Below, in pieces: positions 1 through 59,346 of a DNA stretch of 59,346 nucleotides (position 1 is the first letter of the stretch; the number at the start of each line of letters is the position of its first letter). This DNA is from Thermoanaerobaculia bacterium. GTDB taxonomy: Bacteria > Acidobacteriota > Thermoanaerobaculia > Multivoradales > JAHEKO01. The stretch spans positions 1 to 59,346 of the forward strand of contig CALZKB010000006.1 of assembly GCA_945787575.1 (NCBI GenBank), read 5' to 3'. Position numbers and translations under genes: made by a program. The notes beneath the pieces are model-generated. The model saw only the letters and a list, made by a program, of their open reading frames with translations. It was not told the origin of the DNA and did no database searches.

Positions 1-76
1 GCGCTCGCCGCCACGATGGTCGACCGGTGCCGACCGACTGAACCGGCGCCAGGGCATCTCGACGCCAGGGCCTTTC

Positions 77-1471
77 TCAGGCGACCGTGCCGGCCTTCGC
101 CCGGCGGCGCCAAAGAACGAAGGCCGGTACGCCGAGGGCCACCAGTCCCAGTCCTAGCAACGATTCGACGGGCTTCTCGAGCAGCGTGTTCCCTACCAGC
201 GCCACGGAGGCGAGGATGAACAGGGCCGGTACCCACGGGTAGCCCCAAACGCGGTACGGTCGTTTCAGCTCCGGACGCTTGCGACGCAAGACAAAGACCG
301 CCGCTCCCGTCCCGACGTGAAACAGCACCGCCGCGAAGACGACGTAGGTGTAGAGCTGCTCGTAGCTGCCGGACAGGGTCAAGACGATCGCCCAGGCGCT
401 CTGGGCCCAGAGACTGCGGCCCGGCGTGCGATGACGAGGATGCACCACCGCCAGCGAGCGGAAAAAAACGCCGTCGCGAGCCATCGCCAGATAGATCCTC
501 GGGCTATAGAGGATCGTCGCCGCCAGGCAGCCGAAGGTGGAGATCAACACCGCCACCGATAGCAGACGGCCACCGGCGGCTCCAAACAACGCCTCGGCCG
601 CGGTTTCGCCTATGCGGGGGCTCGCCGCCATCGCGGCCACCGGTAGAGCTCGCAGGTAGACCAGGTTGAGCAGCACGTAGAGCGCCAGGATGGTCAGCGT
701 CCCCCAGATCAGGCCACGCGGCAGGTTGCGTTTCGGGTCGCGCATCTCTCCCGCCGCGAACGTCGTTCCGTACCAGCCATCGTAGGTCCAGAGCGCCGCG
801 ATCATGCCGACCCCGAATGCGGCGAGCAGATTCCCCGACGGCAGCGCTTCGCGCAGCGTCACCTCGACCGGTGCGCGGACCAGGAAGCCGAGCGCCACGA
901 AGAGCCCGATCGAGCCCACCTTCAGGACCGTCAACAGGTTCTGCAACCCAGCTCCCTGGCGCAGCCCGACGTAGTTCACGGCGGTCAGCAACACGATGGC
1001 CGCCGTCGCTCCCAGCTGGCCGCCCGACACGGTCCAGGTGAAAGCGCCCAGAGGCTGCTGGAGGACGATGTGCCGAGTCGAGAAGAACGGCAGAAAGCTG
1101 CCGAGATACTCGCCGAAGGCGACTGCCAGGGCAGCGATGCCTCCCGACAGGATGACGAGAAAGCAGGCCCAGCCGTAGAGGAATCCCCACAGCGGGCCAT
1201 ACGCCTCCTTGAGGTAGTGGTAGATACCACCGGTGCTCGGGTAGAGCGCTCCGAGCTCGGCGTAGCTCAGGGCGCCGGCCAGAGTCAGCAGTCCGCCTGC
1301 CACCCAAACCAGGAGGATCAGAGCGGGATGAGGGAGCACCCGGGCGATGTCGGCGGTGGTGATGAAAATGCCAGTGCCGATGACCGAGCCGATGGTCAAC
1401 AGGGAGGCGTCTCGGGTTCCAAGCCCGCGGACGAGCTCGCTCGACTCGTCGACACGACGTTCAGAGGACAT
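77..1471 (-). CDS. APC-superfamily amino acid permease
   Basis: A 464-residue integral membrane protein that probably imports or exchanges amino acids across the inner membrane. The N-terminus has the APC helix-1 signature (TIGSVIGTGIFIT, about residues 26-38), in which the unwound Gly-rich segment binds the substrate amino/carboxyl group. About twelve hydrophobic segments follow, and the protein ends in a basic tail (LWRRRAK). The length is normal for the LAT/YfnA-type branch. The ATG at 1471 lies just before helix 1. The gene is divergent from the CocE-type hydrolase, with roughly 110 bp between the two chosen starts. Substrate specificity cannot be read from the sequence. The amino-acid catabolic operon nearby makes a related role possible, but this is inference. 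Confidence 0.88.
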   Translation of the reverse strand: MSSERRVDESSELVRGLGTRDASLLTIGSVIGTGIFITTADIARVLPHPALILLVWVAGGLLTLAGALSYAELGALYPSTGGIYHYLKEAYGPLWGFLYGWACFLVILSGGIAALAVAFGEYLGSFLPFFSTRHIVLQQPLGAFTWTVSGGQLGATAAIVLLTAVNYVGLRQGAGLQNLLTVLKVGSIGLFVALGFLVRAPVEVTLREALPSGNLLAAFGVGMIAALWTYDGWYGTTFAAGEMRDPKRNLPRGLIWGTLTILALYVLLNLVYLRALPVAAMAASPRIGETAAEALFGAAGGRLLSVAVLISTFGCLAATILYSPRIYLAMARDGVFFRSLAVVHPRHRTPGRSLWAQSAWAIVLTLSGSYEQLYTYVVFAAVLFHVGTGAAVFVLRRKRPELKRPYRVWGYPWVPALFILASVALVGNTLLEKPVESLLGLGLVALGVPAFVLWRRRAKAGTVA

Positions 1472-1581
1472 TGGGTATTCAGGCTACCCTCGATGCTCGT
1501 TGGCGGCAACGAGTGTCCTCGGCCCGCTCGCCTCCTGCCAGCGAGACTTCGGTAGGCTCCGCTAAAGGCATCGAGGCACCT

Positions 1582-3468
1582 ATGTTCAGCAAGTCACAAT
1601 CGGTCCGACGCCTCACGATCGTCAACGCGACGACAGCCGCCCTGCTGCTGGCCTGCGGTCAGGGCACCGGCATGCCGGTCGTCGAGCGCGACGTCACGAT
1701 ACCGATGCGCGACGGCGTCGTCCTCCGCGCCAACGTCTGGCGCCCGGCGGGTGACGGACCCTTTCCGGTCCTCGTCTACCGTACCCCCTACGGCAAAGAC
1801 GCCACCGAGTCCTGGTACGCCACCCACCAGCGTGCGTACGCGCGGGGCTACGCAGTAGTGCTGCAAGACGTGCGCGGCCGCTACGCCTCGGACGGCGTCT
1901 TCGAACCGTACCGAAACGAAGGCCGGGACGGCTACGACACGATCGAGTGGGCCGCCGCTCAGCCGTGGTCGAACGGCTCGGTAGGTACCTTCGGCCTGTC
2001 CTATCCCGGCGCCGTGCAGTGGCTGGCGGCGCTCGAGCACCCCCCGCACCTGGTCGCCATGGTGCCAGCGATGACCTTCTCGACGCCGCGCAACTTCTTC
2101 TACTTCGGCGGCGTCTTCGACGGCTCGTGGCTGCCCTGGGTGCTCAACAGCATCGCCCCCGACCAGCGGCGCCGCCTGGAGCTGCCCGGCCCCCAGAGCG
2201 AAGCCGAGGTTGCCGCAGATTGGGAGCTACGCGGCGACGAACTGCGCCGCCGGCTGCCGCTCGCCGACCTGCCCGAGCTCTACGAGGTAGCGCCTTTCTA
2301 TTTCGACTGGCTGGCACACGAACCCACCGATCCGTGGTGGAACTGGGCCGAGATTCGCGGTCGTTACGCCGAGGTCGAAGCGGCCGTCCTCAACCTGTCG
2401 GGCTGGTATGACGAGGCCTACGGCCCCGAGGGCGCCACCACCAACTTCAACGGTCTGCTGGCGGCGCGGCGCGACGACACGGATCCGAGAACGAGACTGG
2501 TCATCGGCCCGTGGGTGCACGGAGTGGCGTCGATCGGCGAGACCGCGACCGGGGACCTCGATTTCGGCCCGGCGGCCGCGATCGACTACGACGACCTGGT
2601 GCTGGACTGGATGGACCGACATCTGAAGGGCCTCGACGACCGCGCCACCGCCGAGCCCCCGGTGCGCATCTTCGTCATGGGCGAAAACCGGTGGCGAGAC
2701 GAGGAGAGCTGGCCTCCCGGCAAGATCGAGGAATTCACGCTGTACCTTCAGCCCGGTCGGCTAGTGCCCGATCCGCCGGTATCGGGAGGCAGGCCGACCT
2801 CGCTCTTCTCCGACCCGGCCGCTCCCTTGAGCGATCCGTACCTGGTCTTCGGCCCCCACGACTATGGAGACTTCGTGGATGACGGAACCGTCAGGCTCTT
2901 CGACTCCGAGCCCCTCGAGCGCGACATCGAGGTGACAGGCGGCATCAAAGCCGAGATCTACCTGTCCTGCGACTGCCCGGACACCGACCTTTGGGTCCGG
3001 CTACTCGACGTGGCGCCGGACGGAAGCGCCTTCAACCTGATGAGTCCCGGCCTCGACGTCCTGCGGGCGAGTTACCGCGACCCCGATCGGGGTCGCCAGC
3101 TGCTCGAACCCGGAAAGAGCTACCGCCTGACGCTCGACAACCTGATGACGAGCCGCGTCTTCCGCCGCGGCCATCGAATCCGCGCCCAGCTCTCGACCGC
3201 CTTCTTCCCCCACTTCTCGCGCAACCTGCACAGCGGAGCGCTGGAGACCGAGTCGGCAGCGATGCGAACCGCCACGATCACCATTCACCACGACGCCGCG
3301 CGGCCTTCGCGGCTCGTTCTTCCAGCCCGGTCAGCGGTCTCCCGCGGCGCCCCGCCTGCCGCCGACGTCGACGACCACCGTGGCGCCGGCAAGGAACGCC
3401 GGCACGATGCGTTCGACGTCCGCCGCCGAGAGAACCGCGACTTGGTCCTCGAAGTCGGCAGCGGTTAG
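1582..3468 (+). CDS. CocE/NonD-family serine hydrolase, lipoprotein
   Basis: An alpha/beta hydrolase of the X-Pro dipeptidyl-peptidase S15/CocE family, which cleaves acyl esters or peptide bonds. I chose the ATG at 1582 rather than the upstream in-frame start at 1471 because it opens a lipoprotein signal ending in the lipobox LLAC (ALLLACGQG). The protein is therefore probably membrane-anchored outside the cytoplasm. The nucleophile motif GLSYPG lies at about residue 136, and the catalytic His is in GPWVHG. The C-terminal jelly-roll domain (about residues 400-580) is present. The normal family end falls near the segment RLVLPAR at about 3330. From there the frame runs on for about 45 residues, antisense to the converging M16 gene, so the tail is probably read-through sequence. 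Confidence 0.9.
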   Translation: MFSKSQSVRRLTIVNATTAALLLACGQGTGMPVVERDVTIPMRDGVVLRANVWRPAGDGPFPVLVYRTPYGKDATESWYATHQRAYARGYAVVLQDVRGRYASDGVFEPYRNEGRDGYDTIEWAAAQPWSNGSVGTFGLSYPGAVQWLAALEHPPHLVAMVPAMTFSTPRNFFYFGGVFDGSWLPWVLNSIAPDQRRRLELPGPQSEAEVAADWELRGDELRRRLPLADLPELYEVAPFYFDWLAHEPTDPWWNWAEIRGRYAEVEAAVLNLSGWYDEAYGPEGATTNFNGLLAARRDDTDPRTRLVIGPWVHGVASIGETATGDLDFGPAAAIDYDDLVLDWMDRHLKGLDDRATAEPPVRIFVMGENRWRDEESWPPGKIEEFTLYLQPGRLVPDPPVSGGRPTSLFSDPAAPLSDPYLVFGPHDYGDFVDDGTVRLFDSEPLERDIEVTGGIKAEIYLSCDCPDTDLWVRLLDVAPDGSAFNLMSPGLDVLRASYRDPDRGRQLLEPGKSYRLTLDNLMTSRVFRRGHRIRAQLSTAFFPHFSRNLHSGALETESAAMRTATITIHHDAARPSRLVLPARSAVSRGAPPAADVDDHRGAGKERRHDAFDVRRRENRDLVLEVGSG

Positions 3469-5874
3469 CAGCCGGCCACGCCCCACCCACTCCTGCAGCA
3501 GCGCGGCCGACACCTCCTCGTTGCTCTGCGCGCCACTGATCCGGCGCCCCAGGAGGTGGGCGCGGGCCTCGGCAACCTCCTTTGCACTGGGCGGCGTTTG
3601 CCGCAACTCGTCGAGCGTGCGGCGCAGTAACTCCTGCATCGCCTCGAGGTTGCCGGGATCGACACCCATCTCGAGCGAAACCCGTCCCGTGCCACCGTCG
3701 CTCGCATAGCGGGCGTCGATGTAGTAGACCAGACCCCGACGCGAGATCGCCTCCTTGCCGAGGCGTCCTTCGTAGCCGTGGCTGAGGACGTAGAGCAGGG
3801 CTCGCCAGGCGAGCCAGTCCGGATCGGCGGGAGCCGGCGCTAGTACCACGTAGCCGAGCTGTGCCTGTGCCTTGTGCGCTCCGAGGTCGATTCGCGTCTC
3901 GCCCGGTTGCACGGTCGCCGCCATCGGCTCGACCCGGGCCGGCGTCCAGTCGCCGAAGACCGCCTCCAACAGCGGCATCGCCGCGGCTTCGTCCAGGTCG
4001 CCGACGAGGGCGATCGCAGTGGCACCGCGCACCGCCGGCGCCAGCACGCGGCCCAGCCGTTCGTCCAAGGCCAGGCTCAGGCGCGTCGCCGGATCCGCCA
4101 CCTCAGCGGCACCGAGGACGTCACCGGCGTGGGCTGAACCTACCGCCGTCGCGGCCTGCCGCAAAGTCTCTTCCAGCTCCCCGGGGCGGAAACGCGAGTC
4201 GACCGAGGTGTGACGCCAGAGGGGGTGGTCCGCCGTCAAGCGCAACCGAGCCGGAGGGTCCGAGAGCGCGAGTCCGATCGCCGGCACGAGGATTCGCAAG
4301 TAAGCCGACGGCGAGAGTGGCAGGCGCTGGAACAGCACCGGCATACCGCCCGAGAGCCTCACGACCCGAGGCGACGACGGTGCCCGCGATGGCTGCCCGA
4401 TCGCTGCGACCTCCGCCGACGGCGGCCGCGGTACGGCCACCGGTGCCGGGGCAACGTCGGGCGGCGTTCCGGCGACGTACCAGCCTATCGTTCGCTGATG
4501 CGGCTGCAGGTAGCGTCGCGCCACCCGCCGCACGTCGGCTGTCGTGACCGCGGCGACGGCTGCAGGCAAGTCGAGCAGCACGTCGAGTGCGTCCAGACCC
4601 TCGAAGTAGGCTAGCTGGTGCGCCGCGTCCTCGGTCGTCTCGATATCGAAAAGCAGCTCGTCGGCGAGGCGATCGCGCGCCGCCCGCATCTCGGCCGCCG
4701 TCGGTCCGTCGGTCCTCAGCCGCGCGAGCGCCTCCTCGAGCCTCGTTTCGAGCCCCCGCGGCGACTCATCGGTGGCGATCGAGCCCGCGATCGTGAACAC
4801 GTACGGCGCCGCTTGGGGCGGGTACCAAGTCACCAGATCCTCGGTCAGTCCGGCGAGCCTGGTTCCCGGTTGGACCGCATCGCCGAAGTTGTCCTGGGCA
4901 AAGTTGACGCCCCGCCCGCCGCCCAGTACGTCTTGCAGGGCGAGGAAGGAAGGGAACTCGGGATCGACGGCCGCCGGCGCCCGGTAGGCTACTTCGAAAC
5001 GGTGAACGCTTCCGCCCCCCTGGAGCTCCACGCGTCGCACCCCGGTCTGGGGTGGCTCGGCGGTCTGCGGCGGCGGCGTCTGCGGGGCGGCCGGCAGATC
5101 GCCGAAGAGCTCCCTTACCCGTTCGACTACCGCCGCTCGTGACACCCTGCCGACGATCGCCAGCACGGCGTTGGCCGGCCGATAGTGCAGACGATAGAAA
5201 GCCACCAGATCGTCGTGGGTGATGGCGCGGACGTCGCTCTCCCAGCCGATGGTGTTGTTGCGATAGGGATGCTGCAGGAAGGACACGGCGAGCACGGCAT
5301 CCTTGAGCACCGTCGCCGGATCGTTCTCGTAGCCGTGCATCTCGGCCAGCACCGCCCCACGCTCCGGCTCGACCTCGGCGGCCGGGATCAGCAGACGCGC
5401 CATGCGATCGGCCTCGATGCGCAGGGCGAGATCCAGCTGATCGGCCGGCAGGGTCTCGAAATAGGTTGTCTGATCAAGCCAGGTGTAGCCGTGCCACTCT
5501 CCGCCCACGGCGTAGATCGCACTGACCACCTCGGTGTCCGGGAAGTGCTCGCTGGCCCGGAAGGCCATGTGCTCGACGAAGTGGGCGATGCCGCTGCGGC
5601 CCAACGGCTCGTTGCGAGCGCCGATCTTGTAGAGCATCTGGACGCTGACCACAGGCAAGGTGGGCTCCTCGAGCACGACCACGGTCAGACCGTTGTCGAG
5701 CCGGCTGACCTCGGCGCGCGAGAGATCGAACGCCGCGAGGGGCAGCGTGCCCAACAGCGCGGCTCCCGCCCAGCTCCTGATCGTCCGGCACCGCGCTCGG
5801 CGGCGCGGCGGCCCGCACCCCTCGCCGTCCGGGCGGCGGTGGAACAGCGGGATCTCGGGGTAGCGAAAGATCAC
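3331..5874 (-). CDS. M16-family zinc metallopeptidase (two-domain, insulinase type)
   Basis: A secreted or periplasmic zinc peptidase with two tandem M16 domains, 847 residues. The inverted zinc motif HFVEH lies at about residue 97, and the distal Glu ligand is in RGAVLAEMHGYEND. The second domain (about residues 430-830) lacks the HxxEH motif, as is usual for the structural half. An N-terminal hydrophobic stretch (WAGAALLGTLPLAA) after a basic region looks like a signal or anchor. The start is a GTG sharing four bases (GTGA) with the stop of the preceding gene, so translation is coupled. It is the last gene of the amino-acid/peptide operon. Its 3' end overlaps the convergent CocE reading frame by 138 bp. 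Confidence 0.92.
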   Translation of the reverse strand: MIFRYPEIPLFHRRPDGEGCGPPRRRARCRTIRSWAGAALLGTLPLAAFDLSRAEVSRLDNGLTVVVLEEPTLPVVSVQMLYKIGARNEPLGRSGIAHFVEHMAFRASEHFPDTEVVSAIYAVGGEWHGYTWLDQTTYFETLPADQLDLALRIEADRMARLLIPAAEVEPERGAVLAEMHGYENDPATVLKDAVLAVSFLQHPYRNNTIGWESDVRAITHDDLVAFYRLHYRPANAVLAIVGRVSRAAVVERVRELFGDLPAAPQTPPPQTAEPPQTGVRRVELQGGGSVHRFEVAYRAPAAVDPEFPSFLALQDVLGGGRGVNFAQDNFGDAVQPGTRLAGLTEDLVTWYPPQAAPYVFTIAGSIATDESPRGLETRLEEALARLRTDGPTAAEMRAARDRLADELLFDIETTEDAAHQLAYFEGLDALDVLLDLPAAVAAVTTADVRRVARRYLQPHQRTIGWYVAGTPPDVAPAPVAVPRPPSAEVAAIGQPSRAPSSPRVVRLSGGMPVLFQRLPLSPSAYLRILVPAIGLALSDPPARLRLTADHPLWRHTSVDSRFRPGELEETLRQAATAVGSAHAGDVLGAAEVADPATRLSLALDERLGRVLAPAVRGATAIALVGDLDEAAAMPLLEAVFGDWTPARVEPMAATVQPGETRIDLGAHKAQAQLGYVVLAPAPADPDWLAWRALLYVLSHGYEGRLGKEAISRRGLVYYIDARYASDGGTGRVSLEMGVDPGNLEAMQELLRRTLDELRQTPPSAKEVAEARAHLLGRRISGAQSNEEVSAALLQEWVGRGRLLTAADFEDQVAVLSAADVERIVPAFLAGATVVVDVGGRRGAAGDR

Positions 5875-6509
5875 GGTCCCATCTCCCCGGCGGCGGCGAG
5901 CAGCCGTTGCAAGCGTTCCTCACCAGCGACGGTGAAAGTCGCCGATCGTCCGGCGGGCAGGCGCGCGACTGGCTGGGAGAGCGTGACGGCGAGCGAAAAG
6001 GGCCTCGCCGACACTTCACACAGCCGCCCGAGCTGTTTCGGCAGCAAACCGACGTCGGTGATCCAGAGCGTGGCGTCGCCAACGTCGACGCGCTCCAGCC
6101 AGTTCAGCCCGAGCGTCCTGCGCTCGCGCCGGTCGCCTCCGGCGGTGAGCTCGCTCTCGAGGACCGGGGAGGCGAGAGCCTCGAGGAGCAGGTCCTGCCA
6201 TCGGGTCGGCAGCGCCGGGGCCGGCTCGTCAAGACCCACGACCAGGGGCGGCCAGCCCAGGTCTACCGCCATCTCCGGGTCGCGCCGGTGGGCCAGCGAC
6301 AACCCGGCGTCGTAGAGCTTGCCCGCCAGTGCCGCCGGCCCCAGCAAGACGGGCGAGGACAAGGTAGCGAACTCGTCGATGACCGCATGGCCCAGGAGCC
6401 GGCGGAAAGCATTGCGACAGCGATAGGCGACGAAGCGCCGGCGCGGCGGCTCGTTCCACGGCGCGAGCATCACCACCCGGCAGAAGGGCAGGGTGATGAG
6501 CCTAAGCAC
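5871..6509 (-). CDS. conserved operon protein of unknown function
   Basis: A 212-residue protein with no motif I recognise. It has no signal peptide or clear transmembrane helix. It is rich in Leu, Ala and Arg, with a Trp-rich central section (DLGWPPLVVGLD, TLGLNWLERVDV). It starts with GTG, 8 bp inside the end of the P1 peptidase gene, and its stop overlaps the M16 start by 4 bp. The tight coupling on both sides suggests it is translated and works with the peptidases. No function is assigned. Confidence 0.6.
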   Translation of the reverse strand: MLRLITLPFCRVVMLAPWNEPPRRRFVAYRCRNAFRRLLGHAVIDEFATLSSPVLLGPAALAGKLYDAGLSLAHRRDPEMAVDLGWPPLVVGLDEPAPALPTRWQDLLLEALASPVLESELTAGGDRRERRTLGLNWLERVDVGDATLWITDVGLLPKQLGRLCEVSARPFSLAVTLSQPVARLPAGRSATFTVAGEERLQRLLAAAGEMGP

Positions 6510-7707
6510 GAACGTCTCCCTCGGCCTTGGTTGCCGGGAACAGCCGCCGGTGGCGGTCGAGGATCTTCAGGGTGCGCTCGAGCGGCAAGGCGTGCACGAG
6601 GTGGCCGTCCCGGCCTTCCATGTCAGTGGCCATGAACAGCGCGTTGACGATCGCTTCCTCGGTCGCCTCGGCGGCGGCCTCGAAGAGGGGGCCGATGTCG
6701 AACTGCTCGAGGCTGGCCAGGTGGTAGGCAGCATCGCGCCAGAACATTCGCCGAGGAATCCGATTGGCGGTGCTGAAGGCGAGGGTGAAGTCGCCGCTCG
6801 AATTGCCCGAGATGCTGCCGGTCTTGGCCAGGCCGTGCACCGCACGACGAGCCAGCCGGTCGAGCTGGTAGTCGAGCAGCGGGGCGTCGGTAGCGATCAC
6901 AACGAGGATCGAGTTGAGCGCCGCCGCCTCGTCCGGCTCCGGCCGTAGGTCGCCGATCGCCTCGCCGACCGGCACCCCGTCGATGCGCAGCAGCTCCCGG
7001 GCACCGTGGTTGGCCTGCACCAGGACGCCCAGAGTGTAGCCGTCGAGGGGCGGCGGCAGGTGGCGGGAAGCGGTGCCGATGCCTCCCTTGAAGCCGTAAC
7101 AGATCATCCCGGTTCCGCCGCCGACGCAGCCCTCGACCACGGCACCGCCGGTGGCCCCGTCGAGGGCAGCCAGGACGTGCTCGCGGCGTACGTGCCGCCC
7201 CTCGATGTCGTTGAGAAAAGCATCCCAGGTCTCGCCGACCACCGGCTCGATCGCAGGCAGATCGTCGGAGGGCAGCCGCTCGAGCAAGGTGTCGTAGACC
7301 ATGCCGACGCTCGACGTGTTGGTGAGGCAGATCGGCGAGCCGAGGATTCCCAGACGGGCTGTCTGAACGAGGCCTGTCACCTCGCCGTTGGCGTTGGGCA
7401 TGTCGAAGCCACACGGCAGGTACTCGTTGACGATGCCGGCGTGCGGCCACACCGCAGTGACCCCGGTGCGCACCGGACCGCGCCCGACGACGAGGTCTCC
7501 GGATCCCTCGCTCAGAGTCGCGTGGCCAACCGTCACGCCGGGCACATCGGTGATCGCATTCCAGGCACCGGGCTGCAGCCTGCCGATGCGCACCCCGAGT
7601 TGGCGAGCTCGCTGGCGACCGGCGACCGATGGCGCCGGGTTGCCGGTCGCGAGGCCGGCGATCGCCAGCGGACCGATCTGCAATAGCTCTCTGCGGTTCA
7701 AGGCCAT
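6502..7707 (-). CDS. P1-family (DmpA/BapA) aminopeptidase/D-esterase
   Basis: An N-terminal-nucleophile hydrolase of the DmpA family. Members cleave N-terminal D-amino acids, beta-amino acids or L-amino-acid amides, and self-cleave into two chains. The chosen ATG at 7707 has a purine-rich Shine-Dalgarno (GGGGGACGGTGAG) and opens a twin-arginine-like leader (NRRELLQIGPLAIAGLA), so export is likely. Family landmarks are DVPGVTVGH near the N-terminus, VGGGTGMICYGFKGGIGT in the middle, and NSILVVIATDAPL. Self-cleavage probably occurs at Asn-Ser in the last motif (about residues 265-266 from this start). An in-frame start at 7758 would overlap the upstream transporter gene and spoil the leader. 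The gene is inside the IclR-linked operon. Confidence 0.88.
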   Translation of the reverse strand: MALNRRELLQIGPLAIAGLATGNPAPSVAGRQRARQLGVRIGRLQPGAWNAITDVPGVTVGHATLSEGSGDLVVGRGPVRTGVTAVWPHAGIVNEYLPCGFDMPNANGEVTGLVQTARLGILGSPICLTNTSSVGMVYDTLLERLPSDDLPAIEPVVGETWDAFLNDIEGRHVRREHVLAALDGATGGAVVEGCVGGGTGMICYGFKGGIGTASRHLPPPLDGYTLGVLVQANHGARELLRIDGVPVGEAIGDLRPEPDEAAALNSILVVIATDAPLLDYQLDRLARRAVHGLAKTGSISGNSSGDFTLAFSTANRIPRRMFWRDAAYHLASLEQFDIGPLFEAAAEATEEAIVNALFMATDMEGRDGHLVHALPLERTLKILDRHRRLFPATKAEGDVRA

Positions 7708-7726
7708 GATCTCACCGTCCCCCGAC

Positions 7727-9100
7727 TCAAAACGGTCCCCACCGCATGGTGTGCGCAATCAGCAGCAGCACCGCCCCGGCAGCGAGCCACAAGCACTCGA
7801 GCCGCCACATGAAACGCACCCAGCGTACCCACGAGACCTTGATCAACGCGAGACCCGCCATGAAATAGCCCTGCGTCGGAGTGAAGACGTTGGAGAAGCC
7901 GTCGCCGAACTGGTAGGCGAGCACCGTGGTTTGACGGGTGACCCCGACCAGATCGGCCAGCGGCGCCAAGATGGGGATCGACAACGCCGCCTGGCCGCTT
8001 CCCGAGGGTACCAAGTAGTTCAACAGCACCTGGACGCCATAGATACCGCCGACGCTCGCCCACGCGGGCAAGTCCTGAACGGTCTGAGCCATGCCATGCA
8101 ACAGCGTGTCGGTGGCGCGAGCACTCTCGAAGACGACCAGCACACCGCGCGCCAACCCGACGACCAGGGCGCCGGAGGCGATGCCGGCGGCACCCTCGAC
8201 GAACCGCTCGGCAGTGCCGCTCGCCCCCAGTCCACCGAGCGCGCCGGCCACCACCGCGACAGCGACGAACAGACCGGAAAGCTCGAGAATGCCCCAGCCC
8301 CACATCATGGCTCCTGCGACGACGGCCACCAGAGTGGCGACTAGCAGTCCGAGCACCAGCAGCTGTCGGCGGCTTGTACCTGAGTTCTGCAGATCGTCCT
8401 GCAGACCGTCCAGCGGACTCGAGGCCGGCCGATCCGCCGCCAGTTCGCGCTTTCGTGACCGGGCGTACCGCAGGATGTAGATCACCGTCATCGTGGTGAG
8501 GCTGGCCCAGACGATGAAACGAAATCCGATCCCTGAGAACAACGGTAATCCTGCGATCTCCTGCGCCACGCCGACGGTGAAGGGGTTGAGGAAGGCGCCG
8601 GCGAATCCCGCTCCGGCGCCGACCAGCGCGATGGCTCCACCTGTGATCTCGTCGTAGCCGAGGCTCCTGGACAAGACCACCAGCCCGGGCAGAAAGACCA
8701 AGGTCTCCTCGGCCATCCCGATCGTGGCGCCGCCCATCGAGAAGAGCACCGTCAAGACCGCGATCACGACCTCGCCGCGACCGCCACAGACGCGTACGAC
8801 GCCGCGAATCGAAGCTTCGACGGCTCCCGTCGCCTGGATGACGCCGAAAGCACCACCGATGAGGAAGATGTAGAACACGATGTGAGCCGTCTCCTGGAGG
8901 CCTCGAGGAAAAGCCAGAAAGACGTCCGTCAGACCCGCGGGGTTTGATTCGACCGGTTGGAACGAGTCGGCTCGGACGACCTCGCGCCCGTCGAGCGACA
9001 CCCGCTCGAACTCGCCGGCCGGAATCCAGTGGGTTGCCACGGCAGCCAGCGCCACGAGCGCGAAGAGCAGGGCGAAGGTGTGCGGTACCTGCACTTTCAT
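7727..9100 (-). CDS. YfcC-family (ArcD-like) inner-membrane transporter
   Basis: A 457-residue polytopic membrane protein of the YfcC/C4-dicarboxylate-anaerobic-carrier family, whose characterised relatives exchange basic amino acids or carry peptides and dicarboxylates. Recognisable segments are the opening PHTFALLF, HWIPAGEFER after helix 1, the glycine-rich FLIGGAFGVIQATGAVE, and GGATIGMAEETLVFLP. About twelve hydrophobic segments are visible. The ATG at 9100 overlaps the stop of the M20 gene (ATGA). In this operon it probably supplies the substrate for the M20 deacylase, aminotransferase and P5C dehydrogenase, consistent with an ornithine/arginine-type or N-acyl-amino-acid cargo. The cargo is inferred. 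Confidence 0.87.
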   Translation of the reverse strand: MKVQVPHTFALLFALVALAAVATHWIPAGEFERVSLDGREVVRADSFQPVESNPAGLTDVFLAFPRGLQETAHIVFYIFLIGGAFGVIQATGAVEASIRGVVRVCGGRGEVVIAVLTVLFSMGGATIGMAEETLVFLPGLVVLSRSLGYDEITGGAIALVGAGAGFAGAFLNPFTVGVAQEIAGLPLFSGIGFRFIVWASLTTMTVIYILRYARSRKRELAADRPASSPLDGLQDDLQNSGTSRRQLLVLGLLVATLVAVVAGAMMWGWGILELSGLFVAVAVVAGALGGLGASGTAERFVEGAAGIASGALVVGLARGVLVVFESARATDTLLHGMAQTVQDLPAWASVGGIYGVQVLLNYLVPSGSGQAALSIPILAPLADLVGVTRQTTVLAYQFGDGFSNVFTPTQGYFMAGLALIKVSWVRWVRFMWRLECLWLAAGAVLLLIAHTMRWGPF

Positions 9101-10272
9101 TGCCGACCGCCGCAGAACTCCGCGCTCGCCCTGGCGTAAAGCTGCGCCGCCTCCACCACTTGCGCGATCGGGATCGACTCGAGCGGCGAATGGGCAAGGG
9201 CGAGATCACCCGGCCCCATGATGATCGTCGGGATGCCACCGAAGGCAGCCAGCAGCGCCCCGTCCGTCCAGGCGGGAAAGGGCCCAAACTCGCCGACCGA
9301 GCCGCACAGGGTGCCGCGGGCTGCGGCGGCGGCTAGGACCACGGAGCTGGTCGGCTCGGTCTTGAGCGCTACGTGCTCGAGCGTCGCCATGCCGCCCGGC
9401 AGCCGCCGCAGCCTGGTGCGCAAACCCGGGGTCTCTGCCGCCAGTTGCGCGAGCAGCGCCTCGAGCTCCGCGCAGATGGACCCGAAGTCCTCGCCTGGCA
9501 CCGAACGGCGATCTGCTGTCAGCATGCACGCGGCGGCCACGGTCGAAGGCTGATCGCCGCCGCGAACCGTGCCGAAGTTCAGGGTCGGCGGCCCCAGCAG
9601 AGGATCGGCCCGCTTTGCAAGTAGCGGCAGCAGCTGGGTGCGGACCCGATAGGCGAAAGTGGCCGCCGCGTCGATCGCGTTGACCCCCCGTTCGGGAGTC
9701 CCGCCGTGAGACGCTTTGCCGCGGAACGAGATCTCCAGCCACTCCAGTCCCTTGTGTCCCAAGCAGATCCGGTTCTCGGTCGGCTCGCCGACGATGGCAC
9801 CGTCGGCGGTGAAGCCCGACGCCACGAGATGCTCCGCCCCCAGGCTCTCCATCTCCTCGTCGACGACGGCGGCGAAGGTCACTCGTCCGGAGGACAGGGC
9901 AGCCGTCCGCTCCAGTCCTGCCAAGGCAGCCGCCATCGCCGCCAGAGCGCCCTTCATGTCGACCGCTCCCCGCCCCAACAGCCGCCCATCGCGCACCTCG
10001 CCCGAAAAACCGACCCCCGGATCCCCCTCGTTGAGCGGAACGGTGTCGGTGTGGCCACAGAGCAGGAGATGGGGCCCGAGCTCCGGACCTTCCACCGAGC
10101 AGACCAGATTGGGCCGGCCGGCCGCGACTTCGTACAGCTTCGGCTCGAGGCCGTGCTGTGCCAGATACTCGGCCAGGGCCGCTGCCACACCCTCTTCCTG
10201 GCGCTCCAGACCTCGGTGGCTCGGAGTACGAACTAGCGCCGCCAGGAGCTCGATCGGCGCCGCTTCCTCCAC
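9097..10272 (-). CDS. M20-family metallopeptidase (ArgE/DapE-like deacylase)
   Basis: A 391-residue cytosolic metal-dependent amidohydrolase of the M20 family, which includes acetylornithine deacetylase and succinyl-diaminopimelate desuccinylase. Metal-site motifs are visible in order: GHTDTVP, GRGAVDMKG, VDEEMES and GEPTEN. The dimerisation-domain His lies in GKASHGGTPERGVNAI. It starts with a GTG 14 bp after the aminotransferase stop and overlaps the YfcC gene by 4 bp. Downstream of a class III aminotransferase, the simplest reading is release of a free diamino acid or amino acid from an N-acyl precursor. N-acetylornithine is plausible but not shown. Confidence 0.9.
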   Translation of the reverse strand: MEEAAPIELLAALVRTPSHRGLERQEEGVAAALAEYLAQHGLEPKLYEVAAGRPNLVCSVEGPELGPHLLLCGHTDTVPLNEGDPGVGFSGEVRDGRLLGRGAVDMKGALAAMAAALAGLERTAALSSGRVTFAAVVDEEMESLGAEHLVASGFTADGAIVGEPTENRICLGHKGLEWLEISFRGKASHGGTPERGVNAIDAAATFAYRVRTQLLPLLAKRADPLLGPPTLNFGTVRGGDQPSTVAAACMLTADRRSVPGEDFGSICAELEALLAQLAAETPGLRTRLRRLPGGMATLEHVALKTEPTSSVVLAAAAARGTLCGSVGEFGPFPAWTDGALLAAFGGIPTIIMGPGDLALAHSPLESIPIAQVVEAAQLYARASAEFCGGRQ

Positions 10273-10286
10273 CCGTGCGTCGAGTT

Positions 10287-11642
10287 CTAGCAGCCTCGAG
10301 GCCTCAGTGAGGTCAGAACTTCGTCGAGGATCGAAACCGCTCGATCCACTTCGGATTGGCCAACGATCAGTGGCGGCGCGATCCGCAGGCTACTGTCGCC
10401 GCAACCCAGGAGCACCAGCCCCCTCTCGAAGGCGCGGAGAAGAACCTCGGCCAGCAGATCGTGGTCCGGCTGACGAGTCGTGCTGTCCTTTACGAGGTCG
10501 ACAGCCTGCATCAGGCCGAGGCCGCGAACGTCGCCGATCTGCTCGTGGCGGCTCATCAGCCGCTTCAGCTCCAGCATCAAGTAGCCGCCAATCTCGGCCG
10601 CATTGTCGGTCAACCCCTCCTCGAGCAGGTCGAGCGTAGCCATCGCCGCTTCGCAGCAGACCGGGTTGCCGCCGAAGGTGCTGCCGTGGCCGCCGGAGCG
10701 CCATTGCATCACCTCTGCTTTGGCCACGACAGCCGACAGCGGCATGCCTGAGGCGATCCCTTTGCCGAGCACCAAGATGTCCGGCTCGAGACCGAAGTGC
10801 TCGCAAGCGAAGAGCTTCCCGGTCCGCCCGAAACCCGTCTGCACCTCGTCGGCGACGAGCAGGATCCCGTATTCTCTTGCCAGAATCGCCAGACGCTCCA
10901 GAAACCCCTGCTTAGGAGGGAAGTAGCCTCCTTCTCCCAGGTCCGGCTCGACGACGATGGCGGCGATCTCCTCCGGCGGCGCCGTCGACGCGAACAGGGT
11001 TTTCTCGAGTAGCTCCAGGCATTCGAGCTCGCAGGTCCGAGGCTCACGACCGACCGGGCAGCGGTAGCAGGTCGCGTAATGGGTGTGGTGGACCTCAGGG
11101 AGCAGCGGTCCGTACCCCCGGCGCTGCACTGCCTTGCTGGCGGTCAAGGACACGGCCCCCATGGTACGGCCGTGGAAAGCGCCGAAGAAGGCCACCACCT
11201 TTTGGCGGCCGGTGCGCAGTCGCGCCAGCTTGATCGCGGTCTCGATAGCCTCCGCCCCCGAGTTGGCGAAGTAGACCTTCTTGCTTCCGAGCCCGGGCGC
11301 CAGGCGTGCCAGGCGCTCGGCGAGATCGACGACCTGCGGGTAGGAGAAATCGATGGCGCACAGGTGGAGCAGGCGCTCGGCCTGTTGGCAGATCGCATCC
11401 ACGACTCTCGGATGACAGTGGCCGGTGGCGCAGACCGCGATACCGGCCGCGAAGTCCAGGAACCGGTTGCCGTCGACGTCGGTCAGGGTCATCCCCTCGC
11501 CGCGATCGACCACCAGCGGGTAGTCCTTCACATAGTTCTGGGAAACCCACGCGTGCTCCCGCTCGAGCCATGCTTCGGCCTGCGGCCCAGGGAGAGGGGA
11601 CTGGATGTGGGGCGTCGGTAACCGAGTCGCGGGAATCTCCAT
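10287..11642 (-). CDS. class III PLP aminotransferase (acetylornithine/GABA aminotransferase family)
   Basis: A fold-type I PLP enzyme of about 451 residues. The ATG at 11642 is chosen because GGAG precedes it and an upstream in-frame start lies inside the dehydrogenase gene. Cofactor motifs are NSGAEAIETAIKLAR, FHGRTMGAVS, VADEVQTGFGRTG, and the Schiff-base lysine in LGKGIASGMPLS. A Cys-containing insertion (ATCYRCPVG, RTCELEC) marks the subgroup often annotated as acetylornithine aminotransferase family, whose members include ornithine and 4-aminobutyrate aminotransferases and broad amino-acid racemases. Paired with a downstream-pathway semialdehyde dehydrogenase encoded just upstream, a role making glutamate-5-semialdehyde from ornithine is likely, though not proven. 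Confidence 0.9.
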   Translation of the reverse strand: MEIPATRLPTPHIQSPLPGPQAEAWLEREHAWVSQNYVKDYPLVVDRGEGMTLTDVDGNRFLDFAAGIAVCATGHCHPRVVDAICQQAERLLHLCAIDFSYPQVVDLAERLARLAPGLGSKKVYFANSGAEAIETAIKLARLRTGRQKVVAFFGAFHGRTMGAVSLTASKAVQRRGYGPLLPEVHHTHYATCYRCPVGREPRTCELECLELLEKTLFASTAPPEEIAAIVVEPDLGEGGYFPPKQGFLERLAILAREYGILLVADEVQTGFGRTGKLFACEHFGLEPDILVLGKGIASGMPLSAVVAKAEVMQWRSGGHGSTFGGNPVCCEAAMATLDLLEEGLTDNAAEIGGYLMLELKRLMSRHEQIGDVRGLGLMQAVDLVKDSTTRQPDHDLLAEVLLRAFERGLVLLGCGDSSLRIAPPLIVGQSEVDRAVSILDEVLTSLRPRGC

Positions 11643-11673
11643 TGCTGCCAGCTCCAGTCGGCGTTCCGCTGCG

Positions 11674-13245
11674 CTAGTCCATGATCGTCTGGCTTTGCTC
11701 GCGCAGAAACTGCGCCACGTAGTAGGGGCCACAGACCCCCTTGCCGGTCGACCCGCTCGCCTTCCAGCCACAGAACGGATTCACCCCCGGCCACGCGCCG
11801 GTGGTGGCGCCGCTACTGCGGTTCGCGTAGGTCACGCCGGCCTCGATCCGGTCGAAGAACTCGTCGACCTCCGCCGGCTCCTCGCTGAAGATGCCGGCGG
11901 TCAGACCGTACTCGCTACCGTTGGCGAGGCTGATGGCCTCGTCGAGAGAGACGACGTTACGCAAGCAGAGAAACGGCAGAAACAGCTCTTCGGTTAGCAG
12001 CCGGTGACCGTCCGGTAGCCCGTCGACCAGGGTCGGCATGACGAAGTACCCCAGGTCGTGGACCGGTCCGGTCAATGTCTTGCCGCCGAAGAGGATCTCG
12101 CCATCCCGACGAGCTTCGTCGGCGCAGCTGTCGAATCGATCCTTGGCTTCCTGGTCGATCACCGGGCCCAGGAACGTCCCTCGCTCGAGAGGGTCACCGG
12201 TCTCGATCGCCGCCGTGCGCTCGACAAACATGGTCTTGAATCGCTGGGCGACCTCGGCATCGACGTAGACGCGGCTGCAGGCACTGCACTTCTGCCCGCC
12301 GAAACCGAAGGCAGAACGGGCCACGCCCTCGACCGCCTTGTCGAGGTCCGCCCGGGCCGTCACGAGAGCCGCATTCTTGCCACCAAGCTCCAGAAAGCAA
12401 GGTCTCGGCAAGGCGGCGCTGAAGCGTCGGTAGAGATCCCTTCCGACGGCTCGCGAGCCGGTGAACACCAGTCCCGAGACTCCCGGATTGGAGACGACCT
12501 CCTCGCCCACGAGGCCCCCGGCGCCGGTCACGAGATTGAGAACTCCGGCCGGCAGGCCGCTGGCGGACAGGATCTCGTACAGTTCGAGCCCGCAGGCCGC
12601 CGCCTCGCTCGCCGGCTTGAAGACCACCGTGTTGCCACCCGCCAGCGCAGCTGCCGCCATACCCGCCGCCAGGGCGACCGGGAAATTGAACGGCGAAATG
12701 ACCATCCAGGCTCCGTAGGGCCGCAAGAGGTCGCGGGTTCGCTCGTTGGGGGCCAGGCGACCCATCGGGCGGTCGAAGCCATCGGCGTCCTCCAGCTGCT
12801 GGCAGTAGTAGCGGATCAGATCCGCGGCTTCCTCGACATCCGCCAGGGATTCGAAGCGCGTCTTGCCGACTTCCAGGCTCATCAACGCGGCCAGCTCGTA
12901 GCGGCGCTCGCTGAGCGCTCCGGCCGCCCGTCGCAAGATCTCGAGCCGATCGCGCCATGCCGTCCTGCGCCAACCGTCGAAAGCTCTCTGTGCAGCTGCC
13001 ACGGCGTCGGCGACGTCGCGTCGGCTCGCTTGCTGGAAGCGTCCGATCACCAGCCCACGGTCGACGGGTGACAGGTTTTCGAACTCCTCCCCTCCCTTGC
13101 GCGATTCCCCTCCGATCCACATCGGGTGGGTCGAGCCGAGGTTGGCACGGACGCGACGGACAGCCCCTTCGAAGGCGGCGTGGACCTCCTCGGCTGGCGA
13201 GTCCAACGTGGAGTACGTGATCTTGAAATCGCTGCTGCCTGCCAT
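11674..13245 (-). CDS. rocA: L-glutamate gamma-semialdehyde (P5C) dehydrogenase
   Basis: An NAD-dependent aldehyde dehydrogenase of about 523 residues that oxidises glutamate-5-semialdehyde to glutamate. The chosen ATG at 13245 has GGGAGG just upstream; 69 further bases are open in frame but have no such site. Family hallmarks are ISPFNFPVA (cofactor region), the catalytic Glu in FLELGGKNA, and the nucleophilic Cys in FGGQKCSACSRVY. The opening ITYSTLDSPAEEVH is typical of the RocA/PutA-type P5C dehydrogenase. It is the first gene of the seven-gene minus-strand operon, directly opposite the IclR regulator. The two palindromes between them probably control it. Confidence 0.93.
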   Translation of the reverse strand: MAGSSDFKITYSTLDSPAEEVHAAFEGAVRRVRANLGSTHPMWIGGESRKGGEEFENLSPVDRGLVIGRFQQASRRDVADAVAAAQRAFDGWRRTAWRDRLEILRRAAGALSERRYELAALMSLEVGKTRFESLADVEEAADLIRYYCQQLEDADGFDRPMGRLAPNERTRDLLRPYGAWMVISPFNFPVALAAGMAAAALAGGNTVVFKPASEAAACGLELYEILSASGLPAGVLNLVTGAGGLVGEEVVSNPGVSGLVFTGSRAVGRDLYRRFSAALPRPCFLELGGKNAALVTARADLDKAVEGVARSAFGFGGQKCSACSRVYVDAEVAQRFKTMFVERTAAIETGDPLERGTFLGPVIDQEAKDRFDSCADEARRDGEILFGGKTLTGPVHDLGYFVMPTLVDGLPDGHRLLTEELFLPFLCLRNVVSLDEAISLANGSEYGLTAGIFSEEPAEVDEFFDRIEAGVTYANRSSGATTGAWPGVNPFCGWKASGSTGKGVCGPYYVAQFLREQSQTIMD

Positions 13246-13303
13246 GATGCCTCCCGGAAAGGCGGACTGAAGTTCGCGGCCAAGCTCGGGGACTGTAGAC
13301 CTC

Positions 13304-13360
13304 TTTGGATCCAAATCGTTCTCGGGTAAGATACCACTATGTGGTCATTGGATCCATATG
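13304..13360. promoter_or_regulatory. paired palindromic operator between P5C dehydrogenase and IclR genes
   Basis: Two copies of a palindrome centred on GGATCC lie in the divergent intergenic region. The first is the perfect 12-mer TTTGGATCCAAA (13304-13315). The second is TGGATCCA inside ATTGGATCCATAT (13349-13356). Their centres are 43 bp apart, close to four helical turns. Between them is another inverted repeat, ACCAC-TAT-GTGGT (13333-13345). IclR proteins bind such short palindromes as dimers or tetramers and commonly repress both themselves and the divergent operon. The sites are seen directly; the binding is inferred. Confidence 0.6.
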
Positions 13361-13419
13361 CTGGTAAAAAAGCCCACTCCGCCGCCTCGCGCCCCGGCCA
13401 CTGAGAGCGGCAACACCCG

Positions 13420-14220
13420 ATGCTCGAGACTGCAGAACCACCCTCGACGATGAGAACAGCCCCCGGAGGGACTCAGACGGTCATTCGGGCGATCGGCCTG
13501 TTGAAGGCGTTCTCGCGGGAGCGCCCGAAGCTCGCGCTGGCCGAGCTGTGCGCGGACCAGGGCCTGTCGAAGACCACGGCCCATCGGCTGCTGGCGGCAC
13601 TCGAGAGCGAGGGGCTCGTGACCCGGAATGCCGGCAGGGGCACCTACCGTCTGGGTCCCGCGATCATCGCGCTTGGCACCCAGGCTCTGCTCAGTCACGA
13701 TTTGCGGGCCATCGTCCAGTCCGAGCTCGAAGCTCTCGTGTCCCTGACGGGAGAGACGGCCACTCTCGAGGTGCTGGCCAACGACAAGGTCCTCATCGTC
13801 AGTGAGATTCCCGGCCGTCACCTCGTGACCGTAGCGGCAGAGGTCGGGACGCTCTGGCCGCTCCACGCAACCTCGACCGGCAAGGCGATCCTCGCGGCTC
13901 TGCCCGAAAAGGGGCGGCGGTCACTGATCAAGACACCCCTCGATCGCCTAACCGATTCGACCATCACCGAGCCCGAAGAGCTGGATAGAGAGCTCGAACG
14001 CGTCCGCGCTCGCGGGTACGCCACGGCGGTCGAGGAGCTGGAGGTTGGTGCCGCAGCCGTGGCGGCCGCGTTGTCCGATCCGCTCGGACGGGTGGTCGGC
14101 GCGATCAGCCTCGGCGGCCCCGCGAGCCGACTGGGAGCGGATCGACTGGCTGATCTCGCGAAGCCGCTCAGGGCCAGTACCGAGAGAATCCTGCTACAGC
14201 TCGAGCCCGGGAACTACTAG
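13420..14220 (+). CDS. IclR-family transcriptional regulator
   Basis: A 266-residue one-component regulator. The N-terminal winged helix-turn-helix spans about residues 20-80 (AIGLLKAFSRERPKLALAELCADQ, then SKTTAHRLLAALESEGLV). A GAF-like effector domain follows, with the typical IclR segments LHATSTGKAILAALP and GYATAVEELEVGAAAVAA. It is transcribed away from the rocA operon and starts about 60 bp beyond the GGATCC palindromes. It probably senses an intermediate of the pathway encoded opposite it. The ligand is unknown. Confidence 0.93.
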   Translation: MLETAEPPSTMRTAPGGTQTVIRAIGLLKAFSRERPKLALAELCADQGLSKTTAHRLLAALESEGLVTRNAGRGTYRLGPAIIALGTQALLSHDLRAIVQSELEALVSLTGETATLEVLANDKVLIVSEIPGRHLVTVAAEVGTLWPLHATSTGKAILAALPEKGRRSLIKTPLDRLTDSTITEPEELDRELERVRARGYATAVEELEVGAAAVAAALSDPLGRVVGAISLGGPASRLGADRLADLAKPLRASTERILLQLEPGNY

Positions 14221-14418
14221 CTATGCGTCACCGAGAATCGGAAAGTAGCCATCCACTCCGCTTGCAAGGGAGATCCCGAGATGCCTTAGCCGAGCGCCTT
14301 TCATTCGCGCACGTCGAGGCTCTGCATCAGCAATAGCTGGGAGGACTCTCACGAGCCGGAGCACTTCGCTTTCTCCCGCCGAAGCGGTGGGCTCGTTTCT
14401 GCCCTCTGCGCATTCGCC

Positions 14419-14612
14419 GTGCCTGACGATCCCAGTCGCTCCGGGAGCGCTCCGGTGCCTGTCCCAGGAGTGCTGCGTCTCGCCCTGGAATTGCCGATCT
14501 TCGGTTTCGCCACATGGGCGCTTTACTCGACCAGGGCTGTGTCGTCGTGTCTGGTTCTGGGAAGTCTGGTCGCGCACTTCACTACGTGCTTACTTATAAC
14601 GTCACGGGATAG
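14419..14612 (+). pseudogene. possible small membrane protein gene with one frameshift
   Basis: One frame reads through a hydrophobic stretch containing LRLALELPIFGFATWALYS and then LVLGSLVA. A second frame, entered near 14575, continues as LHYVLTYNVTG and stops at 14612. Joined by a one-base shift, the two resemble roughly 50-70-residue membrane proteins that end in an LHYALSYDR-like segment. I recall that pattern but could not check it. The start (GTG 14419 or a later GTG) is uncertain. The bases on both sides (14221-14418 and beyond 14612) show no convincing gene. This could be real decay or a sequencing error. Confidence 0.3.
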
Positions 14613-14743
14613 TCAGACCTCCCAAGCCGGTGGTTCCAAAGACGAGAGGGAGGCACTTGATCCCCCCGAGGGGTACCCCCCCCGAAGCCCCGAAGCGGTA
14701 CCACCCGTTTAGCGCAAGATCGCCGTCTCCCGGGGGGGGCGGC
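14613..14743. other. non-coding stretch with C and G homopolymer runs
   Basis: Between the putative membrane-protein remnant and the GIN-domain gene lie several C or G runs of six to eight bases, near 14660-14690 and 14732-14739. They sit among repeated CCCGAAG and GGTACC words (GGTACC recurs about 25 bp apart). No open frame with coding character is visible. Such runs are prone to slippage and to consensus errors. The region may also act as a structured 3' end for the convergent gene. Confidence 0.4.
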
Positions 14744-15508
14744 TCAGTTCCCCAGTTTGACGATCTCACCGGAGCCGGTGACCGAGCTCTCGACCTGAGG
14801 ATTTCCGTAGTAATAGACGGAGCCCGAGCCGGTGATGATCGCCGTCAAGCGATCGCGCACTCTCACGGTCGCGGAGCCGGGGCCGGAGATGGTGACGCGT
14901 GCCTCGGCGCTGTCAAGGTCGGGGGCTTCGTAGTCGGCGACTCCGGCCACCTCGACGATCTGGCGGGAGACAGCTCCAGACGCTCGAACCCCACCTGCCC
15001 CCAGCGTCGAGGTGACCTGCAGCTGATCGGCGCTCAGGTCTTGGAAGTCGAGGTCTCCCGCTTGACTGGCCCGCAGCGTCAGCCGCTCGCCCTCGAATCC
15101 CGAGCACTCGATCGCGCCGTGGGCGGTCAGCTCGGCACTTTCGAGCGACGGTGCCGAAAGCAAGAACTCGGTCGGCCGTCCCGGATGTGCGGGATACTCC
15201 TCGTCGAGCGAGATCTGCAGGATCCCGTCGCGCACCTGCGTGATCACCGACGGGAGGAGAATCATCTCGCCCCGCATCGTCAATGTCTCACCCGGGCCCT
15301 GCTCGATCCGCAGGTGTCCCGGCATCGCCAGGACCACGCCGCGCACACCGGAGACGATCCGGCCCACCTCGACCCACTCGTGCTCGTTGTACGGCTGATC
15401 CAGAGCTGTCGGGCTCGATCCGCCGCAGCTGGCGGCGGCGAGGGTCACCAAGAGAAGCGAGGCTATCCAAGACCAGCGGACGCCAAGCGTGCGTCTTGAA
15501 GCGATCAT
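14744..15508 (-). CDS. GIN-domain (DUF2807) lipoprotein
   Basis: A 254-residue exported lipoprotein. The ATG at 15508 follows a GGGAGG site and opens a signal peptide ending in a lipobox-like AAASCGGS, with Cys as the acylation site. The rest is a right-handed beta-helix-like GIN domain (formerly putative auto-transporter adhesin, DUF2807). Its signature is a run of short Gly/Ser-rich strands, ending VTGSGSVYYYGNPQVESSVTG (split here as ITGSGSVYYYGNP and SVTGSGEIVKLGN). The family is common in Bacteroidota and Acidobacteriota. Its function is not established beyond a cell-surface location. Confidence 0.85.
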   Translation of the reverse strand: MIASRRTLGVRWSWIASLLLVTLAAASCGGSSPTALDQPYNEHEWVEVGRIVSGVRGVVLAMPGHLRIEQGPGETLTMRGEMILLPSVITQVRDGILQISLDEEYPAHPGRPTEFLLSAPSLESAELTAHGAIECSGFEGERLTLRASQAGDLDFQDLSADQLQVTSTLGAGGVRASGAVSRQIVEVAGVADYEAPDLDSAEARVTISGPGSATVRVRDRLTAIITGSGSVYYYGNPQVESSVTGSGEIVKLGN

Positions 15509-15623
15509 CCCGCGCCTCCCACTCCTGGTATTACTCCCGTCAGCCCCGGGTCGGCAACACCCGATTGGGCGGGTAGTCGAGAGCGCACGCCCTGCGTCCG
15601 CTCGGGTGGTCGGGTCCTGGAGA

Positions 15624-16256
15624 TCACTCCACTTCGAAGGCGGTCAACTCCACTGGGATCGGCAACATCACGTCGGTACTGAGGGTCTGGCATCCACACT
15701 TCGAGGCGGTGCTGGGGAAGGCATCCACAACGGTGAAACAGTCACCCATCGTGTTGTTGTCCCAGCTAAAGCACGCATGGACGTCGATGAAGCCGTCGTT
15801 GTCATTGTCGACACAGGGCACGCGGATCGTCTGGGTCAGGTCTTTGATCTCCTGGGCCGAACTCTCGATGTCACCACAGGTGTCGCCATCTCCGTCCCAC
15901 CACGGTCCGTTGAGAATGTCGGGGATCATGTCGTTGTTGGCGTCGCCACAACTCGGTGTCGCCGTCAGAGGGGGATCGAAGTAGTCATGGAAACAGTTGT
16001 CGCCGGTCTTGGCACCTTCGATCAGGCCGGAAAGATCGAGGTACAAGCCGAGGTCGTATCGATCGGGCATCTCGGCTTGCGCCACCACTTGAACCTGGAG
16101 TTCCATCTCGCCGACCGTGCCGCTCTCGCAGGCTTCGACGATCGACGTCACGATGAAGTCCGCGACCTGGACGTTTTGAGCAGTGCAGACCGCTCCTGGT
16201 TGATAGTCCTGCACGCAGACGTTCCCGGTCTCGGGACTGCCAGCAGTAGCCTGCAT
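15624..16256 (-). pseudogene. 3' fragment of a secreted protein (Asp/Cys-rich, ends PVELTAFEVE)
   Basis: This open frame codes a plausible extracellular segment with regularly spaced Cys and Ca-binding-like DNDNDG and DANND stretches. It ends in LPIPVELTAFEVE, an ending I associate with surface proteins of Acidobacteriota and related groups. It has no credible start. In frame upstream of the ATG at 16256 the sequence reads as the hydrophobic core of a signal peptide (LWPTLVFTGS), but a stop lies about 17 codons further up with no start codon between. At about 16267 it abuts, in another frame, a fragment of apolipoprotein N-acyltransferase. It is most likely the 5'-truncated remainder of a longer secreted protein. 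Confidence 0.55.
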
Positions 16257-16266
16257 CGAACCGGTG

Positions 16267-16536
16267 AAAACGAGTGTAGGCCAAAGAGGTCCAGCTACCG
16301 TAAGGACTCACGAAGCGCTGAAAGAGCAAGTCGGCGCCGACCCAAGCGGTGGCAAACACCAGCGACGAGCGGAAGTCGTTCGATCCCGAGGCCAGGATCC
16401 GATGGGCGAGGTACGGGAGAAAGTGGACGCCGGCGTAGATGGTCGTGACCATGAAGAAGAGCCAGCCCGGTGCCGGGATCATCCCCTGCCAGGAGAACGG
16501 CCACAGGGGGAGACTCGACGCCAGTGCCAGGGTGAG
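16267..16536 (-). pseudogene. apolipoprotein N-acyltransferase (Lnt)-like fragment
   Basis: About 90 residues of one minus-strand frame look like an internal part of Lnt. Hydrophobic segments are followed by FATAWVGADLL and then SPYGSWTSLAYT, which matches the conserved linker (SPFGTWGSLAY-type) that precedes the nitrilase domain. Both ends are cut. The upstream side joins a TetR C-terminal fragment at about 16536 and the downstream side joins the secreted-protein fragment, each with a frame change. The nitrilase-like catalytic domain is missing, so the piece cannot be functional. Confidence 0.5.
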
Positions 16537-16646
16537 CCCAGCAGCATGACGACGCCGTGCACCCGCGACCACAGGTAGAAAGCGGCGAGGTCCGGATCGG
16601 TGCCGCGGAGCTCGCCCGATTCCATCGCGTCGGCGATACATTCGCT
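16536..16646 (-). pseudogene. TetR-family regulator C-terminal fragment
   Basis: The segment reads CIADAMESGELRGTDPDLAA followed by LWSRVHGVVMLLG. It matches the helix pair and WxxVHGxxxL element of TetR/AcrR ligand-binding domains. No N-terminal helix-turn-helix is visible upstream, although the same frame is open to about 16988. The similarity stops at 16536, exactly where the Lnt-like fragment starts in another frame. It is the 5' member of a three-fragment mosaic on this strand. Confidence 0.45.
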
Positions 16647-16800
16647 CAGGCCCTCCGCGCTGTTCGAGGCAACCCGAGAGTTCGTCGCCCTCGGGATGTC
16701 AAGATCGGGCAACAGCTGCTGCAGCACACGGACATTCTCGATCCGGCTTCGTTTACGGGGACGCACGCATGGGATGGGCGAAGGCGGCACGCTCGAAGAA

Positions 16801-16814
16801 CCCTCGCACGAGGG
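16801..16814. terminator. short perfect hairpin before the 16881 gene
   Basis: CCCTCG-CA-CGAGGG forms a six-base-pair stem with a two-base loop. It lies about 65 bp before the GTG at 16881, with no T-run after it. It could be a weak terminator for fragments upstream or a leader element for the downstream gene. The structure is seen; the role is a guess. Confidence 0.25.
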
Positions 16815-16880
16815 TCTGTTAGGCTGTGAGAGGTTGGTCGAGACCATCCCCGCAAGGCAGGAAAAGAGCTGGGACGCGAT

Positions 16881-17417
16881 GTGAAACAAGGAATGGTCTT
16901 GTTGGCTGCTCTGTGGCTGGCGCCTCAGGCGGCGATGGCGGTGATCACCTTCACTCAGCTCGACGAAGACATATTCGTCGTGAGTCACAGGGTCAAGGGC
17001 ATCGGCTTACGGGGCAAGGCGATGAAGCTCGTTTACACGAAGACGGCATCCCTGTGCGTGGCTGCCGGTTTCACCCACATGAAGATCCTGGAGCAAGAGT
17101 CCGACTCCGGTCAGCTCGACGATTCTGCCAACGCCAGCATCCGAGCCCAGTTCTTCTTCGAAGGCGGAGGGGAGCACGTCAGCTGTGAGCAGAATGCCGA
17201 TGAGGAGTACGTTCAACAAGCCAGCCGGAAGCTCGCCGCGGAAGGTCACCGGCTGCCGGATGGAGAGACCCCAGTTTCGGAGGCCTCGGAATCGGCGGGC
17301 TCCGTAGGCACCAATGTGGAAGAGAGCTCTTGCACCATCGAGCAGATCGCCGCGATGGCAAGAGCCGGTCTCACGGACGATCAGATAAGGGGCGCCTGTC
17401 TCGGCCAGAGCGGTTAG
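16881..17417 (+). CDS. secreted small protein of unknown function
   Basis: A 178-residue protein with an N-terminal signal peptide (MVLLAALWLAPQAAMA). Only a few features stand out. A core segment has the form FTQLDEDIFVVSHRVKGIG and is followed by KLVYTKTASLCVAAGFTHMKIL. It has a central Cys, an acidic low-complexity stretch, and a C-terminal CTIEQIAAMARAGLTDDQIRGAC, an amphipathic helix with Cys at both ends. It resembles hypothetical exported proteins of Proteobacteria and Acidobacteriota. No function is known to me. Start is GTG; the following in-frame ATG, four codons on, is also possible. Confidence 0.6.
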   Translation: MKQGMVLLAALWLAPQAAMAVITFTQLDEDIFVVSHRVKGIGLRGKAMKLVYTKTASLCVAAGFTHMKILEQESDSGQLDDSANASIRAQFFFEGGGEHVSCEQNADEEYVQQASRKLAAEGHRLPDGETPVSEASESAGSVGTNVEESSCTIEQIAAMARAGLTDDQIRGACLGQSG

Positions 17418-17475
17418 GCTCCGGCCGAGACAAGGGTGGCTCCTATTCTGGATGGTGTCCTCATAGGCTGTTCCG

Positions 17476-18231
17476 GTGGACTGGCCCATCACTCCCGAGG
17501 AGCTCATCCGAGAGCAGCAGCGCCTCGGGGAGGCGCAGCCCGATCGCTGGGCTCCGCCCTCACCTCCCTATGCGATCGGCGGCTGTTTCGTCTGTTTCCC
17601 GCGGGGCGGGCCCGACGCGGGAGCGGGAGCCACGGGCGACTCAGGCTGGGCGGGCGCAGCTCGAATCTCCGCGGACGCGGGCGTTACTACCGCGGCAGCG
17701 ACCGGGGCGGCGGGCGCCCCCTACAGGGCAGGGCTGCTCGCCCTGAGAGAAGGTCCGCTGCTGGAGGCGGCGGTCCGGGACCTGCCCCTTCGGCCCGAGG
17801 TTCTGTTGGTCAACGCGACCGGCCGCGACCACCCCAGAAGCGCCGGCTTGGCCCTCCACCTGGGAGCGCTGCTCGACCTCCCGACCGTCGGCGTTACCCA
17901 CCGCCCACTGTTGGCCGAAGGCGAGTGGCCCGAGCTCCTTCGCGGCGCCCACTCGCCACTTCACCTCACCGGCCACCACGTGGGCTACTGGCTGCGCACC
18001 CGAGACGCCACCCGTCCCTTGGCGATCCACGCCGCCTGGCGCACCGACCCCGGAACCGCCCTTACGATCGCGCTCCGGGCGACCACCGGCCGGGCGCGCA
18101 CTCCGGAGCCGCTGCGCCAAGCCCGACAGATCGCCCGCCTGGCCAGAGCAGCGGCTGAAGGACATCCGCGGGCCGGAACCGCTACTGAGCACCAGCGTAC
18201 CCTTGGGAGTCAAGGCGCGCCTGCAATCTGA
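17476..18231 (+). CDS. endonuclease V-like protein with degenerate active site
   Basis: The fold of endonuclease V, which nicks DNA near deoxyinosine, is recognisable from PYRAGLLALREGPLL, then LLVNATGRDHPRSAGLALH, then LPTVGVTHRPL. However, three of the four catalytic positions of the E. coli enzyme are changed. The first Asp is replaced in GGCFVC (about residue 37). The second Asp (VDGHG in E. coli) is Asn113 in VNATG. The late His falls at HAAWR. Only the Glu in LRE (residue 92) remains. True homology ends near residue 232. Beyond about 18172 the frame is antisense to a truncated MDR gene. It may be a non-catalytic inosine-binding protein or a decaying gene. Confidence 0.7.
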   Translation: MDWPITPEELIREQQRLGEAQPDRWAPPSPPYAIGGCFVCFPRGGPDAGAGATGDSGWAGAARISADAGVTTAAATGAAGAPYRAGLLALREGPLLEAAVRDLPLRPEVLLVNATGRDHPRSAGLALHLGALLDLPTVGVTHRPLLAEGEWPELLRGAHSPLHLTGHHVGYWLRTRDATRPLAIHAAWRTDPGTALTIALRATTGRARTPEPLRQARQIARLARAAAEGHPRAGTATEHQRTLGSQGAPAI

Positions 18232-18903
18232 CGCGGAGTGGGTCCCCGCCAGTTGGAAGATGAGATCGTAGCGCGGACCGCCACGGATGAAGTCCTCCCG
18301 GGAGTAGTCGATGACCCGGTCTGCGCCGATCGAGCGAACCATCTCTACGTTCCTCGTGCTGCACACACCGGTGAGGTCCGCTCCGAACGACTTGGCGATT
18401 TGCACCGCGAAGGTTCCAACGCCGCCCGAGGCACCGAGGATCAAAACCTTCTGGCCGGGCTGGACTCTTCCGTGATCGCGCAGACCCTGAAGGGCCGTGA
18501 GCCCGGCGACCGGCACCGCTGCGGCCTGCTCGAACGTCAGGTTGGCCGGCTTGAGCTCGAGCCAATCCTCGGTCACGCAGACGTAGTCGGCGAAACTGCC
18601 CCACCCGCCCCCGTCGATCTCCCCGAAGACCTCGTCACCGGGGCGAAAGCGGGTCACGTTCTCGCCGACCTCTGCGACCTCCCCCGCCAAGTCGGCACCC
18701 AGACCGTTGACTTTCGGCCGGCGCAGCCCGATCTGCAAGCGCATCAAGTACGGCTCGCCTCTCATGCAGTGCCAGTCGAGGGAATTGGCGCTCGCGGCGC
18801 GGACCCGTACCAGCACTTCACCATCCCCGACAGCCGGCTTGTCGATCTCCACGAGCTCGAGGAGATCGGGTGGGCCGTACTCGTCGTAGACGATCGCCTT
18901 CAT
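18172..18903 (-). pseudogene. truncated MDR-family quinone oxidoreductase
   Basis: A zinc-independent medium-chain dehydrogenase/reductase (NADPH:quinone reductase type), well conserved over about 244 residues. It has the N-terminal GroES-like domain (SLDWHCMRG, GADLAGEVAEVGENV, FRPGDEVFGE) and the Rossmann motif GASGGVGTFAVQIAK. It breaks off after KGTLVLSSGSG at about 18172, losing roughly the last 80-90 residues. The frame then runs antisense through the endonuclease V homologue. The ATG at 18903 is preceded by GAAGGAG, so the 5' end is intact. Loss of the C-terminal lobe probably abolishes function. Confidence 0.75.
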
Positions 18904-18947
18904 TGCCTTCTCCTTCACCTTGGTCCGAGGGCGTTGACGAACTTGCC

Positions 18948-19364
18948 ATGGCCCTTCCGACCTGGCGAGGCTATGGGCTCTTCCGGGACGAGTTCTACTA
19001 CATCGCTTGCAGCAAGCGACTCGCCTTCGGCTACGTCGATCACTCGCCGCTCTCGGTCGTCTTGTTGGCGGCGCAACGAGCCCTGCTCGGCGAGTCGCTC
19101 TTCGCGCTCCGCCTGCTTCCGGCGGTCGCCGGCGCGCTGACCGTGTTGGTGGTCGGCCTCCTGGCCAAGGAGCTCGGCGGCGGTCGTTTCGCCCAGACTC
19201 TGGCGATGGTGGCGGTCGGAATCGAGTTCCTGGGGGTCTTCCACGTCTTCTCGATGAACTGCTTCAACGTCTTGATCTGGGCGACGGCCGGCTATCTGCT
19301 GGTGCTCATCCTCAAAGGCTCGAGCCCTCAGCTTTGGCTGGTCCTGGGTGCGCTTCTCGCTAGG
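18948..19364 (+). pseudogene. GT39-family (PMT/ArnT-like) glycosyltransferase fragment
   Basis: About 139 residues show clear similarity to membrane mannosyl/arabinosyltransferases. GYGLFRDEFYYIACSKRL is the first loop carrying the Asp-Glu catalytic motif, followed by GYVDHSPLSVVLL and FALRLLPAVAGALTVLVVG. An intact member has about 500 residues and about ten membrane segments. Here the first transmembrane helix is missing, and everything after LVLGALLA is lost at about 19364. That point is immediately beyond the stop codon of the VCBS-repeat gene on the other strand. It starts only 45 bp from the divergent MDR fragment, so both ends are cut. Confidence 0.65.
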
Positions 19365-20559
19365 GCACGGTCTGCGACCAGCTGGATGTGTCGCCCGACT
19401 CGAGGCCGTCAGAGAACAGTGGATTGGCACCGAAATCGCCAAGGACGACCTCATTGGCGAACAGGGCTTCGCCGCTCACTTCAGTGCAGGAGAAACTGGC
19501 CTGGCCGTCCCCGAGACAAACTCTGCTCGGAGTGAGGAAGTTCGCGAAGATCACGTCGAGATTGGAGTCGCGATCGACGAAGCCCAGAGCCAGGCCGCGA
19601 GTCTCGTTGGTCTTTCCGTCGACGGGATTGCATGAGGAGAAGCTCCCGCTTCCATCGCCGAGGCAGACACTGTTCGGCGCTGAGATATTGGAGAAGACAG
19701 CGTCAAGATGACTATCACCATCTATCCGACCGAGGGCTACGTCAACAGTAGAGTCTTGGTCATCGCTGACGTCAGAACACTGGAAGCCCCCATTGCCATC
19801 GCCGAGACAGACACGGTTCTGGTGGAGACTGAAGTTCGAGAAGACAGCGTCAAGGTGACTGTCGTCGTTCAAGTGGCCCAAGACCACTTCTTGTGTGTTG
19901 TTCGCGTCATCGCTGACGTCGGTGCAGACGAAGCTCCCGTTGCCGTCGCCCAGGCAGACGCTATTCTGATCGTGAGCTGAATTCGCGAAGATGACGTCGA
20001 GGGTGGTGTCGGAGTCTACAAGCCCGAGAGCTACACCGATTGAATTGGGCGCTCCGCCGATGCTGGAGCACTGAAAACCTCCGTTGCCGTCGCCCAGACA
20101 GACGCGGTTGCCTTGGCCTGAGTTCGCAAAGACTGCGTCGAGCCAGGGATCTGCATCGACGAATCCGAGCGCGACATCGTCACCACTGCTGCCCGCGTCG
20201 TCAATCAAGGAACAAGAAGAGAACCCACCTGCGCCGTCGCCCAGGCACACTCGGTTGGTTTCGTTGAAGTTGGCAAAGACGGCGTCGAGGTTGCCATGTC
20301 CGTCGACGAACCCTGCCGCCACGCCGATCGTGAATTGCTCGGTATCGCCGACCTCCGAACAGGCAAAACCGCCAATGCCGTTGCCTACGCATCCCTGTTC
20401 AAGCAGGCCGTGGATGGCAAAGAGAGCGTCCAGAGCGACTTGGTCAGCGGGCTCTGTGTGGGGGGCTTCGGCTCTCGACTCGCGCGGAGCAAGAACGGGC
20501 GCAGCGGTGACCAGCAGAGAGACCACCCACACCAGAACCGGGTTCGTTGCTCCTAGCAC
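19360..20559 (-). CDS. secreted VCBS/FG-GAP-like repeat protein with GLESGDTSSWS C-terminus
   Basis: A secreted protein of about 399 residues. I prefer the GTG at 20559, preceded by GAGGAGG, because it opens a compact signal peptide (NPVLVWVVSLLVTAAPVLA). The body has six full and two partial repeats of about 48 residues. The repeat form is VALGFVDxDxxLDAVFANxxxxNRVCLGDGxGGFxCS. The DxDxxLD motif is a Ca-binding, FG-GAP/VCBS beta-propeller-type blade, and each repeat carries two Cys that could pair. The protein ends with the shared tail DGLESGDTSSWSQTVP. A seven-bladed propeller is likely. The ligand is unknown. Confidence 0.8.
   Translation of the reverse strand: MLGATNPVLVWVVSLLVTAAPVLAPRESRAEAPHTEPADQVALDALFAIHGLLEQGCVGNGIGGFACSEVGDTEQFTIGVAAGFVDGHGNLDAVFANFNETNRVCLGDGAGGFSSCSLIDDAGSSGDDVALGFVDADPWLDAVFANSGQGNRVCLGDGNGGFQCSSIGGAPNSIGVALGLVDSDTTLDVIFANSAHDQNSVCLGDGNGSFVCTDVSDDANNTQEVVLGHLNDDSHLDAVFSNFSLHQNRVCLGDGNGGFQCSDVSDDQDSTVDVALGRIDGDSHLDAVFSNISAPNSVCLGDGSGSFSSCNPVDGKTNETRGLALGFVDRDSNLDVIFANFLTPSRVCLGDGQASFSCTEVSGEALFANEVVLGDFGANPLFSDGLESGDTSSWSQTVP
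19430..20400 (-). repeat. six tandem ~144-bp coding repeats
   Basis: Tandem, diverged repeats of 141-147 bp inside the VCBS-type gene. Each encodes the pattern LGxxDxDxxLDxxFxN, then VCLGDGxGxFxC. The copies differ by many substitutions, so they are old protein repeats and not a recent expansion. Copies 4 and 5 (VSDD-containing) are the most alike. Confidence 0.75.
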
Positions 20560-20756
20560 AGGCGACTCTGCCTCCTCGTCCAAACCGCCGCTTGTTCTCG
20601 AATCTCTGGCCGTCGAAGTCTAGCAGAGAGGCTAGGCCGCCAAACGCGGCATCGGCCGAACGCTCGGTGGACAACTCGACGCCGACGGATAGGGTATGTG
20701 AGCGAAGGGGGCGCGTTGCGGTAGGGTCGAGCCGTTGACGGGTAGACACCGCTACG

Positions 20757-22526
20757 ATGAACCGACGACACGTCTCATGCGCTCTGTTGCTGAGCGGCGC
20801 TTTCAGTGCCGGCGCCTCGGCAGGCGTCTGCGATCCGGGAAGCATCGCGGCTCCGCCTAGTTTCGAAGGCGTCGTTCGACCGGCGCTGGCCGAGGACGTG
20901 AACCCGGACCCCGAGGTGGTGGAGATCTTCCTCACCGCGCGCGAGGAGGTGTGGGATTTCAATACCGGCAACGACACCGCGGTCTTCACCTACAACGGTG
21001 TGCTCCCCGGACCGATGATCGAGGCCGACGTCGGCGACACGCTGATCGTTCATCTGTGCAACGACCTGCCAGTCGACACCACCATCCACTGGCATGGGCT
21101 CGAGACCCCGGCGAACATGGATGGCAGCAACATCTCTCAGGGCGCGGTGCCTTCGGGAGGCACGTTCCGATACGAGTTTCCGTTGCTGAATGCCGGCACC
21201 TTCTGGTACCACCCCCACATTCAAACCAACGTGCAGGTGGAGAAGGGCCTCTACGGCGCGCTCATCGTTCACGACCCGCGGCAAGATGACGAGCTGCGGC
21301 TGCCCAGGAACGAGCACGTTCTGATGCTCGACGACGTCTGGCTCGATGACGACGGCCAGATCGTCGAGCCGTTCCTTGGGACCCGTGAGGAGGTCGCTAT
21401 CGAGCAGCTCAACGGACGGGAGGGCAACGCCTTCTTGCTGAATGGCGCCAGGTTCCCCGTCCTCGGGATGGAACGGGGTGTCCCACACCGGCTTCGAGTC
21501 CTCAATGTCGCCAACGCTCGCTTCATGCGAGTGTCGATTCAAAACGTTCCGATGTGGCGAATCGGCGGAGATCAGGGCTTGATCGAGCACGCGATTCTGG
21601 TTCCTCCGTCGGGATTCGGCACCCCGCCTCTCGGCGTCAGCGGCCCCCCCACCCGACACAAGTCCGACCCGGACCCGACGACCGGCCTCTTGCTGAGCCC
21701 AGCGGAGCGCGCGGATGTCGTGCTGGTTCTGGCCGAAGAGGGACCTATCGCGTTCGATTGGCACGACACCCAACGGGGTCGGCATAGCGTCGATTTCATG
21801 CCGGACGGCACGGTTGTTCTGGCCCACAACATCCCCGACGGGACGAATGAGGTCATCCACTTTGCGCTGGTCGTCCCCGAAGGCCCGCCCGGCGACAAGG
21901 AGTGGGTGCCACCGGACCCTCTGACCACGCTCGCCCCGATAGACACCACGGGCGCTCCGACGCTTCCGCTCGTCATGGGGCACACGATTCCCGACTGGGA
22001 TACGGGCGAGACCGTCTTCTTCGTGCAGGCGCCGGGCAAACCGTTCGAGGCTCTGACGCCCCGCGACGTCCACTCGGTGCTGACTGACGGGACCTACATC
22101 TGGGAAGTGAAGAACCTCACCGGGTCGCACCACAATTTCCACACGCACGGTTGGGGGTTCCAGCACATCGAGACCGAGTTCGTCGATTTGGACTTCCCGA
22201 AGGACCCTGACCGCAACTACATCGAGCCGGCGACCCACCTCGAGAACAAGGACACTTTCCTGATCAAACGCCGTCCGGGAACGGTGAGGGGACGCAGCTG
22301 GAGCATCGGCCGCTTTGCCGTCAACTTCCGCGACGACGGCAGGGTCGGGCAGATCGCCGCGTCCGGCAAGGTCCCTGGTGAGACGACCTCGGGCGGCTGG
22401 CTCGCGCACTGCCACATCCTGGAGCACTCGGCGCTGGGCATGATGACCTTCTTCCAGATCGCGGACGTCTTCATGGACGGTTTCGAGTCCGGGGACACCT
22501 CGGCCTGGTCGACCACTGTGCCGTAG
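20757..22526 (+). CDS. multicopper oxidase with GFESGDTSAWS C-terminus
   Basis: A secreted three-cupredoxin-domain oxidase of 589 residues with a signal peptide (ALLLSGAFSAGASAG). All four copper-ligand motifs are present in order: HWHG, FWYHPHIQ, HHNFHTHGWGF, and HCHILEHSALGMM. The last holds the type 1 Cys, its His and the axial Met. The enzyme should couple one-electron oxidation of a substrate (phenolics, metal ions or similar) to reduction of oxygen. Its electron donor cannot be deduced. The C-terminus DGFESGDTSAWSTTVP is identical to that of the next gene. It probably lies in the same export group, about 97 bp upstream of that gene. Confidence 0.92.
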   Translation: MNRRHVSCALLLSGAFSAGASAGVCDPGSIAAPPSFEGVVRPALAEDVNPDPEVVEIFLTAREEVWDFNTGNDTAVFTYNGVLPGPMIEADVGDTLIVHLCNDLPVDTTIHWHGLETPANMDGSNISQGAVPSGGTFRYEFPLLNAGTFWYHPHIQTNVQVEKGLYGALIVHDPRQDDELRLPRNEHVLMLDDVWLDDDGQIVEPFLGTREEVAIEQLNGREGNAFLLNGARFPVLGMERGVPHRLRVLNVANARFMRVSIQNVPMWRIGGDQGLIEHAILVPPSGFGTPPLGVSGPPTRHKSDPDPTTGLLLSPAERADVVLVLAEEGPIAFDWHDTQRGRHSVDFMPDGTVVLAHNIPDGTNEVIHFALVVPEGPPGDKEWVPPDPLTTLAPIDTTGAPTLPLVMGHTIPDWDTGETVFFVQAPGKPFEALTPRDVHSVLTDGTYIWEVKNLTGSHHNFHTHGWGFQHIETEFVDLDFPKDPDRNYIEPATHLENKDTFLIKRRPGTVRGRSWSIGRFAVNFRDDGRVGQIAASGKVPGETTSGGWLAHCHILEHSALGMMTFFQIADVFMDGFESGDTSAWSTTVP

Positions 22527-22622
22527 CCGGGGAATCGATCGGTCGGCTCACTCAGGAGCGGACGGCGATCAGGTAGGGTAGCGCTTCGCTCGACTCAAAG
22601 CGCCATCCGGAGGTCACTCAGC

Positions 22623-23864
22623 ATGAGAACACGAACCATCCTTGCGACAGGGCTGCTGTCGTTCGCCATCGCCGGCAGCGTATCGGCTCAAGCAGTGCCT
22701 TGTGTCGACGGCATGGCCGGCATCTACCCCTGCAGCAACGTCACCCTGGTGTCCCATCTCACCTCGGCCGAGCTCGGAACCTCTGCCGCGTCCGACAATT
22801 GGGGGTGGGAAGACCCGCAGACCGGTGTCGAATACGCGTTGATCGCGGCTCACGAAGGCACCATCTTCGTGAGTCTCGAGGACCCTGAAGCTCCCTTGGT
22901 GATCGGCTCCCTGCCGGCGCACAACGGAGTCGTGACCTTCATCAGAGATGTCAAGGTCTACGCCGACCATGCCTTCGTCACTGCGGACGATTTTCCCCAC
23001 GGCATGCAGGTGTTCGACCTGACACAGCTGCGAGATGTCGTGGCACCGCCCGTGGTCTTCACCGAGACGGCCCACTACAGCGATCTCTCGGATGCCCACA
23101 ACATCGCGATCAACCCCGAGACCGGATTCGCCTACGCGGTCGCGGACGGCAGCTGCAGCGGTGGTCTGCACATGATCGACCTCGGCACTCCGACCGTGCC
23201 GGTGTTCGCCGGCTGCTACGGGGACGCGGGCAGCATCCACGACACCGTATGCCAGATCTACAACGGTCCGGACGTCGATCACCAGGGCCAGGAGATCTGC
23301 ATCGCGGCCGACCTCACGGGTTTCGTCGCGATCGTCGACGTCACCGACAAGGCCAATCCGGTGACCCTCTCTTCGACCCCCTACACGGGGGCGTCGATTT
23401 CTCATCAGGGGTGGACGACCGAGGATCAGCGCTACTACATTCACGGCGACGAGGGTGACGAGCAGGACGGCACCAACACCAAGACCTATGTCTTCGACAT
23501 CCAGGATCTCGACGCCCCGACGCTCGCCGGCACCTACACGGCGACGACCTTCGCGACCGACCACAACCAGTACGTTCGCGGCAACCACGTATTCCAAGGC
23601 AACTACCGCGCGGGGTTCCGGGTTCTCGAGATGGGCGATCTCACGGTGGGCGAGTTGACGGAAGTGGCGTTTCTCGACACCAGGCCGACGAGCGACACGA
23701 ACAGTTTCAGCGGCGCCTGGACGACCTACCCGTTCTTCGATAGCGGGCTGGTGATCGTCACCGACACCGGGGAAGGGCTGTTCGTCATCGAGCCGAAGCT
23801 CGAGCTCTTCGCCGACGGCTTCGAGAGCGGCGACACCTCGGCCTGGTCGACCACGGTGCCGTAG
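22623..23864 (+). CDS. choice-of-anchor B / LVIVD-repeat secreted protein
   Basis: A 413-residue secreted protein. The ATG at 22623 follows GGAGGT and a signal peptide ending VSAQA. The body is a beta-propeller of LVIVD-type repeats with the typical opening WGWEDPQTGVEYAL, then SLEDPEAPLVIGSLP, SDAHNIAINPETGFAYAV and HQGWTTEDQRYYIHGDEGDE. This is the arrangement named choice-of-anchor B, whose members carry different C-terminal anchors. Here the anchor position is filled by FADGFESGDTSAWSTTVP. Function of the family is unknown. A surface adhesive or binding role is usual speculation. Confidence 0.85.
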   Translation: MRTRTILATGLLSFAIAGSVSAQAVPCVDGMAGIYPCSNVTLVSHLTSAELGTSAASDNWGWEDPQTGVEYALIAAHEGTIFVSLEDPEAPLVIGSLPAHNGVVTFIRDVKVYADHAFVTADDFPHGMQVFDLTQLRDVVAPPVVFTETAHYSDLSDAHNIAINPETGFAYAVADGSCSGGLHMIDLGTPTVPVFAGCYGDAGSIHDTVCQIYNGPDVDHQGQEICIAADLTGFVAIVDVTDKANPVTLSSTPYTGASISHQGWTTEDQRYYIHGDEGDEQDGTNTKTYVFDIQDLDAPTLAGTYTATTFATDHNQYVRGNHVFQGNYRAGFRVLEMGDLTVGELTEVAFLDTRPTSDTNSFSGAWTTYPFFDSGLVIVTDTGEGLFVIEPKLELFADGFESGDTSAWSTTVP

Positions 23865-24098
23865 TAGAGAGCGTTCGGTGCCCGCGGTAATCGAGTGGCA
23901 CGAGGAACGTATCGAGCTCGAAGAGATGCTCGATCCGGGGATCCACTTGGCGCCGCTGCTTGTCGTCACGGTCTCCACTCGTCGGCGACCTCATGCTGGT
24001 TCGCAACCGCCAAGAGATGGCCGCCTTCCAGCTGTCGCTCGCTGGTGACTGACGACCGGGCGTCGTCGCGAGGATGCGGGCGGATGCGAGACGGTCGT
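23865..24098 (+). other. gap with a possible coding tail
   Basis: Between the LVIVD protein and CheR. On the plus strand a short frame reads DLMLVRNRQEMAAFQLSLAGD and stops at about 24050. It looks like the natural C-terminal helix of some protein, but it has no start or upstream domain. Nothing else convincing is visible. Confidence 0.25.
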
Positions 24099-24953
24099 TC
24101 ACGAGCCACTAGCATTCGAGAGGCGCCTGAGCATCGAGGGATCGCCTCGGCGTGGGACCAAGAGCGAACCGTCGGCGCCGGGTGACTCGTGGCGTCCGAC
24201 GATTAGCCAGCCATCGGGCGAGAGACGCGCGACAAGTCGCTCGAGGCAGCGTTCCTGGGTGCTGCTGTCGAAGTAGGTGAAGACGAGGTTGCGACAGAGG
24301 ATCAGGTCGAAGGGTCCCGGTGGCGCATCGCGGCGGATGTCCTGGAGAAGGAAGTCGACGCCTCGGTGGTAAGGCGCCAGAAGTCGATACTTGCCGCCAG
24401 GCGCTTGGACAAAAGCCTGCCGTCGCCATTCGGCAGGCAGCTCCCGCACGCTCGATTGCGGGTAGACGGCGCGACCTGCTCGCTCGAGCTGATGGGTGTC
24501 GAGATCGGTGGCGACGATCTGCAACCCGAGGTGCCCGGGCAGCGGCGCGGGGCCGAGGCGGAGCAGAATCGCCACGGTGAAGGGCTCTTCGCCGGCTCCA
24601 CAGCCGGCGCTCCAGATGCGAAGCAAGGGCGGCTCGCGCCGGGCGGCGCGCCGAAAGAGCCCCGGGAGGAGATCGCGGCCCAGCACTTCCCAGACCCGGC
24701 GATCGCGATAGAAGCGGGAGATGGTGATGCGGCAACAGTCGTCGAGGTGCGGCCATTCGAAGGGGTCGCGCTGGAGGCGGCGCCGGTAGGCGGCAAGATC
24801 GTCCAGATCCAGCGTCCGTAGGCGATGGCGGACCCGGCGGCAGACCTGGCGGCGCACCTTGCGGAAGCCGGCCCAGCGGTAGCCCAGCCGCGGCAGGCAC
24901 CATTGGAGAAACTCGACGCAGTCGCGGTCTCTGGTGACTCGCTCGGTGCTCAT
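24099..24953 (-). CDS. CheR-type protein-glutamate methyltransferase, orphan
   Basis: A 284-residue CheR homologue that would transfer methyl groups from SAM to glutamates of chemoreceptors or other targets. The small N-terminal helical domain is followed by ITISRFYRDRRVWEVL (the family TxFFR/Yrd-type segment) and then the SAM motif WSAGCGAGEEPFT. DLILCRNLVFTYF and LSPDGWLIVGRHE follow. The start at 24953 follows AGAAGG. No cheB, receptor or kinase gene is near, and there is no C-terminal TPR. Its target is therefore unclear, and it may act in an alternative, non-chemotaxis pathway. Confidence 0.87.
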   Translation of the reverse strand: MSTERVTRDRDCVEFLQWCLPRLGYRWAGFRKVRRQVCRRVRHRLRTLDLDDLAAYRRRLQRDPFEWPHLDDCCRITISRFYRDRRVWEVLGRDLLPGLFRRAARREPPLLRIWSAGCGAGEEPFTVAILLRLGPAPLPGHLGLQIVATDLDTHQLERAGRAVYPQSSVRELPAEWRRQAFVQAPGGKYRLLAPYHRGVDFLLQDIRRDAPPGPFDLILCRNLVFTYFDSSTQERCLERLVARLSPDGWLIVGRHESPGADGSLLVPRRGDPSMLRRLSNASGS

Positions 24954-25057
24954 CCTTCTCGATCGCGATCAGTATAGTGGGCCGTGCCGAAGGCCTGCGC
25001 CGTGGTCCCGGTGAACCTGGCACTGCCGGCCGACCCGAGCGGGCCTGGGCACTCGCG

Positions 25058-25933
25058 ATGAAGGATTCGGTGTCAGCCCGGCAGCTCGAGACGCACGTCA
25101 CGCGGCTCGCGGGTGAGATCGGCGAGCGCAACGTGTTTCGGCCCGAAGCGCTCGCCGCGGCGGCTCGATATATCGAAGAGGAGTGGCGGCGCCAGGGATA
25201 CGCGATCGAGCGGCTCGCCTACACCGCTCGCGGCGTCGAGTCGGTCAACTTGGAGGTCACCCGAACCGGCCACCCCTCTCCCGATCAGATCCTGCTCGTG
25301 GGAGCCCACTACGACTCGGTAGCAGGTAGCCCCGGAGCCAATGACAACGGCACCGGGGTGGCGGCGCTGCTCGAGCTCTCTCGTCTCTTCGCAGAGGCCT
25401 CGCCGGGACGGAGCCTGAGGTTCGTCGCCTTCGTCAACGAGGAGCCACCGTTCTTCAGCTGGGGCAGCATGGGCAGCATGGTCTACGCCCGCGCCGCCCG
25501 CAAGCGCGGCGACGACATCCGGCTGGCGATCTCTCTCGAGACCCTCGGCTACTACTCCGACGAGCCGGGCAGCCAGCGTTATCCACCTTTCTTCCGGTTC
25601 TTCTATCCCGACCGGGGGAACTACATCGCTTTCGTTTCCAACTTCCGTTCCCGGAGCTGGATGAAGCGGGCGATCGGGGCCTTCGAGGCGTCATCGCGCT
25701 TCCCCGTCGAGTCGGTCGCCACCTTCGAGCTCGTGCCCGGCGTCGGCTGGAGCGACCACCTATCGTTCTGGCGCCAAGGGTACCCAGCCTTCATGATCAC
25801 CGACACCGCCCCCTACCGTTATCCCCACTACCACAGCCCTTCCGACACCCCGGACAAGGTCGACTACTCCTCGCTCGCCCGCGTGACCGACGGCCTCAGG
25901 GGCATGCTGGCCCTCCTCGTCGAGGGTGACTGA
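25058..25933 (+). CDS. M28-family zinc aminopeptidase
   Basis: A 291-residue zinc exopeptidase. The zinc-site motifs are VGAHYDSVAGSPGANDNGTG (ligands His and bridging Asp), FVNEEPPFF (catalytic Glu and ligand), and the final His in YHSPSDTPDKVDY. I chose the ATG at 25058 because the product then begins at the first helix of the fold; 81 upstream in-frame bases are low-quality Arg/Gly-rich sequence. No signal peptide is visible from this start, so it may be cytosolic. It is divergent from the CheR gene. Confidence 0.88.
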   Translation: MKDSVSARQLETHVTRLAGEIGERNVFRPEALAAAARYIEEEWRRQGYAIERLAYTARGVESVNLEVTRTGHPSPDQILLVGAHYDSVAGSPGANDNGTGVAALLELSRLFAEASPGRSLRFVAFVNEEPPFFSWGSMGSMVYARAARKRGDDIRLAISLETLGYYSDEPGSQRYPPFFRFFYPDRGNYIAFVSNFRSRSWMKRAIGAFEASSRFPVESVATFELVPGVGWSDHLSFWRQGYPAFMITDTAPYRYPHYHSPSDTPDKVDYSSLARVTDGLRGMLALLVEGD

Positions 25934-25936
25934 CTC

Positions 25937-26759
25937 TCAGGGGTTGATGTTCTCGCCCTTCTCCAGTCGCGCGATCTGGGCCTCGAGATTCTGCATCTGG
26001 GGGCCGGCCGGAGCCCGCTCCAACGCGACGCGGGCGTGCTCCAGGGCCTTGGCAAAGTCTCCCTCCTGCGAGTAGACCCGGGCCATGCCGAAATCGACCG
26101 GCCACTCGCCCGGGTTCTTCTCGTAGCTCTTGCGGAAGACCGCGTTGGCGGCTTCGATCTGCCCCTGCTGCTGCGGGCCGCGGGCGGCCATGTGCACGAG
26201 GACCGCGGTCGCGGTCGGATGGTCGATCGCCTGGTCGAGAGTCTCCATCGCCTCGTCGCCGCGCCCGATCCCGTTGAGCACCTGGGCCTTGTTGGCGATC
26301 GTCTGAAAGCTCGTGTTGGCCGCGATGGCGGCATCCGCCCAGCGCACCGCGTCCTCGTGGTAGGCCTCCTGCTGGGAGGCCCACTGGGAAGCCTGGATCC
26401 AGTTCTGGAAGTTGAAGCCGGCGGAGCCGGGGAGCTCGTGCGTCATCGCCTGGTGGTAGAGCTCCGGCATGTTGGGGACCGAGATCCGGAAGGGGACCCG
26501 CAGGTTCCCAGTGCATCACCGCCTGGGCGGTATCGAGCTGCCGGTCATCGAACTCGAAGGTCAGCCATTCTCGGAAGAACTCGGTCTTCTGCGGCTCGAC
26601 CTTGACCTTCAAGGCGTCGAGGCTCGGGTCGTAGAGAAAGCTCCCCCAGGCCGAGCTGTTGCGGTTGAAGATGATCTCCCACTCGGTCTCTCCCGGGGCC
26701 ATGAAAAGGGCGTACTCTCCCGCCGCGAGGGGCGCACCCTCGATCTCGACGATGCCGTC
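25937..26759 (-). pseudogene. DUF2911 protein gene, 5'-truncated and frameshifted
   Basis: Homology starts at GAPLAAGEYALFMAPGE, directly after the stop codon of the porin gene. The signal peptide and the first part of the DUF2911 domain are therefore missing. The domain continues (WEIIFNRNSSAWGSFLYDP, EWLTFEFDD, AVMHWE) in one frame to about 26505. It then resumes in another frame as LRVPFRISVPNMPELYHQAM and continues through a TPR-like tail (ARVYSQEGDFAKALEHARVAL) to 25937. The junction looks like a two-base loss in TGGGAACCTGCGG, where TGGGAGAACCTGCGG would keep the frame. Two independent lesions make this a convincing pseudogene. Confidence 0.8.
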
Positions 26760-28076
26760 TCAGAACTGGTAGATGGCCGATAGCGAGGCTGTGTCCACGA
26801 GGTCGGAGAAGTCGACCGAGAGATCGAGCTGGAAGGTCGAGAAGGCGAGACCGAGGCCTGCGGCGAGATGCAACTCGTCGTCGCCCCCGCGAAAGAGCGC
26901 TCGCTCGAAAGCGTCACCCCGTCCGGGGTTGGCACGGAACCGGTGGTCGGGATCGATCCACGCTCCGACTCTGAACGCAACAAAAGGCGTCGCCCGCACC
27001 AAGACATACTCGGCGCCAGCGTGGAATTCGTCGCCGTCGTCGACAAGCGGCAGGTCGGCGAAGACCTCAGGATCGAGTCCGTCGAGCAGGTCCGAGTACT
27101 CGACTCGCACCCAGTCGAGACTGACGGTCATCGTGTCGCCTCTGAGTCGAGCGGCAAGTCCGAGCCCGAAGACGTCGGGAGTCCGCAAGAGCGTCTCGAA
27201 CCGGAGCTCCGAGCCTGGCGGCACCTGGGGATCGAACCCCGGTCCGGCACGGGCGATCGCATCGGCCTTGAACTGAGGTCCCTGGCGATAGACCCCACCC
27301 AGGCTGAGGCTCTCGGACAAGCGCCACAGGAAGCCGGCGAGCACGGTCCAGTCCGCGTCGTCGGTGGCGATCTCGCTCGTACCGATCGAGCGAGCCGGCA
27401 GATACGAGTTCGAACCGAAGAAGGCAGCGGGAGTGTCGTCGTCCGGGAGAAACGTCTCGTCGACGATCCGGACACTACTTTCGACTCGGGAGAGCCCCAG
27501 GCCGATGCCCAGGTTTTCCGAGAGCCGGTAGGCGGCTGCGAAGCCGTGGCTCGTGAGCTCGAGTCGGGAGGAGCTCCTCGAATCCTCGAACCTGGCGGTG
27601 GAGTCGACGCCGAATCCTGCGAACAGCCCATCGGTCAAGAACTTCGACTCGAATCTCGCCAGCTGGTGTCGGTAGACGGCTAGCGACCAACGTCCGCGAG
27701 GGTAGACCAGGGAGAGGAACGAAATGCCGCTCGCGTCCTCCGACGAAACGGCACTGCGGAGGCCCGCCGTGGCATCGATGCCGAGGCCGGTGGGTCCGCC
27801 GGAAGCCCTGCCGCCGACGGTGAAGGGCGTCTCGTAGCTCCAGGACCTTCCCTCCACCGAGACCTCGGGACTGGTCAACTGAACGAGACCCGAGGGATTG
27901 GTGTAGGCCGCGGTGGCGTCATCGGCCAACCCGATAAAGGCGCCTCCGAACCCCATCGAGCGCGCCCCCGGATTGGAGAAGCTGTACTCGAGCCTCGTGG
28001 TCCCCTGGGCAGATACCCCACCGGCGACCACCCAAAGGCCGAGGAAAATCGAACCTGAACGCGAGGTCTTCAGCAT
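26760..28076 (-). CDS. OmpP1/FadL-family outer membrane transporter
   Basis: A 438-residue outer-membrane beta-barrel of the FadL/TodX type, which admits hydrophobic compounds. After a signal peptide (FLGLWVVAGGVSAQ) comes the family N-terminus GARSMGFGGAFIGLADDATAAYTNPSGL, which forms the hatch. Many amphipathic strands follow, and the protein ends in a C-terminal aromatic residue (AIYQF) as needed for BAM-dependent assembly. The start at 28076 follows GAGGA. It seems intact. A truncated DUF2911 gene is fused immediately after its stop. Confidence 0.87.
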   Translation of the reverse strand: MLKTSRSGSIFLGLWVVAGGVSAQGTTRLEYSFSNPGARSMGFGGAFIGLADDATAAYTNPSGLVQLTSPEVSVEGRSWSYETPFTVGGRASGGPTGLGIDATAGLRSAVSSEDASGISFLSLVYPRGRWSLAVYRHQLARFESKFLTDGLFAGFGVDSTARFEDSRSSSRLELTSHGFAAAYRLSENLGIGLGLSRVESSVRIVDETFLPDDDTPAAFFGSNSYLPARSIGTSEIATDDADWTVLAGFLWRLSESLSLGGVYRQGPQFKADAIARAGPGFDPQVPPGSELRFETLLRTPDVFGLGLAARLRGDTMTVSLDWVRVEYSDLLDGLDPEVFADLPLVDDGDEFHAGAEYVLVRATPFVAFRVGAWIDPDHRFRANPGRGDAFERALFRGGDDELHLAAGLGLAFSTFQLDLSVDFSDLVDTASLSAIYQF

Positions 28077-28304
28077 GCGCCGTCCTCACTGCTCGCATTA
28101 GTATCTCCCGGTTCGAGACCCGCTGGGTGCGAGTTGATCAGCGTCCGCGGTGGCTCGCTGCCGCGCTGGTCGGCTGAGGGCGAAGTGCTCCGCGCTGGGT
28201 CCTGCTAGACTTCGTGGACCGCTAGAACATGAGGGGTCCGTGTCCTCCGATCTCCCGGTCGCGGGCAGACGCCCCTCGTCATGTCGACAGAATGGGGGTG
28301 AGTC

Positions 28305-29471
28305 ATGCGTTGGAGTAGCTTCCGGTACCTGAGTCTTCTGGTCGCAGCAGTCCTGTTACTCGGGGCGGGCCCACCGAGGGGTCTCGACGATCAGGCAAGA
28401 GGAGAACTGAGCGACGCGGGGGTGGATAAGTACCTCGGCGAGTTTGCGCCCGCGCTGTCCGAAGAGCTGGACGACGGCTGGGTCAGGCACACCTTCGATC
28501 CGGAGGCCGGCGACGGCCCCATCTGCATTGCCGGAACTCCGTTCACTGCCTTCACCAAGCGCCAGAATCCCGCCAAGCTCATGATCTTCCTCCAAGGTGG
28601 GGGAGCGTGTTGGCAGGACTTCTACTTCTGCAACATCCTGGCCGATGAGCTTCCGCCGCCGCTGGCCGGGCCGCACTCTGGAATCTGGGTCGATTCGTTC
28701 GATACTGGAAGCGAAGAGATCCCCAATCCGGTAGGAGACTGGTCGATCGTATACGTGCCCTACTGCGACGGTTCGGTCTTTACCGGTGACAACGACGTCG
28801 TCGACTCGAACTTCCCCTTCGGTCCCGTTCGCTTCCACCGAGGCCTGCGCAACGTTTCGGCCGCCATGAATCTGGCGAAGACCATGTTCCCGCACCCCAG
28901 CCGAATCATGCTCGGCGGATCCAGCGCCGGCGGCGTCGGAGCCGCAGGCTTCGCTCCGTTTCTCGCCCGGTTCCTCTATGGCAACAACACCAAGCTCATG
29001 GTGTTCAACGACGCCGGTCCGGTCGCGATCAATCTCGACGAAGTAAGCGCCATCCAGGCGCGCGCGGACGACTGGCAGTTCGGCCAGTTCTTCCCGGCGA
29101 GCTGCACCGATTGCAGTGACTTGGGCCAGTCCACCGAGATCATTCACTGGCGCCTCGCCAACGACTCGACGATTCGTGAGTCCTTCTACAGTACCGACGG
29201 TGACGAGACGAATCGGTTCTTCCTCAATGTGCCGACTCAGGAGCAGTATCGAGACCTCATCGTGACCCAGCACGGGGCACTCAACGACCTCTACCCGGAC
29301 CGCTACAAGTCCTTCATCCGAAGCAGCGACGACGAGCACACGGCGCTTCAGAGGCCGACGTTCTACCTGGGGTTCGCGGACGGCGTGCCACTCGACGTCT
29401 GGACCGGTGACTTCCTGGTGCCGAGGCCGTTCTGGCAGGACATCGTGGAGGAGTTCGTACCCCTGCCCTAG
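28305..29471 (+). CDS. pectin acetylesterase/Notum-family serine hydrolase, secreted
   Basis: A 388-residue exported alpha/beta hydrolase with a signal peptide (LLVAAVLLLGAGPPRG). Family motifs are LMIFLQGGGACWQ, followed by VYVPYCDGSVFTGDN and the nucleophile elbow LGGSSAGGVGA. The catalytic His is probably in SSDDEHTALQ. Pectin acetylesterases and the related Notum carboxylesterases remove acetyl or fatty-acyl groups. Bacterial homologues are mostly untested. The ATG follows GGGGGTGA. It stands alone and is followed by a GC-rich stem-loop. Confidence 0.85.
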   Translation: MRWSSFRYLSLLVAAVLLLGAGPPRGLDDQARGELSDAGVDKYLGEFAPALSEELDDGWVRHTFDPEAGDGPICIAGTPFTAFTKRQNPAKLMIFLQGGGACWQDFYFCNILADELPPPLAGPHSGIWVDSFDTGSEEIPNPVGDWSIVYVPYCDGSVFTGDNDVVDSNFPFGPVRFHRGLRNVSAAMNLAKTMFPHPSRIMLGGSSAGGVGAAGFAPFLARFLYGNNTKLMVFNDAGPVAINLDEVSAIQARADDWQFGQFFPASCTDCSDLGQSTEIIHWRLANDSTIRESFYSTDGDETNRFFLNVPTQEQYRDLIVTQHGALNDLYPDRYKSFIRSSDDEHTALQRPTFYLGFADGVPLDVWTGDFLVPRPFWQDIVEEFVPLP

Positions 29472-29502
29472 CTGCCGGGGCCAGGCCTGCTGGATGAGAG
29501 TT

Positions 29503-29530
29503 GGGCGCCGGCCGGTCGCGGCGGGCGCCC
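29503..29530 (+). terminator. GC-rich stem-loop after the pectin acetylesterase-like gene
   Basis: GGGCGCC (29503-29509) pairs with GGCGCCC (29524-29530) across a 14-base loop, about 30 bp beyond the stop. No T-run follows. It is a plausible terminator or 3'-end stabiliser. Confidence 0.35.
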
Positions 29531-29643
29531 GAGGCTCAGTCGAGCTGGGCTTGGTTCGATGATGGCTGGAGTCTGGCCGGAATCGAGGCCGGGGTGTTCC
29601 CGGGGGCTCGAAGAGGTGAGTAAAGGGCTATAAGGGTGAGAGA

Positions 29644-31179
29644 ATGCCGCGGATGCTCCCCAAGAACGCCAGTCGCGAAGAGATCTTGAAGATCCTCGAG
29701 GACGAGGGGGGTCTGCGGGAGGGGACTTCCGCCGAGGTGCAACGGCAGACCGGGGTGCCGGAGGCGGACGTCTACGGGGTGGGGACCTTCTACCACCTGC
29801 TCTCCGACCCCGACGCCGGGGTACGAGTCTGCCAGGGGCTATCGTGCCAGGTGCAGGGGTGCGCCGGGAAGATGGCGGAGCTCGAGGCGGCGGGTACGAA
29901 GGCGACCTACACGGCTTGCCTGGGGCGCTGCGACATGGCTCCCGCGCTGTGGGATCCGGATGGCGACCCGGGGACGCCGGAGCCGCACTTCTCGCCCGGC
30001 CACCCGGACTTCGTGATCGATCTGATGGGGGCGGACAGGACGACCTACTCCGCCCTCGAGGCGGCGCGGGGCAACGGCGCCGAGTGGGTGCTCTCGGAGC
30101 TCGAGGCCTCCGGTCTCACGGGCAGGGGCGGTGCCGGCTTCCCGGCTCACATCAAGTGGCGGGGGGTGCGCGCCCAGCCGGAGACCGAGCGCTACGTGGT
30201 GCTCAACGCCGACGAGGGGGAGCCGGGGACGTTCAAGGACCGAGAGGTGATCCTCAAGCGGCCCCATCTGGTGGTCGAAGGGTTGGCGATCGCGGCCCAC
30301 ACGCTGGAGGCGGGGGACATCTATTGCTACGTGCGCGGCGAGTTCGGGCACGTGCGACAGGCGCTGATGATGGCGGTCGCCGAGGCGCGGATCCGGGAGA
30401 TGATCGATCATTCGGCAAAGTGGCATTTCGTCGACGGTCACGGCGCCTACATCTGCGGCGAGGAGACGGCGCTGCTGGAGGCCCTCGAGGGCAAGCGTGG
30501 GATGCCGCGGATGAAGCCGCCGTACCCGGTGGAGAAGGGCTTCCGCAACAAGCCTACGCTGATCCAGAACGTCGAGTCGATCGCCTGCCTGCCGGCAATT
30601 CTGAATCGCGGCGGGCAGTGGTTCCAACACGCGGGCCGGACTCAACCGGGCTCCAAGCTCTACTGCCTCTCAGGGCACGTCGCCAAGCCCGGGGTGTACG
30701 AGGCGCCGATGGGGATCTCGATGCGCGAGCTGCTGGAGCTGGCGGGCGGGGTGGTCGGCGAGCTCAAGGCGTTCTCGCCAGGCGGCGCGTCGAGCGGCTT
30801 CTTGCCAGCGGACGCGATCGACGTGGCGATGGATTTCGAAGCGCTCGCCGAGGCGGGCAGCATGCTGGGCTCGGCGGGGGTGGTCGTGCTCAACACGACG
30901 GTCGACATGGTGGACGCCGCGCTCACCCAGGCGGTGTTCTTCGAGGACGAGTCGTGCGGCCAGTGCTCGCCATGTAGGATCGGCACCCAGATCCTGCGTC
31001 AGGCGCTCGAGCGTTATCGCGACGAGGGGCGCAACCCGGAGACGCTCTCGTACGTGGCCGACGTTGCCTGGGGGATGAAGGAAGCGTCGATCTGCGGCCT
31101 CGGGCAGGCGGCTTCGCTGCCGCTCGAGAGCGCGATGCAGTATTTCCCTGGAGAGTTCGGACTCCCCGTTCCTGAGTAG
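29644..31179 (+). CDS. NuoE-NuoF fusion NADH-binding flavoprotein (HoxF/FdsB-like)
   Basis: A 511-residue two-domain protein. Residues about 1-110 form a thioredoxin-like [2Fe-2S] domain (RVCQGLSC, then TACLGRCDMAP). From about 150 on it is a NuoF-type subunit with GRGGAGFP (FMN/NADH), NADEGEPGTFKDR, GAYICGEETAL and the [4Fe-4S] motif ESCGQCSPCRIGT. Such fusions serve as the diaphorase of NAD-reducing hydrogenases or of NAD-dependent formate dehydrogenases. No partner (nuoG, fdhA or hoxUYH) is adjacent, so it is an orphan here. The [NiFe] hydrogenase 11 kb away is a membrane-bound type with its own cytochrome b, so pairing with it is uncertain. ATG at 29644. Confidence 0.9.
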   Translation: MPRMLPKNASREEILKILEDEGGLREGTSAEVQRQTGVPEADVYGVGTFYHLLSDPDAGVRVCQGLSCQVQGCAGKMAELEAAGTKATYTACLGRCDMAPALWDPDGDPGTPEPHFSPGHPDFVIDLMGADRTTYSALEAARGNGAEWVLSELEASGLTGRGGAGFPAHIKWRGVRAQPETERYVVLNADEGEPGTFKDREVILKRPHLVVEGLAIAAHTLEAGDIYCYVRGEFGHVRQALMMAVAEARIREMIDHSAKWHFVDGHGAYICGEETALLEALEGKRGMPRMKPPYPVEKGFRNKPTLIQNVESIACLPAILNRGGQWFQHAGRTQPGSKLYCLSGHVAKPGVYEAPMGISMRELLELAGGVVGELKAFSPGGASSGFLPADAIDVAMDFEALAEAGSMLGSAGVVVLNTTVDMVDAALTQAVFFEDESCGQCSPCRIGTQILRQALERYRDEGRNPETLSYVADVAWGMKEASICGLGQAASLPLESAMQYFPGEFGLPVPE

Positions 31180-31254
31180 ACTCGAATACCCTCGAAGCAC
31201 GGACACGCCAGAACTTGCATCTTGCAGGCCTGGCACCCTCGAGGAGGGCCTCCG

Positions 31255-34200
31255 TTGGGCAAGGTCTACGGTCTGCTGGTTGGCATCAACGACTATCCCG
31301 CAAGCGTCGGCTCGCTGGGTGGCTGCGTCAATGACGTCGAGGCGTTCGCGGAGTATCTCGCGCAGGAGTTTGCCGCCGGGGACCTGGCGCTCGAGATGCT
31401 CGAGAACCAGGATGCGACGCGCGAGAACGTCATCGGCGGGTTTCGTAGCCATCTGGGCAAAGCGGGGAAGGACGACGTTGCGCTCTTTCTCTACTGCGGG
31501 CACGGCGCCCGCTGGGCCTCGGCCAACGAGTTCCACCGGTTCTATCCGGAGAAGATGGACGAGGGGCTGGTCTGCATCGACAGCAGGGCTCCCGGCGGTT
31601 TCGACCTCGCCGACAAGGAGATCGCGGTGCTGCTGTCGGAGGTGGCGCACAACGAGCCGCACCTGGCGGTGATCTTCGACTGCTGCCACTCCGGGTCGGG
31701 CACCCGCGGGGTGCCGGATGCCCTGGTGCGCCGTGCGCGCCAGACCCACACCCGGCACGACGAGCGGCCGCTCGAGAGCTATCTCGACGGCCACTTCGCG
31801 AAGCGCGTCACGGCCGGTGAGGAGCTCTTCCTACCGCCCAGTCGCCACCTGCTGATGGCGGCGTGCGAGCGGTTTCAACAGTCCTACGAGGACTTCGACC
31901 TCGACAAGGGGGAGAGCCACGGCATCTTCTCGATGGTGCTGCTCGAGCTGCTTCAAGGGGCGGGCCGCGGACTCAGCTATCAGGAGCTCTTCAACCGTTG
32001 CCGGCGGGAAGTCCACGAGCAGGACTCGCGCATGCTGCCGCAGTTCGAGAGCTTCGGGGGCTTCGATTCGACGGTCGGCTTCCTCGGCCTGGAAGCAACA
32101 GGGTCGGGGCGGCAGTTTCGCGTCTTTCTCGACGGCGGGAGCTGGAAGCTGGAGGCCGGCTCCCTCGACGGCATGCCGACGGAGCCCGGGCGCCGAGCCG
32201 AGCTCACGCTCTATCCGCAGTCCGGCGAGAGAGTGGCGGCCGGTGGGGCCACGACTCGCAGCGTCGGACCCCGGACGAGCTCGCTGGACCTCGACTTCGA
32301 GCCCTGGGAGGACGAAACCGCCTTCGTGGGCGAGGTTACTTCACTGCCTTTGCCCGGGCTGCGGGTGCTGGTGACCGGCGAGGCGGCCGGCCTGGCCGCG
32401 CTCGACGAGGCGCTCGCCGGCAACCCCCAGGTCGAGCTCACCGAGGATCCGGGCGGAGTGGACTACGAGATCCGCTCCCGCGAGGACCGATTGGAGTTCT
32501 GGGACTTGGTGAACGCCCGTCTGGTCCATGGCGTCCGCGGCGCTGACGAGAAAGCGGCCGTACACCTTCTGACCGAGACCGTGGCTCACGTCGCGGCTTG
32601 GGAGCGTGCCGTGGCGCTGCAGAATCGCGGCACTCGCATGCCGATGGACGAGGTCGAATTCTGGCTGACGCACGGGGACGACGTGCGCACGCTGGAGAGC
32701 TCGGGGCAGAGCGGCCCGTTCGAGCCCGATCGCATCACCATCGACATCCCGGCGCCCGCGGCGAACGGTCAAGCGGCAAACGTCCCCTACAAGCTCTGGG
32801 CGCGCAACCGGAGCGCGCAGGAGCTCCACTTCGCGCTCTTCTACTGCTCGCCGGAGTATGGAATCGAGCCGCAGACGAACCGGCCCTTGCCTCCGGGTGA
32901 GGAAGCCGTCGAGCTCTGCGAGACTGCGCACGCGATGTACCTGAAGGAAGAGGTCTCGCAGGAGATCCTCACCTTGAAGCTCATTGTCAGCACTGAGAAG
33001 TTCGACGAAGGCTCCCTGGAGATCAAGCCGCTCAGGCGCGATAGGGGATCCGTCGTCATGGGTGTGCCCGAGCCAGAGAGAGAGATCTTCACCGAGGAGT
33101 GGTTCGCCAAGTCGATCGAGGTCAAGCTGGTGCATGAAGGTACCGTGGCCGACGGGCAGGACGTGAGGCTTGCCGAGGGCGCGGTCATCGTGCGCGCGCA
33201 CCGCTCGGTGACCGCCAAGGCCTCGTTGACTGCGGCGGCGAGCGGGAGCCGGGCTGCCGGACGAGAGGCGGCTTTCATCGAGCTCCTGACGGGCCTCGGG
33301 CCGGAAGCGCGGTCCTTCGAACTCGTCGAGCTGGGCGGCGGGCGCTCGCGTGGGGAGGGCTCCGCCAACGTGCTCGAACTCACTGACATCACCAACGCGG
33401 AGGCGCTCCAGGAAGCCCCCCTCGAGATCGTGCTCGACACACCGCTCGAGAACGGCGAGTACGTCCTGCCTCTCGTCTTCGATGGCCGCCACATCCTCCT
33501 CGGCGGCGCCCCGAGCGCGCTCGACGACGGCAAGACCCTGGTTCGGGTGGACCACCTGCACGAGATCCCCAGCGACCGCCGCAGTCTGGCCAAGGCGCTC
33601 AAGCTCTACTTCGTGAAGACCTTCCTCGGGCGTGGCGGCGTCAACAAGCTGAGCTGGGTCGAGTACGCGGCGGACGGTTCCGCCACTCGCCATGAGGAGG
33701 GCGTCCGGGAGCGCGTCGAGGCCGCTGACCGAGTGCTCGTTGTCGTGCACGGGATCATCGGCGACACTCAGCGCGCCGCCGAGGGAGTGCGCCGGGCGGG
33801 GGTCGACGCCAACTTCGACGTCGTTCTCACCTACGACTACGAGAACCTCTCGACTCCGATCGAAGAGACCGCCGCCGACTTCGCGGCCCAGCTCGCCGCG
33901 GTCGGGCTCACACACGGCGACGGCAAGCAGCTCACCATCCTCGCCCACTCGATGGGCGGCCTGGTGTCGCGGGTCTTTATCGAGAAAGCCGGCGGCGAAG
34001 CGGTAGTCGACCACCTGGTGATGTGCGGCACCCCCAACGGCGGATCGCCGTTCGGCAAACTGGACTCCGCCCGCCGGCTGGCGACGACGCTCACCACCCT
34101 GCTCCTCAACTACGTTCCGAGCTCAGCGCCATTGTCCGTACCGCTGCTCTTCCTGCTCAACCGCAGCGAGAAGATCACCCCGACCCTCGAACAGATGAAC

Positions 34201-34518
34201 CCCGGCTCCGCCTTTCTGGCCGAGCTCAACCAAGGCCGACCGGAGACCGAGACACGCTACACGGTGCTGGCCGGCAACGTCGGTGACTACGAGGCCGAGT
34301 CCGACCAGTGGCTCTCTGCGCTTCTGACCAAGGCGGCCCAGGGGAGCGCCCTGGAATCCCTCTTCGGGACCGCGGAGCACGACATCGCGACCAGCGTGAA
34401 GAGCATGCGGACGGTTGAAGGGGTCGATGAGGAAGAAGGCCAAGTGGTGCCTTGCCTGCACACGAACTACTTCAGCGCGCCGGGTGGGTTGGCGGCACTG
34501 GCCAAGGTGGGCTGGTAG
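31255..34518 (+). CDS. caspase-family (C14) protease fused to alpha/beta hydrolase
   Basis: A 1087-residue protein starting at TTG 31255, chosen because GAGGAGGG lies six bases before it. Residues 1 to about 280 are a metacaspase-like domain: KVYGLLVGINDYP, catalytic His83 in YCGHGA, and catalytic Cys144 in FDCCHSG. A middle part of about 500 residues has no clear family; it is rich in beta-sandwich-like segments (KLWARNRSAQELHFALFY). The C-terminal 280 residues form a PGAP1/lipase-like alpha/beta hydrolase: VLVVVHGIIGDTQ, nucleophile Ser899 in LAHSMGGLVSR, CGTPNGGSPFG, and a likely catalytic His late in the domain. No signal peptide is visible. The caspase may regulate or release the lipase-like domain in a suicide or defence response. 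This is inference. Confidence 0.88.
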   Translation: MGKVYGLLVGINDYPASVGSLGGCVNDVEAFAEYLAQEFAAGDLALEMLENQDATRENVIGGFRSHLGKAGKDDVALFLYCGHGARWASANEFHRFYPEKMDEGLVCIDSRAPGGFDLADKEIAVLLSEVAHNEPHLAVIFDCCHSGSGTRGVPDALVRRARQTHTRHDERPLESYLDGHFAKRVTAGEELFLPPSRHLLMAACERFQQSYEDFDLDKGESHGIFSMVLLELLQGAGRGLSYQELFNRCRREVHEQDSRMLPQFESFGGFDSTVGFLGLEATGSGRQFRVFLDGGSWKLEAGSLDGMPTEPGRRAELTLYPQSGERVAAGGATTRSVGPRTSSLDLDFEPWEDETAFVGEVTSLPLPGLRVLVTGEAAGLAALDEALAGNPQVELTEDPGGVDYEIRSREDRLEFWDLVNARLVHGVRGADEKAAVHLLTETVAHVAAWERAVALQNRGTRMPMDEVEFWLTHGDDVRTLESSGQSGPFEPDRITIDIPAPAANGQAANVPYKLWARNRSAQELHFALFYCSPEYGIEPQTNRPLPPGEEAVELCETAHAMYLKEEVSQEILTLKLIVSTEKFDEGSLEIKPLRRDRGSVVMGVPEPEREIFTEEWFAKSIEVKLVHEGTVADGQDVRLAEGAVIVRAHRSVTAKASLTAAASGSRAAGREAAFIELLTGLGPEARSFELVELGGGRSRGEGSANVLELTDITNAEALQEAPLEIVLDTPLENGEYVLPLVFDGRHILLGGAPSALDDGKTLVRVDHLHEIPSDRRSLAKALKLYFVKTFLGRGGVNKLSWVEYAADGSATRHEEGVRERVEAADRVLVVVHGIIGDTQRAAEGVRRAGVDANFDVVLTYDYENLSTPIEETAADFAAQLAAVGLTHGDGKQLTILAHSMGGLVSRVFIEKAGGEAVVDHLVMCGTPNGGSPFGKLDSARRLATTLTTLLLNYVPSSAPLSVPLLFLLNRSEKITPTLEQMNPGSAFLAELNQGRPETETRYTVLAGNVGDYEAESDQWLSALLTKAAQGSALESLFGTAEHDIATSVKSMRTVEGVDEEEGQVVPCLHTNYFSAPGGLAALAKVGW

Positions 34519-34675
34519 TCGAGAAGACCCTCAGTCTCCGCGCGAGGTTCCCGCGCGGCCGTGTGCCCTTCGAGTGTTGCCAGGGTTCGACGCGGAGAGC
34601 CTCTCCCGCTTGCTCCGTTTCCGCACAAGCGTTAGCCTGGACGCGTAACGAGTTCCAGTCCGGCTGGAGAAGGTC

Positions 34676-37288
34676 ATGAAGCGCGGAGTGGGTAGCGCCG
34701 AGGGCGGTCCTGGCGGGCGAGAAGTGGCTGATCGCAAGGCGCCACTGGACGACGCCGGCTTCCGCACCGACGCGCATGCGGTGGTCATCGGGATCAACGT
34801 TTACGAGGACGGCGCGATCCCCGATCTGAGGTACGCGTGCGCGGACGCCGAGGCCGTCTGCTCGGTGCTGACCGATCCGGAGCTCGGCCGTTTCCAGGAG
34901 GGCAACGTCAAGGTGCTTCTGGACCAAAGAGCCACCCGCAAACGCATTGTCTCCGCCATTGCCAACGACCTTCCGAAGCGAGCCGGCGACGGCGACACCG
35001 TGGTGGTCTACTTCGCGGGTCACGGTGCTCCAGTCCAGGAACAGGGCGAGCCCGCCGGCGACGGTTTCGAGAAGTACCTGGTGCCACACGACGGTGAGTT
35101 CGACAACCTCTGCGCCACCGGCGTGGACATGGCGGACATCCGGAAGTACTTCGGCTATCTCGACGCTCGCAAGGTAATCTTCTTCGTCGACTCCTGCTAC
35201 AGCGGGGTCTCCGGTGGGCGTACCTTCGAGCGACAGTCGCTCCGGACCGCAGGGGGACTGAGCGACCAATTTCTCGAGTCTCTGGCCTCCGAAGGCCGCC
35301 TCGTCATCACCGCCTGTGGGCCGAACGAAGTCTCTATGGAAAGCGACGATCATGGCCGGGGCCTCTTCTCCTACTACCTCACCGAGGGACTGAAGGGCGC
35401 TGCCGACTCCAACGAGGACGGCATCGTCTCGATCGACGAGCTCTACACCTACGTCTACGAGAACGTGAAACGCGAGGCGCGGAAGCGGGCGGGTCGCATG
35501 CATCCCGTGCGTAAGGGCGAGATCAGCGGACAACTCCTGCTGACCCAATACGAGACGGAAAGTCAGAAGACCGCCCGCAAACTCAGTGAACAAGCGGCCA
35601 ATGCCTTCGCCAGGCGCGAGTTCAGTGCAGCCGAGAGGCTGTGGACCGGCGCTCTGCGAGCGGACCGTGGGTGCAGCGAGGCGCGCGCCGGTATCGCCAG
35701 CCTCCTCCACACGCGTCGTCAGAGAAAACTGTTGAGCTACTTTGACAAAGAGGAGTTGAAGGCGGCGGAGTTCGGCGAAGCGATGGAGCTGCTCAAGAAG
35801 GAGCCCGACACCCTGACCGGCGCCGAGCGTACGAAGCGGCGCCTGCTGTTGGCTCTGATCGACGGCGACTTCGGTGTCGACACCTACAGGGACTCGCTCG
35901 AGCTGCTCGTGGTGACTCCGCAGGGAGACCGCGGACCTGCCGACGGCGAGCGCGAGTTCGTCGGCAGGGTGTGGATCCGAGGCCAGCGCGCTAGACTCCG
36001 CACTGCCGACGGAGAATCGCTCCTACTCGTTCCCTTCCCCAGCGGCGCTCCCGTCGACGAAGCCAGACAGCTCCGCAAGGGCGCCGCGCTCTTCGAGCAC
36101 TTGCGGAATCGCGAAGTGAGAATCACCGGCGTTCGAGAGGGGGACCGGATCTTCAGCGCCACCCCCTCGCCGCAGCCCCTACCGGAGGAGCGGGCCGACC
36201 CATCGGAGAGCGAGCTCGAGGAGAGCCTGGAATCCGTCTTCAAGAGCGACAGTCTCAAGGTCGCTCGCAAGCTCAACGCACTCGGAATCCACACCATCTC
36301 CGCCTTCTATCATCGGGTGAAGAACCTCGCTTCCGAGGCCGAGACCTTCTCCATCTACCTGGGCGTGTCGGTCGGCTCGATCCACCGGTTCGTCGACTCG
36401 ATGGAGGCGGGGGAGGCGGAGCTGATCGCCGCACCGCCGAAGAGACCGTTGACCCGCAACGTAGGGAAGCCGGGGAAGAAGAGGGCCCGCGCCACGGTCG
36501 CGAAGCTGCCCGAAGACGCCCGAACGACGGCGCTCCCGGCACAGGTGGACCTCACCCGCTACGTCACGAGCGTACGCAATCAGGGTCAGATGCGGGCAAC
36601 GTCTGTTGCCTTCGCGGCCATCGCCGCGTTCGAGCACGAGCTCATTCGCAAGGCTCAAACCGCCGGCGACGACTACGAGGGGACGAGGTACAACACCACG
36701 CTCGACCTCTCGGAGCAGTATCTCTACTGGGCCTGCAAAGAGCTCGACAAGGCCTCGAACGAAGATGGGACGTCGGTTCGCTACGCCGCGATGGTGCTGA
36801 GCGATGGGATCAGCTCGAGTCGACTGGCCCCCGGGGTCGTGCGCGAGCCCGTTTGGCGATACAACCCCGATCCGATCGAGGGCAACCCGGGGCAGGGGCC
36901 GCCGCCGGACGAGGCTCTGAAAGCACCCAAGCTGGCCGTCGAGAGGGCGCGGCAGCTCGACGCGACGTCGATTCGAGAGCTCAAGGAGACCCTCCACCGC
37001 GGTCACTGTGTCGTGCTGTCGGTCTACACCTACCACTTCTGGGTCGACGGATACGCCTGGCGCGAAGGCGTGATCTCGCTGCCGTCACGAACCCCGATCG
37101 ACGGAGCGGACGCCGTCTGCTTGGTAGGCTACGAGGACGAAGACGACGCCCACGGCGACGGCCAGTTCCGGTTCAAGAACAGCTGGGGCACGAAGTGGGG
37201 GGTCGCCAGGCCGGATCCGGGTTTCGGTGATCTTCCGTACCGCTATGTTCTGACGGAGGGGATCGAGGCCTGGGCTTTCGAGGTCTGA
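34676..37288 (+). CDS. caspase-family (C14) protease fused to a catalytically dead papain-like domain
   Basis: An 870-residue protein with several parts. Residues about 30-285 are a caspase domain with His116 in YFAGHGAP and Cys174 in FVDSCYSGV, so it should be active. A TPR-like segment follows at about 300-345 (AANAFARREFSAAERLW). A helix-hairpin-helix-like stretch lies at about 525-575 (KLNALGIHTISAFY, GVSVGSIHRFVDSM). A papain-fold (C1) domain begins at about 620. There the usual QGQxGxCxAFA is QGQMRATSVAFA, with Ser643 at the Cys position. The usual GGHAV is GADAV, with Asp812 at the His position. Only Asn835 (KNSWGTKWG) remains. That domain probably binds a ligand or partner. The start ATG follows GGAGAAGG, 157 bp after the first caspase gene. 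Confidence 0.87.
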   Translation: MKRGVGSAEGGPGGREVADRKAPLDDAGFRTDAHAVVIGINVYEDGAIPDLRYACADAEAVCSVLTDPELGRFQEGNVKVLLDQRATRKRIVSAIANDLPKRAGDGDTVVVYFAGHGAPVQEQGEPAGDGFEKYLVPHDGEFDNLCATGVDMADIRKYFGYLDARKVIFFVDSCYSGVSGGRTFERQSLRTAGGLSDQFLESLASEGRLVITACGPNEVSMESDDHGRGLFSYYLTEGLKGAADSNEDGIVSIDELYTYVYENVKREARKRAGRMHPVRKGEISGQLLLTQYETESQKTARKLSEQAANAFARREFSAAERLWTGALRADRGCSEARAGIASLLHTRRQRKLLSYFDKEELKAAEFGEAMELLKKEPDTLTGAERTKRRLLLALIDGDFGVDTYRDSLELLVVTPQGDRGPADGEREFVGRVWIRGQRARLRTADGESLLLVPFPSGAPVDEARQLRKGAALFEHLRNREVRITGVREGDRIFSATPSPQPLPEERADPSESELEESLESVFKSDSLKVARKLNALGIHTISAFYHRVKNLASEAETFSIYLGVSVGSIHRFVDSMEAGEAELIAAPPKRPLTRNVGKPGKKRARATVAKLPEDARTTALPAQVDLTRYVTSVRNQGQMRATSVAFAAIAAFEHELIRKAQTAGDDYEGTRYNTTLDLSEQYLYWACKELDKASNEDGTSVRYAAMVLSDGISSSRLAPGVVREPVWRYNPDPIEGNPGQGPPPDEALKAPKLAVERARQLDATSIRELKETLHRGHCVVLSVYTYHFWVDGYAWREGVISLPSRTPIDGADAVCLVGYEDEDDAHGDGQFRFKNSWGTKWGVARPDPGFGDLPYRYVLTEGIEAWAFEV

Positions 37289-37534
37289 AGGAGAATCAGA
37301 GGCCGAGCTCCTCCCGCGAGGCTCAGAAAGGTCTTCGCTTGCCGCGCAAGGGTGCTGGCGTTCTCGTTCGAGACAGGAGTTGTAGTCGTCCCAGGCAGAC
37401 ATCGACCGTTGGCGGTCGCGTGTTTGTCGCTGCCCCGATTGTCGAAGAACCTCTCCGTGCATGCCTTGCACGTGGCCTCGTTGCGGCATGCCTCGTCCAC
37501 GGTCTCGAGGAGCCGGCGCAAGCCCAAGATGCGG

Positions 37535-37897
37535 TAGTCGATCTGATGGAAGAGATCGGTTACGAGACGCTGCATCGTTCGACCGGCTGATGGAACCTTC
37601 GGCAGGGTCGATTTCGTCTACGTCCGCGGCCAGACCCAGGAGAGAATCTTCGCCAGCGCTCGAGAAGTGGAAGGTCCGGATGGAACCTCGGTCCTCGTGC
37701 CAAAGCCTGAACACCTGGCCGCAATGAAGGTACTGGCGATGAAGAACGATCCAAGGAGGCGGCTGCAGGAGCTCGCGGACATCGCCAGGTTGCTGGAGCT
37801 CGATGGTGTCGATGCCCAAGAGATCCGTGGCGCGTTCGAGCGGTATGGGATGCTAGGCTCCTGGGATGAGCTCGAGCGAGAGCACAGCTCTGACTGA
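37535..37897 (+). pseudogene. AbiEii/MNT-type nucleotidyltransferase remnant, frameshifted
   Basis: The C-terminal half of a nucleotidyltransferase-like protein. One frame gives MEEIGYETLHRSTG and stops at 37590. A shifted frame carries on as ADGTFGRVDFVYVRGQT, then LVPKPEHLAAMKVLAMKNDP, then LQELADIARLLELDGVD, to 37897. The PxPEHLxAMKxLAxKxDPxR pattern is typical of AbiEii/DUF6036-type enzymes that act as toxins or abortive-infection effectors. The N-terminal GS...D active-site half is absent. The frameshift lies near 37580. Upstream (37289-37535) nothing recognisable is seen. Confidence 0.55.
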
Positions 37898-38072
37898 TCT
37901 GGAGAAAGACCTGCCGACAGACCGGGCGGATGTGAAGATGCTTCAGCATCTCCGCTCGGCTGGAGGCTCGGATCCGTTCGTGGCACTGCAAGCTCTCCTG
38001 GACGCACTCCCGGCTGGTGCTCGTCGTCCGAGGCGAACGACAGCGGCCGGGAGACCTGAGTTCAGACTCTAG
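37866..38072 (+). CDS. small partner protein after the nucleotidyltransferase remnant
   Basis: A 68-residue frame starting at ATG 37866, overlapping the end of the nucleotidyltransferase remnant by 32 bp. The first 50 residues (LTDLEKDLPTDRADVKMLQHL) look like natural coding sequence, and small proteins of this form often follow such nucleotidyltransferases. The last 20 residues are Arg/Pro-rich and look unlike a protein end, so the gene may be truncated. No function known. Confidence 0.4.
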   Translation: MSSSESTALTDLEKDLPTDRADVKMLQHLRSAGGSDPFVALQALLDALPAGARRPRRTTAAGRPEFRL

Positions 38073-38131
38073 AGTCTCTCTCGGTTCTGACCTCAAATGA
38101 GGTGTCTCAAATGAGATGCTCTCCTGGCCGG

Positions 38132-38310
38132 CTAGTCGCTCAGCAGGATCCGGCCCGCCCTCGAGCCTGAGAGTCCCGTGAGGCACGAGGGCTCCTCGTG
38201 GGCGGCGATCGCCGCCTCGTGCCGGTCGAGCGCGGCCGCGAAGTTCTCCAACTCGAGACCCGTGGCAAAGCGGTGAGCACGGTCGTTCAGGACATCCTGG
38301 TAGGAGATTC
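38132..38310 (-). pseudogene. short coding remnant of unknown family
   Basis: A minus-strand frame reads YQDVLNDRAHRFATGLELEN, then FAAALDRHEAAIAAHEEP, and ends RAGRILLSD before a stop at 38132. It has natural amphipathic character but no start; a stop closes the frame just upstream at about 38310. The surrounding bases (38073-38131 and 38311-38416) show only short repeats such as CAAATGAG. Confidence 0.25.
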
Positions 38311-38416
38311 ACTAGTACCCGAAAGTACACTCGGTCGCGAGGTGCGGCCCTTCTCTCGCTCTCAAGAGGCGCTGCATCGGGCACCCCTTTCGACGAAGCT
38401 CGAATCGACTCCCCGG

Positions 38417-39265
38417 CTACCAGACGTAGTCGAGGTCATCGCCGTCGAAACGCCAGCTGTCGCGGTCGAAGACCATCTTCACCAAGCCTTCCACCTTGTC
38501 GCCCGACCAGTCCGATCCTTGCACCTCCAGGATCGCCCAACCGTCGAACAGTTCGCCGCCGGTGACCTTCATCTCTCGAGGCGCCATCTCCTGGAGTGAA
38601 GAGATCTCGTCCTCGAGCCACTCCTCTTCGGTCTCCCGTAGGCGCTGCGCCGTGTAGGCCTCGGCGTGGGCGACGATCGTCTCGACATCGCCGTCGTGGA
38701 TGCCGGCCAGGAAGGCGGTGTAGGCCGCGCCGGGCGCTCCGCCTTCGGTCCCGAGATCCTCGCCCGGAGGCCTCTCCGGCAGGATCTCGGCCGTGAAGCT
38801 CAGGTCGTAGGAGATCGTCGTGTCGCCGAGCGACTCTTCGCCCTCCGTGAAGGCTCGGCCGACAACCTGGCTTTCACCGATCGACTCGGTTTCGGCAACA
38901 CCGCTCGGGAGGCCGTAGTTTTGAGCCCCTTCGTCGATGTAGAGGTAGAAGTTGCTCAAACTGCCGTCGGTGTTCAGGGTGACGATCGCGAAATCGCCAT
39001 CGATCGAGCTCCGCAAGGCTCCCTCGCGGTCGAGTGCCTCGTCGATACCATTGGAGTAGATCGGAGCCATCGCCAGAAGGACACGCAGCACTCTTTCGCC
39101 CTGCTCCCCAAAAGCGGTGCTCTTCGACCAGATCGCCACCGCGTGAGAAGGGGTGACCTCGGTGCCGTCGACCTTGGCGTAGCCCGAAACCGAGGCGAAA
39201 GCCGGAACGGCCGCAACGACGAGAAGCGATACGACGACAACAGCGAGCTGTCGGGTGACTGCCAT
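38417..39265 (-). CDS. secreted protein of unknown function
   Basis: A 282-residue protein with a clear signal peptide (LAVVVVSLLVVAAVPAFASV) from the ATG at 39265; a start 39 bp upstream is open but adds only polar residues. The mature protein begins SGYAKVDGTEVTPSHAVAIW. It has a mixed alpha/beta middle and a C-terminal section (AEAYTAQRLRETEEEWLEDE, then VKMVFDRDSWRFDGDDLDYVW) that recalls the NTF2-like/SnoaL-type small domains of periplasmic proteins. I do not recognise the family. It is divergent from the VWA gene. Confidence 0.6.
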   Translation of the reverse strand: MAVTRQLAVVVVSLLVVAAVPAFASVSGYAKVDGTEVTPSHAVAIWSKSTAFGEQGERVLRVLLAMAPIYSNGIDEALDREGALRSSIDGDFAIVTLNTDGSLSNFYLYIDEGAQNYGLPSGVAETESIGESQVVGRAFTEGEESLGDTTISYDLSFTAEILPERPPGEDLGTEGGAPGAAYTAFLAGIHDGDVETIVAHAEAYTAQRLRETEEEWLEDEISSLQEMAPREMKVTGGELFDGWAILEVQGSDWSGDKVEGLVKMVFDRDSWRFDGDDLDYVW

Positions 39266-39492
39266 CTCAGGGTCCTCCGTCGACGTTCTTCGAGACGATA
39301 CCAAAGCGGACCATCAACCGATGCTCTGCAAGAGCCTCACTCCCATCCCGAGCTGGCGATGAGGGACCTCGCTCCGCCGAGACACCGGTGCTCGAAGCGC
39401 TACTGACGAGCGTCGTGGCCGGGGAAGTCGTCGCGCCAGGCGCTCGTGGCAAGCCCTTGGTAGAGTTTCGGCCTCAGCCAAGGAGAAGAGCG

Positions 39493-40923
39493 ATGTTAGG
39501 ACGAACCCTTACTGCCCAGCTGGCGGTGTTGTCGCTGGCGCTGCTGGTGTGGGTGCCTGCCGCCGCTTCCGCGTCGGACCTGATTCTGATTCTCGATGCC
39601 TCGGGCTCGATGTGGGGGCAGATCGACGGCGAGAACAAGATCGTCATCGCCCGCAGCGTCCTGGGTCCGTTGATCGAAGGCCTGCCCGAGGATCAACGGG
39701 TGGGGCTCATCGCGTACGGGCATCGCCGGGAAGGCGACTGCTCGGACATCGAGCTCGTCGCCCCGCTGGGGCCGCTCGACAAGGTGAGTCTGAAAGCGAC
39801 GCTCAACGCCATCCAGCCAAAGGGGAAGACGCCACTCACTCGTTCGGTGCAGGAGGCCTTCGCGGTGATCGAGAGGGGTGACGGCGCGACCGTCATCCTC
39901 GTCTCCGACGGTCTCGAGACCTGCGACGCCGATCCATGCGCCGCCGTCGCGGCCGCCAAGGAGCGAGGCATCGATTTCGTCCTCCACGTCGTCGGCTTCG
40001 ACGTCGTCGGCGAGGACGTCTCGTCGCTCGAGTGCGCCGCGCAGGCGGGCAACGGCCTGTTCTTCTCGGCCGAGAATGCCGACCAGCTGGCCGCAGCGCT
40101 CGAGACCGCGGTCGCCTTGCCAAACGAGATTCCGGCCGGCGGGCTCGCCGTCAAAGTGGTGAAGGACGGAGCGCTGCACGACGCCTCGATCCGCGTCACC
40201 GCCCGCAACAGCGGCGAGGAGATCAACGTCTCACGCACCTACTACCGGCCGGAAACCAACCCCCGGCGCTTGCCGCTGCCGGCCGGCGACTACGCCGTGC
40301 GGGTCCGCGCACTGGGCATCCGGGGAGCAATTGATCGTACCTTCGAGATCACCCTGGCGGAAGGCGAGATCGCCGAGCGCGAGTTCGACTTCACCTCCGG
40401 CACACTGTCGGTCGGCGCGCGGCGCAACGGCGAGCTCAGCGACGCAACGGTCAAGATTTTCCTCGCCGGTACCCGCGAGGAGGTGGCGACCGGTCGCACC
40501 TACACCAGCGCCAGTCACAATCCCCATGGCTTCGAGCTGACGCCGGGTACCTACGACGTGATGGCGCAGTCGGTGGAGATGGACGGTGTCGTGCGGCTGC
40601 GCTCCGATGGAGAGGAAGTCAGGCCGACCGAGGCTGTCGAGGTCGCGCTCGACTTTGCCAGTGGCACGCTGACGGTCGGCGCGACCCGCGACGGGGAGCT
40701 GCTCGACGCCAGCGTCAACGTGATCGATGTCAAGGAAGGGCGGTCGGTAGCCTCGGGCCGCATCTACGGTGGGCCGAACGGCAAACTGAAGGAGTTCATT
40801 CTGGCCCCAGGCAGCTATCGGCTCGACGTTCGCGCCCGCGACCAGGCGCGCGAGCAGGTCGAAGTGGTGATCGAGGCGGGCGGGGCGGTCGAGAAGCGGG
40901 TGGAGCTTCCAGCACCGCTTTGA
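39493..40923 (+). CDS. VWA-domain protein with three beta-sandwich repeats, secreted
   Basis: A 476-residue exported protein. The ATG at 39493 is preceded by AGGAGAAG and opens a signal peptide (LAVLSLALLVWVPAAASA). The von Willebrand A domain (about residues 28-210) has an intact metal-ion-dependent adhesion site: DASGSMWG, then the Thr in GKTPLTRS, and the Asp in LVSDGLETC. Three related carboxypeptidase-regulatory-like modules of about 90 residues follow (repeated FxSGTLxVGAxRxGELxDAxVxI). It probably binds a protein or surface ligand through the metal site. The partner is unknown. Confidence 0.85.
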   Translation: MLGRTLTAQLAVLSLALLVWVPAAASASDLILILDASGSMWGQIDGENKIVIARSVLGPLIEGLPEDQRVGLIAYGHRREGDCSDIELVAPLGPLDKVSLKATLNAIQPKGKTPLTRSVQEAFAVIERGDGATVILVSDGLETCDADPCAAVAAAKERGIDFVLHVVGFDVVGEDVSSLECAAQAGNGLFFSAENADQLAAALETAVALPNEIPAGGLAVKVVKDGALHDASIRVTARNSGEEINVSRTYYRPETNPRRLPLPAGDYAVRVRALGIRGAIDRTFEITLAEGEIAEREFDFTSGTLSVGARRNGELSDATVKIFLAGTREEVATGRTYTSASHNPHGFELTPGTYDVMAQSVEMDGVVRLRSDGEEVRPTEAVEVALDFASGTLTVGATRDGELLDASVNVIDVKEGRSVASGRIYGGPNGKLKEFILAPGSYRLDVRARDQAREQVEVVIEAGGAVEKRVELPAPL

Positions 40924-40987
40924 CGAGCGGTTCGGCCCTCAGGGTCGCCGAGCGTTGGGTTGGGGCGGACGGGGAGACCGGCAGCTC

Positions 40988-41446
40988 TCAGCCGGCCTCG
41001 AGCAGCGGGTCGCGAATCGCCAGGCCGGGAACGGTGCAGAAGTTGGCATCGTGCGTCCAGATCTCGGATGCCCCGTTGTCGAACGCGGTCAAGGCTATCT
41101 GCAGGTCGAAGACTCGGACGCCGCGAACGTCCCGGTCGGTGGCGACCTGAAGCAGCCGGGCGCCGAATCGTGGCCCGGGGCGCCAGAGACGGGCTCCTCC
41201 TTCCGCCGCCAGAGTCTCGATGAACTCCTGGGCTTCCGCCGGCGTGGAGGGGCGCCCGGAGGCGGCGGGGTGGGTGACGACACTCCAGAACTCGGCGAGA
41301 GCGGGGGCGGCGATCCCCCAGCTCTGTCCACTCGATGCGAGTCGCTCGATCGCCGCACGTGCCGACGTGTGCTCGGGAACGGCTGTCCGGTGGGCGTAGA
41401 TCAGGAGATTCGTATCGACGGCGATCACGAATTGGCTCGCAGCCAC
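40988..41446 (-). CDS. PIN-domain ribonuclease toxin (VapC-like)
   Basis: A 152-residue PIN-domain protein, the toxin of a VapBC-type pair. The acidic catalytic residues are visible: Asp in AVDTNLLIYAHR, Glu in APALAEFWSVV, and later Asp residues in FDLQIALTA and WTHDANF. These would bind Mg and cleave RNA, usually tRNA. The start ATG (41446) lies inside the end of the antitoxin gene (22-bp overlap), so both are made from one message. The C-terminus LAIRDPLLEAG is normal for the family. Confidence 0.88.
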   Translation of the reverse strand: MAASQFVIAVDTNLLIYAHRTAVPEHTSARAAIERLASSGQSWGIAAPALAEFWSVVTHPAASGRPSTPAEAQEFIETLAAEGGARLWRPGPRFGARLLQVATDRDVRGVRVFDLQIALTAFDNGASEIWTHDANFCTVPGLAIRDPLLEAG

Positions 41447-41670
41447 TCATGCATGGCGGCTCGATCGGCGACGTCCAGGCTGGGCGGCAGGCCGCCGTCG
41501 ACGGTCACGATTCGAATCGGTCGCACCGGACGCGGTCGGTCCGGCTCGCCGCTCTCGAGCTCTCGTCGGAGCCCGCGAGTGACGAGGCTTCGCAGGCTCG
41601 TTCTTTCTTCGGCGGCCTTCTTCTTGGCTGCGACCAGCAGTTCTTCCGGAAGGTCGATCGTCGTCTTCAT
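41425..41670 (-). CDS. ribbon-helix-helix antitoxin (VapB-like)
   Basis: An 81-residue protein starting at the ATG at 41670 (MKTTIDLPEELLVAAKKKAA). The N-terminus is a classic ribbon-helix-helix DNA-binding domain: the beta strand KTTIDLP, then two helices ending LRSLVTRGLRREL. The C-terminal tail (GLPPSLDVADRAAMHEWLRA) would cover the toxin. An ATG three codons earlier (41679) is possible but overlaps the operator palindrome. The antitoxin and toxin together probably repress the promoter just upstream. Confidence 0.85.
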   Translation of the reverse strand: MKTTIDLPEELLVAAKKKAAEERTSLRSLVTRGLRRELESGEPDRPRPVRPIRIVTVDGGLPPSLDVADRAAMHEWLRANS

Positions 41671-41674
41671 GAAG

Positions 41675-41696
41675 CCCATATTACCGTAATAATGGG
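41675..41696 (-). promoter_or_regulatory. VapBC operator palindrome and -10 element
   Basis: TATTAC-C-GTAATA (41679-41691) is a perfect palindrome. It is flanked by CCCAT (41675-41679) and ATGGG (41692-41696), an outer inverted repeat offset by one base. On the minus strand TAATAT lies only about eight bases before the antitoxin ATG and looks like a -10 box. A transcript from it would have almost no leader. The AT-rich block stands out sharply from the GC-rich surroundings. Confidence 0.55.
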
Positions 41697-41879
41697 AATA
41701 CGGGTCTCGGTCGGAAGAAGCCGGAAGAAGCGACTGGGGCTGCGAGCGTTGCTTCGGGGCGGAGGAAGCGAACGTGATCGCGGGAAGACACGGGGTCGGG
41801 AGCAGAGGTTCCCCCCGGGTGTATGCTCGCGATTCGGCCTCGCGCAGGCTGGTGCGGGGCTCGACGGAAGGAGTCGCCA

Positions 41880-42206
41880 TGTCACGAGTTGATCGCCGCG
41901 TCGACCCCCGAGTGTGCTTCCTCGCCCTGATTCTGGCCCTCGGGTACGCGGGGGCGGACGGACGTTCCACCGCTCGAATGGCGCGCCGGGCCGGTCGCGA
42001 CGTTCCTCTTCGACGCCGAAGAGGACGAGGCTTGCCGGCAGAGGAGCTACCGACTCGCCGAGACGCCGCCGCGCCCACTCGCTGCCGATGAGCTCGCCGT
42101 CGACGTCCTCATGGCGTGCGAAGCCTACGCCGACTCGGAGTATGCCGAGTCCTATGTGATGAGGTCGACACCTCACGGTTGGGTGTTGGCCGGAGTGGGG
42201 TGGTAG
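41880..42206 (+). pseudogene. small secreted protein gene with one frameshift
   Basis: An ATG at 41880 starts a signal-peptide-like segment (CFLALILALGYAGADG). Near 41965-41975 the reading shifts. The other frame continues as PLEWRAGPVATFLFDAEEDE, then CRQRSYRLAETPP, then SYVMRSTPHGWVLAGVGW, and stops at 42206. The second part has consistent coding character and a natural end. One inserted or deleted base would restore a protein of about 108 residues. The family is unknown. Confidence 0.5.
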
Positions 42207-42264
42207 GGCCCTCGGGCGACCCGCCCCGGGGAGCAGGTCCCCCAAGGTGGTAGGGCGTGGCGGT

Positions 42265-42299
42265 CCACCCTCCGGGGTGGCAACTTCCCGTGCCACGGG
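42265..42299. promoter_or_regulatory. two adjacent inverted repeats before hypF
   Basis: CCACCC-TCCG-GGGTGG (42265-42280) and CCCGTG-C-CACGGG (42287-42299) lie side by side, 20-55 bp before the preferred hypF start. They could form leader hairpins or be regulator sites for the hypFCDE operon. If hypF instead starts at GTG 42257 they would be coding. Confidence 0.3.
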
Positions 42300-42319
42300 C
42301 GTTACGATCGTGCGCACTA

Positions 42320-44683
42320 GTGACCAGCGATAGCCAGCGACGGTTGAGGCTCGAAGTGCAAGGCGCGGTGCAGGGCGTCGGCTTTCGGCCGTTTGTCTAT
42401 CGGCTGGCCGGCGAGCTCGGTCTTGCCGGCTGGGTGCTCAACGACAGCCGCGGAGTGGTCATCGAAGCCGAGGCGTCGCCGCAGACGCTGGCCGCGTTCC
42501 GTTCGCGTCTAGCCGGGGAGCTGCCGCCGCTGGCCGCGGTGGAGAAGCTCGACAGCCGGTGGCTCGAGCCGGAGGGCGCCGCCGGCTTCGCGATCCGACA
42601 CAGCGAGGACGACGGCGCCAAGAGCGCCGTGATGCTTCCGGAGGTCGCCACCTGCGCCGACTGCCTGGCGGAAGTTCTCGATAACGAGAACCGCCGCCAC
42701 GGCTACCCGTTTACCAATTGCACCAACTGCGGGCCACGCTTCAGCCTCATCGAGGCCCTGCCGTACGACCGGCCCAACACCACGATGCGCCGCTTCGAGA
42801 TGTGCCCCGCCTGCGAGCGTGAGTACAGCGCACCGGCCGACCGCCGCTTCCATGCTCAGCCCAACGCCTGCCACGAATGCGGGCCGCGGCTGGCTTTGCG
42901 AACGCCGTCCGGAAAGACCGTCGCCGAGGATGCGAAGGCGTTGAACGATGCGGTGCGGGCGCTGCGGCGGGGCTCGATCGTCGCGGTCAAGGGGATCGGC
43001 GGCTTCCACCTGATGGTCGATGCGCGCAGCTCGGCGGCGGTGGCCCGGCTGCGCGAGCGCAAGGGACGCTACGACAAGCCTCTGGCGCTGATGGTCGCCG
43101 ACCTCGATCAAGCGAGGCGCTGCTGCCGGATCGACGCTACCGCCGAGAGGCTGCTGAGCTCGCCACAGGCGCCGATCCTCTTGATGCCGCGCCGGGCGAA
43201 AAGCGAGATCGCCGACGAGGTGGCGCCGGGTAACCCTCGACTCGGTCTCCTGCTGCCCTACACGCCGCTGCATCACCTGCTGCTGGGCGAGGCGGGCATC
43301 CCCCTGGTCGCCACCAGCGGGAATCTGAGCGATGAGCCGATCTGCACCCGCAACGACGAAGCGGCCGCTCGCCTGGGTGGCATTGCGGACCTCTTCCTCG
43401 TCCACGACCGTCCGATCGCTCGCCACGTAGACGACAGCGTGCTGACCTTTGTCGACGGTGGAGCGCAGCCCATTCGGCGGGCCCGCGGCTTTGCGCCGCT
43501 GCCCGTGATGCTGCGCGCGCCGGTCGCGCCGGTGCTCGCGGTCGGCGCCCATCAGAAGAACGTCGTCGCCTTGGCGGTGGCCGAGCGGGTCTTCTTGAGT
43601 CAGCACATCGGCGACATGGAGACGCCGCAGGCGATGACCGCCTTCGAGCGGGTAATCGAGGATTTCCTGATGCTGTACGAAGCGGCGCCGGAGCAGATCG
43701 CCCACGATCTCCACCCCGACTACCTGACGACCCGGTGGGCCATGGACGCGAGTTCGGGCGGCGTGCCGGGAAGCTCCGTTGCTGCGAGGGAGGCTCTCGC
43801 CGGCGCCGAGCTGGTGGCGGTGCAGCACCATCACGCCCATCTCGCTTCCTGTCTGGCCGAGCACCACACCGAGGGTCGCGCGCTGGGCGTGATCTGGGAC
43901 GGCACCGGCTACGGCACCGACGAGACGATCTGGGGTGGTGAGTTCCTGCTCGGCGACGCCTCCGGTTACGAGCGGGTGGCCGCGTTGCGGCCGTTTGTGC
44001 TGCCCGGCGGCGCGGCGGCGGTGCGCGAGCCGCGGCGAGTGGGGCTGGCGCTGCTGTGGAGCCTGCTGGGCGAGTCGGCCTGGCGAGACGAGGCGCTGCC
44101 GACGATTGCCGCCTTCGAGGAGCGCGAGCGCCAGATTCTGGATCGGATGCTCTCCTCGGGGCTACACTCGCCGGTGACGACCAGCGCTGGCCGGCTCTTC
44201 GACGGCGTGGCCTCGCTCATCGGTTTGCGCCAGGAGGTTTCGTTCGAAGGTCAAGCGGCGATGGAGCTCGAGTTTGCGGCACGAGACGAAGCGGGTATCG
44301 CCTATCCGGTGAAGGTCGCCGCCCGTCCGCGGCCGGCGGCCGGCGCGGACGCCCCCCGCTTCGAGCTCGATTGGCGACCCCTGGTGAGCGCCGTGCTACA
44401 CGACCTGCGAGCCGGCGTCGACCAGGGCACGATCGCCGGCCGGTTTCATGCCGGGCTGGCCGAAGCGATCTGCGCGCTGGCCGGTCACGTCGGCGAAGGT
44501 CGCGTCGCGCTCTCCGGTGGCTGCTTCCAGAACCGCTTGCTCACCGAGGAGTGCAGCCGCCGCCTGCGCGAAGCAGGCTTCGAAGTACTCGTTCACCGCC
44601 AGGTACCCCCCAACGACGGCGGCATCTGTCTGGGACAAGTGGCGGTCGCCGCCGCCATGGCAGACGGTGCCGAGCCAACCTAA
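42320..44683 (+). CDS. hypF: carbamoyltransferase HypF
   Basis: HypF makes the cyano ligands of the [NiFe] centre from carbamoyl phosphate, passing a carbamoyl group to the HypE C-terminal Cys. The domains follow in order. An acylphosphatase domain (VQGAVQGVGFRPFVYRLA) comes first. Next are zinc-finger pairs (CADC, CTNCGPR, CPACEREY, CHECGP). A YrdC-like domain (IVAVKGIGGFHLMVDA, RKGRYDKPLALM) follows. The last is a Kae1-like carbamoyltransferase domain (HHHAHLASCLAEH, VIWDGTGYGTD, ALSGGCFQNRLL). At about 787 residues it is full length. GTG 42320 fits the family N-terminus. GTG 42257, with AAGGTGG before it, would add 21 residues and is possible. Confidence 0.95.
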   Translation: MTSDSQRRLRLEVQGAVQGVGFRPFVYRLAGELGLAGWVLNDSRGVVIEAEASPQTLAAFRSRLAGELPPLAAVEKLDSRWLEPEGAAGFAIRHSEDDGAKSAVMLPEVATCADCLAEVLDNENRRHGYPFTNCTNCGPRFSLIEALPYDRPNTTMRRFEMCPACEREYSAPADRRFHAQPNACHECGPRLALRTPSGKTVAEDAKALNDAVRALRRGSIVAVKGIGGFHLMVDARSSAAVARLRERKGRYDKPLALMVADLDQARRCCRIDATAERLLSSPQAPILLMPRRAKSEIADEVAPGNPRLGLLLPYTPLHHLLLGEAGIPLVATSGNLSDEPICTRNDEAAARLGGIADLFLVHDRPIARHVDDSVLTFVDGGAQPIRRARGFAPLPVMLRAPVAPVLAVGAHQKNVVALAVAERVFLSQHIGDMETPQAMTAFERVIEDFLMLYEAAPEQIAHDLHPDYLTTRWAMDASSGGVPGSSVAAREALAGAELVAVQHHHAHLASCLAEHHTEGRALGVIWDGTGYGTDETIWGGEFLLGDASGYERVAALRPFVLPGGAAAVREPRRVGLALLWSLLGESAWRDEALPTIAAFEERERQILDRMLSSGLHSPVTTSAGRLFDGVASLIGLRQEVSFEGQAAMELEFAARDEAGIAYPVKVAARPRPAAGADAPRFELDWRPLVSAVLHDLRAGVDQGTIAGRFHAGLAEAICALAGHVGEGRVALSGGCFQNRLLTEECSRRLREAGFEVLVHRQVPPNDGGICLGQVAVAAAMADGAEPT

Positions 44684-44693
44684 GGAGGTCCCC

Positions 44694-44969
44694 ATGTGTC
44701 TCGGAGTTCCAGGTCAGATTCTCGAAATCGAGCACGACGCTCTTGGAATGTCGATGGGGCGAGTCAGCTTCGCCGGGATCACCAAGCAAGTTTGTCTCGC
44801 CTACACCCCGGAAGCCGAGGTCGGCGACTATGTGGTCGTCCACGTCGGGTTCGCGATCAGCCGAATCGACGAGGACGAGGCGCACAAGGTCTTCGACTAT
44901 CTCGAGGAGATGGGCGAGCTGGCCGAGCTCGATATTCCGCAACCGAGCGAAGAACCGGCGGCATCATGA
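44694..44969 (+). CDS. hypC: hydrogenase maturation chaperone HypC
   Basis: A 91-residue chaperone that carries the Fe(CN)2CO unit with HypD and delivers it to the hydrogenase large subunit. It begins with the invariant MCLGVPGQI, whose Cys2 is essential, after a perfect Shine-Dalgarno (AAGGAGG) eight bases from the end of hypF. The beta-barrel core ([20 protein letters not shown]) and the amphipathic C-terminal helix are present. The stop overlaps the hypD start (ATGA). Confidence 0.95.
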
Positions 44970-46063
44970 AGTACGTCGACGAGTATCGCGACGGAGAGCA
45001 AGCTCAGCAGTTCGTCGCCGCGATCGGCGAAGTGGTGACTCGCCCGTGGAGCCTGATGGAGATCTGTGGCGGCCAGACCCACACCTTCATGAAGTCGGGC
45101 GTCGACCGACTGCTTCCCGACTCCGTCGGGCTGGTGCATGGACCCGGCTGCCCGGTCTGCGTGACTCCCATCGAGCTGATCGACCGTGCCCAGGCGATCG
45201 CGCGCCGGCCGGAAGTGATCATGACCTCGTTCGGCGACATGCTGCGGGTGCCCGGCTCGACGACCGATCTGCTCAACGTCAAGGCCGAGGGGGGCGACGT
45301 GCGGATGGTGTACTCGCCGCTCGACGCGGTCAGGTTCGCCGAGCAGAACCGCGGCCGGGAGGTGGTCTTTTTCGCCGTCGGCTTCGAGACGACGGCGCCG
45401 GCCAACGCCATGGCCGTCTGGCAGGCGAGTCAGAAGGGGCTCGAGAACTTCTCGATCCTCTGCTCCCACGTGCTGGTGCCGCCGGCGATGGAGGCGCTTC
45501 TGGGAGCGTCCGACAATCTCGTACAGGGGTTTCTCGCCGCCGGACACGTCTGCGCCGTAATGGGTTACTGGGAGTACGAACCGATCGCGGAGCGCTACCG
45601 GATCCCGATCGTCGTCACCGGTTTCGAGCCCCTCGACCTGCTACAGGGCACCTACATGACCCTGAAGATGCTCGAAGAAGAGCGCTGGGGAGTCGAGAAC
45701 CAGTACACCCGCTCGGTGACTCGAGAGGGCAACCGCCCGGCGCAAGAGGTGCTGGCGCGGGTCTTCGAGACCTGCGATCGCAAGTGGCGCGGCATCGGGG
45801 AGATCCCGGCAAGCGGTTACCGGCTGAGGTCCGAATTCGAGAGCTTCGACGCCGAGATGAAGTTCGATGTCGGGGAGATCGAAGCCCAGGAGTCTCCGGA
45901 CTGCATCGCGGGCGAGATCTTGCGCGGGTTGAAGAAGCCGCACCAGTGCTCGGCCTTCGGCGAGCGCTGCACTCCCGAGCATCCGTTGGGGGCGCCGATG
46001 GTCTCGGCTGAAGGCGCGTGCGCCGCCTATTTCCTCTACGGCAACCGAGAGCAGGCGAGTTGA
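44966..46063 (+). CDS. hypD: hydrogenase maturation protein HypD
   Basis: HypD is the iron-sulfur scaffold on which CN and CO are attached to iron. At 365 residues it is full length. Key motifs are [15 protein letters not shown] (iron-binding Cys), [20 protein letters not shown], and the C-terminal [4Fe-4S] region [17 protein letters not shown] followed by SAEGACAAY. The ATG overlaps the hypC stop, and its own stop overlaps the hypE start (TTGA), so hypC, hypD and hypE are translationally coupled. Confidence 0.96.
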
Positions 46064-47139
46064 AGGACCCGAGCGACGAATCGAAGGGGCCGATCGACTT
46101 TGCGCTCTCCTGTCCACTGCCGATCTCGGACTATCCGACGGTGCAGCTCGCTCACGGCGGCGGCGGCAAGCTGTCGCAACTGCTGATCGAGAAGCTCTTC
46201 GTCGGCGCCTTCGGCAATGCGGCGCTCGAACAGCTTCACGACGGCGCTGTGCTGAACGTCGGAAGCTCCCGCCTCGCCTTTTCCACCGACTCGTTCGTCG
46301 TCCATCCGCGATTCTTCCCAGGCGGCGACATCGGTTCGCTGGCGGTCCACGGCACGGTCAACGACATCGCCATGTGCGGTGCGCGCCCGGTGGCCCTGTC
46401 GGCCGGCTTCATCCTCGAAGAGGGGCTGTCGATGGAGGAGCTGTGGCGCATCACCACCTCGATGAAGGAAGCCGCCGAAGAGGCCGGCGTCGAGGTCGTG
46501 ACCGGCGACACCAAGGTCGTCGATCGCGGCAAGGGCGACGGCGTCTACATCAACACCACGGGCCTCGGCCTCATCGCCGACGGGGTGGAGATCTCGCCCC
46601 GCCGGGCGCGCCCCGGCGACCGCGTGCTGGTGAGCGGACAGCTGGCGGTGCACGGCATCGCCGTGATGTCGGTGCGCGAGGGGCTCGAGTTCGAAACCGT
46701 GCTCGAGACCGATTCGGCCAACCTCTATCCGCTGGTCGCGCGGGTGCTGGAGCGTGGCGGCTCGCGAGTGCACGTCCTGCGCGATCCCACTCGCGGTGGG
46801 GTCGCCAGCGCGCTCAACGAGATCGCCACCCAAGCGGGCGTCGGCATGCAGCTCGAGGAGAACAGCCTGCCGCTGCGAGAGGACGTCCGCGGCGCCTGCG
46901 AGATCCTCGGATTCGATCCTCTCTACGTCGCCAACGAAGGCAAGTGCCTGGCGATCGTCGCGCCCGAGGCCGCCGATTCGGTGCTCGCGGCGATGCGCGA
47001 GCATCCTCTCGGCCGCGAGGCGGCAGTGATCGGTGCGGTCGTCGACGAGCACCCGGGGAAGGTCTACCTGCGAAGCCGCGTCGGCGGCATGCGGGTCGTC
47101 GACATGCTCTCCGGAGAGCAGTTGCCGCGGATCTGTTGA
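46060..47139 (+). CDS. hypE: hydrogenase maturation protein HypE
   Basis: An ATP-dependent dehydratase that turns the thiocarbamate made by HypF into a thiocyanate for transfer to iron. The TTG at 46060, overlapping the hypD stop, gives a 359-residue protein beginning shortly before the conserved [15 protein letters not shown]. Further motifs are [29 protein letters not shown] and [16 protein letters not shown]. The C-terminus ends PRIC, the required cyanide-carrying Cys. Confidence 0.95.
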
Positions 47140-47166
47140 GGCCGCGGCCTCGACCTCTTAGAGGCC
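47138..47166. terminator. stem-loop between convergent hypE and nickel transporter genes
   Basis: GAGGCCGCGGCCTC (47138-47151) is fully self-complementary. Its second half, GGCCTC, can also pair with GAGGCC at 47161-47166. These alternative hairpins span the 18-bp gap between the two convergent stops. No T-run is present. They may serve as a bidirectional terminator. Confidence 0.35.
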
Positions 47167-47889
47167 GAACTGAATCGCCACTCCGCAGGCGACGACGACG
47201 AGACCGGCAGCCGCATGCGCCCAGCGTTCGGCGCCAACCCAGGAGAACCGCGTCAACCCGCGGCGGCCGGCGAGGACCAGTGCCATCATCGTCGCCAGGG
47301 TGGCCGCGGCGAACACCAGCGCGACGAACACCGCGCCGAGGAGGCTGCCGGTCGCGGCCGGGACCATGAGCATCGGTACCAACGGCTCGCACGGCCCCAA
47401 GACGAAGACGACGAAGAGGCTCCAGGCCGAAGCGCCGGCGAGAAGCGAGCGCCCACCGGCACCGGCAGGCGCCTCATGGAGATGGGCGTGGTCATCGGCG
47501 TGCGCGTGCCCGTGACAGTGAAAGGTGCCGTCGACATGCTCGTGCCAGTGGCTGTGCGGGCGGCCACGCAAGGCGCGGCGCAGGCCCCAGGCAGAGTAAG
47601 CGAGGCCGAAACCGAGCAACAGCCAGCCAGCCAGTTGCCCGCGCATGGTCTCCCACCAGATCGCTTCTTGGAGTCGCCAGCCGAGCGCCAGAGCGAGGCC
47701 GCCGAGCACGACCGACCCGGCAATATGCCCAGCGCCGCAAGCGAGGGTCACGGCGCTGGTGCGCCGGGTGTTCCAGCGACGGCTCTTGGAGAGGACGATC
47801 AGGGGGAGATAGTGGTCGGGGCCGAGTAGTGCGTGCACGATACCGACCGCCGCGGCCGTCGTCGCCAATGCGATCAGCTCGCCCGTCAT
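47158..47889 (-). CDS. nickel/cobalt transporter-like membrane protein with His-rich loop
   Basis: A 243-residue protein with six or seven membrane segments. HALLGPDHYLPL in helix 1 resembles the metal-site HxxxxDH of nickel transporters. A central loop rich in His (HSHWHEHVDGTFHCHGHAHA) precedes AHLHEAP and the second half (FVVFVLGPCEPLVPML). It is the last gene of the hydrogenase operon, 15 bp after hypB, where nickel supply makes sense. Relatives include the HupE/UreJ- and RcnA-like families. Import rather than export is inferred from context. Confidence 0.75.
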   Translation of the reverse strand: MTGELIALATTAAAVGIVHALLGPDHYLPLIVLSKSRRWNTRRTSAVTLACGAGHIAGSVVLGGLALALGWRLQEAIWWETMRGQLAGWLLLGFGLAYSAWGLRRALRGRPHSHWHEHVDGTFHCHGHAHADDHAHLHEAPAGAGGRSLLAGASAWSLFVVFVLGPCEPLVPMLMVPAATGSLLGAVFVALVFAAATLATMMALVLAGRRGLTRFSWVGAERWAHAAAGLVVVACGVAIQFGL

Positions 47890-47904
47890 GGCTCGGCTTC
47901 CGGA

Positions 47905-48524
47905 CTAGGCCTCGGCCGCGGCGAGATCAGAGTGGTCGGTTTGGGCGGCCGCCCGCGCCTCGAGCCACGCCACCCACCGTTCGACACCTTCACCGCTCAC
48001 CGCCGACAGCGGGATGATCTCGGGCTCCGGCATGGTCTGCGCCAGCGCCTCCTCGATCGCCTCGATCCGCACCTGCGGCAGGTGAGGCAGGAGGTCGACC
48101 TTGGTCAGCAGCACCAGATCGGCCTTGCGGAACATCACCGGGTACTTGAGCGGCTTGTCCTCGCCCTCGGTGACCGACAGCGCCACCACCGGTGCACCAG
48201 CGCCGCGTCCAGATGGCAGGCCGAGCCGGTGGTGATCGAAAGCGAAGGAATGCCGGCCGCTTCGAGCCGCTGACCGTCGCGGTCGGTCGCTAGATCACCG
48301 GACAGAGCGGCGAGGCGCTTCTCGCACGCGAAGTGGCCGGCAGTAGTCTCGAGCAGGGCGGTCTTGCCCGAACCGGGCGAGCCCATCAGGTTGATCGCCA
48401 CGACCCCGCGCTCGGCGAAGTGCTCACGATTGTGCTTGGCGGTGAGGTCGTTGGCCGACAGCAGGCTCTCCTGGACCTTCACCGGGACCAGCTCGGGATC
48501 GCCGCAGCCGCAGGTCTCACACAT
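47905..48524 (-). pseudogene. hypB: hypB with internal deletion and frameshift
   Basis: HypB is the GTPase that inserts nickel with HypA. The 5' frame (48524 down to about 48195) has the N-terminal CETCGCGD metal motif, the Walker A GSPGSGKT and the metal-site SACHLDAALVH. The 3' frame resumes at VVALSVTEGEDKPLKYP and runs to 47905 through LVLLTKVDLLPHL. Compared with normal HypB, about 33-36 residues between the two are gone, including FIENVGNLVCP, which holds a metal-ligand Cys. The reading frame is also shifted. The junction lies in GTGCACCGGTGGTGGCG. Either hypB is inactive or the assembly lost about 100 bases. Confidence 0.85.
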
Positions 48525-48865
48525 CAGGCCACCTCCATTTCGATACGGTCGAGACCGATCTCGTCACCGGCGACCAGGGTCGCCGGCCGGTCGCAATCGG
48601 AACAGCGCAGGAAGGCGCCATTCGCGATCCGCCGCTGGCAGCGCGGGCACTCCCAGCGGGCCGCGACCGGCGTCACTTCGAGGTCGGCGGCGCGGCAGAC
48701 GGTGCGCTCGCGGAACAGCTCGTAGGCGGAACGAAAGAGATCGACCTCGACGCCGGAGAGATCGCCGATCGTCAGCCGGATCTTCCGTACGCTCGAGGCG
48801 CCGTGGCTGCGCGCCTCCGCTTCGACGCGGTCGAGAAGGGACTGGACGAGGGAGTACTCGTGCAT
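48524..48865 (-). CDS. hypA: hydrogenase nickel-incorporation protein HypA
   Basis: A 113-residue metallochaperone that binds nickel through its N-terminal MHE and carries a structural zinc site. MHEYSLVQSLLDRVEAEA opens the protein from the ATG at 48865. The zinc site is WECPRCQ and FLRCSDCDRPA (four Cys). IRLTIGDLSGVEVDLFR is the usual core. The start is two bases after the cytochrome c stop, and its stop shares one base with the hypB start. Confidence 0.94.
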   Translation of the reverse strand: MHEYSLVQSLLDRVEAEARSHGASSVRKIRLTIGDLSGVEVDLFRSAYELFRERTVCRAADLEVTPVAARWECPRCQRRIANGAFLRCSDCDRPATLVAGDEIGLDRIEMEVA

Positions 48866-48867
48866 GC

Positions 48868-49287
48868 TCACGGTCCCTCGAAGGCGACCCGCAACAGGTA
48901 CGCCGTCAGATCCCAAGTCTGTTCTTCGCTCAGCGCCTTCCAGGCGGCCATCGGCGTTCCTCGACGACCTTCGCGAATCACCTCGTACACGTCACGGGGG
49001 GTCGTGCCCTCGCGCCAGAAAGGGTTGGTGAAGTCGACCGCCGCGGTCGACAGCAGGCGCCTCCGACCGCGGCCGTCCGCGCGCTCGCCGTGGCACAGAG
49101 CGCAGTGGTTCAGAAAGAGCTCGCGTCCTCGGATGCGGGCCTCGTCGGACGCGAGCCGCTCTCGCGGCACGACGAGGCGCGCGTAGTCGGTCGTCGGGCC
49201 GCGCTCGCTACAGGCCGGCAATGTGAGTAAGACGGCCGCGACGATCGGACAGGTGAGAAGGAGGGTCCAGTCGGGGCGAGACGGCAT
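48868..49287 (-). CDS. c-type cytochrome lipoprotein in the hydrogenase operon
   Basis: A 139-residue monohaem cytochrome c. The ATG at 49287 opens a lipoprotein signal (WTLLLTCPIVAAVLLTLPACS, lipobox LPAC), so it is anchored to the membrane facing the periplasm. The haem site is NHCALCHGERADG, and the distal Met is probably in GTPMAAWK. The fold matches the small C-type (cytochrome c553/cbb3 subunit III-like) class. Its place between the protease and hypA suggests it takes electrons from the hydrogenase or its cytochrome b. Its 5' end overlaps the protease gene by 80 bp. Confidence 0.85.
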   Translation of the reverse strand: MPSRPDWTLLLTCPIVAAVLLTLPACSERGPTTDYARLVVPRERLASDEARIRGRELFLNHCALCHGERADGRGRRRLLSTAAVDFTNPFWREGTTPRDVYEVIREGRRGTPMAAWKALSEEQTWDLTAYLLRVAFEGP

Positions 49288-49750
49288 AGCCCATTCTCCG
49301 CGCCTCATCGGCGATTCGTTGAACCAGCAGCGGCAGATTCCGGTCGACGGCGGGCGAGCGAGCGAGGCCCAGCTCGAGGGTCGCCGGCACCAGACCCAGC
49401 AGATGGAGGCGAAGCGGATAGGCGTCCAGCAGGCGCAGACCGTCGAGCAGGTCCGCGACCCCGATCTGGTGGACGGATAGACGGGTCCGCACCGCCGGCG
49501 CGACGTCGTCGCCTTCGAGATGGACGAAACTGCCGGCCGGCTGGTCGGCCCGGATCGCATCCACGATGATGACGTCGTCGCCGCCTTCGAAGAGCGACAA
49601 CAGAGCGAGTCCCAGAGTGCCGCCGTCGAGAGCCCGCGCTTGCAGCGGCAGCACGTAGCGCCGCGAGAACTTCTCGATGGCGGCCACTCCGAGGCCGTCG
49701 TCTCCGCACAGGACGTTTCCGAGACCGAGGATCAGAAGCCGGTCGCCCAG
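49208..49750 (-). CDS. [NiFe]-hydrogenase maturation endopeptidase (HyaD/HupD-like)
   Basis: The protease that removes the large-subunit tail after nickel insertion. The family start LLILGLGNVLCGDDGLGVAAIE lies upstream of the first standard start codon (GTG 49687). No ATG, GTG or TTG precedes it in frame. A CTG at 49750 sits five bases after GGGGAGG and gives MGDRLLILGLGN, so I propose a CTG start. Nickel-binding acidic residues are visible (Glu in AAIEKF, Asp in VDAIRAD, His in SVHQIG). The last 26 residues overlap the cytochrome c gene. About 180 residues, slightly long for the family. Confidence 0.85.
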   Translation of the reverse strand: MGDRLLILGLGNVLCGDDGLGVAAIEKFSRRYVLPLQARALDGGTLGLALLSLFEGGDDVIIVDAIRADQPAGSFVHLEGDDVAPAVRTRLSVHQIGVADLLDGLRLLDAYPLRLHLLGLVPATLELGLARSPAVDRNLPLLVQRIADEARRMGYAVSPRLDPPSHLSDRRGRLTHIAGL

Positions 49751-49751
49751 A

Positions 49752-50498
49752 TCAGCCTCCCCTCTCGGTGTGCCGGTCGACGAACCGGTAGCCGGAGAAG
49801 ATCAGGTCCTCTCGGGGCACGTACTTGAAGCCGGAGAAGATCGACTCGATCGTGGCGTTGGCCTCGATCGTCGACATGAGAACCGCGCTGTAGACGTGGT
49901 GGGCGGCAAAGCCCAGCAACAACCACATGATGACGTGATGGATCCAACGAGCCGACTGGAGACCGCCGAAGATAGGAATCAGGAACGAGAAGAACCGCAG
50001 CGGCGAATCGACGTGGGCGCTCGCCGAGTACATGGCGAGGCCCGTACAGATCGTGCCCAGGTACAAGAGGAACACAAAGCAATAGGTGAGTCCGGCGAGA
50101 GGATTATGACCGACGAAGCCCGGCGGCTTTCGCAAGAGGAAGCTGTAGAACTTGAAGGTCGGCAGCAGCCCCTTGCGCCGGACCCGCCGCGCCGGGATGA
50201 ACTTGTCCCAAGCCGAATACTTGTTGCCGACGAACATCCAGGTGATGCGGGCGAGCACCGAGAGGGTGAAGACGATCGCGGCGTAGAAATGGACGAGCCG
50301 GGTGTAGCCCATCACGAACTGATTGCCCGCCTGCCCCGGGGAAACCAGGGACGGGTTGCCGATGAAGAAGCCGGTCACTGCCAGGACGGCGATCGAAGTG
50401 GCGATCAGCCAGTGGGTCAGCCGAACCGGCAGCTCCCAGACATAGACCTTGGCGAGGCAGATCTCTTCGGCCGGCGCCGGCCGGGGTGTGATCTTCAT
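49752..50498 (-). CDS. Ni/Fe-hydrogenase b-type cytochrome subunit
   Basis: A 248-residue HupC/HyaC-type di-haem cytochrome b that passes electrons from the small subunit to the quinone pool. The opening VYVWELPVRLTHWLIATSI has the first haem-ligand His. FVMGYTRLVHFYAAIVF and WIHHVIMWLLLGFAAHHVYSA hold further ligands. Four membrane helices are visible. The ATG at 50498 overlaps the large-subunit stop by 4 bp. Confidence 0.93.
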   Translation of the reverse strand: MKITPRPAPAEEICLAKVYVWELPVRLTHWLIATSIAVLAVTGFFIGNPSLVSPGQAGNQFVMGYTRLVHFYAAIVFTLSVLARITWMFVGNKYSAWDKFIPARRVRRKGLLPTFKFYSFLLRKPPGFVGHNPLAGLTYCFVFLLYLGTICTGLAMYSASAHVDSPLRFFSFLIPIFGGLQSARWIHHVIMWLLLGFAAHHVYSAVLMSTIEANATIESIFSGFKYVPREDLIFSGYRFVDRHTERGG

Positions 50499-52201
50499 TG
50501 GACCCTCACTTTCACCAGCTCCCTGCCCGCCGGGTCGAGAACGTGGACCCCGCAAGCCATACAGGGATCGAACGAGTGAACGGTGCGCAAGATCTCGATC
50601 GGCTGCTCCGGATCGGCGACCGGGTTGGCGATCAGCGCCTCTTCGTAAGGTCCTCGTTGGCCCATGGCATCGCGCGGCCCGGCGTTCCAGGTCGAGGGCA
50701 CGACGCACTGGTAGTTGGCGATCTCGCCGTCGACGATGTGCACCCAGTGCCCGAGCGCGCCGCGCGGCGCCTCGTGAAAGCCGGCGCCGGTGCAGTCCTT
50801 CGGCCAGCTCGACGGTTCCCACTTGGAGTTGTCGTGGATGCGGAGATCGCCACGGCCCATGTTGTCGGCCAGCTCGTCGAGCCAGCCGTCGAGCTTCTCG
50901 GCCAGCACCAGGGTTTCGAGTCCGCGGGCCGCGACGCGGCCGAGCGTCGAGAACAGCGCCTCGGGTCCGACGCCCAACTGGCCGAGGGCGTAGTTCACGA
51001 GCTCCTGGACTCGCGGATTGCCCGAGGCGTAGGCGACCAGCATTCGCGACAGCGGACCGACCTCCATCGGCTGATCGTCGTAGCGCGGCGACTTGAGCCA
51101 GCTGTACTTGCCGTCGGTGTCGAGGCGGTCGTAGGGTGGCTGGGGACCGGTGTAGGTCGGTCGGGTCTCCCCCTCGAAGGGGTGCAGCCCCTGGTCGTCG
51201 CCGTCGCCGTACTCGAACCAGGAGTGGGTGACGTACTCGTTGATCTTGGCCTGATCGAGCGGTTCGATGTTGCCCAGGTCGCGCTGGCGAATGATGCCGC
51301 TCGGCAGGAACAGCGGCGGATCCGCCTCGTCGGTCTCGGGATACTCCCCGTACACCAGATAGTTGCCGACGCCGGCGCCGTATCCCGCCCAGTCCTTGTA
51401 GAACGAGGCGACCGCCAGCAGATCGGGGATGTAGACCTTCTCGACGAACTTCTTGGCCTCGCCGATCAGCTTGCGCATCGCCGAGATCGAGGTCATGTTG
51501 ATCGACGCCTGTTGATCGGGATCGACCGGGGTGGCCATGCCGCCGACGAGGAAGCTCTGCAGGTGAGGATTCTTGCCTCCGAGAATGGCGTGGATCTTGA
51601 TGAACTCGCGCTGCCAGTCCAACGCCTCGAGATAGTGGGCGACCGCCATCAAGTTCGCCTCCGGCGGCAGTCGGTAGGCGGAGTGTCCCCAGTAGGCGTT
51701 GCCGAACGGCCCGAGCTGGCCGCCTTCGACGAAGTGCTGCAGCCGCTCCTTGACGGCGCCGAAGTAGGTGGCGCTCGACAGCGGCCAGTCGGAGATCGAC
51801 TGCGCCAGGCTCGCCGTCGAAGCCGGGTCGGCCGACAGCGCCGAGACGATGTCGACCCAGTCGAGTGCGTGCAGGTGGTAGAAGTGGACGACATGGTCCT
51901 GCACCATCTGGGACGCCATGATCAGGTTGCGCAGCAGGCGCGCGTTGGGCGGCGGTTCGGCGCCGATGGCGTTCTCGACCGCCCGGATCGAGGTGATGGC
52001 GTGAACGGTGGTGCAGACACCGCAGATCCGCTGAGTGAAGGCCCAGGCGTCGCGCGGATCGCGGCCTTTGAGGATGAGCTCGACACCGCGAAACATGGTC
52101 GAGGAAGACCAGGCGTTCTGCACGGCGCCATCATCGACTTCCGCCTCGATCCTCAGGTGACCCTCGATGCGAGTGACGGGATCGACGACTACATGGGTCA
52201 T
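50495..52201 (-). CDS. [NiFe]-hydrogenase large subunit (group 1)
   Basis: The catalytic subunit, 568 residues, holding the NiFe centre that splits H2. The two Cys pairs are present: RICGVCTTVHAITS near residue 60 and DPCMACGVHVLD near the C-terminus. After the His of the latter a 15-residue tail (VLDPAGRELVKVRVQ) remains, the substrate of the maturation protease. The N-terminus DPVTRIEGHLRIE is standard. It sits between the small subunit and cytochrome b genes with 4-bp overlaps on both sides. Confidence 0.96.
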   Translation of the reverse strand: MTHVVVDPVTRIEGHLRIEAEVDDGAVQNAWSSSTMFRGVELILKGRDPRDAWAFTQRICGVCTTVHAITSIRAVENAIGAEPPPNARLLRNLIMASQMVQDHVVHFYHLHALDWVDIVSALSADPASTASLAQSISDWPLSSATYFGAVKERLQHFVEGGQLGPFGNAYWGHSAYRLPPEANLMAVAHYLEALDWQREFIKIHAILGGKNPHLQSFLVGGMATPVDPDQQASINMTSISAMRKLIGEAKKFVEKVYIPDLLAVASFYKDWAGYGAGVGNYLVYGEYPETDEADPPLFLPSGIIRQRDLGNIEPLDQAKINEYVTHSWFEYGDGDDQGLHPFEGETRPTYTGPQPPYDRLDTDGKYSWLKSPRYDDQPMEVGPLSRMLVAYASGNPRVQELVNYALGQLGVGPEALFSTLGRVAARGLETLVLAEKLDGWLDELADNMGRGDLRIHDNSKWEPSSWPKDCTGAGFHEAPRGALGHWVHIVDGEIANYQCVVPSTWNAGPRDAMGQRGPYEEALIANPVADPEQPIEILRTVHSFDPCMACGVHVLDPAGRELVKVRVQ

Positions 52202-53334
52202 GCCTGGTCTCCTTTCTCCTCAGCCGCCGGTCTCTCCGGGGCTGCAGCCTTCACGTAGGTCCGCTCGCGGAAGGAGCGTTTGCCTAGCTGCACGAGGCCG
52301 TGAGCGGCAAAGGCCGCCGCTACCCCGGCGGTCGCCCAGATGCCCACCCGATCGACTTTCGAGTGGAGTCCAAAACCGGGCACCCCGGCAAGATGCGAAT
52401 AGAACGGCGTCATCTGGTCCCAGAAATCCGGCTCGGCGCAACCGATGCACCCATGGCCGCAGCCGATCGGCCAGTTGGTCCCCTCGTTCCAGCCGACGTT
52501 GGGGCAGTTCTGGTAGCTCACCGGTCCCTTGCAGCCCATCTTGTAGAGGCAGTAGCCGGTGCGATGACCGTCGTCGCCCCAGTTCTCGACGTATTGGCCG
52601 GCGTCGTAGTGCGCTCGCCGCTCACAGTTGTCGTGGATGGTCTTGCCGTAGGCGAAGAGCGGTCGCTTGTATGCATCGAGCGGCGGCAGGCGATTGAAAG
52701 TCAGGTAGTAGACGATGACTGCCACCAGGTTGTCGGCGTTGGCCGGGCAGGCTGGAAGGTTGATCAGGTTCTTCACTCCGGGCACCGCGTCGGCGACGCT
52801 CAGCGCGCCGGTGGGGTTGGGTGCGGCCGCCGGCAGGCCGCCGAACGCCGCGCACGTGCCGATGGCGATCGTCGCCAGCGCGTTGCCACAGACCTCGCGA
52901 GCGATGTCGATCGCGGCCCTGCCGCCGATGGTGCAATAGGCGCCGTTGGCTCCGGTGGGAATCGAGCCTTCGACGACCGCGATGTAGCCGCCGGGCTTGT
53001 CCGCCACAACGCCGGCGAGTGCCTCTTCCGCTCGGTGACCGGCCGCCGCCATGATCGTCTCGTGGTAGTCCACCGACAGCGTGTCGAGCACGATATCGGC
53101 GACTGTCGGCCGTCCGGCACGAAGAAACGACTCGGTGTTGCCGGCGCAGTCCTGGAACTCGAGCCAGACGAGCGTCGGCTTCTCCTTTCTCTCGATCGCA
53201 TCGGCGATCTTGGCTCCAGCGGAAGTCGGGAGCGCGAGAGCGGTGCTCATCACCCCACAGAAACCGAGGAAATCCCGCCGCGACACACCTCGCCGTTCGA
53301 GCTCCTCAACCAGCCAAGATGGCGTTTGATCCAT
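52198..53334 (-). CDS. [NiFe]-hydrogenase small subunit (group 1), Tat-exported
   Basis: The iron-sulfur subunit, 378 residues from the ATG at 53334 (preceded by GAAGGAGGG). A Tat signal (SRRDFLGFCGVMSTALALP) exports the folded dimer, and a C-terminal hydrophobic helix (IWATAGVAAAFAAHG) anchors it. Cluster ligands are seen in IGTCAAFGG, LPACPANADN, HDNCERRAHYD, GYCLYKMGCKGP, YQNCP and GCGHGCIGCAEPDF. At the proximal cluster the usual CxxC reads DCAGNTESF, with Asn where the second Cys is expected. The subunit heads the operon; the region upstream shows no clear promoter motif. Confidence 0.95.
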   Translation of the reverse strand: MDQTPSWLVEELERRGVSRRDFLGFCGVMSTALALPTSAGAKIADAIERKEKPTLVWLEFQDCAGNTESFLRAGRPTVADIVLDTLSVDYHETIMAAAGHRAEEALAGVVADKPGGYIAVVEGSIPTGANGAYCTIGGRAAIDIAREVCGNALATIAIGTCAAFGGLPAAAPNPTGALSVADAVPGVKNLINLPACPANADNLVAVIVYYLTFNRLPPLDAYKRPLFAYGKTIHDNCERRAHYDAGQYVENWGDDGHRTGYCLYKMGCKGPVSYQNCPNVGWNEGTNWPIGCGHGCIGCAEPDFWDQMTPFYSHLAGVPGFGLHSKVDRVGIWATAGVAAAFAAHGLVQLGKRSFRERTYVKAAAPERPAAEEKGDQA

Positions 53335-53491
53335 GGCACCCTCCTTCGTAAGTCGAGTTGCACGTAGCCTCTCACCGCTGGGGCGAGGGACACTACACGC
53401 GGGAAGAGGGGTGGTCCATACGCTCAAAGGGGGGTGTCCGAACTACCTCGCGGGGTGGCGGCGCTTGGCGGCCGGTTAGGATTCCCGCCGG

Positions 53492-54187
53492 ATGAGGGGC
53501 CTTTTCCAAACGCTGTTCGACGACGACGTGCTGGTCGGCGAGATCGACCCGCGGCAAGTTACCGCTTCGCAGCTACTGCCGGGGGAGGTGCAGCTGATCC
53601 GGCATGCGGTGGCCAAGCGGAAGCGGGAGTTCACGGCGGGTCGGGTGCTCGCCCGCCTGCTGCTGACGCGGCTGGGGGTGGCGCCCGGCTTCGAGCTGTT
53701 GATGGACGACGATCGCGCGCCGCGCTGGCCGGAGGGATTCGTCGGCAGCATCACCCATGTCGAACGTTGGGCGGCGGTGGCAGTCGCCCGCACCGACCAG
53801 GCGATCTCGCTCGGCTGCGACCTCGAGGTCGATCAGCCGCTGGCACAGGAGGAGTGGAGCGTCGTCTGCGGTCCGCGGGAGCTCGCGTGGCTCGAAGCGC
53901 AACCGCGGGAGCGGCGCGGCCGTCTGGCAAAGCTCCTGTTCTCGGCCAAGGAGACGGTCTACAAGGCGCAGTATCCGTTGACGAGAACGGTGCTCGAGTT
54001 CGGTGACGTCGAGGTGGAGATCGATGCCGGAGGCGGCTTCGAGACCATGCTCGAGACGATCTCCGGGCCTCGGCATCGAGGGTCGGTTCTGCGAGGTCGC
54101 TGGCGGGCGGACGGCGGTCTTATCGCCACCGCCATGACCATTCGACCCGGCGCTCGCACCGCCGGCTCACTCGATGTACCCGAGTGA
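53492..54187 (+). CDS. 4'-phosphopantetheinyl transferase (EntD-like)
   Basis: A 231-residue Sfp/EntD-family enzyme that activates carrier proteins by adding the phosphopantetheine arm of CoA. Motifs are KREFTAGRVLARLLL, GFVGSITHVE, LGCDLEVD (Mg-binding Asp and Glu) and LFSAKETVYKAQYP. The ATG at 53492 gives a normal family length. It is divergent from the hydrogenase operon and ends 21 bp inside the convergent sulfatase-fold gene. It probably serves the NRPS encoded at the right edge of the window. Confidence 0.92.
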   Translation: MRGLFQTLFDDDVLVGEIDPRQVTASQLLPGEVQLIRHAVAKRKREFTAGRVLARLLLTRLGVAPGFELLMDDDRAPRWPEGFVGSITHVERWAAVAVARTDQAISLGCDLEVDQPLAQEEWSVVCGPRELAWLEAQPRERRGRLAKLLFSAKETVYKAQYPLTRTVLEFGDVEVEIDAGGGFETMLETISGPRHRGSVLRGRWRADGGLIATAMTIRPGARTAGSLDVPE

Positions 54188-56311
54188 TCGCAAGGTTTCG
54201 AGAAGCTCGGGATCGGCCTGCTCGTCGCCGCGATCCGCTCGCGATCCGAGCTCCCACTCTCGATCGAGAATCTCCAGCAGCTCCGACCGGAGGCGAGCCG
54301 CCAGCCGAGGGCTCTGGGCGCCGATCTCGGTAGCTTCGAAGGGTGAGCTTTCCAGGTCGAAGAGGAGTGTCTCGAGACCCCCGGCATCTAGCTCTCGGCG
54401 CCGGGCGCCTTCGACGACGAGCTTGAGATTGTCCCGATAGAGCGCGGCGCGCGCGAGGGGGAGCGTACTCATGGCTCCCGGGATCGGATGCGGATTCCAC
54501 TCGGTGAGGACGAACCGGTCGCTCTCGGTTTCGAAGAGCGGCCCGGTGTTCGCCTCTCCGGCGGCCAGCGCCATCATCGCCACGGCGACCTCGGCCTGTT
54601 CGACCAGGTGCTGCAGGCGCCGGCCCGCTCGCTGCAGCGGCCGCTTGATGATCAGCGGGATGCGCACGGCCGCTTCGTAGGCGCCATGATGGTCGTAGTA
54701 GAGCGGCAGCTCGGGGTTGTCGAAGAAGGCCTCGCCGTGATCCGAAGTGACGACGATCAGCGCCTCGTCGTAGAGCCCCCGGGCTCTCAGGATCTCGAAA
54801 AAGCGCCCGAGCTCGGCGTCGAGCCGCGCTACCTGGGCGTGGTAGGAGCGCCGCGTCCACTCGGCGTGCTCACGGTCGAAGACCTCCGGCTCTTCGAATC
54901 CGGCGAGCAGACGGATCAGATCGAGCACGAAGGCACGGTTGTCTTCGCGCGAGAGGTCCGCCGCCGGCGGATAGGGCCGGTGCACGTCCATGAGGTTGAG
55001 GAACTGGTAGACCGGTCGATCCGTCGCGGAGAGCTCGCCGACGGCGAAGTCGAGCACTTCGCGAGCCGTCGCATGACGCCGCAGCCCCGTCAGTTGGGTG
55101 ATCATCTGGTCCTCAAGCGCCGGCCGGCCGCTCGGCGAGAGCGCGTACCAGAGTCTGAGCGGCATCGTCTGCAAGATCCAGGCGCGCCCGGGATGCCGGT
55201 AGCGCCGGCAGCCGCGGACGAGGCCCGAAGCCGGGCCGACAATCCCGTTGGCCGCGATGCAGGAGGTGCCGTAGCCGCGCCGGGAGAAGCGCTCGTGCAC
55301 GGTCGAGAGGGAAGGTGTGAGTTTGCTGCCGTAGCCGGAAACCGACGTCATGTCGACGCGGTGTCGCGAGACTCGCGAGCCGGTGAAGAGCGAAGCGTGA
55401 GCCGGCAAGGTCCAGCTAGCGTTGGCGACCGCGCGCGTGAAGACGTCGCTGTGCGCGGCCAGCCGCGCCAGGTGCGGAGTGCGGCAGCCGGAGTCGGCGC
55501 CGAGGTCGACGGCGTCGGCGCGCAAGGTATCGACGACGATCAAGAAGACCGGATGAGAGCGACTCTCGACCGGGTGCTGGCCGCTCTCCGAGAGGATCAT
55601 GTCGTCGCTCACCGGCGTCGGGTCGACGACGAGCGCGTGCGGTGCAGGCGCCGCGGCGCGCACGAAGCCGACGAGTCCGAGGAGCGAGACGGCGATAGCC
55701 GCCATTCGGTGTCTTCGAAAGCCCGCCAAGGCCCCTGCCGCGAGGGTCGCGAACAGCGCGAGAGCCGCCAGGGAGAAGAACCGCGAGCGCGCCGGCAGCC
55801 CGAGCGGCTCCGATCGCAGCAGGTAGTAGCCCAACAGCGCGGCCAGCACAAAGACGACCGGGAGCACGAGCTGCCGCGGAGAATGCCCGCTCAGACTGCG
55901 GCTCAGCGTATAGGTCGCCGCGAGGCCGAGCGCCACGACGGCGAGCGCGGCCGGGCGGCCGACGGCCGAGGACAGCGGCTCGCGAAGCAACGGCCAGCCG
56001 TGAGTCACCCCGCCGATCACGGCCACCAGACCGAGCGCCCAGTCGCACGCCGAGAGGCGGCCCAATCGCGCCGCACCCAGTCGCCCGAGCCCCGCGGCGA
56101 GGACCTTGGCCGCCATGGCGGCCAAGCCGACTCCGATCGCCACGGCGGAGTAGGTCAGCAGGACCGCCGACCAGGCGCGCGCCGAGCGCAGATCGCTGGC
56201 CGGCGCCAGGAGCCCCATCTCGACGACGGCCAATGCGCCGAAAGTGATCGCGAGCAGGCCCCAGCTTGCGAGGAGCTCTCGCCCGGCGCTGCCGCCGCGA
56301 GTCTTCTTCAT
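54167..56311 (-). CDS. membrane sulfatase-fold (alkaline phosphatase superfamily) enzyme
   Basis: A 714-residue protein. The first 240 or so residues hold six to eight membrane segments. The remainder is a sulfatase-like catalytic domain: FLIVVDTLRADAV at the first metal site, SWTLPAHASLFTGS at the nucleophile, and VVTSDHGEAFFDNP at the second metal site. True sulfatases have CxPxR, matured to formylglycine. Here the motif is TLPAH, so Thr is the probable nucleophile, as in phosphoglycerol and phosphoethanolamine transferases and related hydrolases. It ends with LLETLRSLGYIE, common in this family. It may modify a lipid or the neighbouring natural product. Confidence 0.87.
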   Translation of the reverse strand: MKKTRGGSAGRELLASWGLLAITFGALAVVEMGLLAPASDLRSARAWSAVLLTYSAVAIGVGLAAMAAKVLAAGLGRLGAARLGRLSACDWALGLVAVIGGVTHGWPLLREPLSSAVGRPAALAVVALGLAATYTLSRSLSGHSPRQLVLPVVFVLAALLGYYLLRSEPLGLPARSRFFSLAALALFATLAAGALAGFRRHRMAAIAVSLLGLVGFVRAAAPAPHALVVDPTPVSDDMILSESGQHPVESRSHPVFLIVVDTLRADAVDLGADSGCRTPHLARLAAHSDVFTRAVANASWTLPAHASLFTGSRVSRHRVDMTSVSGYGSKLTPSLSTVHERFSRRGYGTSCIAANGIVGPASGLVRGCRRYRHPGRAWILQTMPLRLWYALSPSGRPALEDQMITQLTGLRRHATAREVLDFAVGELSATDRPVYQFLNLMDVHRPYPPAADLSREDNRAFVLDLIRLLAGFEEPEVFDREHAEWTRRSYHAQVARLDAELGRFFEILRARGLYDEALIVVTSDHGEAFFDNPELPLYYDHHGAYEAAVRIPLIIKRPLQRAGRRLQHLVEQAEVAVAMMALAAGEANTGPLFETESDRFVLTEWNPHPIPGAMSTLPLARAALYRDNLKLVVEGARRRELDAGGLETLLFDLESSPFEATEIGAQSPRLAARLRSELLEILDREWELGSRADRGDEQADPELLETLRSLGYIE

Positions 56312-56321
56312 CCGGCGGCCA

Positions 56322-57710
56322 TCAATCGCGAGCGGATTCGCGGTACGCCTTCTCGATGACGTCGACCGCGGCGTCCGGTTGTTTGTAGCGTTGAAAGCTC
56401 GCTCTCATCGCCTCGACGTTGCGCCGGATCGTCGGGTCGGTCAGCGCCTGCTCGAGCTTGCGCTCCATCGCTTCGACGTCGTCGCGGTCCTTGTCGGCCA
56501 CCACCCCTAATCGATGGAAGCCAACCCGAGCGGCGCACCCGTTCTGATCCACGTGTTGGGTCGAGTAGACGAGCATCGGCACGCCAAGCTCGATGCACTC
56601 GTTGATGGTCGTGACGCCCCCATGGGTGATGGCGCACGCCGCGCCGCGCAGCACCTCCACTTGCGGCGCGTAGTCGAGCACGAGGGCGTTCTCCGGTACC
56701 GGCTCGAGAGCTCCGATTTCTAGCTTGCCGCCGAGCGCGAGCACCAGGTCCCACTCGGGCCGCCGCTCGAAGACGTCGATCACTCGCCGCAAGAACTGGC
56801 GGTCCATCGACCAGAAGCTACCGAGAGAGCAATAGACGAGGGGACGCTCGGAGCCGGCGAGTCGCCGGCGTTGCTTGAACTGCCGCCAGCGCTCGGCGGA
56901 ATCGGGATCGACGAGAACCTCCCGCCGATCGAGCCGCACCATCGGACCGACGTAGTGGACGGTCGGCCACCGCTCTTGCGGAAGCTCCATCTCCCACGCG
57001 TTGAAACAGAGCAGCGGGAGGTGGCTGTAGACATACGGCCGGAGCCAATGAGAGCGATCCGTCTCGCGGCCGATGGCAAAGCCGCGCGCCTTGGCCACGG
57101 CCCGCAGATCGTCCACGTCGAACGTGTCGTAGGTGACCGGCCGGAAGATCTCCCCCCTGACGGCGCGGCGGACCCGGTCCTGCAATTCGCCGTTGACGGT
57201 CGCGAATCGAAGCCGCCACCAGGAGAGCGCGATCCTGAGCCGCCGCCGGGAGCCGTCGGGCATGAGCGTGGTGTGCATCGGCGGCAGGCCGGCTCTTCGG
57301 AAGACCGAGAACCAGACGATGGGCAGGAGGGTCGGGATTCGCGACGCGGCGGTGGCGATCACCGCGAAGTGCATCTCGATGTCGATCAGGAGCAGATCGG
57401 GAGCGAGGTCGCCGACGATGCGCTCGATCTCGTCGTTGGCGATCGACCGGCGGCGGATCGAGCGCCGTCGAGTGAGCGACCGCAGCCAAGCCAGCGGCCT
57501 GGAGATCGGGATCGCCCGCCCCGCCTCCACTTGGAACGGTTGGTCCGCAAGCAGCCGCGTGCAGCGGAGCCCTTGAGCCTCCACCTGGTCGACGATGTCC
57601 GCCGGGCTTGCGTAGACGACCTCGTGCCCGGCGGCGAGCAGCCGGCGGCTCAGCTCGAAGCTCGAGTTGAGGGTGCTCGCCATGCCGTTGGTGATGTAGA
57701 GAACCCTCAC
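56322..57710 (-). CDS. GT1-family (UGT/MGT-like) glycosyltransferase
   Basis: A 462-residue GT-B glycosyltransferase. The N-terminal half opens MRVLYITNGMASTLNSSFEL and binds the acceptor. The C-terminal half holds the nucleotide-sugar site: LVYCSLGSFW, then VLDYAPQVEVLRGAACAITH, then GGVTTINECIELGVPMLV, the HGGxxTxxE-type signature of GT1. The family glycosylates lipids, macrolides and peptides. The ATG shares four bases with the stop of the NRPS gene, which supports sugar transfer to that product. The acceptor is inferred. Confidence 0.9.
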   Translation of the reverse strand: MRVLYITNGMASTLNSSFELSRRLLAAGHEVVYASPADIVDQVEAQGLRCTRLLADQPFQVEAGRAIPISRPLAWLRSLTRRRSIRRRSIANDEIERIVGDLAPDLLLIDIEMHFAVIATAASRIPTLLPIVWFSVFRRAGLPPMHTTLMPDGSRRRLRIALSWWRLRFATVNGELQDRVRRAVRGEIFRPVTYDTFDVDDLRAVAKARGFAIGRETDRSHWLRPYVYSHLPLLCFNAWEMELPQERWPTVHYVGPMVRLDRREVLVDPDSAERWRQFKQRRRLAGSERPLVYCSLGSFWSMDRQFLRRVIDVFERRPEWDLVLALGGKLEIGALEPVPENALVLDYAPQVEVLRGAACAITHGGVTTINECIELGVPMLVYSTQHVDQNGCAARVGFHRLGVVADKDRDDVEAMERKLEQALTDPTIRRNVEAMRASFQRYKQPDAAVDVIEKAYRESARD

Positions 57711-59346
57711 GCGGTCACCAGCGGGTCCAGGGCCAGCGCCACCTTGCGGCCGAGGCCGCCGACATGAGGCTCGTCGAGCACGTCGTTGTGCCTTCCCGGG
57801 ATCCTCTCGATGTGGAGCTCGCCCTCGACGAGCGGCCGCCAGCCGAAGTCCTCCCCGAAACGCTCGTCATCCGTCCGGAACAGCCAGACGTCTCCATCGT
57901 AGGGGCGCGGGGTGTAGTCGCGCATGGCGCGAAAATGGCTCGTCGCTGCGGCACGGTAGACGAGCGGAAGGGTGCGCATGTCGAGCACGTCTTCGAGCTC
58001 TACCTGGCCGGTCTCCTGAGGCCGGGCAACGGTCCGCGATAGGCGCCGTGCCGTGCGTTGGCCAAAATCGCGGATCGAGTCGACGATCGCTCGCGGCTCC
58101 TTGGCGATCAGGTGCCGCGCGCGGCGTGCCCAGCGCGCCGGAGCATTGACCTGCTCCCCGACCGCGTGCGATTGCGGCACGCTGTCGATCAGGATCAAGG
58201 AGTCGACCCGCTGCCCGGCCGCCAGCAGCTGGCGAGCCATCTCGAAAGCGACACCGCCCCCGACACAGTAGCCGCCGAGCCGGTAGGGCCCGTGCGGGCG
58301 CTGCGTTCGGATCTCGCCGACGTAGTGCGCGGCCATCCTCTCGAGATCGGAGAACGGTTCCACCGGCGCCTGCAATCCAAAGAGAGGCATGTCCGGGTCG
58401 AGGTAGTTGGCGAGGTTGTAGAACCATCCGATCTCGCCTCCTAGACCGTGGACCATGTAGAGAGGGGGCAGGTATCCCCGGGCACGGATGCTGACCAGTG
58501 ACCGCCAGGAGCTCGCTGGGTCCTGGCTCTCGATTGCGCGAGCCAGCTCTCGGACGGTGGGTGTCCCGAAGATGGCGCCGAGGGGCAGGTCGATCCCGAA
58601 GTCCTGCCGCACCCGGGCGATCATCTGTGGAACGAGGAGCGAGTGACCTCCGAGATCGAAGAAGTTGTCGTCGACCCCGAACTCCCGAACCTCGATCAAG
58701 TCGTTCCAGATCCGCATCAGCTGCGACTCGGTGACGGTGGACGCCGCCTGCTCGGGCTCGTCGGCGGCCTGGGAACGGCGCCGCCGCTGACCGCTCGACG
58801 CCGGTCGGCGCAGTCGCGAGTCGGTGCGCAGATCGCCGGGAGCGGTCGAGAGCAGCTCTCCGACGGTCGACGGAGCTTGAACGATCACTCCTTCGACCAG
58901 AGATCCGAAGCGTTCGAGCAGCGCCTCCACCGCGCTGTCGGTGAAGAGACGGCCGTCGTAGTGGGCCCGGATAGATGCTCGGCCCCGGACCGCGGCTCCG
59001 GGGGTGATGGCGATCGTGAGCGGGTAGGCCGAGGTCACGTCGCCGCGCAGCCCGACGAGCTCGAGCGGACGATCCTCGCCAAGCGCCTCTTCCGAGGTTC
59101 GGCGGTCGTTGGCCCCGCTGCCTGGAAAGTTGGCGTAGGTGACGAGAGAGTCGAACGGCGGTCGACGCGGGGAGAGACCTCCCGCCTCCAGCAGGCGAGC
59201 GAGAGAACAGTGCTCGAAACCCTGAAGAGCCTCGCGCGCGGCGAAGGTCCGTTCGACCCAGTTCCGAAGACCCTGCCTCGGATCGACGTCGACCCGCAGA
59301 GGGAGAGCGTTGGCGAACATGCCGATCATCGATTCGATGCCGTCGA
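57707..59346 (-). CDS. non-ribosomal peptide synthetase, C-terminal part (C-PCP-TE), partial
   Basis: The 3' end of a large NRPS gene, cut by the window edge (the frame is open at 59346). First comes the end of a condensation-type domain (GMFANALPLRVDV, then FDSLVTYANFPG). A carrier domain follows, with the phosphopantetheine Ser in DNFFDLGGHSLLVPQM. Last is a type I thioesterase (VHGLGGEIGWFYNLA, nucleophile motif GGYCVGGGVAFEMA, His in IPGRHNDVL). The thioesterase nucleophile is Cys, not the more common Ser. No adenylation domain lies between C and PCP in the visible part. The product is unknown. Downstream GT1 and sulfatase-fold genes are probably tailoring enzymes. Confidence 0.92.
   Translation of the reverse strand, partial: DGIESMIGMFANALPLRVDVDPRQGLRNWVERTFAAREALQGFEHCSLARLLEAGGLSPRRPPFDSLVTYANFPGSGANDRRTSEEALGEDRPLELVGLRGDVTSAYPLTIAITPGAAVRGRASIRAHYDGRLFTDSAVEALLERFGSLVEGVIVQAPSTVGELLSTAPGDLRTDSRLRRPASSGQRRRRSQAADEPEQAASTVTESQLMRIWNDLIEVREFGVDDNFFDLGGHSLLVPQMIARVRQDFGIDLPLGAIFGTPTVRELARAIESQDPASSWRSLVSIRARGYLPPLYMVHGLGGEIGWFYNLANYLDPDMPLFGLQAPVEPFSDLERMAAHYVGEIRTQRPHGPYRLGGYCVGGGVAFEMARQLLAAGQRVDSLILIDSVPQSHAVGEQVNAPARWARRARHLIAKEPRAIVDSIRDFGQRTARRLSRTVARPQETGQVELEDVLDMRTLPLVYRAAATSHFRAMRDYTPRPYDGDVWLFRTDDERFGEDFGWRPLVEGELHIERIPGRHNDVLDEPHVGGLGRKVALALDPLVTA

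Follow-up and report, generated by a model that had tools for sequence, protein, structure and literature searches.

A caspase-lipase gene beside a second caspase gene in a Thermoanaerobaculia genome: a candidate two-tier proteolytic switch

Initiator-executioner caspase relays are usually regarded as a feature of animals, and to our knowledge few protease cascades have been found in bacteria. A two-protease relay was reportedly demonstrated in bacteria by Steens et al. 2024, in which the SAVED-CHAT protein of type III-B CRISPR is said to switch on a prokaryotic caspase. In bacterial gasdermin systems, a caspase-like protease releases an effector that damages membranes. Related genes are described in predicted conflict systems. 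Kaur et al. 2020 (PMC7159879) report that the VMAP-linked caspase always has an alpha/beta-hydrolase gene as its neighbour, and that inactive peptidase domains are common in the VMAP (MoxR-vWA) ternary conflict systems. STAND-linked caspases are described in predicted conflict systems by Kaur et al. 2021 (PMC8195603).

We analysed a 59,346-nucleotide stretch of contig CALZKB010000006.1 of a Thermoanaerobaculia bacterium (GCA_945787575.1), hereafter the window. Two co-directional genes lie on its plus strand: gene A (31255..34518), encoding a caspase, a linker region and a lipase, and gene B (34676..37288; 870 aa), encoding a caspase, TPR-like and helix-hairpin-helix (HhH)-like parts and a putative pseudo-papain. 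A sequence-only reading of the window had claimed two tandem genes separated by 157 bp, both starting with a complete caspase domain, and we confirmed this. Both domains matched Pfam Peptidase_C14 well above its cut-off of 21.4 bits (A, 66.6 bits, residues 18-277 in the reading from 31222; B, 65.8 bits, residues 34-268). The open reading frame of A comprises 1098 codons (31222-34518, plus strand) when read from an upstream TTG at 31222, which is also open. The TTG at 31255 appears to be the better start because relatives of A start at the same point.

The caspase domain of A (PF00656; 31273..32052, plus strand) contains the dyad His83/Cys144 and the metacaspase-type acidic S1 residues Asp27 and Asp142. 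In an alignment of 39 sequences, H83, C144, C24, D27 and D142 were invariant. Asp27 and Asp142 align with Asp95 and Asp211 of TbMCA2, which we take to be its acidic S1 pocket residues. Acidic S1 residues confer Arg/Lys specificity on metacaspases, as established from TbMCA2. The A caspase is predicted to be metacaspase-like and to cut after Arg or Lys. The loop that follows the catalytic Cys (residues 144-171; 31684..31767, plus strand) had low pLDDT near residues 147-157 in an AlphaFold model, and its arginines are conserved (Arg151 in 39/39 sequences, Arg162 in 37/39, Arg171 in 36/39). With three conserved arginines, this loop is an obvious candidate for a processing site.

Beyond a linker region of beta-rich domains that matched no Pfam family (32122..33591, plus strand), A ends in an alpha/beta-hydrolase (33592..34515, plus strand). 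This domain belongs to the lipase-type family DUF7379 (62.3 bits against a Pfam cut-off of 33; core 33736-34230). In the AlphaFold model of A (39 sequences; mean pLDDT 79), one end matched metacaspases and the opposite end bacterial lipases, in agreement with the lipase-like hydrolase that the sequence-only reading had placed here. Ser899, Asp1043 and His1069 form a candidate lipase triad and are conserved in 36/39, 39/39 and 38/39 sequences, respectively. Because these residues are conserved, the lipase of A is probably active.

Gene B begins with a caspase domain (34775..35479, plus strand) in which His116/Cys174 were read directly from the sequence and both acidic S1 Asp residues are kept, as judged by inspection. 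The TPR-like, HhH-like and papain-like parts proposed earlier for the rest of the protein were recovered as predicted folds in a structure model; a point missed in the sequence-only reading is that the papain-like part has lost its catalytic residues. A helical TPR-like region (35534..35911, plus strand) was modelled at pLDDT of about 70-90 and an HhH-like region (36206..36430, plus strand) with moderate confidence; neither a TPR nor an HhH family was significant in Pfam. The Pfam search found no NTPase family in B either, which places it outside the caspase-nSTAND1 proteins. The C-terminal domain (PF00112; 36533..37201, plus strand) matched Peptidase_C1 at 32.8 bits (cut-off 20.7), and in the model of B (mean pLDDT 60) its papain fold matched xylellain and cathepsins. 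On comparison with relatives, Ser643 (36602..36604, plus strand) stands where papain has its catalytic Cys, and Asp812 (37109..37111, plus strand) where papain has its catalytic His; the rest of the motif is retained (NSWG, VGY). Because of these two replacements, we read the domain as a pseudo-protease that is unlikely to work as a cysteine protease. The catalytic Cys and His are present in relatives of the papain half, both from this phylum and from Planctomycetota, and the loss is therefore specific to B among the sequences compared.

The genes that flank the A/B pair are metabolic (NuoF-like, hyp and NiFe hydrogenase genes), with a vWA protein also present (39388-40923). They are not defence genes and give no hint of defence. 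The PADLOC matches came from its generic caspase model (PDLC02987) only. Among the neighbours scanned with Pfam, which make up part of the ORFs of the window, neither of the genes that join vWA in a VMAP ternary system, MoxR and VMAP, was found. The gene upstream of A (29644-31179), which ends 75 bp before it, encodes a NuoF-type protein to which a thioredoxin-like 2Fe-2S domain is fused. A sister species has this NuoF-like neighbour at 82% identity, and neither A nor B occurs there in the compared stretch. We looked in that species for a syntenic empty site and found no clean one, as the NuoF-like neighbour was the sole window gene common to the stretch. Further downstream in the window (42257-53427) lie hypF, hypD, a gene for an AIR-synthase-like protein (possibly hypE) and the genes for both NiFe hydrogenase subunits. 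Other caspase genes occur in the same genome: a convergent kinase-caspase and Sel1-caspase pair (L041, G000:C83, 6784-10525) and, on the same contig as the window, a caspase-DUF4384 gene adjoining a fatty acid desaturase gene (L043, G000:C6 76000-92000, 4447-7766).

Our search of 148 related genomes, including the same genus and the same family, returned no other full-length relative of A, and A is therefore patchy near home. Nor did these 148 genomes yield a full-length relative of B, and with no full-length match of either gene we rejected the whole A/B pair as an orthologous unit. A wider scan, using one genome per species across 84,980 species, returned full-length relatives of A from Pseudomonadota, Planctomycetota, Calditrichota, KSB1, Aminicenantes, Acidobacteriota, Cyanobacteriota, Bacteroidota and Chloroflexota. 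In the multiple alignment, identity to A over about 1090 residues is 38-47% for the closest group and 22-33% for the others. The family also occurs nearly whole on four plasmid records; the viral contigs searched contained neither full-length A nor the C-terminal half of B. In two related genera (L047 and L051), the lipase is replaced by a subtilase in an otherwise identical layout, and the caspase-subtilase gene is followed by a caspase gene and then by a HEAT-repeat gene.

We next considered the neighbours of the A family, using the 38 caspase-lipase loci that are flanked on each side by more than 1 kb (one of which, L178, doubled as a seed of the scan). A co-directional caspase or CHAT gene lies within 300 bp of 26 of them, and a caspase or CHAT gene on either strand lies within 5 kb of 31. 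The earlier proposal would have been refuted had the homologues never been neighbours, and for gene A this was not the case. Some A genes (L112, L117, L137, L138) have no caspase-fold neighbour. Among 30 other caspase loci of the same scan, 11 also have a caspase or CHAT neighbour within 300 bp, in a comparison set that is not clean, as several of the 11 are truncated A-type genes. Large multidomain caspases cluster with one another anyway. In an earlier survey, more than one metacaspase was reported in 20 of 217 metacaspase operons (PMC3501461). Within this sample, the excess of caspase-fold neighbours for A genes is clear.

The partners are of several types: caspase-nSTAND1 (alone or joined to WD40 or TPR), CHAT, CHAT-nSTAND1-WD40, CHAT-AAA and caspase-TPR. 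The statement in the sequence-only reading that no STAND, gasdermin or nuclease gene is nearby held for the neighbouring genes scanned around the A/B pair. As regards STAND it was misleading, since an nSTAND1 NTPase sits on the usual partner of A. On the Nostoc plasmid pNLP1, one 3057-aa reading frame (L186, 3491-12664) joins a caspase-lipase to another caspase that has a STAND-like NTPase; a program matched both caspases and the hydrolase, and the STAND-like part was read by eye. The far C-terminus of this protein resembles, by eye, a periplasmic ligand-binding domain. On Anabaena pANA01, the A gene is followed by a CHAT-TPR gene. Deinococcus aetherius pDAETH-2 (L184, 3581-12528) carries a row of C1 papain, I42 papain inhibitor, caspase and caspase-lipase genes, in which the papain is a separate, intact gene and the caspase has likely membrane segments. 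Near a contig end, a third caspase reading frame directly follows a caspase-lipase gene (L036, 8761-9417). Overall, the proposed two-protease system is supported insofar as a caspase-lipase beside a second caspase-type protease recurs and is fused in Nostoc; conservation of the exact pair is not supported.

The exact pairing of A with B was observed in one genome. When full-length B was compared with ten genomes carrying A, the matches were to the caspase domain alone. Relatives of the papain half of B occur in Planctomycetota. The C-terminal half of B gave few or no matches in 396 genomes of the phylum, in 236 Planctomycetota and in 239 genomes of the Variovorax phylum, the last a search run without a positive control, and none of the matches was shown fused to a caspase. 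The sole match among the plasmids searched was one Priestia C1 peptidase. An HhH-like stretch precedes the papain domain in two loci (L278 and L279), a weak likeness seen by eye. In the planctomycete locus L278 (788-8263), a papain gene is followed by tandem caspase-PEGA-FGE and caspase-GYF genes. Because of this locus and pDAETH-2, papain-type and caspase-type proteins can be said to meet at more than one place. Near other A loci, papain genes were seen only on the Deinococcus plasmid and at L053, where one C1 gene lies at a distance of about 5 kb from a caspase of A-like type.

We observed that the caspases of nSTAND1-fused partners are about 40-83% identical to their own nearest relatives. 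The B caspase is an outlier, at most 31% identical to any of them. Distances between A proteins and between their partner caspases were weakly correlated (Mantel r 0.23, p 0.07, not significant), and co-divergence of A with its partner caspases was rejected as a pattern on this result. Because the B caspase is distant and these distances correlate weakly, B appears to be a replacement for the usual partner of A and not its orthologue.

A and its caspase-type partner are likely a functional pair, because the pairing recurs in many lineages and occurs as a single chain in Nostoc. We propose, at about even odds (probability roughly 0.5), that the pair forms a two-tier proteolytic switch in which a variable partner would sense a trigger and cleave A, freeing a protease and a lipase that would kill or arrest the cell. 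The proposal draws on the domains, the conservation of the active sites, the recurring adjacency, one natural fusion and the swapping of partners, all of which are established here. From these we infer the cleavage itself, its direction and site, the lipid target and the trigger, and also that the pair serves defence or regulated cell death. Gene A would be the constant part, an effector held quiet as a single chain. The partner would be the variable part, a protease of caspase or CHAT type that bears the modules for sensing. In relatives these would be nSTAND1-WD40, TPR or HEAT, and in B the TPR-like, HhH-like and pseudo-papain parts. The pseudo-papain would most likely act as a sensor or scaffold that binds a peptide or protein and leaves it uncut. 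Once the trigger was sensed, the partner protease would become active and cleave A, most simply in the exposed arginine loop after the catalytic Cys or else in the linker region. Cleavage would release or activate the caspase and the lipase, and the freed lipase may then attack membrane lipids, so that the cell dies or stops growing.

A rival account takes A to be a self-contained effector that is activated in cis by its own caspase, with B an independent caspase of another pathway and a neighbour by chance. The A genes that lack a caspase-fold neighbour are consistent with it, as are the general clustering of caspase genes and the position of B, whose caspase falls outside the usual partner family and whose other parts differ too. 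Chance fits poorly with the 26 of 38 A genes that have a close co-directional caspase or CHAT gene, and with the fusion of both proteins in one Nostoc chain, and we consider this account unlikely, while giving it more weight than the two that follow.

Both proteases keep their catalytic dyads, and the STAND and repeat partners are long and offer many possible cleavage sites, which would also suit a reverse order, in which A is upstream, its caspase processes B and the lipase targets a lipid signal or serves in housekeeping. In relatives, the NTPase and repeats sit on the partner, and A bears a terminal hydrolase that a subtilase can replace, as is usual for a sensor and its effector. This makes the reverse order very doubtful. 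The metabolic flanking genes, and the reported link between orthocaspases and stress functions (PMC7889975), argue for a role in development, stress proteolysis or signalling in place of defence, with the lipase remodelling membranes in normal growth. Such a role sits uneasily with a patchy distribution across phyla, the lack of full-length relatives in the other genomes of the same genus and family that we searched, the presence of A on plasmids and partners with nSTAND1-WD40, to which an accessory conflict module is the better fit. We regard it as improbable.

Returning to the two-tier switch, it may extend to a wide family in which a constant caspase-lipase effector is cut by a sensor protease that can be exchanged (caspase-STAND, CHAT, CHAT-STAND, or caspase with pseudo-papain). 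We put this forward tentatively, as possible but somewhat less probable than the switch itself. If it is true, the family would be an undescribed bacterial initiator-executioner caspase relay that ends in a membrane-destroying enzyme and not in a pore. A constant caspase-lipase with varied caspase-fold partners, found in many phyla and once fused, would then be a testable bacterial counterpart of such relays, and scanning for the caspase-DUF7379 architecture would be a simple way to find more such systems. In B, moreover, a protease carries another protease domain that is dead and may serve as a sensor, a rare combination.

A published precedent for A is the pairing of alpha/beta-hydrolase and caspase genes in VMAP systems (Kaur et al. 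2020). In both, caspase and alpha/beta-hydrolase form a genetic unit; unlike in VMAP systems, A has the two in one protein and is paired with a second caspase. The available portions of the literature on VMAP- and STAND-linked caspases (Kaur 2020, 2021) hold no description of a fused caspase-lipase with a second caspase-fold protease. The EACC1-caspase two-gene system (Kaur et al. 2020; NF047832) is the closest NCBIfam subfamily to the B caspase and shares with B a variable C-terminal part. The B caspase scored 107 bits against this EACC1-associated caspase model, below its cut-off of 140, and the gene upstream of B is a caspase-lipase and not a small membrane EACC1 gene, which places B outside that system. 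Caspase-nSTAND1-WD40/TPR proteins are a common genetic partner of the A family, whereas B lacks an NTPase and its caspase is distant from theirs. Pairs of CHAT with A would work like the SAVED-CHAT/caspase cascade, whereas A and B have no CRISPR or SAVED parts and the lipase here is on the caspase. In contrast to bacterial gasdermin systems, the proposed effector is an enzyme fused to the caspase and not a pore former.
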